A stretch of 49,954 nucleotides of DNA, from positions 1 through 49,954 of the forward strand of contig JAIPFY010000018.1 of the NCBI GenBank assembly GCA_021736385.1, in the 5' to 3' direction. Shown here piece by piece: positions 1-49,954 of the stretch. The position numbers and the translations under genes were made by a program. A model generated the notes under the pieces. It was not told where the DNA came from, made no database searches, and saw only the letters and a list, made by a program, of their open reading frames with translations. The stretch comes from Spirochaetia bacterium (GTDB lineage: Bacteria > Spirochaetota > Spirochaetia > CAKZLE01). How positions within the stretch are numbered: the first letter of the stretch is position 1; every line of letters begins with the position of its first letter.

Positions 1-358
1 AGCCTTTGGTCTTCATGGTTTTTAGATCTCCTGATGGTGTTTTTTTGTTGTAATCAAAACTGTATCAGTATTTCTTTCCTAGACCAAGGCTTAGTTCTCT
101 TTTTTATCACTTTTCACCCACACATCCTCACGAAGAGCCCTTTTTCTCTCACTTTTTCCATTTCTTTCCTTGACTATTACTTATCCCTGTGGTAAGTTTC
201 AATTGCTTTATTGTAGAACGCATTCGAAGTTTGTGTCTTGTACCTGTTTCATGTCTTATCTTTTGATCAGATCTGGCCGGTGATACGTTGCTCTTACATG
301 TTGTTTTAGCATAAAGTAAATTATTTTTTAAACTCCGGTATAACCGGGAAGGATTCTT
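1..358. other. AT-rich gene-free region upstream of the RRM gene
   Basis: No credible coding sequence is visible here. The stretch is pyrimidine-rich with many T runs. The first 12 bases (AGCCTTTGGTCT) are nearly complementary to bases 81-91 (AGACCAAGGCT, one base missing), and a T-rich tract follows. This could be the terminator of a gene left of the window, but the 68-base loop makes that uncertain. The remainder is probably the promoter and 5' leader of the RRM gene. A short CCGG-TATAA-CCGG stem lies just before its ribosome binding site. No convincing -35/-10 pair was found. Confidence 0.5.
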
Positions 359-631
359 ATGGCTAAAAAGATTTATGTAGGTAATATGAATTACGCTACA
401 ACCGAGGACCAGCTTTTTGATTTGTTCGGTCAGTACGGAACTGTCAACAGTGTCAGAATTATTACTGACAGAGAAACGAACCGACCTAAGGGTTTTGGTT
501 TTGTTGAGATGGAAGAGGATGATTCAGCTGATGCAGCTATCGTTGCTCTTGATGGAAAAGAGTTTGACGGTAGAAACCTTAGAGTAAATGTTGCTCTTGA
601 GCGAAGACCTCGCCAGAACAACTACAGATAA
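359..631 (+). CDS. Small single-RRM RNA-binding protein
   Basis: The 90-residue protein is almost entirely one RNA recognition motif. RNP2 is IYVGNM (residues 5-10) and RNP1 is KGFGFVEM (about 44-51), with the aromatic residues that stack on RNA bases in both. A short basic tail (RRPRQNNYR) follows. Small single-RRM proteins of this kind occur in cyanobacteria, spirochaetes and some proteobacteria and are thought to act in RNA folding or stability, often under cold or other stress. The ATG follows GGAAGGA with suitable spacing. A long AT-rich leader precedes the gene and a strong intrinsic terminator follows, so it is probably monocistronic. Its RNA target cannot be told from sequence. Confidence 0.93.
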   Translation: MAKKIYVGNMNYATTEDQLFDLFGQYGTVNSVRIITDRETNRPKGFGFVEMEEDDSADAAIVALDGKEFDGRNLRVNVALERRPRQNNYR

Positions 632-644
632 TACCTGACTCACG

Positions 645-684
645 AAAAAAAGGACCGGCCCCCAAGGCTTGGTCCTTTTTTTTT
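645..684 (+). terminator. Intrinsic terminator of the RRM gene
   Basis: An A-run and AGGACC pair with GGTCC and a run of nine T after a short GC-rich loop (CCAAGG region). This is a classic rho-independent terminator starting about 14 bases after the stop codon. The A-run would also give a U-tract on the minus strand, so it could act in both directions. Confidence 0.85.
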
Positions 685-720
685 GTTCGAATCAGCCGAT
701 GAAAGAATCGAAACAAGCGT

Positions 721-745
721 CTGATACCAGCGATCGCGGTATCAG
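721..745. promoter_or_regulatory. Inverted repeat upstream of the deoD promoter
   Basis: CTGATACC and GGTATCAG form perfect 8-base arms around a 9-base spacer containing CGATCG. The repeat ends 27 bases before the -35 of the deoD promoter. It is either an operator for a nucleoside-responsive regulator or a hairpin; the sequence does not decide. Confidence 0.4.
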
Positions 746-772
746 CTACGTTCTTCTTCTGGTACTGTGTGT

Positions 773-802
773 TTGACTTTTACCCTGAGACTCAACTATA
801 CT
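773..802 (+). promoter_or_regulatory. Sigma-70-type promoter of deoD
   Basis: TTGACT (773-778) is followed after 18 bases by TATACT (797-802), one mismatch from consensus in each box. Transcription would begin near 809, so the deoD start codon must lie downstream, which fits the ATG at 833. Confidence 0.7.
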
Positions 803-832
803 GAGACAGGAACCTACGAGAGGAGGATACCT

Positions 833-1540
833 ATGGCAACACCCCACAACCGGGCGAACCCCGGTGATATCGCTGAGACCATCCTGCTGCCGGGCGACCC
901 GCTTCGGGCGAAATTCATCGCAGAGCACTATCTTGAGGATGCTGTCCTGTTCAATGATGTACGGAACATGTTCGGCTATACCGGGTACTGGAACGGCGTC
1001 CGTGTCTCCACGATGGGTACAGGGATGGGCATCCCCTCGATCTCCATCTATACCGAAGAGCTGTGCAGGTTCTACGGGGTGAAGAAGCTGATACGAGTCG
1101 GGTCCTGCGGTGCGATGCAGCCCGATATCAAGCTGTATGACATCATACTCGCGATGAGTGCCTGTACTGATTCATCGATCAACAATTACCGCTTTGACGG
1201 CGGCAGCTATGCACCGACTGCGTCGTTCGACCTGCTCTACAGGGCCTATGAGCATGCCGGCAGCCTCGGGATCACGCCGCACGTAGGGACGGTGACCTCA
1301 AGCGATACCTTCTATACCATCGATGGAGAAGATATCTCCTGGCAGCAGTGGGCAGCCTACGGCTCCCTCGCTGTGGAGATGGAGAGTGCCGGGCTCTATA
1401 CCACCGCCGCACGACACGGGGTACAGGCCCTGTCGATCCTCACGGTCTCTGATTCTCTGGTTCATGGGCAGGAGGTCTCCTCCGAAGAACGGGAGAAGGC
1501 CTTCACCACCATGATGGAGATCGCACTGCAGCTGGCCTAG
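833..1540 (+). CDS. deoD: Purine-nucleoside phosphorylase, DeoD type
   Basis: The predicted enzyme cleaves purine (deoxy)nucleosides with phosphate to the free base and (deoxy)ribose-1-phosphate in the cytoplasmic salvage pathway. The 235 residues match the usual DeoD length. Recognisable blocks are the phosphate-loop region LLPGDPLRAKFIA near the N-terminus, GTGMGIPS, RVGSCGA, the nucleoside-binding VEMESAGLY and SDSLVHGQE, whose Asp is the catalytic acid. The ATG is chosen because AGGAGG lies just upstream. A GTG further upstream in frame lies before the promoter and is unlikely. The gene may feed on purine nucleosides brought in by an importer such as the one at 34154-38896, but no direct link is visible. 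Its stop codon overlaps the stop of the convergent HD gene. Confidence 0.95.
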   Translation: MATPHNRANPGDIAETILLPGDPLRAKFIAEHYLEDAVLFNDVRNMFGYTGYWNGVRVSTMGTGMGIPSISIYTEELCRFYGVKKLIRVGSCGAMQPDIKLYDIILAMSACTDSSINNYRFDGGSYAPTASFDLLYRAYEHAGSLGITPHVGTVTSSDTFYTIDGEDISWQQWAAYGSLAVEMESAGLYTTAARHGVQALSILTVSDSLVHGQEVSSEEREKAFTTMMEIALQLA

Positions 1541-2118
1541 TCTGCAGCTGATCCTGCAAGACCCAGTTCCTGTGCCTTGGGACGCATGCCGTCTATGGTC
1601 CACTGGATGACTTCTGAGACCTCCATCTGCAGCATCTGAGCGCCACGCTCGATGACCGATCGGTCAACACCGGCTGAGAAGGCCTTCGCCTTCCACTTCT
1701 TCTTCACCGATTTCACCCCCATATCGAGGATGCTCTTCGATGGACGAACCAGTGCGGTGGCAGCCACGAGACCGGTCAGCTCATCGATCGTGTAGAGGAC
1801 CTTCTCCATATCGGTCTTCGGTTCCACCTCCGAGCAGATCCCCCAGCCGTGGCTCTCGATCGCCCGTATCAGCTCCTCAGGCCAGAGGGCCTCCTGCAGA
1901 ATGTCACGGACTTTCGTACAGTGCTGATCGGGGAACTCCTCGAAGTCGATATCATGGCACAGTCCGACCACGCCCCATACATCAGGATCTTCGCCCATCT
2001 TCTGTGCCGCATACCTCATGACTGATTCGACTGCCAGTGCATGGTTCAGCAGGGTCGCCGTATGCACATGTTCCTGCAGCAGCGCCCATGCCTCATCTCG
2101 TGTGATCGTTCTATTCAT
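1537..2118 (-). CDS. HD-domain protein, predicted metal-dependent phosphohydrolase
   Basis: The 193-residue protein has an HD-type signature: a first His region (LLNHALAVE), then GLCHDIDFEEF with the metal-binding His-Asp pair, then a later conserved ESHGWG segment and an Asp in TIDELTG. Compact HD proteins of this layout are usually annotated as HDIG or hydrolase family; the substrate is unknown. The ATG follows AAGGAG at good spacing. It overlaps the end of the upstream biotin ligase gene by 8 bases, so the two are probably translationally coupled. Its stop shares the CTAG tetranucleotide with the deoD stop on the other strand. A longer in-frame reading toward 2592 enters the birA region and is not supported. 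Confidence 0.82.
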   Translation of the reverse strand: MNRTITRDEAWALLQEHVHTATLLNHALAVESVMRYAAQKMGEDPDVWGVVGLCHDIDFEEFPDQHCTKVRDILQEALWPEELIRAIESHGWGICSEVEPKTDMEKVLYTIDELTGLVAATALVRPSKSILDMGVKSVKKKWKAKAFSAGVDRSVIERGAQMLQMEVSEVIQWTIDGMRPKAQELGLAGSAAD

Positions 2119-2935
2119 CGTGTATCTCTCCTTCTGGACCATGTGTACATGGACCGAGCAACTCTCCAGAATACCAGGACCTGCTGGTCCCCTCGACAGC
2201 GATGACCAGACCTCCCTGATCATCGATCCCCCGTACGATCCCGCAGATGATCTCATCCTCTGCAGGCCCCGTTCGCTGCTCAGCAGCCTCCCCGGGAAGG
2301 AATGCGACCTGCCGGCCGTTGAGAAACAGGTGTGTCTGCAGATAGGTCCGCCAGTGCTCATCATGCAGCGCATCATACAACGCAGAAAGCAGTCCCGGAA
2401 GCAGATCCAGCGGATCTCCCACGCCTCCCCCTTCCATGACGATCGAGGTCGGAGGCCTCTTATGGGCCGTACCGTACCGCTCCTGCGGGAACTCCCGCTG
2501 CAGGCAGTTGATGCCGATCCCCATATAGGCGGCATCAGAAGTACTCTCACACAGGATACCACAGATCTTCCGACCGTGCACCAGGATATCATTGGGCCAC
2601 TTGATCCTCACCTCTTCGTCCAGCAGCCCTGTGAGCAGGGAGCATACCGCTTCACCGGTGCGAAGGGGCAGTTCATGCAGGGCACAGGGGATCGACTCCC
2701 GTGAGATCGCCACGGTGACAAGGAGCGAGCTCCCGGGACTGTCCGACCAGCTCCTGCTTGCGATACGACCGCGACCGGTCTTCTGGTGTCCGGCGGTCAC
2801 CACCAGAGAGGCCTGATGGCTGCCAGCAAAGAGTTTTTTTGCCGTATCCATGGTGGATCCCACCTGATCGAAGCGATAGACCGGACCGGCACCGAAGGGA
2901 TTCTCACATACGATCTGTTCCATAGGCATGAGCAT
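2111..2935 (-). CDS. birA: Biotin--[acetyl-CoA-carboxylase] ligase, catalytic-domain-only form
   Basis: The enzyme activates biotin with ATP and attaches it to the biotin carrier domain of carboxylases. The catalytic core is clear: FDQVGSTMDTAKKL (start of the ligase fold), GRGRIASRSW (the biotin and adenylate loop, variant of GRGRxGRxW) and KWPNDILV...KICGILCE, with the conserved Lys and substrate pocket. There is no N-terminal DNA-binding wing, so unlike E. coli BirA it should not act as a repressor itself. The start is uncertain: GTG at 2974 and ATGs at 2935, 2929 and 2923 are in frame. The ATG at 2935 is used because AAAGGATCGGG lies upstream. The gene is divergent from argR and shares its control region. 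Confidence 0.88.
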   Translation of the reverse strand: MLMPMEQIVCENPFGAGPVYRFDQVGSTMDTAKKLFAGSHQASLVVTAGHQKTGRGRIASRSWSDSPGSSLLVTVAISRESIPCALHELPLRTGEAVCSLLTGLLDEEVRIKWPNDILVHGRKICGILCESTSDAAYMGIGINCLQREFPQERYGTAHKRPPTSIVMEGGGVGDPLDLLPGLLSALYDALHDEHWRTYLQTHLFLNGRQVAFLPGEAAEQRTGPAEDEIICGIVRGIDDQGGLVIAVEGTSRSWYSGELLGPCTHGPEGEIHDE

Positions 2936-2975
2936 ATAATGTCCCGATCCTTTATGCAACAACCCGTTTTTCACC

Positions 2976-3031
2976 TTGCAATAAACTCTTGCATATTGTA
3001 TGTTTATACAAAAATAAAAGCATAAATATGC
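2976..3031. promoter_or_regulatory. argR promoter and two ArgR-box-like palindromes
   Basis: A candidate promoter TTGCAA (2976-2981), 17 bases, TATGTT (2999-3004) is overlapped by TTGTAT-GTTT-ATACAA (2996-3011). A second palindrome, GCATA-AA-TATGC, lies at 3020-3031. The centres are 22 bases apart, close to the spacing of paired 18-base ARG boxes bound by an ArgR hexamer. The boxes are AT-rich with TGCAT/ATGCA-like ends, as in ARG boxes. Autoregulation of argR, with possible effects on divergent birA, is inferred. Confidence 0.55.
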
Positions 3032-3051
3032 ATTTTCATAGAGAGGAACAC

Positions 3052-3522
3052 ATGCGAGAACGGCAGAACAGACTGACCAAGATCAAGGAACTCATCAAGA
3101 CCCATCGCATCGACAGTCAGGAGATGCTCCTGGAACTGCTCACACAGCAGGGATATACCGTGACCCAGGCTACCCTCTCACGGGATCTGAAGATGTTGAA
3201 GGTCGGTAAGATCTCTGACGGGTGGTCCGGTTACTACTATGCACTGCCGGAGAACGAACTGGTCTCTGAATCAGAGAAGAGCTATATCCAGGACGTCCGC
3301 CGAGGGGTCCTGTCGATCGAGTTCAGCAAGAACATCGGCGTGATCAAGACCAGACAGGGACATGCAGACAGCGTAGCCCTCGCACTCGACATCCTGTCGA
3401 TCCCCGAGATCCTCGGAACGGTCGCAGGAGATGACACCATCTTCGTGATCCTGCGCGACGGCATGACCAAAGAGGACCTGCTGATCAGCTTCAAGACCAG
3501 GATCCCGGAGATCGATGCATAA
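3052..3522 (+). CDS. argR: Arginine repressor ArgR/AhrC
   Basis: The 156-residue protein has the usual two-part ArgR layout. The N-terminal winged helix (about 1-70) contains RLTKIKELIKTH and the recognition helix region VTQATLSRDLKML. The C-terminal oligomerisation and arginine-binding domain contains GHADSVALALD and GTVAGDDTIFVI, the latter close to the GTxAGDDTIF family motif. It should bind ARG boxes as an arginine-bound hexamer. The ATG has GAGAGG upstream; the reading frame is open further upstream but that part overlaps the operator. No arginine biosynthesis or deiminase genes lie nearby, so its regulon must be elsewhere apart from probable autoregulation. Confidence 0.93.
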   Translation: MRERQNRLTKIKELIKTHRIDSQEMLLELLTQQGYTVTQATLSRDLKMLKVGKISDGWSGYYYALPENELVSESEKSYIQDVRRGVLSIEFSKNIGVIKTRQGHADSVALALDILSIPEILGTVAGDDTIFVILRDGMTKEDLLISFKTRIPEIDA

Positions 3523-3680
3523 ACCACCCCCCTGCGGTAAACCCCTTCAGAGGGTATCAGCAGCTATAGCCAAAACCCATGAAACTCATTACTCTTATAG
3601 CATCCGGCTTATAGTGGAGGCAGTGGTATCCTGCACACAGGAGTGCTGCCCGAGAACATTCGACGTCTAAGGAGACCCAT

Positions 3681-5264
3681 ATGAGCATAACCTATACCAA
3701 TCTTGACCAATGCAGCGCCTTCGAGGAGCTGAAAGGACTCTCACCGGCAGTCCTGCGCACAGAACTCACCGCCGAGAGAGCCGCTTCGTATACGATCGGT
3801 ACTGCAGGAGATCTCTCCTTCAATTACGCCGCGGCACCGGTGCAGGAGAGACACCTCGAAGTGCTTCAGAGACTTTCACAGCAGCAGCAGGTCATAGAGA
3901 AATACCAGGAACTGCTCGACGGGCAGATCATGAACCCCGGCGAGTCACGTATGGTCCTCCACCATCTCACCCGGGGCAAGCTCGGTGCGGATGTGATCGT
4001 AGAGGATGAAGACAAAGAACGATTCTATGCCTCCCAGCTGCGAAGGATTGAGCTGTTCACCAAACAGATCCACTGCGGGGAGATCACAGGATCGACCGGG
4101 AAAGCCTTCGATACGGTCGTGCAGATCGGGATCGGGGGTTCTGACCTGGGCCCCAGAGCACTCTATCTGGCACTGCAGGGAATCTGCAGAGCCTCGGAAG
4201 ACGGTCAGCTGATGGGAGCTGAGTTCATCTCGAATGTGGACCCCGATGATGCTGCGGCAGTGATGCGCAGAGTCGATCCCGAGACGACCCTCTTCATCCT
4301 GGTATCAAAGAGCGGCACGACCCAGGAGACACTGACAAACCGGGATCTGGTGATCAAACGCATGAAGGACTCCGGCATCAAGGGACTGGACCCTGCACGG
4401 CATATGGCTGCCGTGACCAGCATGACCAGCCCGCTGGCCTCCTCATCAGAGTATCTGGAGAGCTTCTACATCGATGACTTCATCGGCGGCAGATACTCAT
4501 CCACCAGTGCTGTCGGGGCTCTGGTCCTCTCCCTCGCCTATGGACCGCAGGTATTCAGAGCCCTGCTCGCAGGAGCTCATGCAGCAGATAAAGCAGCCCT
4601 GGAACCCGACATTCGACACAACGCCGCCCTGCTGGATGCCCTGATCGGCATCTATCTCAGGAACGTACTCGACCGCAGGACCACCGCCGTACTTCCCTAT
4701 TCCCAGGCACTCTCCAGATTCCCTGCACATCTGCAGCAGCTCGATATGGAGAGTAACGGTAAACGGGTCAACCGGTTCGGGCAGGAGATCTCCTACAGCA
4801 CCGGGTACACCATCCTCGGCGAGCCGGGAACCAACGGTCAGCACTCGTTCTATCAGCATCTCCATCAGGGTACCGATGTCACTCCCCTGCAGTTCATCGG
4901 ATTCTCACACTGTCAGTATGGTGAGGATATGGAGATCGATCGAAGCAGCAGCCAGGAGAAGCTCAACGCCAACCTCGCAGCCCAGATCATTGCCTTCGCC
5001 AAGGGGCAGGACCATGAGAACCCCAACAAGCAGTTCCCGGGAGAACGCTACAGTACCCTGCTGCACGGCAGACAGCTCACCCCCTATTCCCTTGGAGCTC
5101 TGCTTGCACACTTCGAGAACAAGGTGATGTTCCAGGGATTCCTCTGGAATGTGAACTCGTTCGATCAGGAAGGGGTCCAGCTCGGTAAGCTCCTTGCGAA
5201 CAAGATCCTCACCGGGAAGGTCGATGATGAGGCCCTCGCAGTCTATGTCGATCTGCTGAGATAG
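3681..5264 (+). CDS. pgi: Glucose-6-phosphate isomerase
   Basis: The enzyme interconverts glucose-6-phosphate and fructose-6-phosphate in glycolysis. The 527 residues show IGIGGSDLGPRAL (sugar-phosphate site), SKSGTTQETLTN (phosphate-binding SIS segment), GGRYSSTSAVGAL, SNGKRV, GTNGQHSFYQHLHQGT with the catalytic His/Glu region, and SFDQEGVQLGK near the C-terminus with the catalytic Lys. AAGGAG lies at good distance before the ATG. The gene stands alone between argR and a strong hairpin. Phosphofructokinase, the next glycolytic step, lies just downstream on the opposite strand, so two consecutive enzymes are neighbours but not co-transcribed. Confidence 0.96.
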   Translation: MSITYTNLDQCSAFEELKGLSPAVLRTELTAERAASYTIGTAGDLSFNYAAAPVQERHLEVLQRLSQQQQVIEKYQELLDGQIMNPGESRMVLHHLTRGKLGADVIVEDEDKERFYASQLRRIELFTKQIHCGEITGSTGKAFDTVVQIGIGGSDLGPRALYLALQGICRASEDGQLMGAEFISNVDPDDAAAVMRRVDPETTLFILVSKSGTTQETLTNRDLVIKRMKDSGIKGLDPARHMAAVTSMTSPLASSSEYLESFYIDDFIGGRYSSTSAVGALVLSLAYGPQVFRALLAGAHAADKAALEPDIRHNAALLDALIGIYLRNVLDRRTTAVLPYSQALSRFPAHLQQLDMESNGKRVNRFGQEISYSTGYTILGEPGTNGQHSFYQHLHQGTDVTPLQFIGFSHCQYGEDMEIDRSSSQEKLNANLAAQIIAFAKGQDHENPNKQFPGERYSTLLHGRQLTPYSLGALLAHFENKVMFQGFLWNVNSFDQEGVQLGKLLANKILTGKVDDEALAVYVDLLR

Positions 5265-5280
5265 CGCACCACATCGCACT

Positions 5281-5336
5281 GATGCGATACAGAAGAGCCC
5301 CCCGGTATATGCCGGGGGGCTCTTCTGTATTGCATC
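5281..5336 (+). terminator. Long hairpin after pgi, no U-tract
   Basis: GATGC, then GATACAGAAGAGCCCCCCGG, pairs almost perfectly with CCGGGGGGCTCTTCTGTAT and GCATC around a TATATG loop. The stem exceeds 20 base pairs and begins 16 bases after the pgi stop. No T-run follows on either side, so it may stop transcription differently from a classic intrinsic terminator, or protect the mRNA 3' end. Confidence 0.65.
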
Positions 5337-5441
5337 AGCGTCCGTTGACCATAGGTATCCGAGAGATCGAGCACCTGAAATCAGGGCAGCGGGGAGGAAT
5401 GATCGAACATCACGGTGTGGGGTATCTTGTGTTGTGGTTGG

Positions 5442-5494
5442 AAAAAAGAAAAAACCCCTCAGGGAAAAGGAGGTTTTTAAAAAACCCTGAGGGG
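5442..5494 (-). terminator. Intrinsic terminator, minus strand (pfkA operon)
   Basis: Read on the minus strand, CCCCTCAGGG and CCCTGAGGGG (10 perfect pairs) enclose a 20-base AT-rich loop. A near-continuous T-run, TTTTTTCTTTTTT, follows directly. It lies 261 bases beyond the pfkA stop and would end the aminotransferase-regulator-pfkA transcript. Confidence 0.75.
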
Positions 5495-5512
5495 AACATC
5501 AAAAGGAGGTCG

Positions 5513-5545
5513 ATGAAAAAAGTTTATGCTCTTTCACAAAGGTAA
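5513..5545 (+). CDS. Possible 10-residue leader peptide or gene remnant
   Basis: AAAAGGAGGT, an essentially perfect Shine-Dalgarno sequence, lies 2 bases before an ATG that opens MKKVYALSQR and stops. The MKK start is typical of a genuine translation start. No plus-strand gene follows, so a classic attenuator role has no visible target. It could be a tiny peptide, the remnant of a deleted gene or coincidence. Low confidence. Confidence 0.25.
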   Translation: MKKVYALSQR

Positions 5546-5754
5546 ACACGTACCTGAAATAAAAGGTTACAAAAAACTTTTCCCAAAAATACTGCTGCAG
5601 ATCCCTGCCGGGCAGGTTCTGCAACGTTCTCTGCTTTGCGCCTATAAAATATAAAGATACGCCGAATTAATCAAGTACATTTCCTGTTAATTTTATAAAT
5701 ATTTATCTTTTTTGTAAGGACTCCATATCTCTTTACTATATAGAACCTTATCTT

Positions 5755-7086
5755 CTAATTCTTCATGTTCACCGGTTGTCTGGTATTCTCAAGGACATCT
5801 CTCCAGAGGCTTCCCTCTGTATTCACTTTATTCCGCTCTGAGACAGCCACACGAATGGGCACATGGACGAACTTGTTATTCAGCAGACTGATCAGGGTCC
5901 TGGTCTTGCCGGCCATCGCCGCATGCACTGCGTGGGCTCCGAGCCTGGAGCAGTAGATCGAATCGTTGGGATTCGCCGGAGCACTGCGGATGATATAGCT
6001 GGGATCGATATACTTGATGTTCACTTCCATCTGCAGATCGGCAAAATACTCCTGCATCCTGCTCTTCAGGAACTCCCCGATATTCATCAATCGCTTGTTA
6101 CCCGAACCGTCGACCATCCCTGATTCCGCAAGCAGTTCCTGTCCTGCCCCCTCTGCCGCCAGGATGACGGCATGACCCCGGTCAAGCAGTCTGGCTCTCA
6201 GATGCTCCAGCAGCCCGTGGGGACCATCCATATCGAAGGGGTTCTCAGGGATCAGACAGAAGTTCACATCGCTCATCGCCAGAGCGGTATGTGCGGCGAT
6301 GAATCCCGACTCGCGACCCATGACCTTCACCAGACCGATCCCGTTGATCGTATCATGCGCTTCGACGTGGGCACCCCGTACCGACTGGACGGCCGTGGTG
6401 ACCGCGGTATCGAAACCGAACGAGCTCTGGATGAACGAGAGGTCGTTATCGATGGTCTTGGGTATGCCGATGACGGCGATCTTGAGGCCCCGTTTCTGAA
6501 CCTCCTCCCCGATCTCATCGGCGCCGCGAAGGGTCCCATCACCGCCTACGGTGACCAGGATGTTCACGTTCATCCGCTCAAGGGAATCCACGATGTCCTG
6601 AACCCGATCCCCGCTGCCGCGGGAGGATCCCAGGATCGTACCACCCTTGACCTGGATGTCATCGACCACATCAGGATCCAGTGGTATGGGTTCATAGGGA
6701 CTGTCAGGCAGCAGCCCTCGATACCCGTACTGGATACCGCTGATGCGGCGTACACCATATCGATACCAGAAACACCTCACGACCGCTCTGATCACATTGT
6801 TCAGACCGGGACATAATCCACCGCAGGTCACGATAGCCGCATGGACATGGGCAGGATTGAAATAGATCTTATCCCTCGGTCCCGCCACCTCGATCGCATC
6901 AAGCGAATAGGGTGCTGCAGTACCGTCTTCCTTCAGCCGGGCATCGATCTTATGGAGGATCCGTTCATTATCATCCACATAGTTCGCTACGGTATCTCCC
7001 CGCTTATAGGACATGGCGATCGGAGATTGTATCTTTGCCTCACCGAGAACCGGAATGGTAAAATCGAATTGGTCATCCTTCATCAT
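5755..7086 (-). CDS. pfkA: 6-phosphofructokinase, probably ATP-dependent (group with Gly/Lys signature)
   Basis: This 443-residue protein phosphorylates fructose-6-phosphate. An N-terminal extension of about 80 residues precedes the catalytic fold, as in the long spirochaete, plant and trypanosomatid-type enzymes. Key segments are [14 protein letters not shown] (nucleotide-binding Gly loop), [25 protein letters not shown] (catalytic TIDND), [10 protein letters not shown] and PEN (substrate contacts). GGDGT argues for ATP rather than pyrophosphate, since PPi enzymes usually have GGDD. PKTIDND carries the Lys common in PPi enzymes and also in this ATP-dependent subgroup, so donor identity is likely but not certain. 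The start overlaps the upstream regulator gene by 14 bases, indicating coupling. Confidence 0.9.
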
Positions 7087-7435
7087 GCGACTCCTTGTTC
7101 AGCTGCGCTTTGAACTGTTCAAAGCGCGTATCTGCATAGTTCTTAACATCCTTCTGAAACTCATCATAGAGGGCTATGAGCTGCATCCCTGCCGGTGTGA
7201 TCACCGCTCCAGATCTGCGGTCCCCGCCCTTTCTCCGCTCAAGTATCTGCTGACCCAGATCATCCTCCAGGGTCTTGAGCATACTGTGTGCTTTGGAGTA
7301 GGAGAGGCCCAGCTGTAAAGCTGCGCTTCGTATCGAGCCCTCCTTCACGATCTCCTGCAGCAGCCACAGTACACCGATCCCCATGAACTTCTCATCTTTT
7401 CCGTCAACAAGATAGATCTTGAGCTTCAGCTCCAT
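7073..7435 (-). CDS. ModE-N-type winged-helix transcriptional regulator without molybdate-binding domain
   Basis: The 120 residues match the DNA-binding domain of ModE and related LysR-like winged helices: [42 protein letters not shown] and the wing motif [18 protein letters not shown] final helical segment follows. The C-terminal Mop/TOBE molybdate-sensing domains of full ModE are absent, so the effector is unknown; it may sense something else or act without ligand. It overlaps the aminotransferase gene by 10 bases and pfkA by 14 bases, so all three are translated as a coupled set. A link to the molybdenum-hydroxylase genes in the window is only a possibility. Confidence 0.8.
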
Positions 7436-8715
7436 AGCTCACCCGCTGCCTTGAACAGCTGAGCATAGAGATCTTCGATATGTTCGATATCGACACTGGC
7501 AAAAGCGATCCTCAGGTAGGTCCCGCCGATGGAGATCGTACCGATCCCATAGGAATCAAGCAGGTAATTCCTCAGCTCTTCAGCATCACCCTTGCAGGTG
7601 AAGGTCATGAAATAGCCTGAATTGAACGGCAGGGGCTTGAGCATATCCGAATCTGCATACGCTGCCAGCGTCTGTTTGACCTTCTCATACCGTGCCTTGA
7701 GCAGTGCGAAGGCGTCTGCCTTCTCCTGCGCATAGGTCGGACTGAGCATGCCCTTGAGGATCAGGGACTGGGCAGGGCGGCTGCTGTTCGAGATCGAAGA
7801 CCTGATCGCTCCCATGGTCTTCTTGATCAGTGCCTCATACTGTGCGCCACTCATACCCTTTGCCCCATAGGTGATGAACCCGACTCGGAAGCCCCAGACG
7901 AAGTCCTCTTTGGTCGATCCATCGACCTTGACGGCAAGGATGTTCTCATGCAGGTCTGCCAAAAGAGCGAAGAGTGATTCGGTAGCGGTCTCCTCCTCGA
8001 AGAAGAGGCCGAAGTAGGCATCATCCGATATGATCAGCAGTCTCTTACCCTTCTGTGCGTGTCGTTCCAGCAGTGCGGCAAGAGCTGCAGCTTCCTCGCG
8101 GGAAGGAGAGTATCCGGTAGGATTGTTGGGGAAGTTGAGGATGAGTGCGACCCTGTCACCTTCGATCGATGAGATCGTACGATCCAGCGCATCGAGGTTG
8201 AGCCTTCCCTGCTCTGAGAAGAAGGGAAAGGGGACGATCGATGCTTCTCGGCGCTCTTCGAAGATCAGGCGGTAGTTCCCCCAGAACATATCGGGGATGA
8301 TGATGCTGTCACCTGCATCCAGAAAGAGATCTGCGATCATGAGGATACCGTGGGTGAGTCCACTCACGACCACCGGTGATGATATGGGCTTGCCAGCAAG
8401 AGAGGGATTCTTCTCGAGCAGCTGATCCTTCCAGGCGGCTCGAAGCGCAGGATCCCCTGCGGTCGGCGCATAGGAGAAGACCTCATTCGGACTCAGACCG
8501 TCTGTGAGATCGAAGATCGACTTGAGGTACATCGGATCACTGCCGATCTTTGCCATACCGACAGTGGCATTATAGGTGGTAGCTTTCTGTTTGGCTTCAG
8601 CGGACTGAGCGACGATCCCTTTGGGAAAGTACATGCGTCTCCCAAGATCCGATAACAGAGCCCCTGCGGTGGTCCCCTCGAGCATCTCATTCAATTCTGC
8701 GGCAATACTGTTCAT
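7426..8715 (-). CDS. PLP-dependent class I/II aminotransferase
   Basis: This 429-residue fold-type I enzyme transfers an amino group; its substrate is not identifiable. Visible motifs are NFPNNPTGYSPS (the NP.NPTG region), ISDDAYFGLFFE (the Asp that pairs with the pyridine nitrogen, then Tyr) and KVDGSTKEDFVWGFRVGF, whose Ser-x-x-Lys region carries the Schiff-base Lys and is followed by a phosphate-binding Arg. IGGTYLRIAFA near the end includes the Arg expected to bind the substrate carboxylate. AGGAGG stands 5 bases before the ATG. It is the first gene of the operon with the ModE-N-like regulator and pfkA, which suggests a role linking amino acids and glycolysis. Confidence 0.88.
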   Translation of the reverse strand: MNSIAAELNEMLEGTTAGALLSDLGRRMYFPKGIVAQSAEAKQKATTYNATVGMAKIGSDPMYLKSIFDLTDGLSPNEVFSYAPTAGDPALRAAWKDQLLEKNPSLAGKPISSPVVVSGLTHGILMIADLFLDAGDSIIIPDMFWGNYRLIFEERREASIVPFPFFSEQGRLNLDALDRTISSIEGDRVALILNFPNNPTGYSPSREEAAALAALLERHAQKGKRLLIISDDAYFGLFFEEETATESLFALLADLHENILAVKVDGSTKEDFVWGFRVGFITYGAKGMSGAQYEALIKKTMGAIRSSISNSSRPAQSLILKGMLSPTYAQEKADAFALLKARYEKVKQTLAAYADSDMLKPLPFNSGYFMTFTCKGDAEELRNYLLDSYGIGTISIGGTYLRIAFASVDIEHIEDLYAQLFKAAGELWS

Positions 8716-8755
8716 CAACTCCTCCTACTAGAGCATATGTGCGTTGTGTTACCAG

Positions 8756-8784
8756 ATACTATATCAAGTTTCCGGCAATGTGAA
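8756..8784 (-). promoter_or_regulatory. Candidate promoter for the aminotransferase operon
   Basis: Read on the minus strand, TTCACA, a 17-base spacer and TAGTAT lie about 40 bases upstream of the aminotransferase start codon. Both boxes match the sigma-70 consensus only partly. Confidence 0.4.
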
Positions 8785-8836
8785 TATCAGGGTACGGCCT
8801 GTATGGGTTAATTCTTCTGCAGTGAACCACCTGCAG

Positions 8837-10846
8837 TCACTGCGGTACATCCTCGAGCATGGTGGTGAACTCCTGTTCCGCCACGATCCGGACCCCGAGC
8901 TTCTGGGCTTTGGCCAGCTTGCTCCCGGCACTGCTGCCGGCAAGCAGATGGGTCGTCTTTCCCGTGACCGAACTGACGACCCTCCCCCCGCGTGCTTCGA
9001 TCAGCTTCTCAGCGATCGATCTCGGCTGATAGTGCTCGAAACTGCCGGTGACACACCAGACCTGGTCGGTGAAGACCTGAGGGAGAGCGGGCTGTTCACT
9101 CTGCTGCTCACAGAAGGAGAGACCGACAGCCTTCAGCTCTTCGATCTGTTCGAGCACGGCAGGGTCGGAGAACTCGCGTATGATCGTCTGCGCCGTCTTC
9201 TCCCCGAACCCTCTGATCCCGGTAAGCTGCTCAACCTCTCCGTGCTGTGCCAGTTCGATCAGCTGATCGATCGAGCGTATCCCGCTTTTGATCAGCAGCT
9301 GCGAGGCTTTCTTGCCGACCTCGGGGATCCCGAGAGACCTGAGCACGACCTCATAGGGCCGATCGAGACTCTCTCTGATGCTCTTGCTGATCTGCTGCAC
9401 CTTCTTCGGGCCGAACCCCGGTTCGCTGATCAGCTGCTCATAATCGATATGATACAGATCAGCGGGATCTCTGGCCAGTTTCCTGCTGATGAGCGTTCGT
9501 ATGGTCTCGGAACCGAGACCGTCGATATCCATCTGTCCCTTCCCCACGAAGAAGGTCAGTCTGCCATAGACCTGATCAGGACAGTCATGATCGGTACAGA
9601 AGTGATGCGCCCCCTGCCTGATCAGCGGACCACCGCAGGAAGGGCAGCGCTCCGGCATGTGCCACAGGCGATTTCCCTGCTCATTCTTCTCGATCACCCG
9701 CTCCACGGCCGGGATGACATCACCGCGTTTGGATACCGAGACCGTATCCCCGATACACAGTTCGAGCAGTTCGACGTAATCCTGGTTATGGAGGGTCACG
9801 TTCGAGACCGTGGACCCGCCGATGAGCACCGGTTCGATCCGTGCCACAGGGGTGGCGCGTCCGGTCCTGCCGATTTGCACATCGATCGCCGTCACGACAC
9901 TCTCAGCCATGGGCGCCTCGAACTTGTAGGCGATAGCCCATCTGGGATGATGGCCGGTATACCCGAGAGATTCCCGCACCGGGAACTCATTGACCTTGAT
10001 CACCAGCCCGTCTATCTCATAGGGAAGCGATCCACGTTCCCGCGCTGCATCCTCAAGATACCCGGTGAGGGCATCGCTGGAGCTGCAGATGTGGTAGCGG
10101 GGATTGATGATGAACCCCAGCAGCCTCAGATCATCAAGAAGTCCCGCATGGGTCTCCGGCTGCATCTGTCCGTCAGAGAAGAACCCCTCATAGACGAAGA
10201 TACGCAGGGGCAGCCGTGCGACCTCACTGCTTCTGATCCTGCGGATCGTACCTGCGGTCAGATTCCTGGGGTTGGCATACTCGATCTCCATGGTGCTGTT
10301 CAGCTGCCTGAAGTCTTCCCTGGTGAGAAAGATCTCACCTCTGACGGCAACGGTCACCGCACGTTTCAGACGCAGCGGAACCTCCCGGATGGTCCTGACA
10401 TTCGAGGTCACATCATTGCCTACATACCCGTTGCCCCGGGTGACCGCCCGAACCAGCAGACCATCTTCGTAGTAGAGCACGATCGAGACGCCGTCGATCT
10501 TCTCTTCGATCACGAAACTCAGCTGCTGTTCGACCCGCTTCTCTATCCGTTCCATCCAGGAAGTGATCGCACTCTCCGCATACGCCTTATCGAGACTCAG
10601 CACAGGGATGGTGTGAGGGACCTCAGGCAGATCTGCACTCAGATCACTGCCCACACGAAGGGTCGGAGAATCGGCTCTGACCAGATCGGGATGTTCCCTC
10701 TCAAGCTGCAGCAGGGTCTCATACAGTGCATCATAGGTCTGATCACTTACCTCGGGAGTCCCCTGTGCGTAGGAGGTGTTCATGCTGTTGAGCTCTTCGA
10801 TGAGTCCGTCCATCCTCGCTGTGATCTGCTGATCTCCTGTATCCAT
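8837..10846 (-). CDS. ligA: NAD-dependent DNA ligase
   Basis: The enzyme seals nicks in DNA using NAD+. The 669 residues follow the family order. The Ia domain has the NAD-binding YDALYETL. The adenylation domain has EEKIDGVSIVL with the nucleotidyl-accepting Lys (KxDG). The OB fold includes GRTGRATPVA. A four-Cys zinc finger (CPSCGG...CTDHDCPDQ) follows, then the helix-hairpin-helix region (EPGFGPKKV, IRGFGEKTA) and a C-terminal BRCT domain (VTGSFEHYQPRSIAEKLIEARGG). AAGGAG precedes the ATG at 10846; residues upstream of it have no family counterpart. The gene is divergent from the molybdenum-hydroxylase-like trio and a 95-base control region lies between them. The complementary strand is open for 733 codons, which is a shadow. 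Confidence 0.96.
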   Translation of the reverse strand: MDTGDQQITARMDGLIEELNSMNTSYAQGTPEVSDQTYDALYETLLQLEREHPDLVRADSPTLRVGSDLSADLPEVPHTIPVLSLDKAYAESAITSWMERIEKRVEQQLSFVIEEKIDGVSIVLYYEDGLLVRAVTRGNGYVGNDVTSNVRTIREVPLRLKRAVTVAVRGEIFLTREDFRQLNSTMEIEYANPRNLTAGTIRRIRSSEVARLPLRIFVYEGFFSDGQMQPETHAGLLDDLRLLGFIINPRYHICSSSDALTGYLEDAARERGSLPYEIDGLVIKVNEFPVRESLGYTGHHPRWAIAYKFEAPMAESVVTAIDVQIGRTGRATPVARIEPVLIGGSTVSNVTLHNQDYVELLELCIGDTVSVSKRGDVIPAVERVIEKNEQGNRLWHMPERCPSCGGPLIRQGAHHFCTDHDCPDQVYGRLTFFVGKGQMDIDGLGSETIRTLISRKLARDPADLYHIDYEQLISEPGFGPKKVQQISKSIRESLDRPYEVVLRSLGIPEVGKKASQLLIKSGIRSIDQLIELAQHGEVEQLTGIRGFGEKTAQTIIREFSDPAVLEQIEELKAVGLSFCEQQSEQPALPQVFTDQVWCVTGSFEHYQPRSIAEKLIEARGGRVVSSVTGKTTHLLAGSSAGSKLAKAQKLGVRIVAEQEFTTMLEDVPQ

Positions 10847-10889
10847 GTCAGCTCCTTCATATCTATCGCATATATACAGCACCGCATCA

Positions 10890-10919
10890 TTGCGGATATA
10901 CTCATGTACATGGTATTTT
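10890..10919 (+). promoter_or_regulatory. Candidate promoter for the molybdenum-hydroxylase-like trio
   Basis: TTGCGG, 18 bases, then TATTTT lies 23 bases before the start codon of the 658-residue protein. It is a moderate sigma-70 match and the only reasonable one in the short ligA-trio intergenic region. Confidence 0.35.
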
Positions 10920-10941
10920 ATCATAAAGAGGAACAAAAGTC

Positions 10942-12918
10942 ATGAATACCGTCACCTACATCACAGCCATGCAGCGACCGAAGATGTTATACGGATATAT
11001 CCTGCGATCGACCATCGCTCACGGGACGATCACTGATATCGTGCTCCCCGATCTCTCAAAGGATTTCCTGGTCATCACCGCCGGCGATATCCCCGGTTCC
11101 AATGCACTGCGTGTGTTCGATGAGATCGTCCCGCTGCTCTCGGGAGAGCAGATCAGCTACCGGGACCAGCCGATCCTGGCGGTATTCGGTCCTGACAAGG
11201 AATCGGTCACCCTCGCCGTCTCACGTATCGCAGTCAGCTATGAGGCATCCGAGAGCTTCGATCCCGACCCGGAGGAGACCAATACCGGCCGACAGAGACA
11301 TATATCCTGGGGAGGTCCTCAGGAGATCCTCCAGCAGGCCGAGGATGTGGTCGAGTATACCTACATGACCGGTTCCCAGCGATCACCGGTCGGACCTCCT
11401 GTCGGCGCCTTTGCCGAGCCCACCGATGCCGGCATGGAGATCACCACTTCCAGCATGTGGCCGTTTCATGTGCGCAGCACCGTATCAGAGGTGTGCGGCC
11501 TGCCGAAGAGGAAAGTCATCATACATCAGCTTCCCTATACCCCCACGGTCGGGGAACACCTGATCTATCCATCGATCTATGCAGCCCTCGCCGCGGCAGC
11601 CGCTTCGGCGACCGGGCGCCCCTCCAGGATCATAGATCCCTATCCTGCCTTCCGCCCGGAGCTGATCATCACCCGGAGGACAGCCCTCAATGCCGAGCAT
11701 CTGCCCTCTGCAGAGTCAGTCGATGTACAGATCAATCAGGGGGCGTTCCCGCTCTTCGCAGATGAGATCATCGAACATGTCATAGCGGGGATCACCCCCT
11801 CCTATGGGCTTGATGCCTTTGAGGCGACCATCCATACCGTAAAGACCCCGGCAGCCCCGAGAAGCTACTACCAGGGCCTCTGTTTCCCCCTTGCCCTGTT
11901 CAGCAGTGAAGCCCATGCTTCCAACCTCGCCCTCTACAGCAACATGAATCCGGTGAACTGGCGGCTTCGTACCCTTGAGGATGCGGTGAAACGACCTGCC
12001 CATGTACTGCGGCTGCGCTCTGTGATCATGAAGGACCTGCTCGAACAGACGGTCAAGCGGTCGGACTTCTCAAGGAAGTATGCCGTCTATGAGATGCAGA
12101 AGAGAAGGAACAGGCTCATCTCCACCTTCACCGGCTACTCACGGGGTATCGGGATCGCTTCGGGCAGGGGGATCAACGGCTTCTCCACCCACTTCGCCTG
12201 CGAACGCAACTACGCGGTGAGTGTGCGACTGGATGTGAACGACCAGGTCACCATCACCACGAGCATCATGTACTCACCGGCTGAAGTGCTGTGGCGCACA
12301 GCAGCCGGGACCCTGCTGGGAGTCAACCCGGCGCAGATACAGATCAGGACATCACAGAACGAGTCGGCTAATTCCGGACCCGATGTGCTGCATCGGGACA
12401 GTACGATCATCTCAGTGCTCATCACACGCTGCTGCGAATCGATCAAGAGCCAGCGGTTCAAGGAACCGCTGCCGATCACCGTCAAGCGGAGCCTCAAGAG
12501 AGCAGGAGTTTCAGCTCAGGAACCGGTCAAGAGGCCCCTGTTCCACTATGTCTCCTGGGGTGCTCTCGCCCTGGAGCTTGAGATCGACCCGGTCCTGCTC
12601 AGACCGGTCATCTACGGAGTCTGGTGCACCCTCTCGTGCGGCAGCCTGTTCGACGAGCAGGCCATGACCAACACGATCTGCAGCGTGATCCAGGATGAGC
12701 TCACCGTACTCACCCGTTCCGAGACCGGGAGCATCACCATCGATGCGATCGATATCGCCTTCACCGTGCATGAAGAGACCCTCTCAGTCAATCCGATCCC
12801 CAATGTGCTTGGACTGCTGCAGGCCGCATACACCTCTGCCCTGACGCAGGCGATGAACCGGAGCTTCACCTCGATACCATCAGGTCCGCAGGAGATCTTT
12901 GAGGCCATAGGAGAGTAA
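10942..12918 (+). CDS. Divergent xanthine dehydrogenase-family large subunit, molybdopterin motifs lost
   Basis: The 658 residues keep the architecture of the molybdenum subunit. An a/b hammerhead domain (about 15-107: LYGYILRSTIAHGTI, FLVITAGDIPGSN, ISYRDQPILAVFG) precedes cofactor-domain relics such as VEYTYMTGSQ. Where the family has the GGGFGxK cofactor loop, this protein has PYTPTVGEH (198-206). The later GxGxGxxT and the C-terminal catalytic Glu motif GxxE are also not recognisable. Normal enzymes are larger (about 750). It probably cannot bind the cofactor in the usual way and may be structural or have a new activity. I recall a similar trio annotated as quinoline oxidoreductase in Treponema; this needs checking. 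AGAGGA precedes the ATG. It starts a coupled three-gene operon with ferredoxin-like and FAD subunits. Confidence 0.75.
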   Translation: MNTVTYITAMQRPKMLYGYILRSTIAHGTITDIVLPDLSKDFLVITAGDIPGSNALRVFDEIVPLLSGEQISYRDQPILAVFGPDKESVTLAVSRIAVSYEASESFDPDPEETNTGRQRHISWGGPQEILQQAEDVVEYTYMTGSQRSPVGPPVGAFAEPTDAGMEITTSSMWPFHVRSTVSEVCGLPKRKVIIHQLPYTPTVGEHLIYPSIYAALAAAAASATGRPSRIIDPYPAFRPELIITRRTALNAEHLPSAESVDVQINQGAFPLFADEIIEHVIAGITPSYGLDAFEATIHTVKTPAAPRSYYQGLCFPLALFSSEAHASNLALYSNMNPVNWRLRTLEDAVKRPAHVLRLRSVIMKDLLEQTVKRSDFSRKYAVYEMQKRRNRLISTFTGYSRGIGIASGRGINGFSTHFACERNYAVSVRLDVNDQVTITTSIMYSPAEVLWRTAAGTLLGVNPAQIQIRTSQNESANSGPDVLHRDSTIISVLITRCCESIKSQRFKEPLPITVKRSLKRAGVSAQEPVKRPLFHYVSWGALALELEIDPVLLRPVIYGVWCTLSCGSLFDEQAMTNTICSVIQDELTVLTRSETGSITIDAIDIAFTVHEETLSVNPIPNVLGLLQAAYTSALTQAMNRSFTSIPSGPQEIFEAIGE

Positions 12919-12920
12919 TC

Positions 12921-13406
12921 ATGAAGATATCGTGTCTGCTGAACAGCAAGCCTGTCGATTTTACGACCTATTCGGACAAACCGCTCAACCTGCTGCTCAG
13001 TGAAGAGTCAGAGGTGACCTCGATCACCCCTGGATGTTCGAAAGGCAGGTGCGGCAACTGCATCGTACTCATCGATGAGAAACCCAGACTCTCCTGTCTG
13101 GTCCCCGCGTTTCAGATCAGCGGGAAGAGCATCCAGACCTTCGAGGGCTTCGCGAAGAGTAAATGGTTCACCGATATCAGGAGGGCATATGAGAAGCATG
13201 CCATGCATCCGTGTCCCTACTGCTATGCGGCAAAGTCCCTGCTCATCCACTCCATCATCTCCGACAACACCGACCCGAGTCCTGAAGAGATCCTGCAGGC
13301 GATGAAGATCAACTCCTGCACCTGCATCAGTGAAGACCATCTCGTTGAGATCGTGAAGACCGCCAGTATGTTCAGAAGGAGAAGACGCCGTGTACGAAGG
13401 AGTTAG
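12921..13406 (+). CDS. [2Fe-2S] subunit of the molybdenum-hydroxylase-like complex
   Basis: The 161-residue protein matches the small iron-sulfur subunit of xanthine dehydrogenase-type complexes. The plant-ferredoxin-like cluster has CSKGRCGNC and SCL. The second, helical cluster domain keeps CPYC and the closing pair in NSCTCIS, so all eight expected Cys ligands appear present. It should carry electrons between a molybdenum centre and FAD. The C-terminus is very basic (a run of Arg), which is unusual. The start lies 2 bases after the large-subunit stop, and its end overlaps the FAD subunit by 17 bases. Intact clusters beside a degraded large subunit are notable. Confidence 0.85.
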   Translation: MKISCLLNSKPVDFTTYSDKPLNLLLSEESEVTSITPGCSKGRCGNCIVLIDEKPRLSCLVPAFQISGKSIQTFEGFAKSKWFTDIRRAYEKHAMHPCPYCYAAKSLLIHSIISDNTDPSPEEILQAMKINSCTCISEDHLVEIVKTASMFRRRRRRVRRS

Positions 13407-14274
13407 AGCACCGGCGGTATTCACCCCGGCAACGATCAATGAGGCACTCGATATCTACCAGAGGTACCCCAGGTCCGTGCTCTGGGCAGGAGGGACTACC
13501 CTCATGGGGCAGCTTCGTCCCTACCCGAGCCATGACAACCTCGATATCCTCTATCTCGGAAACGTGAAGGAACTCCACCGGATCAGCAGGAACGAGCGCT
13601 ATCTGGAGATGGGCAGCATGGTACCGATCCAGAGGTTCCTTGCCGTAGGACAGCATATCCTGCACCCGGTACTCTCCGATGCCTGCCGGCAGCTCGGACC
13701 GGAGATCATCAGAAGTCAGTCCACCGTCGGGGGCAACCTGTGCCACCCGAGTCAGCGGCTGAACATCGGGACAGCCCTCATGGTACTGGAATCACAGGTG
13801 GAGATCAGGGACTCCCAATCGGCCAAGGCCTCCACCCGCTGGGTACCTGTCAACCGCCTCTATAAGCGTGACGGCAGTCTCGGGCTGATCCACGGAGAGA
13901 TCGTCACCCGCATCCGGGTCTTCTTCGAGGAGGCGAACTTCCAGCTCTTCCGATCCCTTGGCAACCCGTTCTATCATCCAGAACTGGCGGTACTGTTCGC
14001 CGTGTTCGCCAAATACGAGAAGTCCACGATCTCAGAGTTCCGGTTCGCCCTCTCCTTCCCGATGATCGACATCATCCGCAGCAAGGACCTCGAGACCGCT
14101 ATCACCAGCAAGGATCTGCCGCTCTCCTCGAAGGAGATCAGCCACCTCTCAACAGAGCTCTACGAAGTGATCAGAGCCTACTCGACCAAGATCAGCAGTG
14201 TGCAGAAGACGCGTGCCTGCCGGGCCTTCGAACAGGCCCTGCAGGACCTGAATGCCCAGGTACTCATGTCATGA
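13390..14274 (+). CDS. FAD-binding subunit of the molybdenum-hydroxylase-like complex
   Basis: The 294 residues match the medium FAD subunit (CoxM/XdhB type). The first FAD motif is LWAGGTTLMGQLR and the second STVGGNLCHPSQ, which bind the pyrophosphate. The C-terminal CO-dehydrogenase-flavoprotein-like domain is present (FRFALSFPM region). The start is GTG at 13390, with AAGGAG eight bases before it; the first residues MYEGVRAPAVF lead into the usual P-x-s-l-x-E-A region. It overlaps the iron-sulfur gene by 17 bases. A hairpin (ACCCGC...GCGGGT, 14296-14314) lies between it and dnaE and may weakly end transcription. Confidence 0.85.
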   Translation: MYEGVRAPAVFTPATINEALDIYQRYPRSVLWAGGTTLMGQLRPYPSHDNLDILYLGNVKELHRISRNERYLEMGSMVPIQRFLAVGQHILHPVLSDACRQLGPEIIRSQSTVGGNLCHPSQRLNIGTALMVLESQVEIRDSQSAKASTRWVPVNRLYKRDGSLGLIHGEIVTRIRVFFEEANFQLFRSLGNPFYHPELAVLFAVFAKYEKSTISEFRFALSFPMIDIIRSKDLETAITSKDLPLSSKEISHLSTELYEVIRAYSTKISSVQKTRACRAFEQALQDLNAQVLMS

Positions 14275-14378
14275 TGACTGCCTGCACAGTAGTAAACCCG
14301 CTTTACATGCGGGTGCCTCATCGATATAGTTGGAAGATACCGATCATCCAGAAACCATAGCAAACCTGAGGGACGTAC

Positions 14379-17300
14379 ATGACAGATTTTGTCCATCTCC
14401 ATAACCATACGGATTTCTCTCTTCTTGACGGGGCCGCACCGATCGGCCGCCTGGTCGCAAAGGCCAAAGAACTGGGCATGCAGCATCTTGCGATCACCGA
14501 CCACGGGAACATGTTCGGGGCCCTTCGCTTCTATACCGAATGCCGCAAACAGGGGATCAAGCCCATCATAGGCTGTGAGTTCTACATCGCCCCGGGATCC
14601 CGCCTGATCAAGTCAGGCACCGAACACGGGAACAAGTACTACCACATGGTGCTGCTGGCAACCAATGAGCAGGGGTATAAGAACCTCATGCTGCTGAGTT
14701 CGAAGGCCTACACCGAGGGGTTCTATTACAAGCCGCGGATCGATGATGAGCTGCTCGAACTGCATCATGAGGGGCTCATCTGCACCTCTGCCTGCCTTGC
14801 CGGGGAGATCTCGGTTCATCTGAAGAACGGCGATCACGAGCTGGCACGACAGCGTGCTCTCTACTACCGCGATCTCTTCGGAGCGGACTCCTATTTCCTG
14901 GAACTGCAGGATCACGGGATCCCCGACCAGAAGCTGGTAAACCCCCGGATGGTCAAGCTCTCACAGGAGACCGGCATCCCGCTGATCGCGACGAACGACA
15001 TCCACTATGTGGAGCAGGATGATGCCAATGCACAGGACATCCTGATCTGTATCGGGACCAACAGGAAGAAGCATGAACAGGGGCGGATGAAGTTCGCTAC
15101 CGATCAGTTCTATCTCAAGTCAGGTGATGAGATGGCAGAGCTGTTCTCCTATGCCCCCGAGGCCATAACGAACACGCTGCTGATCGCCCAGCGGTGCAAC
15201 CTTGAGATCAAGTTCCCCGGACCGCTGCTCCCGGCCTTCACCATCCCCGAGGGGTTCACCTCACCAGAGGAGTATCTGACCTTTCTTACCAACGAGGGGC
15301 TGAAGCAGCGGTACGAGGTGATCACTGATGAGATCAGGGAACGGGCCGATTTCGAGCTGCAGGTCATCATCAGCATGGAGTTCACCGGCTACTTCCTCAT
15401 CGTATGGGACTTCATCCACTGGGCAAAGGAACACGACATCCCCGTCGGTCCCGGAAGAGGTTCGGGAGCCGGCTCCATCGTAGCCTATGCCATGACCATC
15501 ACGGACATCGACCCCATCAAGTACAGCCTCCTCTTCGAGCGATTCCTCAACCCGGAACGGGTATCGATGCCTGACTTCGACATCGACTTCTGCTTCGAAC
15601 GCCGCCTGGAGGTCGTGGATTATGTCTCCCGCAAATACGGGGAGGACCGTGTAGCCCAGATCATCACCTTCGGGACACTCAAGGCAAAAGCGGTGATCAA
15701 AGATGTGGCACGAGTGCTCGATATACCCTTCTCTGAGACCAACGAGATCAGCAAACTGATCCCTGCAGACCCGAAGATGACCATCAGCAAGGCGATGGAG
15801 GCAGAACCCAAGCTGCAGCAGCTCGAGAGCAAGGGTGGGGTCTATGCAGAGCTCTTCGATGTCAGCAGACGTCTTGAGGGACTGAACAGACACTGCTCGA
15901 CCCATGCTGCGGGTATCGTCATCGGTAAGGACATCCTGACCGAGTACGTGCCGCTCTACCGGGATGCGAAGACCGGATCGATCTCCACCCAATACACCAT
16001 GGACCTTCTGGAAGAGTGCGGTCTGGTGAAGATGGACTTCCTGGGACTGAAGACGCTGACACTGATCAAGAACACCGTCGATCTGATCAGAAAGCGCGGT
16101 ATAGACATCGATATCGACAAGATCCCTGAAGATGACCGCAAGACCTTCGCCATGCTCGGGGAGGGACAGAGTTCCTGTATCTTCCAGTTCGAGAGTTCGG
16201 GTATGCAGGGCATCCTCAAGGACGCCAGACCCGATACCATAGAGGACCTCATCGCGCTCAACGCCCTCTATCGACCAGGACCCATGGCGAACATCCCGAA
16301 GTATGTCGCAAGCAAGAACGGCAGACAGGCCATCGAATACCCTCACGATGATCTTGCTGAACCGCTGAAGCAGACCTACGGGGTCATCGTCTATCAGGAA
16401 CAGGTCATGCAGGTCGCACAGATCATCGGGGGCTTCACCCTCGGGAAAGCCGACATCATGCGAAGGGCCATGGGAAAGAAGAAAGTATCTGTCATGAACG
16501 AGATGAAGGCAGATTTCATCGAAGGAGCCAGAAAACTCGGCTACCGGGAGGACTTTGCCAACTACACCTTCGAGATGCTCGAACCGTTCGCCGGCTACGG
16601 CTTCAACAAATCCCATGCAGCGGCCTACTCGGTGGTAGCCTACCAGACCGCCTACCTGAAGGCGAACTACCCCGTTGAGTTCATGGCCGCGAACCTGACC
16701 AACGAGATCAATTCCCCCGATAAGCTGACGATGTACATCAACGAGACCAAATCGATGGGGATCACCATCCTCCCCCCCGACATAAATCTCTCAGAACAGC
16801 AGTTCAATGTCACCGACGACAAGGTCGTCTACGGACTGAACGGGATCAAGAATGTGGGATCTGCTGCCGTGGAAGCCATCGTATCAGAGCGAAAGAAGGG
16901 AGGTAAGTTCACGACCTTCATGGACTACCTCAATCGTGTCGATCTGAAGGCGGTGAACAAGAAGGTGCTTGAATCACTGATCCAGTCGGGGGCCTTTGAC
17001 AGTCTGGGGGAGAACCGATCGACCCTGCTGATGAATCTTGAGGAGATCACCGAGTTCGTCGCGAAACGAAAGGCGGCTGAACAGTACGGGCAGACATCCC
17101 TGTTCGACATCGAGGAAGAGGAGTCCCTGGGCAACTTCCAGATGGAAGAGGCCGAGGATCTCTCCATGTCAGAGAAGCTCCAGCTGGAGAAACAGCTGCT
17201 GGGGTTCTACTTCTCAGGCCACCCCATGGATGAGTACCGGGAGATCTGGAACAGGACGGTCAGGGTAGACCTCTCGAGACCCGAATACCTCATGGATAAA

Positions 17301-17801
17301 CAGCCGTGCAATCTGGTAGGGATCGTTCTCGGGTGCAGGACCATCCTCACCAAACGGGGGGAACCGATGGCGTTCGCCCAGATCGAGGATTTCAACGGTA
17401 AGATCGAACTGATCTTCTTCCCGAAGGTGTGGCAGAAGTACGGTCATCTGGTGACAGTCGACAGCATCCTCGGCTTCACCGGCAAGGTGGATACGGAGAA
17501 GGGAGAACCCAAGTATCTGGTAGATACGGTAGCTGACCCCTCCGAACTCAAACAGAGCGGTGTATCAGCCATCCATATCAGCATGGTGAAGCAGTTGTGT
17601 ACGACCGACAATCTCAACCACCTCAGAGATATCTTCCTCGATCACAGCGGTTCCTGCTCGATCATCATGCATCTGAGTGATGAGACCGGCGGCCCTGAGG
17701 TGGCGATCAAGGCCTCCGGTCAATTGAACATTGCCTTTTCCGATGATTGTATCGATATTATCAAACAGACCCCCATGGTAACCGAAGTATGGTACATGTA
17801 G
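14379..17801 (+). CDS. dnaE: DNA polymerase III alpha subunit
   Basis: This is the replicative polymerase subunit, 1140 residues. The N-terminal PHP domain has FVHLHNHTDFSLLDGA and ITDHGNMFG. The palm contains GPGRGSGAGSIVAYA and PDFDIDFCFERR, with two of the catalytic Asp residues. The fingers and tandem helix-hairpin-helix follow (YGLNGIKNVGSAAVEAI). A C-terminal OB fold (GIVLGCRTILTKRGEPMAF) completes the DnaE1 layout. GAGGG precedes the ATG. It is followed closely by the YggT gene and recG on the same strand. Nothing looks truncated. Confidence 0.97.
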   Translation: MTDFVHLHNHTDFSLLDGAAPIGRLVAKAKELGMQHLAITDHGNMFGALRFYTECRKQGIKPIIGCEFYIAPGSRLIKSGTEHGNKYYHMVLLATNEQGYKNLMLLSSKAYTEGFYYKPRIDDELLELHHEGLICTSACLAGEISVHLKNGDHELARQRALYYRDLFGADSYFLELQDHGIPDQKLVNPRMVKLSQETGIPLIATNDIHYVEQDDANAQDILICIGTNRKKHEQGRMKFATDQFYLKSGDEMAELFSYAPEAITNTLLIAQRCNLEIKFPGPLLPAFTIPEGFTSPEEYLTFLTNEGLKQRYEVITDEIRERADFELQVIISMEFTGYFLIVWDFIHWAKEHDIPVGPGRGSGAGSIVAYAMTITDIDPIKYSLLFERFLNPERVSMPDFDIDFCFERRLEVVDYVSRKYGEDRVAQIITFGTLKAKAVIKDVARVLDIPFSETNEISKLIPADPKMTISKAMEAEPKLQQLESKGGVYAELFDVSRRLEGLNRHCSTHAAGIVIGKDILTEYVPLYRDAKTGSISTQYTMDLLEECGLVKMDFLGLKTLTLIKNTVDLIRKRGIDIDIDKIPEDDRKTFAMLGEGQSSCIFQFESSGMQGILKDARPDTIEDLIALNALYRPGPMANIPKYVASKNGRQAIEYPHDDLAEPLKQTYGVIVYQEQVMQVAQIIGGFTLGKADIMRRAMGKKKVSVMNEMKADFIEGARKLGYREDFANYTFEMLEPFAGYGFNKSHAAAYSVVAYQTAYLKANYPVEFMAANLTNEINSPDKLTMYINETKSMGITILPPDINLSEQQFNVTDDKVVYGLNGIKNVGSAAVEAIVSERKKGGKFTTFMDYLNRVDLKAVNKKVLESLIQSGAFDSLGENRSTLLMNLEEITEFVAKRKAAEQYGQTSLFDIEEEESLGNFQMEEAEDLSMSEKLQLEKQLLGFYFSGHPMDEYREIWNRTVRVDLSRPEYLMDKQPCNLVGIVLGCRTILTKRGEPMAFAQIEDFNGKIELIFFPKVWQKYGHLVTVDSILGFTGKVDTEKGEPKYLVDTVADPSELKQSGVSAIHISMVKQLCTTDNLNHLRDIFLDHSGSCSIIMHLSDETGGPEVAIKASGQLNIAFSDDCIDIIKQTPMVTEVWYM

Positions 17802-17838
17802 TGTACGAATCATGGTATACTGTCTTTCAGGAGAACAT

Positions 17839-18432
17839 ATGCAAATAATCGCTTCACTCTTAAGTACGCTCCTCTCTCTCTACTCCATGGCCATCGTCAT
17901 CCGTATCGTACTCTCATGGGGGGGGATCGGTGAGGCCCGCTTCGGTTCGTTCTATCAGATGATCTCACGAATCACAGACCCGTACCTGAACCTGTTCAGA
18001 TACCTGCCGGGCACTCAGCGGGGGAATCTCGATTTCTCACCGCTCATCGCCATGGTCCTGCTCGGGATCGTGAGTAATATCCTGAGGATCGTAGCTGCCG
18101 AGGGCAGGATAACCATCGGACTGATCCTGGCACTGGTCACCAATGCCATCTGGTCGGTACTCTCCTTCTTCCTGTTCATCTTCATCCTGCTTGCTGTGGT
18201 GAGGATCGTCTATGAATACTACAGGAGTCCTACTGCCATCCAGTATATCTCCATCCTTGACAATCTGCTCCGGGGCTCTCAGGAGACGGTACACCGGCTG
18301 CTGTTCGGCGGGAAGGAGATCACGACCAAGACACTGCTCTTCAGTACTGCGGCAGCCTTCATCATCCTGCGCATGATCCTGAAGGTCATCTTCGTCTGGG
18401 GGACCTCAGCACTGGCATCTCTGCCTTTCTGA
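17839..18432 (+). CDS. YggT-family integral membrane protein
   Basis: The 197-residue protein has four or more hydrophobic segments: IIASLLSTLLSLYSMAIVI near the start, FSPLIAMVLLGIVSNIL, a long one in the middle (IWSVLSFFLFIFILLAVV) and one at the C-terminus (FIILRMILKVIFVW). The segment RITDPYLNLFRYLPG matches the YggT signature of two membrane helices with the conserved P-Y-L/P region. YggT proteins are linked to membrane protein insertion, osmotic or cation balance and, in some phyla, cell division; the exact role is not settled. CAGGAG precedes the chosen ATG; an upstream in-frame ATG lacks a binding site. Between dnaE and recG, probably co-transcribed. Confidence 0.75.
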   Translation: MQIIASLLSTLLSLYSMAIVIRIVLSWGGIGEARFGSFYQMISRITDPYLNLFRYLPGTQRGNLDFSPLIAMVLLGIVSNILRIVAAEGRITIGLILALVTNAIWSVLSFFLFIFILLAVVRIVYEYYRSPTAIQYISILDNLLRGSQETVHRLLFGGKEITTKTLLFSTAAAFIILRMILKVIFVWGTSALASLPF

Positions 18433-18455
18433 AGAAGGGATAAAGAAGCGATACG

Positions 18456-20558
18456 ATGTTTCTAGCGGAGCTTCGCACATCAGTAACCGAACTCAAAGGC
18501 GTAGGTCCTTCGATCGCGAAGGCCTACGCTTCACTGGGCATCTACTCCTACAAGGACCTCCTTGCCCATATACCCCGTACCTATGAAGACCGCCAGCATC
18601 CTGTCACCCTCGCACAGCTGCACCGGGAACCGTGCAGCGCATATGTCATCGTCGAGGTCATCGCTCATGAGTATATCGGGCACGGGTCGAAAAGGACCCT
18701 GAAGGTCATCGTCTCCGATGAGACCGCGGTTGCCTCGCTGCTGTGCTTCGGCAGGAACTTCCTCGAACGCATGCTTACCGTCGGCAGGCACTTTCATCTC
18801 TACGGGACCTTCTCACGCCACTTCGGCGAACTCCAGTGCAGCACCTTCGAGGTAGAACCCCGGCATCAGGCAGCAGAGCCCAAGCAGTTCGGCCTGCTCC
18901 TGCCGGTCTATGGACTTGCCTCCGGGCTCACCCAGAAGACCCTCAGACGCGATATCACCCATGTCCTGGAACAGAGCTGCCCCTACCTCGAAGAGGAGCT
19001 GCCCGAGGAGCTGATCAGCAGACACCGACTGCTCTCCTACCCGACCGCTTTACAGCAGATACACTTCCCGTCAGACTTCGCCCAGATGCATCTGGCACTC
19101 AAGACGCTCTCCTATACCGAGCTCTTCTATCTGCAGACTGCGATGCTCAGACGCGCAGCCGTACGCAGGGAGCAGAAACGCTCTGCTCATCTCTCACGTG
19201 CGGTCAATGACCATACCTCGTTCTCAGAACCCGACACGCTTGCCGGCAGGCTGGTCTCATCACTTCCCTTCAGTCTCACCGCAGACCAGGAGACGGTACT
19301 CGCTGAGATCGAACAGGACCTTTCGCAGCCCTATCCCATGAACCGTCTGCTCCAAGGCGATGTCGGATCAGGAAAGACCCTCACCGGGTTCATCTCGATC
19401 CTGCCGATCATCGAGTCCGGAGGACAGGCAGCCTTCATGGCTCCGACCGAACTGCTTGCCAAACAGCATGCAGAGAGTGCCGCCCGGTTTCTCGAACCAC
19501 TGGGAGTACGGATCGCCCTGCTCACCGGATCGGTATCGGCCAGACAGCGGAAGCTGCTGATCGCAGCTCTCGCATCAGGGGAGCTCGATCTGGTCATCGG
19601 TACCCATGCCCTGTTCTCCGATGATGTGAGGTTCAGGGATCTGCGGTATGTCATCATCGACGAACAGCAGCGGTTCGGGGTGGCTCAGCGGATATCGCTG
19701 ATGCAGAAGGGGATATCACCCCATCAGCTGCTGATGACAGCGACCCCCATCCCCCGTACGATGGCACTGACGGTCTTCGGGGACCTCGATATCTCGACGA
19801 TCAGGACCATGCCGCCTGGAAGGATGCCCGTGATCACCCATCTGGCCTCCGAGAAGAGCCGGGATCGGGTCTATCATGCGGTACGTGTCGAGTTCGAACG
19901 CGGACACCAGGCCTACTTCGTCTATCCGAGGATCGAGGCTTCTACCGATTCAGAACTGCGGGATGCCCAGTCGATGTATGAGTATCTGAGAACACAGCAG
20001 TATCCTGACAGAAAGGGGGGACTGATCCATTCACGGATCTCCGAGGATGAGAAGATCTCCATCATGCATCAGTTCCGGGACGGGGCATTGGATTATCTGG
20101 TCTCCACGAGTGTCGTCGAAGTGGGAGTCGATGTGGCGAATGCGACCTGCATGATCATCGAGCATGCTGAGCGTTTCGGTCTCTCAGCGCTCCATCAGCT
20201 CAGGGGCCGTGTCGGACGTGATGCCCATCAATCCTATGCCTTTCTCATCTATTCGAACGAGCTGCAAGAAGATGGGAAGAAGCGGCTGAAGGTGATGAAG
20301 GAGTCGCACGACGGGTTCGTCATCGCCGAGCAGGACCTGCTGATCAGAGGACCCGGGGAGCTCTCGGGTAAACGACAGTCAGGATACCTGGCTCTGATGT
20401 TCGCTGATATCATCAGGGATCTGGCACTGATGAAGAGTGCCCGCGAGGATGCCCGGATGATCCTGGATACCGATCAGTCACTCCTGAAGGCAGAATATGC
20501 ACCGATCAGAGCCCTGCTGACCCGCTGCCCGCCGTTTGATGACGGGTTCATCGAGTAG
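18456..20558 (+). CDS. recG: ATP-dependent DNA helicase RecG
   Basis: RecG remodels stalled replication forks and Holliday junctions. The 700 residues have an N-terminal wedge/OB region (GVGPSIAKAYASLGIYSYKD), then Walker A (QGDVGSGKTL), AFMAPTELLAKQHA (motif Ia), DEQQRFGV (motif II), MTATPIPRTMALT (motif III) and the C-terminal helicase lobe, including TSVVEVGVD, HQLRGRVGR and the family-specific RGPGELSG(K)RQSG. The usual DEQH is DEQQ here, a small deviation. The ATG lies 23 bases after the YggT stop. The stop sits 16 bases from that of the convergent amidohydrolase; a 12-base palindrome (TGCACTAGTGCA, 20571-20582) overlaps that junction. Confidence 0.96.
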   Translation: MFLAELRTSVTELKGVGPSIAKAYASLGIYSYKDLLAHIPRTYEDRQHPVTLAQLHREPCSAYVIVEVIAHEYIGHGSKRTLKVIVSDETAVASLLCFGRNFLERMLTVGRHFHLYGTFSRHFGELQCSTFEVEPRHQAAEPKQFGLLLPVYGLASGLTQKTLRRDITHVLEQSCPYLEEELPEELISRHRLLSYPTALQQIHFPSDFAQMHLALKTLSYTELFYLQTAMLRRAAVRREQKRSAHLSRAVNDHTSFSEPDTLAGRLVSSLPFSLTADQETVLAEIEQDLSQPYPMNRLLQGDVGSGKTLTGFISILPIIESGGQAAFMAPTELLAKQHAESAARFLEPLGVRIALLTGSVSARQRKLLIAALASGELDLVIGTHALFSDDVRFRDLRYVIIDEQQRFGVAQRISLMQKGISPHQLLMTATPIPRTMALTVFGDLDISTIRTMPPGRMPVITHLASEKSRDRVYHAVRVEFERGHQAYFVYPRIEASTDSELRDAQSMYEYLRTQQYPDRKGGLIHSRISEDEKISIMHQFRDGALDYLVSTSVVEVGVDVANATCMIIEHAERFGLSALHQLRGRVGRDAHQSYAFLIYSNELQEDGKKRLKVMKESHDGFVIAEQDLLIRGPGELSGKRQSGYLALMFADIIRDLALMKSAREDARMILDTDQSLLKAEYAPIRALLTRCPPFDDGFIE

Positions 20559-20574
20559 TCACCCCCCCCTTGCA

Positions 20575-21747
20575 CTAGTGCAGCACTTCCCCGAGCGCCA
20601 GAGAGACGAGCAGCAGAACACCGGTACGGATGACCTCATCGTTGAAGTCAAAATCCCCGGCATGCAGATGCGGTGCATCAGCACCGGTACCGAGCAGGAA
20701 CATGCAGCCCGGGACACGCTCAAGATAGAAGGCAAAATCCTCTGCAGTCATCGAATGGGATCCTGCAGGAAGATAGACCCCCGCACCAAGGGATCTCACG
20801 GCGGCCTGTCTGACCTCCTCGACCGCATCCGGATCATTGATCACCGGCAGATGGTATTTCCGTTCATACTGCAGATCGGTGATCACCTCGTACCGATCCT
20901 CGACCGATGAGAAGATCTGTCTGATCGCGGTCTCGATGCGGTCTCCTGCCGAACTCTCGGTATACCGGGTGGTCCCCGCGACCAGCGCTGCATCCGGTAT
21001 GATGTTGGTATTGGTCCCCCCGCTGATCATACAGACCGAAGCGACCCCTTCTTTCCTGGCCGAGAGCAGTTCATGCAGCTGCTGTATCCTCAGCACCGCA
21101 TAGGCTGCAGGGATCAGAGGGTTGTTTCCCTTCTCAGGGGCTGCACCATGAGTCGCCGTCCCCGCTATGGCGGCACGGAAGGTGTTGGCCGCGGCAAAGA
21201 GGATCCCAGGCTTTGACGAGACCGTCCCAAGGGGGATACCTGGCCAGTTGTGGAACCCATACACCCGCTCAAGCCCGTCACAGACACCTTTCTTCACCAG
21301 CTCAGCGCCAAGACAGGCCTCCTCCTCTCCAGGCTGGAAGATGCAGCGAACCGTACAGGGCAGAGAATCCCTGATACTCGAGAGGATCAGAGCAGCCCCC
21401 AGGAGGATGACCATGTGGCCATCATGGCCGCAGGCATGCATGACCCCTTCATGTGTGGAGGCATAGGGCAGAGAAGCTGACTCCTGCATCGGCAGCCCAT
21501 CCATGTCAGAACGGAAACCGATGACCCTGCCGGGATCCCTGCCGGGGATCTCGAAGACCAGATCGGTCCCGAGTTTGGGTCTCCAGAGGATGGGATCGAA
21601 GGGTGAGATGACCGAAGCGAGCAGTTCTCGTGTCTTGTGTTCGTTCCCCGCAGTCTCCGGGAAGCTATGCAGGAGATGCCTGAGCTCGATGAGCTCGGGC
21701 AGCAGGTCATCGAGCCTCTGTATGATCATATCTTTCTGTATCTTCAT
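20575..21747 (-). CDS. M20-family amidohydrolase (peptidase/deacylase)
   Basis: The 390-residue protein belongs to the M20D amidohydrolases, such as N-acyl amino acid or IAA-amino acid hydrolases, which cleave an amide bond using a dinuclear metal centre. Metal ligands are visible in RSDMDGLPM, HACGHDGHM and QPGEEEACLGAELV (Glu-Glu), with HNWPG and the C-terminal MTAEDFAFYLE. The substrate is unknown; indole-, hippurate- or acetyl-diaminopimelate-type activities are all possible. The ATG at 21747 is preferred, with a weak AAAGG upstream; a GTG at 21756 is also in frame. No signal peptide is seen, so it should be cytoplasmic. It stands alone, convergent to recG. Confidence 0.85.
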   Translation of the reverse strand: MKIQKDMIIQRLDDLLPELIELRHLLHSFPETAGNEHKTRELLASVISPFDPILWRPKLGTDLVFEIPGRDPGRVIGFRSDMDGLPMQESASLPYASTHEGVMHACGHDGHMVILLGAALILSSIRDSLPCTVRCIFQPGEEEACLGAELVKKGVCDGLERVYGFHNWPGIPLGTVSSKPGILFAAANTFRAAIAGTATHGAAPEKGNNPLIPAAYAVLRIQQLHELLSARKEGVASVCMISGGTNTNIIPDAALVAGTTRYTESSAGDRIETAIRQIFSSVEDRYEVITDLQYERKYHLPVINDPDAVEEVRQAAVRSLGAGVYLPAGSHSMTAEDFAFYLERVPGCMFLLGTGADAPHLHAGDFDFNDEVIRTGVLLLVSLALGEVLH

Positions 21748-21973
21748 CCGTACCACTACCTTTCATTTCTTTCTGCCAATCTCTCAGAGCCTTCATCCGT
21801 ATAACCGTACACACCTGCAGGAAGTGACAGCATTCCTGAGAACAGTGTACTACAGAAGCGGCCTCTGAAGGAAGATGCTGATCATTGCAAAGCCATTCCC
21901 TCCTGATCGATTGAACTTTTCTCTGTGAATAACTATCATAGACCCACAAGCACCGCAGCAGGAGGATCCATTC

Positions 21974-22531
21974 ATGCGTATTACCGGAGGAATCTATAAA
22001 GGCAGGACAGTCCTCTGTCCTCCCGGTGTCATTCGCCCGGCCATGGACCGGATGAGAGAATCGATGTTCTCCATTCTCGGGAACATCGAAGGCCTCTCGT
22101 TTCTGGATCTCTTCTCAGGTTCCGGCCTTGTAGGTCTGGAAGCAGCCTCACGCGGCTGCGAGCCGGTCTATCTTGTCGAGATGGACGGGAAGAAACGCAA
22201 GACGATCAACAGGAATATGAGCATGGTCGATTCAGAGATCCGACTCTACCTGATGAGCGTCCAGAAGTTCGCCCATCTTGCCCCGAGATCCTTCGATATC
22301 GTATATGCAGACCCGCCGTTCCCCATGAAGGGCAAACAGGCTCTTTCACTGAAGGTCGCAGAAGCTGATCTGGTCAAAGAGGATGGTCTGTACATCATCC
22401 ACTACCCGCGAGAGGATGATCTTGAGGACCGGATCGGTCCGCTCACCTGTTTTGATGAGCGCAAGTACGGAAGGTCCATGCTGCGCTTCTATCGCCATGA
22501 ACTGACATCAGATCCTGAACTCCTGGAGTGA
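21974..22531 (+). CDS. rsmD: 16S rRNA (guanine966-N2)-methyltransferase RsmD-type
   Basis: This enzyme adds a methyl group to a guanine of 16S rRNA during small-subunit assembly. The 185 residues begin with the RsmD-typical MRITGGIYKGR and continue with RMRESMFSIL, the SAM-binding FLDLFSGSGLVGLEA and the catalytic ADPPF motif (NPPY-like, for exocyclic amino groups). GGAGG lies upstream of the ATG. The next gene, a thioesterase, begins 6 bases after the stop and is probably co-transcribed. Confidence 0.88.
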   Translation: MRITGGIYKGRTVLCPPGVIRPAMDRMRESMFSILGNIEGLSFLDLFSGSGLVGLEAASRGCEPVYLVEMDGKKRKTINRNMSMVDSEIRLYLMSVQKFAHLAPRSFDIVYADPPFPMKGKQALSLKVAEADLVKEDGLYIIHYPREDDLEDRIGPLTCFDERKYGRSMLRFYRHELTSDPELLE

Positions 22532-22537
22532 TACCCC

Positions 22538-23311
22538 ATGTTTGACACCATACACACCGAATACCAGCACGTCCATACCTACGAACTCGACCGTTTCGAA
22601 TCTGCCAGCCTGTCCTATATCTTCCAGCTGATGCAGGAGGCCGCTGCCGGCCACTCAAGCGAGTACCACCTGACAGTCTCCGATCTGAAGCAGCAGCAGA
22701 AGACCTGGGTCGTCACCAAACAGCGAGTCAGAGTACACCGGTACCCCCGATGGAAGGAGCAGCTGCGCATCGAGACCTGGGTCACCACTCCCACGAGGAT
22801 CGTCTCCCCGAGAAGCTTCCGCGCCTTCGACGCGGACGGTGAGCTGATCTTCGAAGGCCTCACCTACTGGTGCATCATCGATCTTGATCGTCACCGACCG
22901 GTCCCCATCGCAGCGGTCGCACCGTTTACCGGTATCGGACATCCTGACCGGAAGGTCACCGAACCGATCGGCAAGCCGGGACCGGTGCCCGAGGAGTATC
23001 CCCTCAGCTATGAGTACCAGCCAAGGATACTCTACCGTGATACCGATAACAACGGACACGTGAACAACGGGATCTACTGCGACTGGTGTCTTGATTCGCT
23101 TCCCGCTGCCGTCCGCGATGCACTCAATCCCGAGGTCTTCGAGATCCACTACATCAGTGAGACCTATGAGCATGAGCAGGTGACGGTGAGAACCAGCACT
23201 GCAGATGATCACCGGCAGTGCTACCACCGGATCTTCGCAGAACGGGAGGGACGTGAGGTACAGGTGGCAACGGCAAAGAGTGTATGGGATCGACGCGAGA
23301 AGCTGCTCTGA
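22538..23311 (+). CDS. Acyl-ACP thioesterase (double hotdog)
   Basis: The 257-residue protein resembles bacterial and plant FatA/FatB acyl-ACP thioesterases, which release free fatty acids from acyl carrier protein. Two hotdog units are suggested: the first with LMQEAAAGHSSEY and TWVVTKQRVRVHRYPRW, and the second with RDTDNNGHVNNGIYCDWC, whose Asp, Asn and His form the catalytic set. The catalytic Cys seen in many plant enzymes is not obvious. It follows rsmD closely and is convergent with a HAD phosphatase 4 bases away. Chain-length preference cannot be read. Confidence 0.83.
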   Translation: MFDTIHTEYQHVHTYELDRFESASLSYIFQLMQEAAAGHSSEYHLTVSDLKQQQKTWVVTKQRVRVHRYPRWKEQLRIETWVTTPTRIVSPRSFRAFDADGELIFEGLTYWCIIDLDRHRPVPIAAVAPFTGIGHPDRKVTEPIGKPGPVPEEYPLSYEYQPRILYRDTDNNGHVNNGIYCDWCLDSLPAAVRDALNPEVFEIHYISETYEHEQVTVRTSTADDHRQCYHRIFAEREGREVQVATAKSVWDRREKLL

Positions 23312-23315
23312 AGTG

Positions 23316-24020
23316 CTATGGGAAGAGCGAACGGTCGATCATGGCAAAGTCATCGATGAATCGATCGACTCCGCCATGTTCCCTGAGCCGGGCATGCTGC
23401 CCGGTGTCCTCTCCGGTGACGATGATAGAACCGAATCCTGCCGCAACAGCAGCACGTACCCCGTAGAAGGAGTCCTCCACACAGACAAGCTCCTGCGGGG
23501 GGAACCCCAGATTCGCCGCTGCCTTCAGGTAGATGTCCGGCTCGGGTTTGTTCCTGATGTGTCCGTCATCATAGACGATCCGATCAGCATCGAACCAATG
23601 AGCGAGGGAGAAGTAGTCGAAGAAGAACTCGACGTTCTCGATCTCTGAGGCGGTGGCGATGGTCATGGGGACCCTGCGCACCTTCAGCTCATCAAGCAGA
23701 TCCTTCACCCCGGGGGCCAGCACGAAACGCTGCGGGTTCTGCCGGCAGATCTTGCGGTAGATCCGCTCCTTCTCCCTCGAGAGCTCGGCGACCTGCTGTG
23801 CAGACACTTCATGACCGAGCAGCATCTCGATGATGGCCCGGGTGGTCTTCCCATGGATCGTACGGTAGTACCCCGTACGGTCCACAGGCCTGCCCAGTTC
23901 CTTCGAGAATGCGATCCATGCATCCTCATGAAACAGATTGTCCCAGATCAGAGTGCCGTTGAAGTCAAAGACCACACCGCTGTAGGGACCGTCTCCCGAT
24001 ATGAGGGAGCTCTCACTCAT
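23316..24020 (-). CDS. HAD-superfamily phosphatase (beta-phosphoglucomutase/phosphatase-like)
   Basis: This 234-residue protein has the HAD core in order: FDFNGTLIW (motif I with nucleophile Asp and general acid position changed to Asn, i.e. DFNGT rather than DxDGT), the alpha-helical cap, TIATASEIENV (motif II), KPEPDIYLKAA (motif III Lys) and CVEDSFYGVRAA (motif IV acidic pair). DFNGT is frequent in one sugar-phosphatase subgroup. The substrate is unknown. Several ATGs are possible; that at 24020 is chosen because it overlaps the aspS stop (ATGAGTGA). Coupled to aspS. Confidence 0.8.
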   Translation of the reverse strand: MSESSLISGDGPYSGVVFDFNGTLIWDNLFHEDAWIAFSKELGRPVDRTGYYRTIHGKTTRAIIEMLLGHEVSAQQVAELSREKERIYRKICRQNPQRFVLAPGVKDLLDELKVRRVPMTIATASEIENVEFFFDYFSLAHWFDADRIVYDDGHIRNKPEPDIYLKAAANLGFPPQELVCVEDSFYGVRAAVAAGFGSIIVTGEDTGQHARLREHGGVDRFIDDFAMIDRSLFP

Positions 24021-25806
24021 CCTCATCGTCATCCATGAGAAAGACTTCGATGGAGAGCTCTTCGAGCTGCTCCTCTGACACCTGATTCGGTGCCTCTGTC
24101 ATCATATCGGTAGCCTTCTGGGTCTTGGGAAACGCTATGACATCTCTGATCGAGTCGGTCCCGAGCAGCAGCATCATGATACGATCCAGCCCGAGAGCCA
24201 GCCCGCCGTGCGGGGGTGCCCCGTACTGCAGGGCATCCAGCAGGAAGCCGAACTTCTCCTTCGCCTCCTGCTCATCGATCCCGAGCAGAGAGAAGATCTT
24301 CTGCTGGGTCGCATGGTCGTGAATACGGATACTCCCCCCTCCGATCTCACTTCCGTTGAGGACCAGGTCATAGGCATCCGATATGATGGAGATCACATCC
24401 TCAGGTGACTGGTCGAGTTTATGGAGCTCTTCTGCTTTTGGTGCGGTGAACGGATGGTGCACCGGTGTGGGATTCCCGTCATCATCCTTCTCGAAGAGCG
24501 GGAAATCGACGACCCAGGTAAAGGCGAACGCATCGTCTCTGATGAGCTTCAGCCGTTTGGCGAAGTGGGTCCTCAGTGCTGCAAGACAGTTGCATACGAT
24601 CTTCTGCGTATCTGCGAGGAAGATGATCACATCACCGACCTGGGCATCCATCCGCTCATACAGATGCTGAGCCTCCTCTTCCGAGAAGAACTTGATGATG
24701 GGAGACTGCGGACCGCTCTCGTTCATGCGGATCCAGGCGACTCCCTTGCCGCGGTACGGTTTCACGAACGGGGTCATGGCATCAAGGTCCTTACGGGTGA
24801 GTTCCTCAGAGTACCCCTTCAGGTTGATCGCCCTGACACAGCCGCCCTGATCGATCGCCCGACGGAAGACCCCGAAGCCGGTCTGTGCGAGAATGTCAGT
24901 GATGTCTGTGATCTCCAGTCCGAATCTCAGGTCCGGGGCATCAGAACCATAGCGGAGCATCGCCTCCTGATAGCTGATCCGGGGCAGCGGCAGCTGCAGC
25001 TCCACGCCTTTGAGTTCCCTCATCAAGGTGCTGAACAGCCCCTCGAGCAGTCCCATGATATCGTCACTGTTGATGAACGACATCTCAAGGTCCACCTGAG
25101 TGAATTCCGGCTGCCGGTCGGCACGGAGGTCCTCATCCCTGAAGCATTTGGCGATCTGGAAGTACCGGTCGAACCCTGAGACCATCAGTGCCTGCTTGTA
25201 GAGCTGCGGACTCTGGGGCAGAGCATAGAACTTGCCGGGATTCACCCTGCTCGGGACCAGATAGTCTCTGGCTCCTTCGGGAGTCGATCGTCCGAGGATC
25301 GGGGTCTCCACCTCGACGAACTCAAGTTCGGTGAGGTAGGATCGGATCAGTGACGCCGCCCTGCTCCTGAAGATCATCTTCTTCTGCAGTTCAGGGTTCC
25401 TCAAGTCCAGATAGCGATATTTCAGTCGGGTCTCAGCATGCACACTGCTGGTGTGCAGCACATCGAAGGGAGTGGTCTTCGATGTGTTGAGCAGTTCGAA
25501 CTCACGTACATAGACATCAAGTTCCCCGGTCTCGATGGAAGGATTCTCCATGCCCTCGGGGCGTCTGCGCACCTCACCGCGGATCGCGATGGTGAACTGA
25601 TTGCGCAGGGTATGCGCTATCGTATGGGCCTCAGAAGAGAACTCCGGGTCGAAGACGATCTGTGTCATACCCCATCGGTCATAGAGGTCTATGAAGGTCA
25701 CGCCCCCATGGTCACGGTAGCTGCCGACCCATCCGTTCAGGATGACACTCGTTCCGATGTCTGATTCCCGCAGTGCACCGCAGGTGTGTGTCCTTCTCAA
25801 TCTCAT
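24013..25806 (-). CDS. aspS: Aspartyl-tRNA synthetase, predicted non-discriminating
   Basis: The enzyme charges tRNA with Asp. The 597 residues show the bacterial type: N-terminal OB anticodon-binding fold (NGWVGSYRDHGGVTFIDLYDR), class II motif 2 (FRDEDLRADRQPEFTQVDLE), a GAD insertion and motif 3 (GGLALGLDRIMM). In the anticodon domain, His33 in RDHG and Gly85 in RPEG occupy the positions that are His and Gly in non-discriminating enzymes such as that of Pseudomonas, but Leu and Lys in the Asp-only E. coli enzyme. This enzyme would therefore also charge tRNA(Asn) with Asp. The gatC-gatA-gatB genes, which correct Asp-tRNA(Asn), lie directly upstream. GGGAG lies before the ATG. Confidence 0.93.
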   Translation of the reverse strand: MRLRRTHTCGALRESDIGTSVILNGWVGSYRDHGGVTFIDLYDRWGMTQIVFDPEFSSEAHTIAHTLRNQFTIAIRGEVRRRPEGMENPSIETGELDVYVREFELLNTSKTTPFDVLHTSSVHAETRLKYRYLDLRNPELQKKMIFRSRAASLIRSYLTELEFVEVETPILGRSTPEGARDYLVPSRVNPGKFYALPQSPQLYKQALMVSGFDRYFQIAKCFRDEDLRADRQPEFTQVDLEMSFINSDDIMGLLEGLFSTLMRELKGVELQLPLPRISYQEAMLRYGSDAPDLRFGLEITDITDILAQTGFGVFRRAIDQGGCVRAINLKGYSEELTRKDLDAMTPFVKPYRGKGVAWIRMNESGPQSPIIKFFSEEEAQHLYERMDAQVGDVIIFLADTQKIVCNCLAALRTHFAKRLKLIRDDAFAFTWVVDFPLFEKDDDGNPTPVHHPFTAPKAEELHKLDQSPEDVISIISDAYDLVLNGSEIGGGSIRIHDHATQQKIFSLLGIDEQEAKEKFGFLLDALQYGAPPHGGLALGLDRIMMLLLGTDSIRDVIAFPKTQKATDMMTEAPNQVSEEQLEELSIEVFLMDDDEDE

Positions 25807-25863
25807 GTGTGTTTTCTCCCATTGTATCGCTATCTGTGTATCACAGTATGTCTCGTTGTCGTA

Positions 25864-27291
25864 TCACAGCCCCAGGATCTCATCGATCGCCGCCCGGACT
25901 GCAGAAGGGTCGGCACGCCCGCCGGTCTCTTTCATCACCAGTCCCATCAGGAACCCGACGGCTTTCAGATTACCCGACCTGATATCATCGACCGCGGCGG
26001 GCTGCTGTGCGATGACCTGCCCTACGGCAGTCTTCAAGTCCCCTCCGTCCTGCTCTGATGCGAGCAGCCCCTGTTCATCGATGATCTGCTGCGGGTCCTC
26101 ATCGCCTTCGAGCATGAGCTCTATGAGCCTGCGTGCGATATTGGCATGGATAGTACCATCAGATAACAGTTTCATCAAGGAGGAAAACCGCTCTGGAGTG
26201 AGAGTAGAGGCACTCAGGCTCTCTCCTCTGCGTCCGAGGGCTTTGGCTACTTCACCCTTGAGCCATTTCGCACTCTCAGCGGCATCCGCTCCAGCTGCTG
26301 CAGCCTCTTCGAAGAAATCAGCCCGATCCTTCTCATCGGTGATGAACAGTGCCATCTCCTCAGTCAGTGCATACTGCTTCCCGACCCGCTCCTTCCGATC
26401 GAGCGGCAGCTCACACATGCACCGGGAGACCTCCTGGAGGAATCCGGCATCCGGTCTGAACGGCGGGATATCGGGTTCGGGGAAGTAGCGGTAGTCATGC
26501 GCAGCTTCCTTGGTCCGCATCGAAGTGGTCTTACCGGCATCGGCATCCCACAGACGGGTCTCCTGAATGATCTCACTCTTGCTCTTCAGCGCTCTGGCCT
26601 GTCGCTTCTGTTCATAGCGAAGAGCCTTTCTGACGTTCTTCGAGGAGTTGAGGTTCTTCATCTCCACCTTCGTGCCCAGGCCTTTTCCCTTCCTGTTGAT
26701 GGAAATGTTCGCATCGCATCTGAGCGATCCCTCTTCCATGTTGCCGTCACACACCCCGAGGTACATCACCATCTGCCTGAAGGCATGCAGGAAGTCCTCT
26801 GCCTCCTCACCGCTGTGCATATCGGGTTCTGTGACGATCTCCAGCAGGGAGGTCCCTGCACGGTTGTAGTCGATCAGGCTCCGTGACCCTTCATGGATCA
26901 TCTTCCCGGCATCCTCTTCCAGATGGACATCATGGATACGGATCCTTTTGAGTTCCCCGCCGCTTGAGAAGGAGAACCAGCCGTCAGTCCCCACCGGTTC
27001 CTGGAACTGCGAGATCTGGTAGTTCTTCGCCATATCGGGATAGAAGTAGTTCTTCCGCTCGAAGAAGGTCTGCTCAGAGAGCCTGCAGTGCAGAGCGCTC
27101 GCGACCATATAGGCGAACTTGAGCGCTTCCCGGTTGACCGCCGGCAGCACGCCGGGATACCCGAGACAGACCGGACAGACATGCGTATTCGGCGGCGCAC
27201 CGTATTCGAAGGCACAGCCGCAGAAGGCTTTGGTCTTTGTCAGCAGATGTATATGGACTTCAAGTCCGACGAACGTATCATACAGGGCCAT
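25864..27291 (-). CDS. gatB: Aspartyl/glutamyl-tRNA amidotransferase subunit B
   Basis: GatB recognises misacylated Asp-tRNA(Asn)/Glu-tRNA(Gln) and activates the acyl group before amidation. The 475 residues begin with FVGLEVHIHLLTKTKAFCGC, followed by CPVCLGYPG (zinc-binding Cys pairs CGC and CPVC). A middle kinase-like region (RAGTSLLEIVTEPDM) and the C-terminal helical/YqeY-like domain follow. The gene starts 2 bases after the gatA stop and is co-transcribed with gatC and gatA. aspS is 57 bases downstream on the same strand and probably part of the same transcript. Confidence 0.95.
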   Translation of the reverse strand: MALYDTFVGLEVHIHLLTKTKAFCGCAFEYGAPPNTHVCPVCLGYPGVLPAVNREALKFAYMVASALHCRLSEQTFFERKNYFYPDMAKNYQISQFQEPVGTDGWFSFSSGGELKRIRIHDVHLEEDAGKMIHEGSRSLIDYNRAGTSLLEIVTEPDMHSGEEAEDFLHAFRQMVMYLGVCDGNMEEGSLRCDANISINRKGKGLGTKVEMKNLNSSKNVRKALRYEQKRQARALKSKSEIIQETRLWDADAGKTTSMRTKEAAHDYRYFPEPDIPPFRPDAGFLQEVSRCMCELPLDRKERVGKQYALTEEMALFITDEKDRADFFEEAAAAGADAAESAKWLKGEVAKALGRRGESLSASTLTPERFSSLMKLLSDGTIHANIARRLIELMLEGDEDPQQIIDEQGLLASEQDGGDLKTAVGQVIAQQPAAVDDIRSGNLKAVGFLMGLVMKETGGRADPSAVRAAIDEILGL

Positions 27292-27293
27292 AG

Positions 27294-28706
27294 CTACACT
27301 CCCTCTGTCAGCGACAGGTGATGCACCGCCTGCTGCGGTCGATAGATCTGCCGATAGGCTCCCGCCGCTTCGAGAAGCCGATGCTCTGCGAACTCAGGAG
27401 CCAGGAACTGAACCCCCAGGGGAAGTCCGCTGACATTCCCTGTCGGGAAACTCAGTGCGGGAACCCCTGCGAGGTTCGCCGTGACGGTATACCGGTCGGC
27501 AAGCTTCTGCTGGAAGGGAGTGAGGGCATCCGCACCGAAGGGATAGGCCTGCGTCGGGAACACCGGCAGCATGAGCAGGGAGACCCGACTGAACAGAGCA
27601 GACAGATCACCTCTGATCTTCGTGCGCAGCTTCTGTGCCCGTATATAGTACTGATCCTGGAACCCTGACCTGAGCACATAGGTACCCAGCAGGATCCGAA
27701 GCTTGACCTCGGCACCGAAGCCCTCTTCTCTGGTCGCCCGGGTCATGCTCTGCACATCGGCACCCGTAAGGGAGCGCTGACCATAGCGGATCCCGGTATA
27801 GCGTGCCAGATTGGCACTTGCCTCGGCAGCGGCAATGGTATAGTAGGCAGGGACCGCATAGCTCAGTGCATCGAGCGAGATCTGTTCGATGCCCCATCCC
27901 AGGGATCTGCAGCCCTCCACAGCCTCACGATAGCCCCTTCTCACCTCTTCATCGAGTCCATCGGTATCAGAGAGGACCCCTATGGTCACCTGGCCGTCTC
28001 GAAGCGGTGCGGCGGTATCTGAAGCAGACCGTGAGGTCTGATCCTTCGGATCAGGGCCTGCGATGGTATCGAAGACCAGCTGAGTCAGTTCAGGGGTATC
28101 TGCGATGATGCCGATGGTCTCCAGTGATGAGGCATAGGCGACCAGGCCGTACCGGGAGACTGCTCCGTAGGTGGGCTTGAGTCCGTAGACCCCGCAGAAG
28201 TTCGCAGGCTGGCGGACCGAACCTCCGGTATCACTACCGAGAGCGTACGGTACCATGCCTGCGGCGACCGCCGCAGCCGAACCGCCGCTGGAGCCTCCGG
28301 GCACCCGATCTGCATGCCACGGATTGATGGTCCTCCGGTATGCGGAGTTCGTCGTATCAGAACCCATACCGAACTCATCCAGATTCACCTTGCCTGCAGG
28401 TACAGCCCCGCACTCGAGCAGTCGGTTCACTGCGGTGGCACTGTAGGGAGAGATGAAATCCTGCAGGATCTTCGATCCGCAGGTGAGGGAGAAGTCCTTG
28501 AGGGCGATGTTATCTTTTACCGCGAACGGTATCCCGGAGAGCGGATGATCCTGTGCACAGGTGAGTGATGCACCCTTGTGAGGATCGCATTCCAGAAAGG
28601 CCCCGACACGATCATCAAGGGACAGCAGGCGGTGGTGGTAGTCTGTGAGCTGCGCTGTTGATGAGGTGAGTGCTCTCCATGCGCTATGATCGATCTCTTC
28701 GTGCAT
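27294..28706 (-). CDS. gatA: Aspartyl/glutamyl-tRNA amidotransferase subunit A
   Basis: GatA is the glutaminase of the complex, making ammonia for GatB. The 470 residues contain the amidase catalytic triad: Lys in FAVKDNI, cis-Ser in GGSSGGSAAAVAAG and nucleophile Ser in GSDTGGSVRQPA. The KVNLDEFGMGS and PTYGAVSRYGLVAYASS segments are characteristic. The start is the ATG at 28706, where MHEEIDHSAW begins; it follows a G-rich site (GGGGGG). A longer in-frame reading toward 28847 overlaps gatC and is not expected. Ten bases separate it from the gatC stop. Confidence 0.95.
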   Translation of the reverse strand: MHEEIDHSAWRALTSSTAQLTDYHHRLLSLDDRVGAFLECDPHKGASLTCAQDHPLSGIPFAVKDNIALKDFSLTCGSKILQDFISPYSATAVNRLLECGAVPAGKVNLDEFGMGSDTTNSAYRRTINPWHADRVPGGSSGGSAAAVAAGMVPYALGSDTGGSVRQPANFCGVYGLKPTYGAVSRYGLVAYASSLETIGIIADTPELTQLVFDTIAGPDPKDQTSRSASDTAAPLRDGQVTIGVLSDTDGLDEEVRRGYREAVEGCRSLGWGIEQISLDALSYAVPAYYTIAAAEASANLARYTGIRYGQRSLTGADVQSMTRATREEGFGAEVKLRILLGTYVLRSGFQDQYYIRAQKLRTKIRGDLSALFSRVSLLMLPVFPTQAYPFGADALTPFQQKLADRYTVTANLAGVPALSFPTGNVSGLPLGVQFLAPEFAEHRLLEAAGAYRQIYRPQQAVHHLSLTEGV

Positions 28707-28716
28707 ATATCCCCCC

Positions 28717-29001
28717 CTACAGTACGTTCGGTATGATGAAGTGCTCTCCATCATGCTCGGCACTTCGTGCGACGAGCTGCTGCGGACTGCAGACCTGTTC
28801 TGCAGAGATGATATCTTCCCGGAGGGGCTGCTGTGAGATGAAGGCATGGGTAGTGGGTTCCAGACCCTCTACATCGATCTGCTCCATGAGCGCGAAATAG
28901 TCGAGCATGTCATTGACGGCAGCTGACAATGAGGCTATCTCATCATCATGCAGTTCCACCATGGCCAGAGATGCTGTGATCTTCAGTTCTGTTATGTCCA
29001 T
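28717..29001 (-). CDS. gatC: Aspartyl/glutamyl-tRNA amidotransferase subunit C
   Basis: GatC is a small helical linker that stabilises GatA-GatB. The 94 residues match the family: ITASLAMVELHDDEIASL near the N-terminus, FALMEQIDVEGLEPTTH (the V-x-P/GLEPT motif) and REDIISAEQ. The ATG at 29001 is preferred over GTG at 29010. A perfect 31-base inverted repeat lies 10 bases upstream of the start and may control the gatC-gatA-gatB-aspS series. Confidence 0.9.
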   Translation of the reverse strand: MDITELKITASLAMVELHDDEIASLSAAVNDMLDYFALMEQIDVEGLEPTTHAFISQQPLREDIISAEQVCSPQQLVARSAEHDGEHFIIPNVL

Positions 29002-29010
29002 AATCACCAC

Positions 29011-29041
29011 TTTAGTATATTTGTTGCATAAATATACTAAA
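29011..29041. promoter_or_regulatory. Perfect inverted repeat before gatC
   Basis: TTTAGTATATTT and AAATATACTAAA are perfect 12-base arms separated by GTTGCAT. The repeat lies 10 bases upstream of the gatC start, between the methyltransferase gene and gatC. It is a candidate operator or RNA switch for the transamidosome genes. No U-tract follows, so a terminator is unlikely. Confidence 0.5.
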
Positions 29042-29086
29042 AATAGGGTATTAGGTATAGAGGGCTGTTATGGTTCGAGAGGGGTT

Positions 29087-29746
29087 CTAGCGCTCATCTT
29101 TGACAAAAGCGAACCGTCCCCACTGACAGGACCTGCCCAGGGCATCCTCATCAAGGTAGCATTTCTTGCAGTAGAACCCCTGAGCCTCGATCAGCTCCCG
29201 CCACAGGGTTACCGACTGACGAAGGAAGAATCGGTCAGACTCATCGAAGACCTCACTGCAGTGATCCTCGGCACCTGGCTGCCCGGTGCTCTCATCACCG
29301 GCAGGGAGTCTGATCGAGAACCAGAACACACCGTGGGGCGAGAGCACCCTGAGTACCTCCCTGCACAGTTCCTGCACATCAGACCGGTTCAGATGCATCA
29401 GAAAGGCTATGGAGATGACCGCATCGAAGGACTCATCGCGATACGGGAGGGGCCCCGGGAGGATCTGATGGGTCAGGCGCTCTGAGAGTTCCGGATGCAG
29501 CCTGATCGACTCTTCGACCATCGCCTTCGATCCGTCTATGCCGTAGACATCATACTCTTCTGAGAGCAGGAACGCCGCATCCCGTCCGCTGCCGCTGCCG
29601 AGATCGAGGATCTTCGCCTTGTTCTGCACCCATATCGGCAGCCCCTCGAGAAACAGACGGCTGTCTACCTGCTCGTATCGCTGCGCTGTGGCTGCTGCGT
29701 GATTATCGTAATAGGTCAATGTATCTGTCGCTGCACTGCTGATCAT
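29087..29746 (-). CDS. Class I SAM-dependent methyltransferase
   Basis: The 219-residue protein has the class I fold: ILDLGSGSGRDAAFLL (motif I, SAM binding), VYGIDGSKAMVEESI (motif II acidic) and FDAVISIAFLMHLNR (motif IV), then a helix-rich C-terminal half with GVFWFSIRLP. It resembles small-molecule methyltransferases of the Methyltransf_11/25 type. The substrate is not evident. It lies upstream of gatC on the same strand with an 85-base gap and has a weak ribosome binding site (GGGG). Possibly monocistronic. Confidence 0.8.
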   Translation of the reverse strand: MISSAATDTLTYYDNHAAATAQRYEQVDSRLFLEGLPIWVQNKAKILDLGSGSGRDAAFLLSEEYDVYGIDGSKAMVEESIRLHPELSERLTHQILPGPLPYRDESFDAVISIAFLMHLNRSDVQELCREVLRVLSPHGVFWFSIRLPAGDESTGQPGAEDHCSEVFDESDRFFLRQSVTLWRELIEAQGFYCKKCYLDEDALGRSCQWGRFAFVKDER

Positions 29747-29925
29747 ACCATGTACCCCTGAACTGTATCGTATTGGTCACGGGCTACAGTATACAGGAAC
29801 CCGGTGGATTTTTCCATGATAAATATCGACGGATTCACCGGCGGACCTGATTTCCTGTAGAAACAGGTACGCCAGTGTTTGAGTATGACTGAGAAATATA
29901 GTACGATATGTTCAAGGAGCCATAG

Positions 29926-30387
29926 ATGAACAAGACATTCTGCCTCATAACCGGGATCGCACCTGATAAGATAGAGAAGGGGCTCATCAGTGCAGAGAAG
30001 CACATGCAGAAAGACACAGCCCAGATGGAGGTGTATCTGCAGTTCATCGGACACTCGATGCTCAGCCGTCGTGTATCCGAGATCACCGAGAGCTTCTGGA
30101 GAGATCCCCAGGATCCTGAGACTGCCCTTACCGAACTGCCCGAGGATCTGCTCCGCCGTCAGGGACGGGTGGTGATCATCCAGTCATTCATCAAGGAACA
30201 TGTGTTCGCGATCATGCGGGGGATCAAGAGTGCCTCCTCCCGGCCGCAGGATATCATCTTTGCCATGGTCACCGACACCGCCGCCTCCTGGACCCTTGAA
30301 GAGTACCTCAAGCACCTCAAGACCGAGCATGAGTACATGAAGACCCATACCCCTGATCAGGATCCGGATATGAAGAAGCTGCAGTAG
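29926..30387 (+). CDS. Uncharacterised protein, possibly DUF3783-type
   Basis: The 153-residue protein has no recognised catalytic motif. The second half resembles DUF3783 domains: VVIIQSFIKEHVFAIMRGIK, DIIFAMVTDTAASW and LEEYLKHLKTEHEYMK. DUF3783 proteins occur in anaerobes and have no known function. The N-terminal part (IEKGLISAEKHMQKD) is helical and charged. AAGGAG lies before the ATG. It has no signal peptide. The family assignment is from memory of sequence patterns and is tentative. Confidence 0.6.
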   Translation: MNKTFCLITGIAPDKIEKGLISAEKHMQKDTAQMEVYLQFIGHSMLSRRVSEITESFWRDPQDPETALTELPEDLLRRQGRVVIIQSFIKEHVFAIMRGIKSASSRPQDIIFAMVTDTAASWTLEEYLKHLKTEHEYMKTHTPDQDPDMKKLQ

Positions 30388-30472
30388 GAGCAGATGACGA
30401 TTTGATTTTTTTCACCTTCCAACTCTAAACAGAAGCAGTATCACCGAGTATAGTTATGGTAGGAGTTCTCTC

Positions 30473-30874
30473 ATGCATACATCGATACAACGGCTACGAC
30501 TGACTAAGAGCGACCGGATCCTTGTGCTGCACGCACCAAAATCCTTCTCTGAGTATGAACAGTACTTCACTGCGGGGATCGACCGTGACATCAGAGGAAG
30601 GGCCTACCCTTCGGTCTTCCTGTTCGTCACCACCCTCGAGACCGCGGGAGAGGAGATCGATCAGGTACTGCGTGCACTGGCCCATGACGGGCTGTTCTGG
30701 TTCTGCTTTCCCCGGCCTGCCTTCCGCAAAGGCAACCCTCTGATCAACAGGAAGGCTGTCACCGAGTTCTTCGCAGCCTACGGCCTGCAGCCGGTAGCAC
30801 AGCGGACGATCAATGAGGAATGGACTGCACTGAGAATTCGTCCGAATGATAAAGTCACCCACAGGAGGTCCTGA
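30473..30874 (+). CDS. DUF3052-like uncharacterised protein
   Basis: The 133-residue protein has a Rossmann-like small domain: KSDRILVLHAPKSFSEY at the start, a hydrophobic VFLFVTTL strand, LAHDGLFWFCFPRP and a conserved C-terminus, NEEWTALRIRP (W-x-ALR-like). This pattern matches proteins called DUF3052, function unknown. It ends one base before the start of the DsrE-like gene, so the two are coupled. It is not clearly linked to hcp further downstream. Confidence 0.6.
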   Translation: MHTSIQRLRLTKSDRILVLHAPKSFSEYEQYFTAGIDRDIRGRAYPSVFLFVTTLETAGEEIDQVLRALAHDGLFWFCFPRPAFRKGNPLINRKAVTEFFAAYGLQPVAQRTINEEWTALRIRPNDKVTHRRS

Positions 30875-30875
30875 T

Positions 30876-31226
30876 ATGGACAGGAAGATCGCTATCTTCG
30901 CGTTTAACGGTGAGATGATGTGTTTCGCACATGCCCTGCTCAACACCCTCGATCTGCATGAGAAGGGATATGATACCATGCTGATCATCGAGGGGAGTGC
31001 CACCGCCCTGCTCAAAGACTTCTCAGCCGGCGAGACCCCCTTCACCAAGCTCTTCCATGCCTGCATGGAACATGGACTGATCGCAGGTGTCTGCGCGGCA
31101 TGCTCTTCGACCATGGGGACGATGGAGACGGCCAAGCAGATGAAACTGACGCTTCTCGGCGACATGAAGGGACATCCGAGCATGGAGGAATACATCGTCG
31201 CAGGGTATCAGATCATAACGCTCTGA
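30876..31226 (+). CDS. DsrE/F-like small protein with conserved cysteines
   Basis: The 116-residue protein has a DsrE-like fold, as seen in small sulfur-carrier or redox proteins: KIAIFAFNGEMMCFAHALLN, TMLIIEGSATALL and GVCAACSSTMGT, with Cys residues that could carry sulfur or form a disulfide. Its substrate and partners are unknown. ACAGGAGGTCC directly precedes the ATG; an in-frame ATG further upstream overlaps the previous gene. One base separates it from the DUF3052-like gene, so the two are translated together. Confidence 0.7.
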   Translation: MDRKIAIFAFNGEMMCFAHALLNTLDLHEKGYDTMLIIEGSATALLKDFSAGETPFTKLFHACMEHGLIAGVCAACSSTMGTMETAKQMKLTLLGDMKGHPSMEEYIVAGYQIITL

Positions 31227-31277
31227 ACACACCAGTGATACACTACCAGCATATGAGAGCAGACATCTGCCCCCTGC

Positions 31278-31324
31278 GTAACACAGGTTACTGAACGACA
31301 CTGTACCGGCATGATACGGTACAG
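31278..31324. promoter_or_regulatory. Two palindromes upstream of hcp
   Basis: GTAAC-ACAG-GTTAC (31278-31291) is a 14-base inverted repeat of the size and spacing of Crp/Fnr-family operators. CTGTACCG-GCATGATA-CGGTACAG (31301-31324) is a second, with 8-base arms. Both lie 50-95 bases before the hcp start. hcp genes of anaerobes are often controlled by Crp/Fnr-type regulators (HcpR), but I cannot verify the exact consensus. Confidence 0.45.
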
Positions 31325-31372
31325 TCATTCAACGAACATGGCCTGCCCCCCCGGCAGGTCTCAGGAGGGATT

Positions 31373-33019
31373 ATGTTTTGTTACCAATGTCAGGAAGCCG
31401 CCAAAGGGACCGGCTGTACCGTTCGAGGAGTCTGCGGGAAGACCGATACCGTTGCCGATCTGCAGGATCTGCTGATGTTCGTCCTGCGGGGGATCGCATG
31501 GTATAAGGATCAGCCTGCTGATCAGCACATCAGTGTCCCCGGTCTTGACCGGTTCTTCACCGAGTCCATCTTCAGCACCATAACCAATGCGAACTTTGAT
31601 AAGGGAGTGTTCGAGAAGAGCATCACTCAGGCCCTGCACTACAGGAATGCCCTGCGAAAGGAGATCGAGACCTACAGCAGCGGGATCCTCCCGGCTCACA
31701 AGCCCGATGCAGCGACCTGGCAGCCGGCTTCCCCGGCAGAATATGCCCGGAAGGCTCAGACCGTCGGTGTCCTGAGTACCGAGGATGAGGACATCAGATC
31801 GCTGAGAGAACTGGTGGTCTACGGTGTGAAGGGTATGGCTGCATACTATGAACATGCCGATAACCTCGGGTACCATGACCCGGATGTGGCTGCCTTCATG
31901 TACCATGCCCTCTCATCGACCCTTGATGACTCTCTGAGTGTCGATGACCTGGTTGCCCTGGTCCTTGAGACCGGAAGACTCGGTGTCTCGGCGATGGCCC
32001 TGCTTGATACCGCGAACACCTCGACCTATGGGAACCCTGAGATCACCACCGTATCGATCGAAGCAGGGGACAGACCCGGGATCCTGATCTCAGGTCACGA
32101 CCTCAAGGACCTCGAGGAACTGCTTGAACAGACTGCCGGGACCGGTATCGATGTCTACACCCATGGTGAGATGCTTCCAGCCCACTACTATCCGGCGTTC
32201 AAGAAGTACGATAACCTCAGGGGGAACTACGGCGGCTCCTGGTGGAAGCAGACCACTGAGTTCGAATCCTTCAAGGGCCCGATCCTGTTCACCACCAACT
32301 GTATCGTCCCCCCGAAAGAGTCCTATAAGCACCGGGTCTATACCACCGGGGCCTCGGGGTTCGAGGGCTGTATCCATATCCCAGACAGACCCGCAGGAGG
32401 GCATAAGGACTTCTCAAAGATCATTGAGGATGCAAGGGAGTGCGATCCCCCGGAGAACATCGAACACGGCAGCATCATCGGAGGGTTCGCCCACGAGCAG
32501 GTATTCAAGCTCGCAGATGCGGTGGTCGATGCGGTCAAGACCGGAGCGATCAAGAGATTCTTCGTCATGGCAGGCTGTGACGGCAGGATGAAGAGCAGAG
32601 AGTACTATACCGAGTTCGCCCGTGAGATCCCGGATGATACCGTGATCCTGACCGCAGGCTGTGCGAAGTTCCGCTATAACAAGCTGAACCTCGGAGACAT
32701 CGGCGGTATCCCGCGAGTCCTCGATGCAGGACAGTGCAACGACTCGTACTCACTGGCACTGATCGCTCTCAAGCTCAAAGAGGTGTTCGAACTCAGTGAT
32801 GTGAACGAACTGCCGATCTCCTACAACATCGCCTGGTATGAACAGAAAGCGGTCATCGTACTGCTCGCCCTGCTCTATCTCGGGGTGAAGGACATCCATC
32901 TGGGACCGACGCTCCCGGCATTCCTCTCACCGAACGTGGCCACGGTGCTCATCGAGCAGTTCGGCATCGCGGGGATCGGGGATGTCAAGGATGATATTGA
33001 ACTGTTCATGAACGCATAG
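31373..33019 (+). CDS. hcp: Hydroxylamine reductase / hybrid cluster protein
   Basis: Hcp is an anaerobic iron-sulfur-oxygen cluster enzyme that reduces hydroxylamine in vitro and probably nitric oxide in cells. The 548 residues start with C3, C6, C15 and C21 in the order of the N-terminal [4Fe-4S] site (CYQC, GC, VC). Hybrid-cluster ligands are seen in [42 protein letters not shown] and [17 protein letters not shown] lies before the ATG. Upstream palindromes suggest control by a nitrosative stress regulator. A hairpin follows the gene. It supports an anaerobic lifestyle. Confidence 0.97.
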
Positions 33020-33067
33020 GAGTACCGGGTATACCTGGACCCTGAGCCTCTGCAGGGATCCACGCAT

Positions 33068-33094
33068 CAGCTGCCGTCAGATTGACGGCAGCTG
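33068..33094. terminator. Hairpin between hcp and the SlyX-like gene
   Basis: CAGCTGCCGTCA and TGACGGCAGCTG are perfect 12-base arms with a 3-base loop (GAT). It lies between two convergent genes and may end both transcripts. Only a short, interrupted T-stretch (TTCGTTCCT) follows. Confidence 0.65.
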
Positions 33095-33101
33095 TTCGTT
33101 C

Positions 33102-33308
33102 CTAGTAGTGAGGGGGCCGTTCGCTCGGACCGGTGTCATCACCGACGACCTCTACGAGATTATCGATCTTCTGTGACATACGCTTCAACCGCAGATCGAG
33201 TTCATCGATCTGTTTCTGCTGCTGGACGATCACACCATTCAGTTCCTTGAGCATGTCGTCATGGTATGCCGATGACACCTCTAATGCCACTACCCGATCT
33301 TCTTCCAT
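33102..33308 (-). CDS. SlyX-like coiled-coil protein
   Basis: The 68-residue protein is mostly a heptad coiled coil (VVALEVSSAYHDDMLKELN, QQKQIDELDLRLKRM) and ends with RPPHY, the typical C-terminus of SlyX-family proteins. SlyX is of unknown biochemical role. AAAGGAG lies 5 bases before the ATG. A 22-base inverted repeat (33321-33342) lies upstream. Confidence 0.75.
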   Translation of the reverse strand: MEEDRVVALEVSSAYHDDMLKELNGVIVQQQKQIDELDLRLKRMSQKIDNLVEVVGDDTGPSERPPHY

Positions 33309-33320
33309 GATCACTCCTTT

Positions 33321-33342
33321 GTATTCAGTTGGACCTGAATAC
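33321..33342. promoter_or_regulatory. Inverted repeat upstream of the SlyX-like gene
   Basis: GTATTCAG-TTGGAC-CTGAATAC has perfect 8-base arms and lies 12 bases upstream of the SlyX-like start codon. It could be a dimeric repressor operator or a hairpin in the leader. Confidence 0.4.
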
Positions 33343-33936
33343 AGTGTACACCCTCACAGAGCCCGTATCAACTGCGATGCTGGCTTCTCCGCCATATCAT
33401 TCCCCGCCGTACATTCGAATCCTACCTGCAGGTAGGGTTCTAAGCCAGAGCCTCCTCCGATCCCCCTCTCCAGCGCAGCAGCTGCCTGCCCTGACACGAA
33501 TCCTACCCTTTTGTCAGATTTTTGCGAAAAACCTACATTCTCGTATCCTCTTCGTGCTCACATCAGCCTGCTGTATACTCCAGCGATCTGCTGCCTGGGC
33601 CTCTACCTCCACCTCATGGTGTCCGCCTGCCCTGTACCTGTCGGATACCTGGCAGCCCCAGCATGCTTTCATATTCTTTCACTACCGGATCACAGTACTT
33701 GGCACAGAACGTGCTATATGATCTCTGTCATACATCAGCGGTGAGGTGATACCCCCGATCAGCTGATGTACGGCTGTTAATGGGTATCTAGATGGGCAAT
33801 ATCATAAGATAGTGCAAGATTGAATAATTTTTTAAATAATGATTGCGTTATAGGAATCGCGATGCTACTATTTTATGTGAAATTGTTTAGGTGAACAGGT
33901 ACATGAGCACTTATGTATCCCACAAGTAACCAAGAC
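33343..33936. other. Gene-free region before the importer operon
   Basis: No reading frame here looks like a protein gene. A nested hairpin is present: CTGGCTT (33380-33386) with AAGCCAG (33442-33448), enclosing the 16-base palindrome CCTACCTGCAGGTAGG (33421-33436). CGAATCCTACC occurs at 33416 and again at 33497. Further downstream, TACATCAGC (33731-33739) pairs with GCTGATGTA (33762-33770). The part from 33780 is AT-rich and probably holds the importer promoter, though no clear box pair stands out. A small RNA is possible. Confidence 0.5.
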
Positions 33937-33968
33937 ACCTTGCAGGCAAACTGCTGCAAGTCTAAAAC
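33937..33968 (+). promoter_or_regulatory. Leader motif copy A, upstream of the importer operon
   Basis: ACCTTGCAG can pair with CTGCAAG, followed by TCTAAAAC. The last 13 bases (GCAAGTCTAAAAC, 33956-33968) recur exactly at 40997-41009 before the MtmB-like gene. Further hairpins follow (33969-33983, AGACA/TGTCT; 34016-34030, CATGG/CCATG). It lies about 185 bases upstream of the BMP start. It may be a riboswitch-like element or a shared operator. Confidence 0.5.
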
Positions 33969-34153
33969 AGACAGTTCTTGTCTCACATTCGTGTAGACGT
34001 AAGAAACCTCATGCACATGGTTCTTCCATGAGAAGCGGGTTCATACCTCTTTTCTAAAATCCTCCACTCTGACTCGGTTTTGTATCACTGCCGATGACGA
34101 TCGTATGATCTGTCCTCTGCAGATGCAGTTCATTTTTGAAAAAGGAGTATATG

Positions 34154-35224
34154 ATGAAGAGATTTTCCTGCATGATCCTGGTCCTGCTCGTTTCCATCTC
34201 CCTGTTTGCCGGAGGTGCACAGGAGAGCGCTGAAGAATTCAAAGTAGGGTTCGTCTTTACCGGTCCGATCGGGGACAATGGATGGACACAGCAGCACAAC
34301 ACCGCCCGACTTGCCATCGAAAGCGAACTCGGGGTGAAGACACTCTACAAAGAGAGCGTGCCGAACACTCAGGAGTCCGAGAAGGTCATGCGAGACATGA
34401 TCGCACAGGGCGCGAAGATGATCTTTGCCACCAGTTTTGGTTACATGGATTATATGCTCACCGTAGCAGAGGATAACCCCGATGTGAAGTTCTTCCACTG
34501 CGGCGGATACAAACAGGCTGACAATGCCGTGAACTATCTGGGCAGGATGTATGAGGCACGCTACCTCTCAGGTATCGTAGCAGCACTGAAGACACAGACC
34601 GGAAAGCTCGGCTATGTCGCGGCGTTCGAGATCCCTGAAGTCGTTCGCGGCATCAATGCCTTCACCCTCGGTGCACGAAGCATCAATCCCGCTATCACCG
34701 TCGAAGTGATCTGGACCCATGACTGGAATGACCCTCCACGGGAGAAGGAAGCGGCATTCGCCCTGATCGACAACGGCTGTGATGTGATCGCACAGCACCA
34801 GACCGCTCCTGCGAACCTGCAGGCGGCCGAAGCCCGCGGTGTATGGGGGATCGGATACCATGCAGACATGAACGCTGCAGCTCCCGAAGCCTGCCTGACC
34901 TCCCCCTACTGGAACTGGACCCCCTATTACCTGCAGGAAGTGCAGGCGGTACTGGACGGCACCTGGACAGCAGATAACTACTGGGGAGGCATGGATGAGG
35001 ACATCGTGCGTCTGGCAGAACTGGGTAAGAACGCACCTGCAGAAGCAGCAGCTGCAGTAGCAGAGATCGAAGATCTCATGAGAAGCGGTGAGTTCACCGT
35101 GTTCAAGGGACCGCTGAACGATAACACCGGCGCCCTGAAAGTCCCTGCAGGCAGCCAGATGGATGATGGCTCGCTGCTTGGATTCGACTGGCTGGTCGAA
35201 GGGGTCCTGGGAGCTATCAACTGA
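34154..35224 (+). CDS. BMP-family substrate-binding protein of a nucleoside-type ABC importer
   Basis: The 356-residue protein is a periplasmic binding protein of the PnrA/BMP family, known to bind purine nucleosides in spirochaetes and other bacteria. A signal peptide (MKRFSCMILVLLVSISLFA) ends before GGAQES; no lipobox Cys is present, so it is soluble or only loosely held rather than a lipoprotein. Family motifs include KVGFVFTGPIGDNGWT and KMIFATSFGYMD. AAAGGAG lies 6 bases before the ATG at 34154; the adjacent ATG at 34151 is also possible. First gene of the importer operon. The ligand is predicted as nucleoside or purine-like, not proven. Confidence 0.9.
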   Translation: MKRFSCMILVLLVSISLFAGGAQESAEEFKVGFVFTGPIGDNGWTQQHNTARLAIESELGVKTLYKESVPNTQESEKVMRDMIAQGAKMIFATSFGYMDYMLTVAEDNPDVKFFHCGGYKQADNAVNYLGRMYEARYLSGIVAALKTQTGKLGYVAAFEIPEVVRGINAFTLGARSINPAITVEVIWTHDWNDPPREKEAAFALIDNGCDVIAQHQTAPANLQAAEARGVWGIGYHADMNAAAPEACLTSPYWNWTPYYLQEVQAVLDGTWTADNYWGGMDEDIVRLAELGKNAPAEAAAAVAEIEDLMRSGEFTVFKGPLNDNTGALKVPAGSQMDDGSLLGFDWLVEGVLGAIN

Positions 35225-35336
35225 TCACGGGGGGGGAGATCCCCCGGGAATTCAGGTAACGGAAACAGGAGAGGGACAATCTTCAGATTGTCCCTCACAC
35301 TTCATCGACACTACCCGTACAGATCAGGAGATTACC

Positions 35337-36860
35337 TTGGAACATGTGAACAGCATCGAAATGAACCGGATCACGAAGACCTTCGGTTCGCTCAAAGCGA
35401 ACGACTGTGTTGATCTGCAGATACGATCAGGCGAGGTCCATGCCATCCTGGGAGAGAACGGTGCAGGGAAAAGCACCTTGATGAACATCCTCTCAGGCAT
35501 CTATCGTCCCGACAGCGGAAGCATCTGTCTACGCGGCAGACCCTGTTCGTTCCATGCACCGCAGGATGCCATCGATGCGGGCATAGGCATGATCTATCAG
35601 CACTTCAAACTCGTGGAAGCCTCTACAGCATGGGAGAACATCTGTGCAGGCCCCAAAGGTTCCTTTCTGCTGAAGCCCAGAGAACTGCAGCACCGGATAC
35701 AGAAGATCATCGAGGAGACCGGGCTCTGCATCCCCCTTGATAAACGCATCAAGGACATGGGGGTCGGAGAGAAGCAGACAGTCGAGATACTCAAAGTCCT
35801 CTACCGGGGGGCTGAGGTACTCATCCTCGATGAACCCACGACCGTCCTCACCCCGCAGGAGACCGACAGGCTCTTCTCGATCATCAGGACCCTCAAGGCT
35901 GCGGGGAAGACCGCGATCATCATCACCCATAAGCTCTTCGAGGTGATGGAGATCAGCGACAGGGTCACAGTGATGCGCAAAGGCCGGAACGTCGCGACGG
36001 TCAACACACCGGAAGTGACCCAGAAGCAGCTCGCAGAACTGATGGTGGGAAAGACCATGCTGATGGAGTATCCCCGTGTGAAGAGTGAACGTCGTGAGGT
36101 CCTGCTGAAAGTACGGAATCTCACGATCGAGGATGCCTCCTGCATGCGTTCGCTCAAAGATGTCTCGTTCGATCTCTACGGTGGAGAGATCCTGGGAGTC
36201 GCAGGAGTGTCCGGAAGCGGGCAGAGACAGCTGTGTCAGGGACTTGTCGGACTGCAGAAGATCAGCAGCGGTGAAGTCCTCGTCGGTAACGACAACATCG
36301 CAGGACTCTCTGCCAAGCAGATCTTCGAGAAAGGGGTGGTCCATCTGAACTTCGTCCCCGAGGACCGTCTGGGTATGGGACTTGTCGGGAACATGAGTCT
36401 GATCGATAACGTGCAGCTGAGGGACTACCGGAACAGCCGAGGTATGCTGATCGATCGAAAAGAAGCACACAGGAAGACCGAACAGCTGATCACCTCACTC
36501 GAAGTCATGCATCCGGGAATCGATCAACCGGTGAGGGTCCTCTCCGGAGGGAACATGCAGAAGATCCTGATCGGCAGAGAACTGATGAGCAAGCCGGAGA
36601 TCCTCATCGCGGCCTATCCGGTACGGGGATTGGACCTCGGAGTGACCCACAAGGTGATCGAACTGCTCAACGAGCAGAAACAGCTTGGAGTGGGCGTGCT
36701 GCTGATCGCCGAGGATCTCGATATGCTGCTGGAGGTATGTGACCGGATCATGGTCCTCTACTGCGGAGCGATCTCAGGCATCGCCGACCCGAAGACCACC
36801 ACGAAGTATGAACTGGGCATGATGATGGCCAGCGATGGACAGGAGTGCTGTCATGGTTAG
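35337..36860 (+). CDS. ABC transporter ATPase with two nucleotide-binding domains
   Basis: The 507-residue protein drives import, with two fused ABC domains as in nucleoside (NupA/YufO) and sugar importers. The first domain has Walker A GENGAGKSTL, a signature-like GVGEKQTVEIL and Walker B VLILDEPT. The second has a degenerate Walker A (GVSGSGQRQL), the signature LSGGNMQK and ILIAAYPVRGLDLG in place of a standard Walker B. This asymmetry is normal for the family. The start is taken as TTG at 35337 because AGGAG stands 6 bases upstream; a GTG and an ATG follow in frame. It overlaps the first permease by 8 bases. Confidence 0.9.
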   Translation: MEHVNSIEMNRITKTFGSLKANDCVDLQIRSGEVHAILGENGAGKSTLMNILSGIYRPDSGSICLRGRPCSFHAPQDAIDAGIGMIYQHFKLVEASTAWENICAGPKGSFLLKPRELQHRIQKIIEETGLCIPLDKRIKDMGVGEKQTVEILKVLYRGAEVLILDEPTTVLTPQETDRLFSIIRTLKAAGKTAIIITHKLFEVMEISDRVTVMRKGRNVATVNTPEVTQKQLAELMVGKTMLMEYPRVKSERREVLLKVRNLTIEDASCMRSLKDVSFDLYGGEILGVAGVSGSGQRQLCQGLVGLQKISSGEVLVGNDNIAGLSAKQIFEKGVVHLNFVPEDRLGMGLVGNMSLIDNVQLRDYRNSRGMLIDRKEAHRKTEQLITSLEVMHPGIDQPVRVLSGGNMQKILIGRELMSKPEILIAAYPVRGLDLGVTHKVIELLNEQKQLGVGVLLIAEDLDMLLEVCDRIMVLYCGAISGIADPKTTTKYELGMMMASDGQECCHG

Positions 36861-37950
36861 AGTCATCCAGCTGCCCACCTGCTCTCTGAGACGCAAAGTC
36901 CTGATCAGGACCACTGCGATCCTCTCCTCTCTGGTCTTTGCCGGAGTGCTGCTCCTGTTCCTCGGTCACAACCCCATCTCTGTCTATGGATCGATCCTGG
37001 AGGGAGGACTGGGATCCTCCTACAGATTCAAGGAGACCCTGACCCGTATGATCCCCCTTGCCCTGACCTCTCTGGGGATCGGTCTCTCCTTCAGGATGAA
37101 ATTCTGGAACATCGGGGGAGAGGGACAGATCATGATGGGAGCCTTCGGTGCGGCTTTCGTCGGTTTGAACTACAGCCATCTGCCCCAGCCGCTGGTCCTA
37201 ACGCTCATGGGGCTGGCAGGGATCATCTGCGGCGGGCTCTGGGCCCTGCTGCCAGCCTTTCTCAAAGTGAAGTACCGCACCAATGAGACGATCCTCACCC
37301 TCATGCTCAACTATGTGGCACTGAAGTGGATCACCTACATCCAGTATGTGGCCTGGAGAGACCCTGAAGCGTTCGGCTACCCGAAGATCCCGAATCTTGA
37401 AAGCAGTGCACAGCTTCCCAGGATCTTCGGTATCCACATCGGGATCATCCTGGTCCCGCTGCTGGTGCTGTTCATGTACCTGTTCATCACCTACACCAAG
37501 AAAGGGTATGAGATCCGGGTCATCGGCGAGAATGAACTGACGGCTCAGTATGCCGGCATGCCGGTGAAGAAGATCATCCTCAGCACCCTCTTCGTCAGCG
37601 GCGGTATCTGCGGACTGGTAGGGATGATCCAGATCGCGGGAGTGAACAGGACGCTCAGCATCGACGTGAGCAACAATGTCGGGTACACGGCTATCATCAT
37701 CTCCTGGCTTGCCCAACTCGATGCGATAGCTATCCTGGCAGCATCCTTCCTGTTCGCGGTCATGGTCGAAGGCGGCTCCTATATCCAGACGGTCTACCAG
37801 ATCCCCCAGGCCGCCGCATCACTGCTGCAGGGACTGATCCTCTTCTTCGTGCTCGGCAGTGAGTTCTTCATAAAATACCAGATGGTCTTCACTTCGAAGA
37901 AGGCAGAACGACTGCTGCTCGAAGCGACGACAGAACCGATACAGGAGTAG
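36853..37950 (+). CDS. ABC transporter permease (NupB/YufP-like)
   Basis: The 365-residue membrane protein resembles BPD_transp_2-type permeases that pair with BMP binding proteins. Several hydrophobic helices are present, and GGEGQIMMGAFGAAF plus RTNETILTLMLNYVALKW are typical. The C-terminal segment SLLQGLILFFVLGSEFF is also shared by the family. The ATG at 36853 follows ACAGGAG; the reading frame is open a little further upstream inside the ATPase gene. It forms a heterodimer with the next permease, judged from the paired genes. Confidence 0.88.
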   Translation: MVRVIQLPTCSLRRKVLIRTTAILSSLVFAGVLLLFLGHNPISVYGSILEGGLGSSYRFKETLTRMIPLALTSLGIGLSFRMKFWNIGGEGQIMMGAFGAAFVGLNYSHLPQPLVLTLMGLAGIICGGLWALLPAFLKVKYRTNETILTLMLNYVALKWITYIQYVAWRDPEAFGYPKIPNLESSAQLPRIFGIHIGIILVPLLVLFMYLFITYTKKGYEIRVIGENELTAQYAGMPVKKIILSTLFVSGGICGLVGMIQIAGVNRTLSIDVSNNVGYTAIIISWLAQLDAIAILAASFLFAVMVEGGSYIQTVYQIPQAAASLLQGLILFFVLGSEFFIKYQMVFTSKKAERLLLEATTEPIQE

Positions 37951-37951
37951 G

Positions 37952-38896
37952 ATGATGAATATACAGTGGTTCGTATTGTTCTTCAGTGCTGCAGTGGTCT
38001 CAGCTACTCCTCTGCTATTGGCAACGCTGGGAGAACTGCTTTCCGAAGAGAGCGGCAACCTCAATCTCGGTGTCGAAGGCATGATGTACATGGGTGCGGT
38101 GACCGGTTTCACCGTCGGGTTCATGACTGAGAATGCCCTCCTCGCCGTGGCGGCAGCTGCTGCTGCAGGGAGTGTCGGGGCACTGATCTTCGGGTTCCTC
38201 ACCATCACCCTCAGAGCCAACCAGATCGTCTCGGGACTGACCCTCACCCTCTTCGGGACGGGCTTCGCAGGTTTCGTCGGGACACCGATCGTCGGGAACA
38301 AGACCCCTCAGGTCATCATAGATACCTTCACGAAGATCAGGATCCCCCTGCTCGGGAACATCCCGATCATCGGAGATATCTTCTTCAATCAGGATCTGCT
38401 CATCTACTTCAGCTATCTGCTGGTCCTTGCCGCAGGTCTCTACCTCTATCATACCCGCTGGGGATTGAACGGGAGGATGGTTGGAGAGAACCCTGCTGCC
38501 GCTGATTCTCTGGGAATCTCCGTAACAGCCAGCCGATATGCACATGCCCTGCTCGGAGGGGCTCTGTGTGGACTGGGCGGCGGGTATCTGTCTCTGGTTT
38601 ATGTCCCATCCTGGCAGGATTCCATGGTAGCTGGGCGGGGCTGGATCGCCGTCGCACTGGTGATCTTCTCGAAATGGAACCCCTACAAGGTGATCCTCGG
38701 GGCCCTCTTCTTCGGCGGTCTGGACATCATAGGGTTCCGGCTCCAGCGATTCGATCTGCCGATCTCGACCTATTTTCTCGATGCCCTTCCCTATCTCATG
38801 ACCATCATGGTCCTGGTGATCGATACCATGAGGAAGGACTCCTTCAGCAAGGCCCCCCAGGCTCTCGGAGCCTCCTACTTCAGGGAGGAACGATAG
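37952..38896 (+). CDS. ABC transporter permease (NupC/YufQ-like)
   Basis: The 314-residue protein has about eight to ten hydrophobic segments and the family motif LNLGVEGMMYMGAVTGF near the N-terminus, then RANQIVSGLTLTLFGTGFAGF and GRGWIAVALVIFSKW. It is the second membrane subunit of the importer. One base follows the stop of the first permease. ATG at 37952 or 37955; AGGAG is 4 or 7 bases away. The RACo-like gene starts 3 bases after its stop, linking import to corrinoid metabolism. Confidence 0.88.
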   Translation: MMNIQWFVLFFSAAVVSATPLLLATLGELLSEESGNLNLGVEGMMYMGAVTGFTVGFMTENALLAVAAAAAAGSVGALIFGFLTITLRANQIVSGLTLTLFGTGFAGFVGTPIVGNKTPQVIIDTFTKIRIPLLGNIPIIGDIFFNQDLLIYFSYLLVLAAGLYLYHTRWGLNGRMVGENPAAADSLGISVTASRYAHALLGGALCGLGGGYLSLVYVPSWQDSMVAGRGWIAVALVIFSKWNPYKVILGALFFGGLDIIGFRLQRFDLPISTYFLDALPYLMTIMVLVIDTMRKDSFSKAPQALGASYFREER

Positions 38897-38899
38897 CAG

Positions 38900-40918
38900 A
38901 TGTCTGAAGCACGATCATGCCGCGTGACCCTGCAGCCTCTGGGATCATCAGTACACGTACCGGCAGGGACACGCCTCTATGAAGCGATCGAGCAGGTACG
39001 GGCACGTACATCTGCAGCAGCTCTGCAGTCACTGCGCTATGCCACCGTCTGCGGAGGTAAAGGGACCTGCGGGAAATGCCGCATCAGGATCAGCATGGAG
39101 AACCCTCCACCGATCACTGATGAGGAGTATCAGGCACTCAGCCCCCGGGAGATCGCAGATGGCATCAGGCTCTCCTGCTGCCTGACCGTGCAGCAGGATC
39201 TGGAGTGTACCCTTCTGCACGCCATGGATCCCGCCGCACCACAGATCCAGACCTCCTTCACCCGGACATCCTCAGCCATACAGTCCGGGCCGCTGTTCCG
39301 CGCTGTACGGCTTTTTGCAGCCTGCCCATCGATCACCGACCAGCGATCCACCCTGACCCGGCTGCAGCAGGTCCTTACAGGCTGTGCACCAGAATATGAG
39401 AGGGTTCACTGGCCTGCAGCGGCACGTTCTGTCCTCCCGACGGTAGAACAGTTCCTGCAGAAGAGATCAGACCGGAGCGAACAGGAACTGGCCGATCTGA
39501 CCCTCGAGCTGTTCGATCACCAGGTAGTAGGGATCTCACTGGGAGCTGAGAATGAAGAGGAGGCTCACCGCTACGGCGCTGCGATCGATATCGGGACGAC
39601 CACCCTCGCTGTCTATCTGGTCCAGCTGGAGACAGGCAGGGTGCTGGGAGCGGCCTCTGCGCTCAACCCGCAGAGCAGCAGAGGATCTGATGTCATAGCC
39701 AGGATCTCCTACACCATCGAGCATGAACAGGGGACACAGCTGCTTCAGAAGATGGTCATCAGAGAACTGGAACAGCTCATAGCAGAGCTGCTGCACAGCC
39801 ATCGGATACCCGATCATCAGTTCCGCTGTGCCCTGCTGGTAGGCAACACCACCATGCTGCACCTGCTGCTCGGTATGCAGCCGATCACGCTGGCCCGATA
39901 CCCCTACATACCGCTGTTCACCTCAGAGCAGCAGGTGCTCTCGTCATTCTCCCTGCGCGAGGCAGGACAGGCACAGCCGGTCGGCCCGGCTGCCGATCAT
40001 CGCCCGCTGCTGCAGGCATACCCGGGATGCTCCTGCCTGTGCGGTCCCTCAGCTTCAGCCTATCTGGGAGCGGATGTGGTCTCAGGCTGCATAGCTGCAG
40101 ACATGGACAGGGCAGAGGATGTGGTCCTCTTCATCGATATCGGTACCAACGGGGAGATCGTACTCTCCTGCAGAGGCAGTATCTTCGCAGCATCAGCTGC
40201 CGCAGGTCCTGCCTTCGAAGGAGCAGTCCTCTCCTGCGGCTCTGCAGGGGTGAGCGGAGCGATCGACCATGTCTGGATGGAGGGCTCCGAGCTGGTCTTC
40301 AGTACCATCGACAGGGTCCCGGCACATGCCCTGTGCGGTTCTGGCGCTGTGGATGCAGCCGCGGTGCTGCTTGATCAGGGGATCATACGGCCCGACGGCA
40401 GATTCGCAGCCCGCTCATTCACCGGTGATACGCAGGAGGACACGGAACAGCCTCTGAGTTCACGTTGTGTGATACGGGACGGGAAGAAGGCCTTCATGAT
40501 CTCAGATGACATCTGGCTGACGGGAAAGGATATCAGGGAGATCCAGCTTGCCAAGGCGGCGGTAGCTGCCGGTATCGATGCACTGCTGAGTGAGGCTGCT
40601 ATCGGTGCTGAGCAGATCGATCGGGTACTGATCGCAGGAGGGTTCGGTACCAGCCTCTCATCCGATGCACTGCTTCGAATCGGGATGCTCCCGGCAGTCC
40701 CTGCCGGATGCATCGAGATGATCGGGAACAGTGCAGGAAGCGGAGCGGTCGATCAGCTGATCAGCAGCGATACGAGAGACAGATGCCGCAGGCTCTCACA
40801 GCAGATGCAGATCATAGAACTCTCTTCACGGGCTTCGTTCGCACGGGAACTGGTCAGACACGTCCACTTCCCGGATCACAGGAACGCCCCTGAACAGAGA
40901 AAGGAGGTGTACAGCTGA
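38900..40918 (+). CDS. RACo-like reductive activator of corrinoid proteins (2Fe-2S + ASKHA ATPase)
   Basis: Such proteins use ATP to reduce inactive Co(II) corrinoid to Co(I) in methyltransferase systems. The 672 residues have an N-terminal [2Fe-2S] domain with CGGKGTCGKC (C51, C57, C60) and a further Cys at about 93/94. A linker precedes the ASKHA ATPase core: AAIDIGTTTLAVYL (phosphate loop), LLVGNTTMLHLLLG, FIDIGTNGEIVLS, ALCGSGAVDAAAV and IAGGFGT. This matches RACo and DUF4445 proteins rather than methanogen RamA, which carries a C-terminal 4Fe-4S domain. It lies 3 bases after the permease. The MtmB-like and corrinoid protein genes follow, so those are its likely clients. Confidence 0.9.
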   Translation: MSEARSCRVTLQPLGSSVHVPAGTRLYEAIEQVRARTSAAALQSLRYATVCGGKGTCGKCRIRISMENPPPITDEEYQALSPREIADGIRLSCCLTVQQDLECTLLHAMDPAAPQIQTSFTRTSSAIQSGPLFRAVRLFAACPSITDQRSTLTRLQQVLTGCAPEYERVHWPAAARSVLPTVEQFLQKRSDRSEQELADLTLELFDHQVVGISLGAENEEEAHRYGAAIDIGTTTLAVYLVQLETGRVLGAASALNPQSSRGSDVIARISYTIEHEQGTQLLQKMVIRELEQLIAELLHSHRIPDHQFRCALLVGNTTMLHLLLGMQPITLARYPYIPLFTSEQQVLSSFSLREAGQAQPVGPAADHRPLLQAYPGCSCLCGPSASAYLGADVVSGCIAADMDRAEDVVLFIDIGTNGEIVLSCRGSIFAASAAAGPAFEGAVLSCGSAGVSGAIDHVWMEGSELVFSTIDRVPAHALCGSGAVDAAAVLLDQGIIRPDGRFAARSFTGDTQEDTEQPLSSRCVIRDGKKAFMISDDIWLTGKDIREIQLAKAAVAAGIDALLSEAAIGAEQIDRVLIAGGFGTSLSSDALLRIGMLPAVPAGCIEMIGNSAGSGAVDQLISSDTRDRCRRLSQQMQIIELSSRASFARELVRHVHFPDHRNAPEQRKEVYS

Positions 40919-40984
40919 CAGGTGATACAGAGACGGGTACCCGGGGCTGCCGATACGTCACTTTCTGTAGATACAGCAAATGAA

Positions 40985-41009
40985 ACCTTGTCCAGGGCAA
41001 GTCTAAAAC
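40985..41009 (+). promoter_or_regulatory. Leader motif copy B, upstream of the MtmB-like gene
   Basis: ACCTTGTC can pair with GGCAAG and is followed by TCTAAAAC, as in copy A. GCAAGTCTAAAAC (40997-41009) is identical to the core at 33956-33968. Downstream stems are GCATGCC/GGCATGC (41042-41063), ACAGTC/GACTGT (41076-41100) and GGGGG/CCCCC (41119-41134). It lies 165 bases before the MtmB-like start, close to the 185 of copy A. Confidence 0.5.
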
Positions 41010-41173
41010 CAAATTGCTTGTTTAGTGAGAACCGTGGTACAGCATGCCGCACTCGAGGCATGCACTGAACAAGGAACAGTCGATCGATTGCATGGACTGT
41101 GTGTTATGGATATTCGAAGGGGGTTGTATCCCCCGCACAAGATGGATACTACACGTGGATAAGGAGATTATGT

Positions 41174-42550
41174 ATGAAACAGAAACCGGATCTTATTGAG
41201 ATTCTCAGACGATCACGAGAAGGAGAATACTGCAGCGCTCATGACTGGGACCTGAAGAAGATACCAAAGGGTGTCAAGAGTATGATCAAGAAATACGGGC
41301 TTGCGAACAGTGTCGACAAGGACAATCCCGTGAACATGGATATGGACCTTGCAGACACCTTCTACAAGGCAGGCTATGAACTGGCCCTGGAACTGGGGAT
41401 GCTCAACGAAGCCAGAGACCGCATCGTGAAGATCGATCAGGACGAACTGGACAGCACCCTGCACCTGGCACCCTCGGAACTGAAGATCGGTTTCGGTCAG
41501 GATCAGCGCGTCATGCGCTCCAGGACCCCCTCAGACCCGACTCCCATGCTCTTTGGATCCTCTCTGGGGATCACGATATCAGAGGACGTATGGCCGCTGC
41601 TGACCGAAGGGATCGCCAGACAGCTTGAAGTCGATATCCTCGAGGGAGGCTCACTGTGCACCATCAACGGACTCGATGCCCTGCCGAACGACCCCTCAGA
41701 GACCCTGCTGTGCTATGAACAGGGACGCATGCATCGCCAGATCCGAAAGAAGGCCGGAAGAGAGGGGATGCCGGGTATCGGCAACATCTCAGCGGTCACC
41801 GAGTTCGGTCAGTTCTGCTACGGCACCAAAGGCAATTTCTATAATACCGACCTCTCACTGATCCTCTACCCATCAGAGATGAAGATCAATAACCAGACAC
41901 TGCATAAAGTGGTACATACCCTCGCTATGGACGGTATGATCTTCGCCGGTTCACCGGGAATGATCGGCGGTATGCCGGGGACCCCTGAAGGTGCTGTCAT
42001 CTCCAGTATCGCAGCCTCCCTGCTGCAGTACGCGATACTCTTTGCAAGCGTCGGCGGTGGAGAACTCTACGACATCAGGTACCTCTCAAACGTGAACAGG
42101 GAAGGACTCTGGGCCCTGAGCATGACCCATCAGGCATTGAGCAGGAACACCCACCTGATCACCCATGGCATCGCCAATCAGGTCTCAGGACCGGGAACGA
42201 AAGAACTGCTCTATGAGACCCTTGCAGGAGTCGCCGTGATCGCAGCCTCAGGAGCGGCCTTCTCTACCGGCCCGCGTTCTGCAGGCGGCAAGCTGAATGA
42301 CTACCTCTCTCCCCTGGACTGCAGATGGTGTGCTGAAGTGGCACATGCCGCATCGGGCATGGCCTTGAGTGATGTGAATGAGCTGGTCAAACAGGTCCTG
42401 CCCAAGTTCGAAAGCACGATCAAGTCACCGAACATCGGGAAACCCGTCCAGGAAGTGTGGGACCTCAAGAACTTCAGACCGCTCCCGGAAGCAGAAGCGG
42501 TGTATGACCAGGTGAGAAAAGAGGCTGTCGAGTTCGGGCTGCCTCTGTAG
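41174..42550 (+). CDS. MtmB-family methyltransferase, non-pyrrolysine
   Basis: The 458 residues equal the length of archaeal monomethylamine methyltransferase MtmB and share its start (GEYCSAHDWDLKKIP, KYGL) and end (CRWCAEVAHAASGMALSDVNEL, NIGKPVQEVWDLKN). MtmB transfers a methyl group from an amine to a corrinoid protein using pyrrolysine at position 202. Here residue 202 is Ile (ATC at 41777-41779, in GMPGIGNIS), and no in-frame amber codon is present. As with non-pyrrolysine MttB relatives, a different substrate is expected, perhaps an N-methylated heterocycle. AAGGAG lies 7 bases before the ATG. Co-transcribed with the corrinoid protein. Confidence 0.88.
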   Translation: MKQKPDLIEILRRSREGEYCSAHDWDLKKIPKGVKSMIKKYGLANSVDKDNPVNMDMDLADTFYKAGYELALELGMLNEARDRIVKIDQDELDSTLHLAPSELKIGFGQDQRVMRSRTPSDPTPMLFGSSLGITISEDVWPLLTEGIARQLEVDILEGGSLCTINGLDALPNDPSETLLCYEQGRMHRQIRKKAGREGMPGIGNISAVTEFGQFCYGTKGNFYNTDLSLILYPSEMKINNQTLHKVVHTLAMDGMIFAGSPGMIGGMPGTPEGAVISSIAASLLQYAILFASVGGGELYDIRYLSNVNREGLWALSMTHQALSRNTHLITHGIANQVSGPGTKELLYETLAGVAVIAASGAAFSTGPRSAGGKLNDYLSPLDCRWCAEVAHAASGMALSDVNELVKQVLPKFESTIKSPNIGKPVQEVWDLKNFRPLPEAEAVYDQVRKEAVEFGLPL

Positions 42551-42586
42551 GCACCCCCCTGCTGATCATTAACAAGGAGTATGAAG

Positions 42587-43279
42587 ATGAATGATATTAC
42601 CAAGAAACTATATGAAGCGGTCATAGAGGGCGAAGAAGACATCGCTCTGGAAGTGGCACAGAAGAGTATCGATAGCGGCATGGATCCGCTGACAACGATC
42701 AAAGAGGGCATCCAGGCCGCTATGGATGAGATGGGCGAACGCTTCGAAGAGGGCGAGGCCTTTCTTCCCGAGCTGATGCTCGCAGGAGATGCCGCCACCT
42801 GTGCGATGGATCTGCTGCTCGAAAAGATCAAAGCTGACGGCGGTGACTCCTCAGACGCCGGCACCGTCGTACTGGGAGTCATGTCCGGAGACCACCACGA
42901 TATCGGGAAGAACCTGGTGAAGGCCATCCTCTCCGCTAACAGCTTCAAGGTCATTGACCTGGGTATCGATGTGGGGGTGAAGAAGTTCATAGAGACGGCG
43001 AAACAGGTGAAAGCCGACATCATCGCCTGCTCTACCCTGATCACCACCTCCCTCCCCTACCAGAAGGAACTCATAGACACCCTTGCTGCCATGGGGATCA
43101 GGAACCAGTATAAAGTGATCCTCGGAGGAGGACCGGTCACCCCGCAGTGGACGAAGACCATCACTGCTGACGGCTACTCGAATACCGCTTCAGAGTGTGT
43201 GGTACTGTGCAAGCAGCTGATCGCACAGGAGACCGCTGGAGGAGAGGCTGATCCGATCATCATCGGAGCGATCTCCTGA
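42587..43279 (+). CDS. Corrinoid methyltransferase protein (MtmC/MtbC-like)
   Basis: The 230-residue protein carries the cobamide that shuttles the methyl group. An N-terminal helical cap (LYEAVIEGEEDIALEVAQ, MDEMGERFEEGEAFLPELML) precedes the Rossmann B12-binding domain with GVMSGDHHDIGKNLV (the DxHxxG motif, whose His ligates cobalt from below), then STLITTSLPYQKEL and ILGGGPVTPQW. The ATG at 42587 is preferred because it is 7 bases from AAGGAG; an in-frame ATG 6 bases earlier is too close. It follows the MtmB-like gene by 36 bases and should be its direct partner. Confidence 0.93.
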   Translation: MNDITKKLYEAVIEGEEDIALEVAQKSIDSGMDPLTTIKEGIQAAMDEMGERFEEGEAFLPELMLAGDAATCAMDLLLEKIKADGGDSSDAGTVVLGVMSGDHHDIGKNLVKAILSANSFKVIDLGIDVGVKKFIETAKQVKADIIACSTLITTSLPYQKELIDTLAAMGIRNQYKVILGGGPVTPQWTKTITADGYSNTASECVVLCKQLIAQETAGGEADPIIIGAIS

Positions 43280-43313
43280 GGACCGAACACAGAGAATAGG
43301 GGCTGAGAGACGA

Positions 43314-44009
43314 ATGGACCATCTGATCATCTGCGACAGTGTATTCTCCGAGTGCAGCTCGATGATCCCGCGTGACATGAGCTGCACGGTGGTCCCCTTT
43401 GCCCTTCACAGCAACCCCCGGAACCTGAAAGCTGTCATACAGGAGCATATAGACCAGGCTCCCGGGGAATGCGAGGTCATCCGTATCGGGTTCGGGCTGT
43501 GCTCGAACAGTACCCTCGGACTGGTATCAGACCGGCATACCCTGCTGCTCCCGCGGGTGCATGACTGCATCGCCCTGTTCCTCGGGTCACAGCAGCGGCT
43601 GGCCGAACAGGGACTTGCCTCACTGTACGTGACACGACGGTATGCAGAAGCCGAAGACGGTACCTACCACCTGCTCGAGTATGACAGATATGCCCAGCGG
43701 TACGGATCGGAACTGGCAAAGAAGTATATCGGTATGGTGATCGACGGGTACAGGAAGGCACTGCTGATCGATACCGGGGAGTACCCGGTCGATCGGTACC
43801 GACAGATCACCAGGCAGCTGTGCACCGACTACTGCCTGCAGTACGGGGAGCTTGCAGGCTCCCGTGTACTCATGAAGAAGATGCTCACGGACGACGGCAG
43901 TGATGAACAGATCATCAGGAAGAGACCGTCAGAACCGGTGGGACTCGACGACTATAGTGCCCGACCACAGCAGAACAGCATCCCTGCTGCAGCCGGGCAG
44001 GAGGATTAG
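43314..44009 (+). CDS. DUF1638-like protein
   Basis: The 231-residue protein shows the pattern of DUF1638: an N-terminal Cys-rich segment (CDSVFSECSS), IGFGLCSNSTLGL, RVHDCIALFLGS and a Tyr-rich region (YERY-like: YDRYAQRYGSELA). The family often lies beside corrinoid methyltransferase genes and its biochemical role is unknown. Conserved Cys and His could bind a metal or a cobamide intermediate. It ends directly at the start codon of the FAD subunit gene, so the two are translated in series. Confidence 0.7.
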   Translation: MDHLIICDSVFSECSSMIPRDMSCTVVPFALHSNPRNLKAVIQEHIDQAPGECEVIRIGFGLCSNSTLGLVSDRHTLLLPRVHDCIALFLGSQQRLAEQGLASLYVTRRYAEAEDGTYHLLEYDRYAQRYGSELAKKYIGMVIDGYRKALLIDTGEYPVDRYRQITRQLCTDYCLQYGELAGSRVLMKKMLTDDGSDEQIIRKRPSEPVGLDDYSARPQQNSIPAAAGQED

Positions 44010-44798
44010 ATGATACAGGAATTCATACGACCGGAAGGTGTACAAGAGGCCATGGAGCTGATCGCAGAGGACCGGCAAGCCGCATTCTTCGCAGGCGGGA
44101 CCTGCATCAACCATGCACGCTGCCCGCAGGAGGTGAGCAGAGCGATCTCACTCGAAGCTCTGGGACTCGATCACATCACCTGCACCGATACGACCGTCAG
44201 TATAGGAGCGACAGTGACCCTGCAGCAGCTGATCGACAGCCCGCTGATCCCCCGATCCCTGCAGCAGGCCGCTGCAGGACTCTATTCACGCAATGTACGG
44301 AACATGGCGACGATCGGCGGGAATATCGCAGCAGGCTGGAAGCATGCCCTGCTCACCCCGGTCCTCGCTGCTCTTGAGGCACAGCTTCTCACCGGGAACG
44401 GAGAGAGCATCCCGATCCTTGCCTATGAGGGGAGCTCGAAACTGCTCATCACCTCTGTCGTGTTGAAGACCGATCAGCGATACTGCTCGAGTTCGATCTA
44501 TCGCAGATCAAGTGGGTCCGCACCGAAGGTGCAGGTTGCCGTCTCCTGCCGTACTGATATGACCGACCCGCTGGTTATCATCAGCGGGCTGCATGCGACC
44601 GTCAGGAGCCTGAAGGAGTTCGGACCGGTATTCACAGCCGCTCGATCATCCTCAGAGCCTGTCCCTCTCATCCTCGATGCGTTGGGCACTCTTGATCCGA
44701 TCGATGAGGACATCCACTGTTCCAGAGATTTCCTTCGATACACGAGTGCGCGACTCATAGCAGAGGGAATCAGATCCTGTGCAGGAGGTGCACGATGA
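44010..44798 (+). CDS. FAD-binding subunit of a molybdenum hydroxylase
   Basis: The 262-residue protein matches the FAD subunit of xanthine dehydrogenase-type enzymes. The first FAD motif is FFAGGTCINHAR and the second is MATIGGNIAAGW. The C-terminal domain continues to the end but is short. AGGAGG lies before the ATG, which follows the DUF1638 stop without a gap. Its stop overlaps the start of the molybdenum subunit (ATGA). In a standard enzyme it would receive electrons from [2Fe-2S] centres, but none is encoded in this operon. Confidence 0.88.
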   Translation: MIQEFIRPEGVQEAMELIAEDRQAAFFAGGTCINHARCPQEVSRAISLEALGLDHITCTDTTVSIGATVTLQQLIDSPLIPRSLQQAAAGLYSRNVRNMATIGGNIAAGWKHALLTPVLAALEAQLLTGNGESIPILAYEGSSKLLITSVVLKTDQRYCSSSIYRRSSGSAPKVQVAVSCRTDMTDPLVIISGLHATVRSLKEFGPVFTAARSSSEPVPLILDALGTLDPIDEDIHCSRDFLRYTSARLIAEGIRSCAGGAR

Positions 44799-47668
44799 AC
44801 ATCACATTCACCTTGAACGGCGTCTCCAGAAGTGTTGACACAGCCCCCGGAGAGTCTCTGCAGAAGTTCCTGCAGCGGCTCGGATTCTCATCTGTTCGCA
44901 ACAGCGATGACCGCTATGGCTTCACCGGCAGCGATACCATCCTCTTTGATCACCGGCCGGTGAATGCAGGACTGATGGTCACCGGACAGATCAGCGGGCA
45001 TACGATCGACACCATAGAGTCCCTCGCTGGAGCAGGCAACAGCCTCAGTGCCGTGCAGTCCGCTCTCATCGATGCGGGAGTCGTGCAGTCCGGGTACAAT
45101 GCCCCTGCAGCCGCTCTGCTGCTCACTGATCTGCTCAACAGGATCCCGGACCCCTCACGAGAGGAGATCCAGGATGCATTCTCAGGTCTCTATAACCGTG
45201 CCACCGGCTACCAGCAGTTCTTCACTGCCGTCGAGATCGCGAAGAGCCGGATCATAGATCCGCAGCATAGCCGGAAAGTCAGTGAGGAGTTCAGACCGGA
45301 TCTGAGGATCATCGGAAAGAACCATCGAAAGATCGACGGACAGCGACTGGTCCAGGGAGAACGGGCGTTTGTGGAAGACATGGTCACACAAGGGTCACTG
45401 GTGCTCAAGCTGCTGCACAGCCCCCATGCCCATGCCTATATCAGGGAGATCGATACCACCAGAGCTGAACAGCTTCCGGGAGTGGTACTGGTACTGACCT
45501 ATAAGAATGTACCCGATGTCTACTACACCCCCGCAGGGCAGGGGTTCCCCGAACCATCACCCTATGACCGAAGGATGTTCGCCAGAAAACTGTACCATAT
45601 CGGTGACAGGGTAGCCGGTGTCGTAGCTGTCGATGAGCAGACAGCTCTCAAGGCTCTCTCCTGCATCGATGTCACCTACGATGAACTCACACCGATATTC
45701 ACGATCGATGAGGCCGAGGCTCCCGATGCCCCGATCATCCATAAGGCTCACATCTCCTATGCGGTAGGGGCTCCTGATACTCTTGATGCCGATAACGCGG
45801 AAGCAGACCCGAGAGACGGACGGATAGAGATCCAGTTCCCCATCGGCGCTGATCCCCACCGGAACAAGGCCGCCAGTGTCTCAGGCTCCATCGGTGACAT
45901 CGAGCAGGGCTTCGCACAGGCCAATACAGTGATCGAGAGGACCTATACCACCACACAGGTTCAGTGCACCCCCTGTGAGACTCATGTGGTCTTCACCAGG
46001 ATGGAGGGGGGCCGTCTGATCATCCATGCCTCCACACAGGTGCCCTGGCACGTGCGAAGGATCACTGCCAGAGTGCTCGGCATCAGCGAGAACAAGATAC
46101 GGGTGATCAAGGAGCGCGTTGGCGGCGGCTATGGGTCGAAGCAGGAGATCCTGCTCGAAGAGGTGTGTGCCTATGCCACCTGGATCACGGGAAAACCTGT
46201 CTACTTCCATTTCACCCGGGAAGAGGAGTATACCTGCAGCGTCTCACGCTTTCCCATGAAGATCAGAGTCAAACTCGGAGCAAAGAAGGACGGGACCTTC
46301 ACCGCCATGTATATGGACCTGAAAGCCAACACGGGACCATTCGGCAACCACTGCCTGACCGTCCCCATGAACGGCTGTTCGAAATCACTGCCGCTGTTCC
46401 TCTGTGATAACATCGCCTTTGATGTGAACGTGTTCTACTCCAACTGCATGCCTACCGGAGCCTACCAGGGGTACGGCGCACCGAAAGCCAACTATGCCCT
46501 GCAGATGGCTGTCGCCGAACTGGCAGAACAGCTTCAGATGGACCCGCTCGCACTGGTGGAGAAGAACCGTGTGGACGAGGGTGTCACCCTTGAGATCCTC
46601 AGGTGCCTGGGAGAAGGTCGTGAAGGATCTCCGGAAGTGATCACCAGCTGCGGTCTGGCTGAAGCAGTCAGACAGGGTGCACAGATGATCGAATGGGGGA
46701 AGACCGAGACTTCAAAGAATCCCCTGCTGCGCATCGGCAAAGGTATGGCGATCGTACAGCAGGGCTCAGGACTGCCGGGACTCGATCACTCCAATGCCGA
46801 GGTGAAACTCGAAAGTGACGGATCGGTCATCGTGCACTCAGGAGGGGCTGACATCGGGACAGGGTTCGATACCCTCTGTGCGAAGACCGCCGCAGAAGTA
46901 CTGATGATGGACACGGACCTCGTCGCAGTAGTGACCGGTGATACGGACAGTACCCCCTTCGATTCGGGAGCCTTCGCTTCCAGCGGGACCTACTTCTCAG
47001 GAGGGGCGGTCTTCAATGCCGCAGTAGCCCTGAGACAGAAGATCATCACTGCCGCGGCCCAGCTGCTCGGAGAGGCTGAAGATGAGATCACCATAACCTA
47101 TCCGCAGACAGCTGCAGGCAAGACCGGATCGGTCACCTTCGCACAGATCGCCCATCAGTCTCAGAGCGGAGAGGGCAGCGGACACCTGATCGGTACCGCA
47201 TCCTTCACCTGCGAGAAGGCAGCCTTCCCCTATGGGGCCCATTTCGCTCAGGTATCGGTGAACACCGAGTCCGGTGAGATCCGGGTGGAGAAGTATTATG
47301 CGCTGCAGGACTGCGGCACACCGCTCAATCCCGAACTGGCAGAGGGGCAGATCTACGGGGGCGTGCTGAAAGCGATCGGCCATACCCTCTTCGAGGAGCT
47401 GATCCTTGATGAGCAGGGGAAGTGCCTCACCACCGATCTGGAGACCTACGGGATACCGATGATCAACGACATCCCTGATGATTTCCGGGTGAAGCTCATC
47501 GAGACCTGCGACCCGCACGGACCGTTCGGCAGCAAATCGGTCTCAGAGATCAGCATGAACGGGGCAGCCCCTGCCATAGCGAATGCTGTCCACGATGCGA
47601 CAGGCATCTGGATCAGAGACTGGCCGATCACACCGGAGAAGGTGCTGAAGGCATTAGGAACCTACTGA
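44795..47668 (+). CDS. Molybdenum hydroxylase large subunit fused to a cysteine-free ferredoxin-like domain
   Basis: The 957 residues combine an N-terminal ferredoxin-like domain (about 1-150) with a xanthine dehydrogenase-type molybdenum domain. The first part follows the small-subunit pattern, but every expected cluster Cys is replaced: RNSDDRYGFTGSD (35-47), VNAGLM (56-61), QSGYNAPA (98-105) and LYNRATGYQ (132-140). No Cys occurs in the first 150 residues, so no cluster can form. The rest keeps the cofactor motif GGGYGSK (443-449), GAYQGYGAPKANYA and SKSVSEIS with catalytic Glu918, so hydroxylation chemistry looks intact. The fused order resembles selenium-dependent xanthine dehydrogenases. 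The substrate is unknown. Confidence 0.9.
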   Translation: MNITFTLNGVSRSVDTAPGESLQKFLQRLGFSSVRNSDDRYGFTGSDTILFDHRPVNAGLMVTGQISGHTIDTIESLAGAGNSLSAVQSALIDAGVVQSGYNAPAAALLLTDLLNRIPDPSREEIQDAFSGLYNRATGYQQFFTAVEIAKSRIIDPQHSRKVSEEFRPDLRIIGKNHRKIDGQRLVQGERAFVEDMVTQGSLVLKLLHSPHAHAYIREIDTTRAEQLPGVVLVLTYKNVPDVYYTPAGQGFPEPSPYDRRMFARKLYHIGDRVAGVVAVDEQTALKALSCIDVTYDELTPIFTIDEAEAPDAPIIHKAHISYAVGAPDTLDADNAEADPRDGRIEIQFPIGADPHRNKAASVSGSIGDIEQGFAQANTVIERTYTTTQVQCTPCETHVVFTRMEGGRLIIHASTQVPWHVRRITARVLGISENKIRVIKERVGGGYGSKQEILLEEVCAYATWITGKPVYFHFTREEEYTCSVSRFPMKIRVKLGAKKDGTFTAMYMDLKANTGPFGNHCLTVPMNGCSKSLPLFLCDNIAFDVNVFYSNCMPTGAYQGYGAPKANYALQMAVAELAEQLQMDPLALVEKNRVDEGVTLEILRCLGEGREGSPEVITSCGLAEAVRQGAQMIEWGKTETSKNPLLRIGKGMAIVQQGSGLPGLDHSNAEVKLESDGSVIVHSGGADIGTGFDTLCAKTAAEVLMMDTDLVAVVTGDTDSTPFDSGAFASSGTYFSGGAVFNAAVALRQKIITAAAQLLGEAEDEITITYPQTAAGKTGSVTFAQIAHQSQSGEGSGHLIGTASFTCEKAAFPYGAHFAQVSVNTESGEIRVEKYYALQDCGTPLNPELAEGQIYGGVLKAIGHTLFEELILDEQGKCLTTDLETYGIPMINDIPDDFRVKLIETCDPHGPFGSKSVSEISMNGAAPAIANAVHDATGIWIRDWPITPEKVLKALGTY

Positions 47669-47690
47669 CATACACACAAGGAGTAACACC

Positions 47691-49067
47691 ATGGATATGA
47701 CTGGTAAAGAACTGATACAACAGATCCTGAGGCATCAGGAGGTCCCGAGACCTGCATGGGTCCCCTATGCGGGGATCCATGCAGGAAAGACTAGAGGCTA
47801 TACAGCGATCGAAGTGCTGCAGGACCCTGACAAGCTGTTCGAATCGCTCATGGAAGTAAACCGGCTCTACAGCCCCGACGGACAGACGGTGATGTTCGAC
47901 CTGCAGCTCGAGGCGGAGATCCTCGGCTGTTCTCTCGCCTGGGTCGATAACAATCTGCCCTCTGTCGTCTCACACCCGCTTGCAGATACCGATGAGATCC
48001 CCACGTATCTGCCCGGGAAAGAGGACGGCCGCCTCCCGATGGTCTGGAACGTGATGAAGAGATTCAAAGATGCTGTGGGAGACCACACGGCGCTCTATGG
48101 GCTCTTCTGCGGGCCGTTCACCCTGGCCTCCCACCTGAGGGGGACGAACATCTTCATGAACATGATCAAACGGCCGGAGTACCTCGATACCCTGCTTGCC
48201 TACACCCTTGAGGTCTCGAAGCGGATGGTCGACTTCTACGCCGAAGAGGGCATGGATATCATCGTCCCGGTGGACCCGCTGATGTCTCAGATCTCCCCCA
48301 AACATTTCAAACGGTTCTTCCTCGAACCCTACAGCGAGCTCTTTCGCTACATACGCAGCAAACAGACCTTCAGTTCGTTCTTCGTCTGCGGTAATGCGAT
48401 CCATAATATTGAGCTGATGTGTGCATGCGGTCCCGATTCGATAGCCATCGATGAGAATGTGAGCATGATCAAGGCAAAGCAGATCACCGATTCCTATGAT
48501 GTGGTGCTCGGGGGGAACATACCGCTTACCACGGTCATGCTCTTCGGCAACCAGCAGGACAATATGAAGTACACGGTGGATCTGCTCGATGAGATCGAAG
48601 CTGCCGGGCTCTCGTGCACAAAGAACCTGATCATAGCTCCCGGCTGTGACATGCCTTACGATGTACCGCCCCAGAATGCCGTAGCGGTCGCTCAGGCCGT
48701 ACAGGAGCCGGAGCGCATACGGAAGCTGGTGAAAGATTACAGCAGTACCACCTTCAGTGACCTGGAGATAGACCTGCCGAACTACCAGTCCCTGAAAAGA
48801 CCGCTGGTAGAGGCGTTCCTGCTTGATCCCATCGCCTGTGCCGCCTGCACCTATATGCTTGCTGCAGCACAGTCAGCAGCTGATATTCTCGGTGACGAGA
48901 TAGATTTCGCAGAGTATCGGTACAATACGGCAGAACACATCGCCCGTATGCAGCAGCTGCAGATCTCCTGTCTGCCGAGTATCTACATCAACGGAGAGCT
49001 CGCCTATCCTTCGATCATCCCGAGTACCGAAGAGCTCATCGAGAAGATCAGATCCTCCATGCCCTAG
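47691..49067 (+). CDS. MtaA/UroD-family methyltransferase fused to a thioredoxin-like domain
   Basis: The 458 residues contain an MtaA/MtbA-type (UroD fold) domain, about 1-350, that would move the methyl group from corrinoid to an acceptor. The zinc motif H-x-C is here F231-V-C233 (in FVCGN), with C319 in APGCD as the usual third ligand, so one expected His ligand is missing. Residues about 370-458 look like a thioredoxin fold: CAAC (383-386), CLPSIYINGE with a cis-Pro-like position, and a final helix. MtaA proteins are normally about 340 long. The acceptor may be tetrahydrofolate or a thiol. AAGGAG precedes the ATG. Confidence 0.85.
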   Translation: MDMTGKELIQQILRHQEVPRPAWVPYAGIHAGKTRGYTAIEVLQDPDKLFESLMEVNRLYSPDGQTVMFDLQLEAEILGCSLAWVDNNLPSVVSHPLADTDEIPTYLPGKEDGRLPMVWNVMKRFKDAVGDHTALYGLFCGPFTLASHLRGTNIFMNMIKRPEYLDTLLAYTLEVSKRMVDFYAEEGMDIIVPVDPLMSQISPKHFKRFFLEPYSELFRYIRSKQTFSSFFVCGNAIHNIELMCACGPDSIAIDENVSMIKAKQITDSYDVVLGGNIPLTTVMLFGNQQDNMKYTVDLLDEIEAAGLSCTKNLIIAPGCDMPYDVPPQNAVAVAQAVQEPERIRKLVKDYSSTTFSDLEIDLPNYQSLKRPLVEAFLLDPIACAACTYMLAAAQSAADILGDEIDFAEYRYNTAEHIARMQQLQISCLPSIYINGELAYPSIIPSTEELIEKIRSSMP

Positions 49068-49099
49068 AGGCCTGCACAACGGAAAGGACTCATCACGAA

Positions 49100-49130
49100 A
49101 GACGCTCCGGGGAATCCCCCCGGAGCGTCT
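49100..49130 (+). terminator. Hairpin ending the methyltransferase operon
   Basis: AGACGCTCCGGGG and CCCCGGAGCGTCT are 13-base perfect arms around a short loop (AATCC). It starts 32 bases after the stop. No T-run follows, as at 5281-5336. Confidence 0.65.
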
Positions 49131-49189
49131 CCCATACCCCCTGACCTGCAGGATCCTGAAGAATTGTGTACAGAAAGGCTGCACTGCCG

Positions 49190-49218
49190 TTGACTTTTCA
49201 TCACAGCTGTCATATTGT
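49190..49218 (+). promoter_or_regulatory. Promoter of the MarR-MATE pair
   Basis: TTGACT, 17 bases, TATTGT fits a sigma-70 promoter well. CTGTCA (49207-49212) and TGACAG (49242-49247) flank the -10 and start region and may be part of a MarR operator for autoregulation. Confidence 0.6.
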
Positions 49219-49266
49219 TCATTTTCGTACTATTCTATTTCTGACAGTCTGTTTTCGGAGGTCTCC

Positions 49267-49734
49267 ATGCAGAAGAATGCTGGTGACAGAGTTGATTCGT
49301 TTCAGCTCTTCACCGAACTGTTTCCCAGACTGATCCATTCAGTCATGCACGGCTATGAATCAGAGGTCGGCCGCAGGCTGGGGCTCAACCATTCACAGGT
49401 ACAGACCCTGGTGGTACTCAACCGGAAGACCATCTTCAGGATGAGTGATCTCTGTCACAAGATCCATCTGAAGAAGAGTTCGGTGACGTCCCTCGTCGAT
49501 TCCCTTGAGAAGCTCGGCTACGTGCTGCGGGAACGACCGCAGGATGACCGAAGAGCGGTCGTCGTACGCCTCACGGAGACCGGGATGACCACTGCAGCAG
49601 CGTGTCAGAAGGAGATCCAGGCACGGTTCGCACAGAAACTCTCCAGCCTGAGTGACAGCGAACAGCAGGAGCTGTGGCACTCTCTGGATACGATCAATAC
49701 CATCATACTGAAAATGGAGCATATAGACGCATGA
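49267..49734 (+). CDS. MarR-family transcriptional regulator
   Basis: The 155-residue winged-helix protein has MarR-type features: LNHSQVQTLVVLNRK, RMSDLCHKIHLKKSSVTSLVDSLEKLGYV (recognition helix) and the wing DDRRAVVVRLTETG with the conserved D-x-R pair. It probably represses itself and the MATE transporter gene that follows, with which it overlaps by ATGA. GGAGG lies before the ATG. Confidence 0.92.
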   Translation: MQKNAGDRVDSFQLFTELFPRLIHSVMHGYESEVGRRLGLNHSQVQTLVVLNRKTIFRMSDLCHKIHLKKSSVTSLVDSLEKLGYVLRERPQDDRRAVVVRLTETGMTTAAACQKEIQARFAQKLSSLSDSEQQELWHSLDTINTIILKMEHIDA

Positions 49735-49954
49735 AAGCAGCCGTACAATCAAAAGATTTCATGGGCACCCAGCCAATGGGTTCCCTTCTGGCCAAACTCT
49801 CGATCCCGGCGATGATCGGCATGATGGTGAATGCCATGTACAATCTGGTTGATACCATATTCGTCGGGCAGGGGGCAGGACCGCTCGCCATCGCCGGTCT
49901 GAGTATCGCATTCCCGGTGCAGATGCTCATCGGGGCATTCGCCCAGATGTACGG
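49731..49954 (+). CDS. MATE-family efflux transporter, truncated by window end
   Basis: The visible 74 residues contain the MATE N-terminus: MGSLLAKLSIPAMIGMMVNAMYNLVDTIFVGQGAGPLAIAGLSIAFPVQMLIGAF-like sequence, with the characteristic P-AM, YN-VD-IFVG and AGLS segments in order. These proteins export drugs or metabolites using a sodium or proton gradient. The start overlaps the MarR stop, so the pair forms an operon. The gene continues beyond the window. Confidence 0.9.
   Translation, partial: MKAAVQSKDFMGTQPMGSLLAKLSIPAMIGMMVNAMYNLVDTIFVGQGAGPLAIAGLSIAFPVQMLIGAFAQMY

Follow-up and report, generated by a model that had tools for sequence, protein, structure and literature searches.

A spirochaete gene cluster with a probable role in the import and corrinoid-dependent N-demethylation of methylated purines

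What compound is handled by an operon that places a substrate importer beside a corrinoid-dependent methyltransferase and a molybdenum enzyme? The question is raised by genes on the plus strand (34154–49067) of a 49,954-nucleotide stretch of DNA from an uncultured Spirochaetia bacterium, the whole of which is called the window here. The cluster probably serves to import a methylated purine and to remove its N-methyl group by a corrinoid-dependent reaction; the ring would then enter reductive urate degradation. By N-methylpurines we mean methylguanines, methylxanthines and methylurates, the relatives of guanine, urate and caffeine. Such methylated purines enter anoxic habitats from tRNA, rRNA, caps, damaged DNA, tea, coffee and cocoa. 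Purine N–H groups are about as acidic as phenols and ammonium ions, which makes purine leaving groups chemically plausible. In the literature searched, we found no description of N-methyl removal from methylated purines by anaerobes, nor any report of their corrinoid N-demethylation combined with anoxic ring breakdown.

The gene set exists largely as first described, and every gene that the original prediction had named as lying on one strand was found on the plus strand at the predicted position. The importer is encoded by genes for a BMP/PnrA-type substrate-binding protein (34154..35224), an ABC transporter ATPase with two ABC domains (35352..36860) and ABC permeases A (36835..37950) and B (37952..38896), both of the BPD_transp_2 type. 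These are followed by a RACo/AcsV-like reductive activator of corrinoid proteins (38900..40918), which carries a Fer2 domain and scores 329.9 bits with the AcsV model, below the cut-off of 800. The second block comprises an MtmB homologue without pyrrolysine (41174..42550), a corrinoid protein with B12-binding domains and a DHHDIG motif (42581..43279), a DUF1638 protein (43314..44009), a YgfM-like FAD subunit (44010..44798; 33% to E. coli YgfM, and 140 bits with TIGR03312, below the cut-off of 241.5), an XdhD orthologue as molybdenum subunit (44795..47668) and an MtaA/UroD-type methyltransferase fused to a thioredoxin-like domain with a CAAC motif (47691..49067). A MarR-type regulator gene (49267-49734) lies downstream. 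The intergenic gaps are, in order, 127, -26, 1, 3, 255, 30, 34, 0, -4 and 22 bp. The expected tight spacing holds for most of them (-26 to 34 bp) and fails at two, 3′ of the binding-protein gene (127 bp) and between the RACo and MtmB genes (255 bp). A promoter scan gave three sites, against 1.5 expected, 5′ of the importer genes and no sites 5′ of the MtmB gene; terminator scans found none, and a general repeat search returned no informative family.

The MtmB homologue is a candidate N-methylpurine:corrinoid methyltransferase. It starts at 41174, is 458 aa long and matches PF05369 with 222.2 bits (cut-off 25); the frame has no in-frame stop and therefore no pyrrolysine codon. Compared to MtmB, the monomethylamine:corrinoid methyltransferase, it is of the same family and length, aligns end to end with 1l2q and has a corrinoid protein and a reductive activator alongside. 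It differs from MtmB in what aligns with the named residues: the Pyl202 position is Ile, as in 29 of the 29 aligned sequences, and Glu229, Glu259 and Gln333 are all replaced, being aligned to Leu, Gly/Asp/Ala and Ile, respectively. An Ile at the pyrrolysine position would be expected if the substrate were something other than a simple methylamine.

The binding protein suggests what the substrate may be. Its nearest solved chains are AtzT (6pi5; 302 bits) and 3s99. AtzT is a periplasmic protein that co-purified with guanine, and its ligands include 2-hydroxyatrazine and ammeline (PMC6834077, in the portion available). Position 45, Ser97, Phe98, Glu165 and Trp194 (AtzT numbering) are kept in the binding proteins of the window and of two related loci, L002 and L004; position 45 is Tyr in AtzT and Trp here. 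The window protein thus retains the aromatic sandwich of AtzT (45, 194) and its three hydrogen-bonding positions. It differs from AtzT at two others, Asn218 being replaced by His and Asn220 by Thr; in AtzT, the two asparagines closely contact the 2-hydroxyatrazine isopropyl group (PMC6834077, same portion). The AtzT-like sequence of the site points to a purine ligand. At most of the Chloroflexota and Actinomycetota loci, the importers retain little of the AtzT site besides the two aromatic positions, so their ligands may differ.

The molybdenum enzyme leads in the same direction. Its molybdenum subunit shares 56% identity with E. coli XdhD over 955 aa and scores 1324.7 bits with TIGR03313 (XdhD), above the cut-off of 1101.9. 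E. coli XdhD is reported to form yanthine by reduction of uric acid, and Glu606 is named in its active site (PMC12507026, available in part); this residue is conserved and corresponds to Glu607 in the alignment. The fused Fer2-like domain has lost its cluster cysteines in the window, as in L002, the L004 stretch and E. coli XdhD; they are present in L017. The original prediction had assigned molybdenum hydroxylation to this enzyme. Given the orthology to the urate reductase, a role in reduction is more likely for the subunit than one in hydroxylation, and oxidative hydroxylation by a xanthine-dehydrogenase-like enzyme was rejected because the subunit groups with XdhD.

Further purine genes are found on another contig of the same genome, C13, which encodes YgfK (1429.9 bits), SsnA (578.8), YgeY (473.9) and YgeW (778.9), each above its NCBIfam cut-off, together with a second XdhD (61%) and an 8-oxoguanine-deaminase-like protein (69% to that of L004). 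The cluster and C13 together resemble the reductive urate pathway of E. coli, XdhD-YgfM-YgfK-SsnA-HyuA-YgeW-YgeY-YgeX (PMC12507026, as described in the part available), with XdhD and YgfM homologues in the former and YgfK, SsnA, YgeY, YgeW and the second XdhD in the latter; HyuA and YgeX had no match at E 1e-5 in the C13 stretch 8000-38348. Compared to this locus, the E. coli urate cluster encodes no corrinoid methyltransferase and relies on symporters for transport; here an extra XdhD lies within a methyl transfer operon. Of 392 genomes in the phylum, 48 have an XdhD above the cut-off, and two were listed only for this genome, scoring being limited to two candidates in each. The cluster contains no purine enzyme with a specificity for methylated forms. 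At the level of sequence, the XdhD orthology, the AtzT-like binding site and the purine genes of the same genome suggest a purine.

Relatives of the MtmB homologue were compared with a control. The clade comprises 17 loci, the window and 16 relatives, from 14 genomes in four phyla, and an importer, molybdenum enzyme or 8-oxoguanine-deaminase-type gene lies nearby at 16 of them (binding protein at 10, molybdenum subunit at 11, deaminase-type gene at 9), in gene orders that differ among the phyla. The exception, L006, has none of the three partners, and its contig is cut 133 bp upstream of the match. The control comprised all MtmB-profile-matching contigs outside this genome that represent other MtmB clades: 12 loci from 8 genomes, including L076 and L077, the latter placed by its profile match as the window MtmB gave no match to it at E 1e-6. 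None of the 12 had any of the three partners, with or without L076 and L077; no binding protein, permeases, XdhD-type subunit or deaminase was present, and an ABC ATPase was found at 4, a RACo-like gene at 2 and a pterin-binding methyltransferase-like gene at 2. The control totals 126 kb and the 16 relative loci 269 kb; the control is thus shorter per locus. Among genes outside the clade, a distant MtmB gene (L038) does lie 3.8 kb from a YgfK gene, which counts against the purine reading. Fisher tests gave P values of 2.5e-7 by loci and 3.1e-6 by genomes, which are nominal, as the loci are related and the partners were chosen post hoc. Some loci share a MAG (L006, L012 and L014; L015 and L016), with L012 and L014 covering overlapping parts of a single contig. 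Contig ends truncate several loci, and the molybdenum match in L015 is a fragment. SsnA exceeded its cut-off in 7/13 clade genomes and 1/14 control genomes, and both of the deaminases scored, out of 13 in the loci, passed the NCBIfam cut-off for 8-oxoguanine deaminase. Several MtmB paralogues are present at 6 of the 16 relative loci, as several N-methyl positions would need; one paralogue at a clade locus (L009 2-1069) falls among the control sequences on the tree. A lack of co-occurrence of importer and methyltransferase genes in relatives had been named beforehand as an observation that would refute the pathway; it was not seen, importer genes being found near the MtmB gene at 9 of the 16 relative loci. 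With this cross-phylum recurrence against the control, the XdhD orthology, the AtzT-like site and the C13 genes, import and corrinoid-dependent demethylation of an N-methylated purine, as originally proposed, is the best reading of the cluster.

Other substrates deserve consideration. The enzyme could act, as MtqB does, on a plain quaternary amine such as choline or tetramethylammonium, with the purine genes as unrelated salvage neighbours. MtqB, a recently characterised pyrrolysine-free MtmB homologue, also has its own corrinoid protein, and its demethylation of tetramethylammonium and choline is the only function of such homologues that was found in the literature searched (PMC13044021, partial text); in addition, pyrrolysine-free relatives in the MttB family use betaines (PMC12478193, partial text). 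Against this, no choline or betaine transporter is encoded among the operon genes, and the purine partners recur with the clade in four phyla and varied gene order but at 0/12 control loci. Compared to MtqB as described, the gene in the window has a purine-type importer and XdhD beside it, and according to the available text of PMC13044021 no function is known for the remaining pyrrolysine-free clades. A plain amine is an unlikely substrate. Slightly more doubtful still is another N-methylated heterocycle, of the pteridine, s-triazine, nicotinate or hydantoin type, that appears purine-like to importer and molybdenum enzyme. The binding of 2-hydroxyatrazine and ammeline by AtzT would allow it, as would the breadth of the molybdenum family, in which enzymes for nicotinate, quinoline and 4-hydroxybenzoyl-CoA are listed; the 56% identity to a urate reductase and the fact that the genome also holds urate pathway genes and a second XdhD argue for a purine instead.

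The fate of the methyl group bears on a further alternative. Its delivery to one-carbon metabolism, as originally proposed, is not borne out in this genome (94% completeness), where neither acetyl-CoA synthase nor a stand-alone methyl-H4folate:corrinoid methyltransferase was found and the sole Pterin_bind (PF00809) match sits in a 1227-aa open frame, although four relative loci do carry a pterin-binding transferase-like gene. Acetogenic use of the methyl group was rejected, as acetyl-CoA synthase was not found. The locus might instead serve methyl scavenging, for example for methionine via the MtaA-like fusion or MetH, with purine use secondary. Methionine synthesis in Phaeobacter needs a DUF1638 protein and a RamA-like protein (PMC5764234), and one corrinoid protein of Ruegeria is common to betaine demethylation and methionine synthesis (PMC12478193), according to the sections available of both sources; on contig C36, the PF00809 match and an MTHFR match lie close together. 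Scavenging leaves the XdhD paralogue and the purine importer unexplained, and we give it the same low probability as a plain amine; it is compatible with purine demethylation and differs from it mainly in the purpose assumed.

Within the purine reading, the DUF1638 protein is a probable helper of corrinoid reactivation. The MtaA-like protein ends in a thioredoxin-like stretch (NF047660, 27.4 bits, below the cut-off of 105) and has Phe in place of the His of the H-x-C motif, a His that is present in L016 and L017. Type 1 mlp gene clusters hold at least two distinct Mlp genes (PMC10418091, in its available part). Compared to these, the operon has a single UroD-family gene, accompanied by MtmB, importer and XdhD genes, and so does not contain the pair Mlp2 and Mlp3 that defines the type.

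From these families and orthologies, the following course may be proposed. A purine base, captured by the AtzT-like binding protein, would enter through the ABC importer, and the MtmB homologue would transfer its N-methyl group to the corrinoid protein, which RACo and DUF1638 would hold at Co(I). Before or after demethylation, XdhD/YgfM would remove the 6-oxo group of a urate-type purine, and the ring would be broken by YgfK, SsnA, YgeY and YgeW, the genes for which are present on C13. The MtaA-like thioredoxin fusion probably methylates a thiol or another acceptor. If this is true, vitamin-B12 methyl chemistry would cover aromatic ring nitrogens in addition to amines and ethers, an unassigned MtmB branch would gain a function tied to the recently reported reductive urate pathway, and anaerobes would have a route to methylated bases derived from nucleic acids and to plant alkaloids.

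Both gene blocks, importer and MtmB, are preceded by a leader motif on the plus strand. Copy 1 (33935..33984), 5′ of the importer genes, consists of a short hairpin followed by TCTAAAAC; copy 2 (40983..41027) lies inside the 255-bp gap 5′ of the MtmB homologue. At the gathering score, Rfam gave no match at the motif in the window, and at E up to 10 it gave no riboswitch family there, copy 2 matching nothing. The CTTG-CAAG distance in four leaders is 14, 9, 7 and 7 bases; because the inter-arm distance varies, the motif is less likely to be an operator bound as DNA by a dimeric regulator. The four-row alignment omits a fifth leader (L003), which is out of register. Folding-energy z values (-1.44, -1.62, 0.11 and -2.18) do not single the leaders out. 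The leader pattern had 3 hits in 392 genomes against 4 for reverse-pattern controls, and the only informative part is that the two hits in this genome are the operon's two leaders, the very sequences from which the pattern was written. On balance, we lean towards the view that a pyrrolysine-free MtmB family of Spirochaetota, Kiritimatiellota, Chloroflexota and Actinomycetota demethylates N-methylpurines via a corrinoid protein and that its spirochaete branch may be controlled by a new, purine-sensing leader RNA.

Within the window, eleven consecutive + strand genes (34154-49067) form a putative operon according to gene and domain matches, and the importer, RACo-like, MtmB, corrinoid, DUF1638, molybdenum-enzyme and MtaA-like genes named in the original prediction are all present there. 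The first block encodes a BMP/PnrA-type binding protein, an ABC ATPase, two permeases and a RACo-like activator; a 255-bp gap separates the activator gene from the second block, which encodes the MtmB homologue, a corrinoid protein, a DUF1638 protein, an FAD subunit, a molybdenum subunit and, last, an MtaA/UroD-type protein carrying a thioredoxin-like stretch at its C-terminus. We read this arrangement as most likely encoding import, through an AtzT-like binding protein, and corrinoid-dependent N-demethylation of a methylated purine, which would feed reductive urate breakdown. The window lies on contig C108 of a 3.23-Mb genome in 113 contigs, where one PF05369 gene was found. Immediately upstream of the operon, at 31373-33019, lies a gene for a hybrid cluster protein (hydroxylamine reductase; 834 bits).

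The importer block and the MtmB block are preceded by copies of a leader motif on the + strand (33935-33984 and 40983-41027), each a hairpin followed by TCTAAAAC. In general form, the motif is a short hairpin and then TYTAAAAC, and L002, a related locus, likewise has a copy ahead of each of the two blocks. When 392 genomes were searched, the pattern hit the window's own genome solely at the two operon leaders and one site in another genome. No Rfam family was found for the motif in an Rfam search, and it is offered as a lead only, a candidate for a shared cis-regulatory RNA.

The MtmB homologue matches PF05369 at 222 bits and aligns end to end with MtmB of known structure; its closest named relatives include proteins from a Spirochaetota MAG (85%) and an uncultured Spirochaetia MAG (83%), which makes a spirochaete the probable host. 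Pyrrolysine is absent: all 29 aligned sequences have Ile at position 202. In addition, three important residues of MtmB (Glu229, Glu259 and Gln333) are replaced in the homologues by Leu, by Gly, Asp or Ala, and by Ile, respectively. For both reasons a simple methylamine is an unlikely substrate. MtqB, acting on tetramethylammonium and choline, was described in 2026 as the first demonstrated function for a pyrrolysine-free MtmB, and the function of other such clades was called unknown in the same source (PMC13044021). When 42 sequences were placed in a tree, the window's protein fell in a clade of 18 rows (support 100/100) spanning Spirochaetota, Kiritimatiellota, Chloroflexota and Actinomycetota. 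Nine further paralogues of the same clusters group separately in a second clade, placed as sister with weak support (80/54), and one paralogue from L009 falls among the control sequences. Several MtmB paralogues are present in 6 of the 16 relative loci, which would fit removal of methyl groups from several positions.

These 16 loci were returned by a clade search covering 84,980 species genomes, and the conservation of the gene set came out in favor of the original prediction. Together with the window (17 loci), and within the stretches examined, the binding protein lies near MtmB in 10, the molybdenum subunit in 11 and an 8-oxoguanine-deaminase-type gene in 9. At least one of these partners occurs in 16 of the 17, compared with none of 12 control loci of other MtmB clades in the window's phylum (every matching contig outside the window's genome), where each partner was individually absent. 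The Fisher P values (2.5e-7 by loci and 3.1e-6 by genomes) are nominal, because the loci are related, the control loci are shorter and the partners were chosen post hoc. The sole clade locus without a partner, L006, is truncated at 133 bp upstream of the match; elsewhere in this MAG the importer accompanies other copies (L012 and L014). Some kind of ABC ATPase is present in 4 of the 12 control loci. SsnA exceeds its cut-off in 7 of 13 clade genomes versus 1 of 14 control genomes (general model organisms), and falls narrowly short in three more clade genomes (442.9 to 451.1 versus 455.5 bits). L016 additionally encodes a carbamate kinase that scores over its cut-off, and a member of the carbamoyltransferase family. 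Counting against a clean separation of clade and control, a YgfK gene lies 3.8 kb from the MtmB homologue in control locus L038. This locus (genome G349) encodes a distant MtmB homologue (29%; 9350-10708) and YgfK (52%; 14475-17462), hinting at a purine link beyond the main clade.

The solved structures closest to the window's binding protein are AtzT (302 bits) and 3s99. Guanine co-purified with AtzT (about 110 nM); Tyr45 and Trp194 sandwich the ring, while Ser97, the backbone of Phe98 and Glu165 keep it in place, together with Asn218 and Asn220 (PMC6834077). The binding proteins of the window, L002 and L004 share Ser97, Phe98, Glu165 and Trp194 and have Trp in place of Tyr45, whereas Asn218 and Asn220 are replaced by His and Thr. 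In AtzT these two Asn residues closely contact the isopropyl group of bound 2-hydroxyatrazine (PMC6834077), so the replacement might create space for a methyl group. The binding proteins of the remaining loci diverge more, and among them only that of L009 keeps Glu165.

The original prediction had assigned a hydroxylase to the operon; molybdenum-enzyme subunits are indeed present, but their chemistry more likely runs the other way. The molybdenum subunit scores over the TIGR03313 cut-off and is 56% identical to E. coli XdhD across 955 aa; both proteins lack the Fer2-domain cysteines, and Glu606 of XdhD is kept. E. coli XdhD with YgfM is reported to convert uric acid to 2,8-dioxopurine (yanthine), step 1 of the reductive urate pathway (PMC12507026). 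Judged by this likeness and the reported urate reduction, the window's subunit would more probably reduce a urate-type purine than act as a hydroxylase. A second molybdenum-hydroxylase-like gene set lies at 8744-14274 in the window. One of its products, of 733 aa, matches no family; the other three (a shortened molybdenum subunit, a [2Fe-2S] subunit and an FAD subunit) score far under the NCBIfam cut-offs.

Elsewhere in the genome, contig C13 carries YgfK, SsnA, YgeY, YgeW, YgfM and an XdhABC-like set, an amidohydrolase with 69% identity to a protein over the 8-oxoguanine deaminase model cut-off, and a second XdhD, 61% identical to that of the window. Neither HyuA nor YgeX was recognized within the examined part of C13. 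XdhD exceeds its cut-off in 48 of 392 genomes of the phylum, and, with at most two candidates scored per genome, two were listed for the window's genome only. Because the extra copy sits inside a methyl-transfer operon, it suggests a dedicated substrate. On another contig of this genome, C86, a second BMP-type importer adjoins an amidohydrolase (7180-13245 of its stretch L062) with 42% identity to the 8-oxoguanine-deaminase-like gene of L004. Both corrinoid demethylation and reductive urate breakdown have been described before. Combining them with a purine importer seems to be new, and no report of corrinoid-dependent purine demethylation was found among the open-licence papers listed.

In Phaeobacter, both DUF1638 and a RamA-like protein are required to make methionine through a split MetH; the authors place both in B12 reactivation and propose nothing specific for DUF1638 (PMC5764234), and the role was later restated as a prediction (PMC12478193). 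For the fate of the methyl group, no acetyl-CoA synthase was found in a search of the window's genome. One Pterin_bind match lies within a 1227-aa frame, probably MetH with this as the sole domain seen, and one MTHFR match shares its contig. L004, L006, L007 and L009 each carry a gene of the methyl-H4folate:corrinoid methyltransferase family, of which the L009 member, the one scored, exceeds the model cut-off; MTHFR is also found in L006 and L007. The UroD/MtaA-type protein of the window (47691-49067, + strand, by domain matches) and that of L002 share the fused thioredoxin-like domain and have Phe where the H-x-C motif calls for His, whereas the proteins of L016 and L017 are shorter and have this His. 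Of 7998 candidates scored, 5137 were homologues of the window's protein; among the 120 listed, several contain both PF13192 and PF01208, one of them from Ca. Dichloromethanomonas. In an Acidimicrobiia MAG, GcvT-like folate-binding proteins adjoin MtmB paralogues (L012, 4468-5703; L014, 15587-16822), possibly reflecting a different methyl route.
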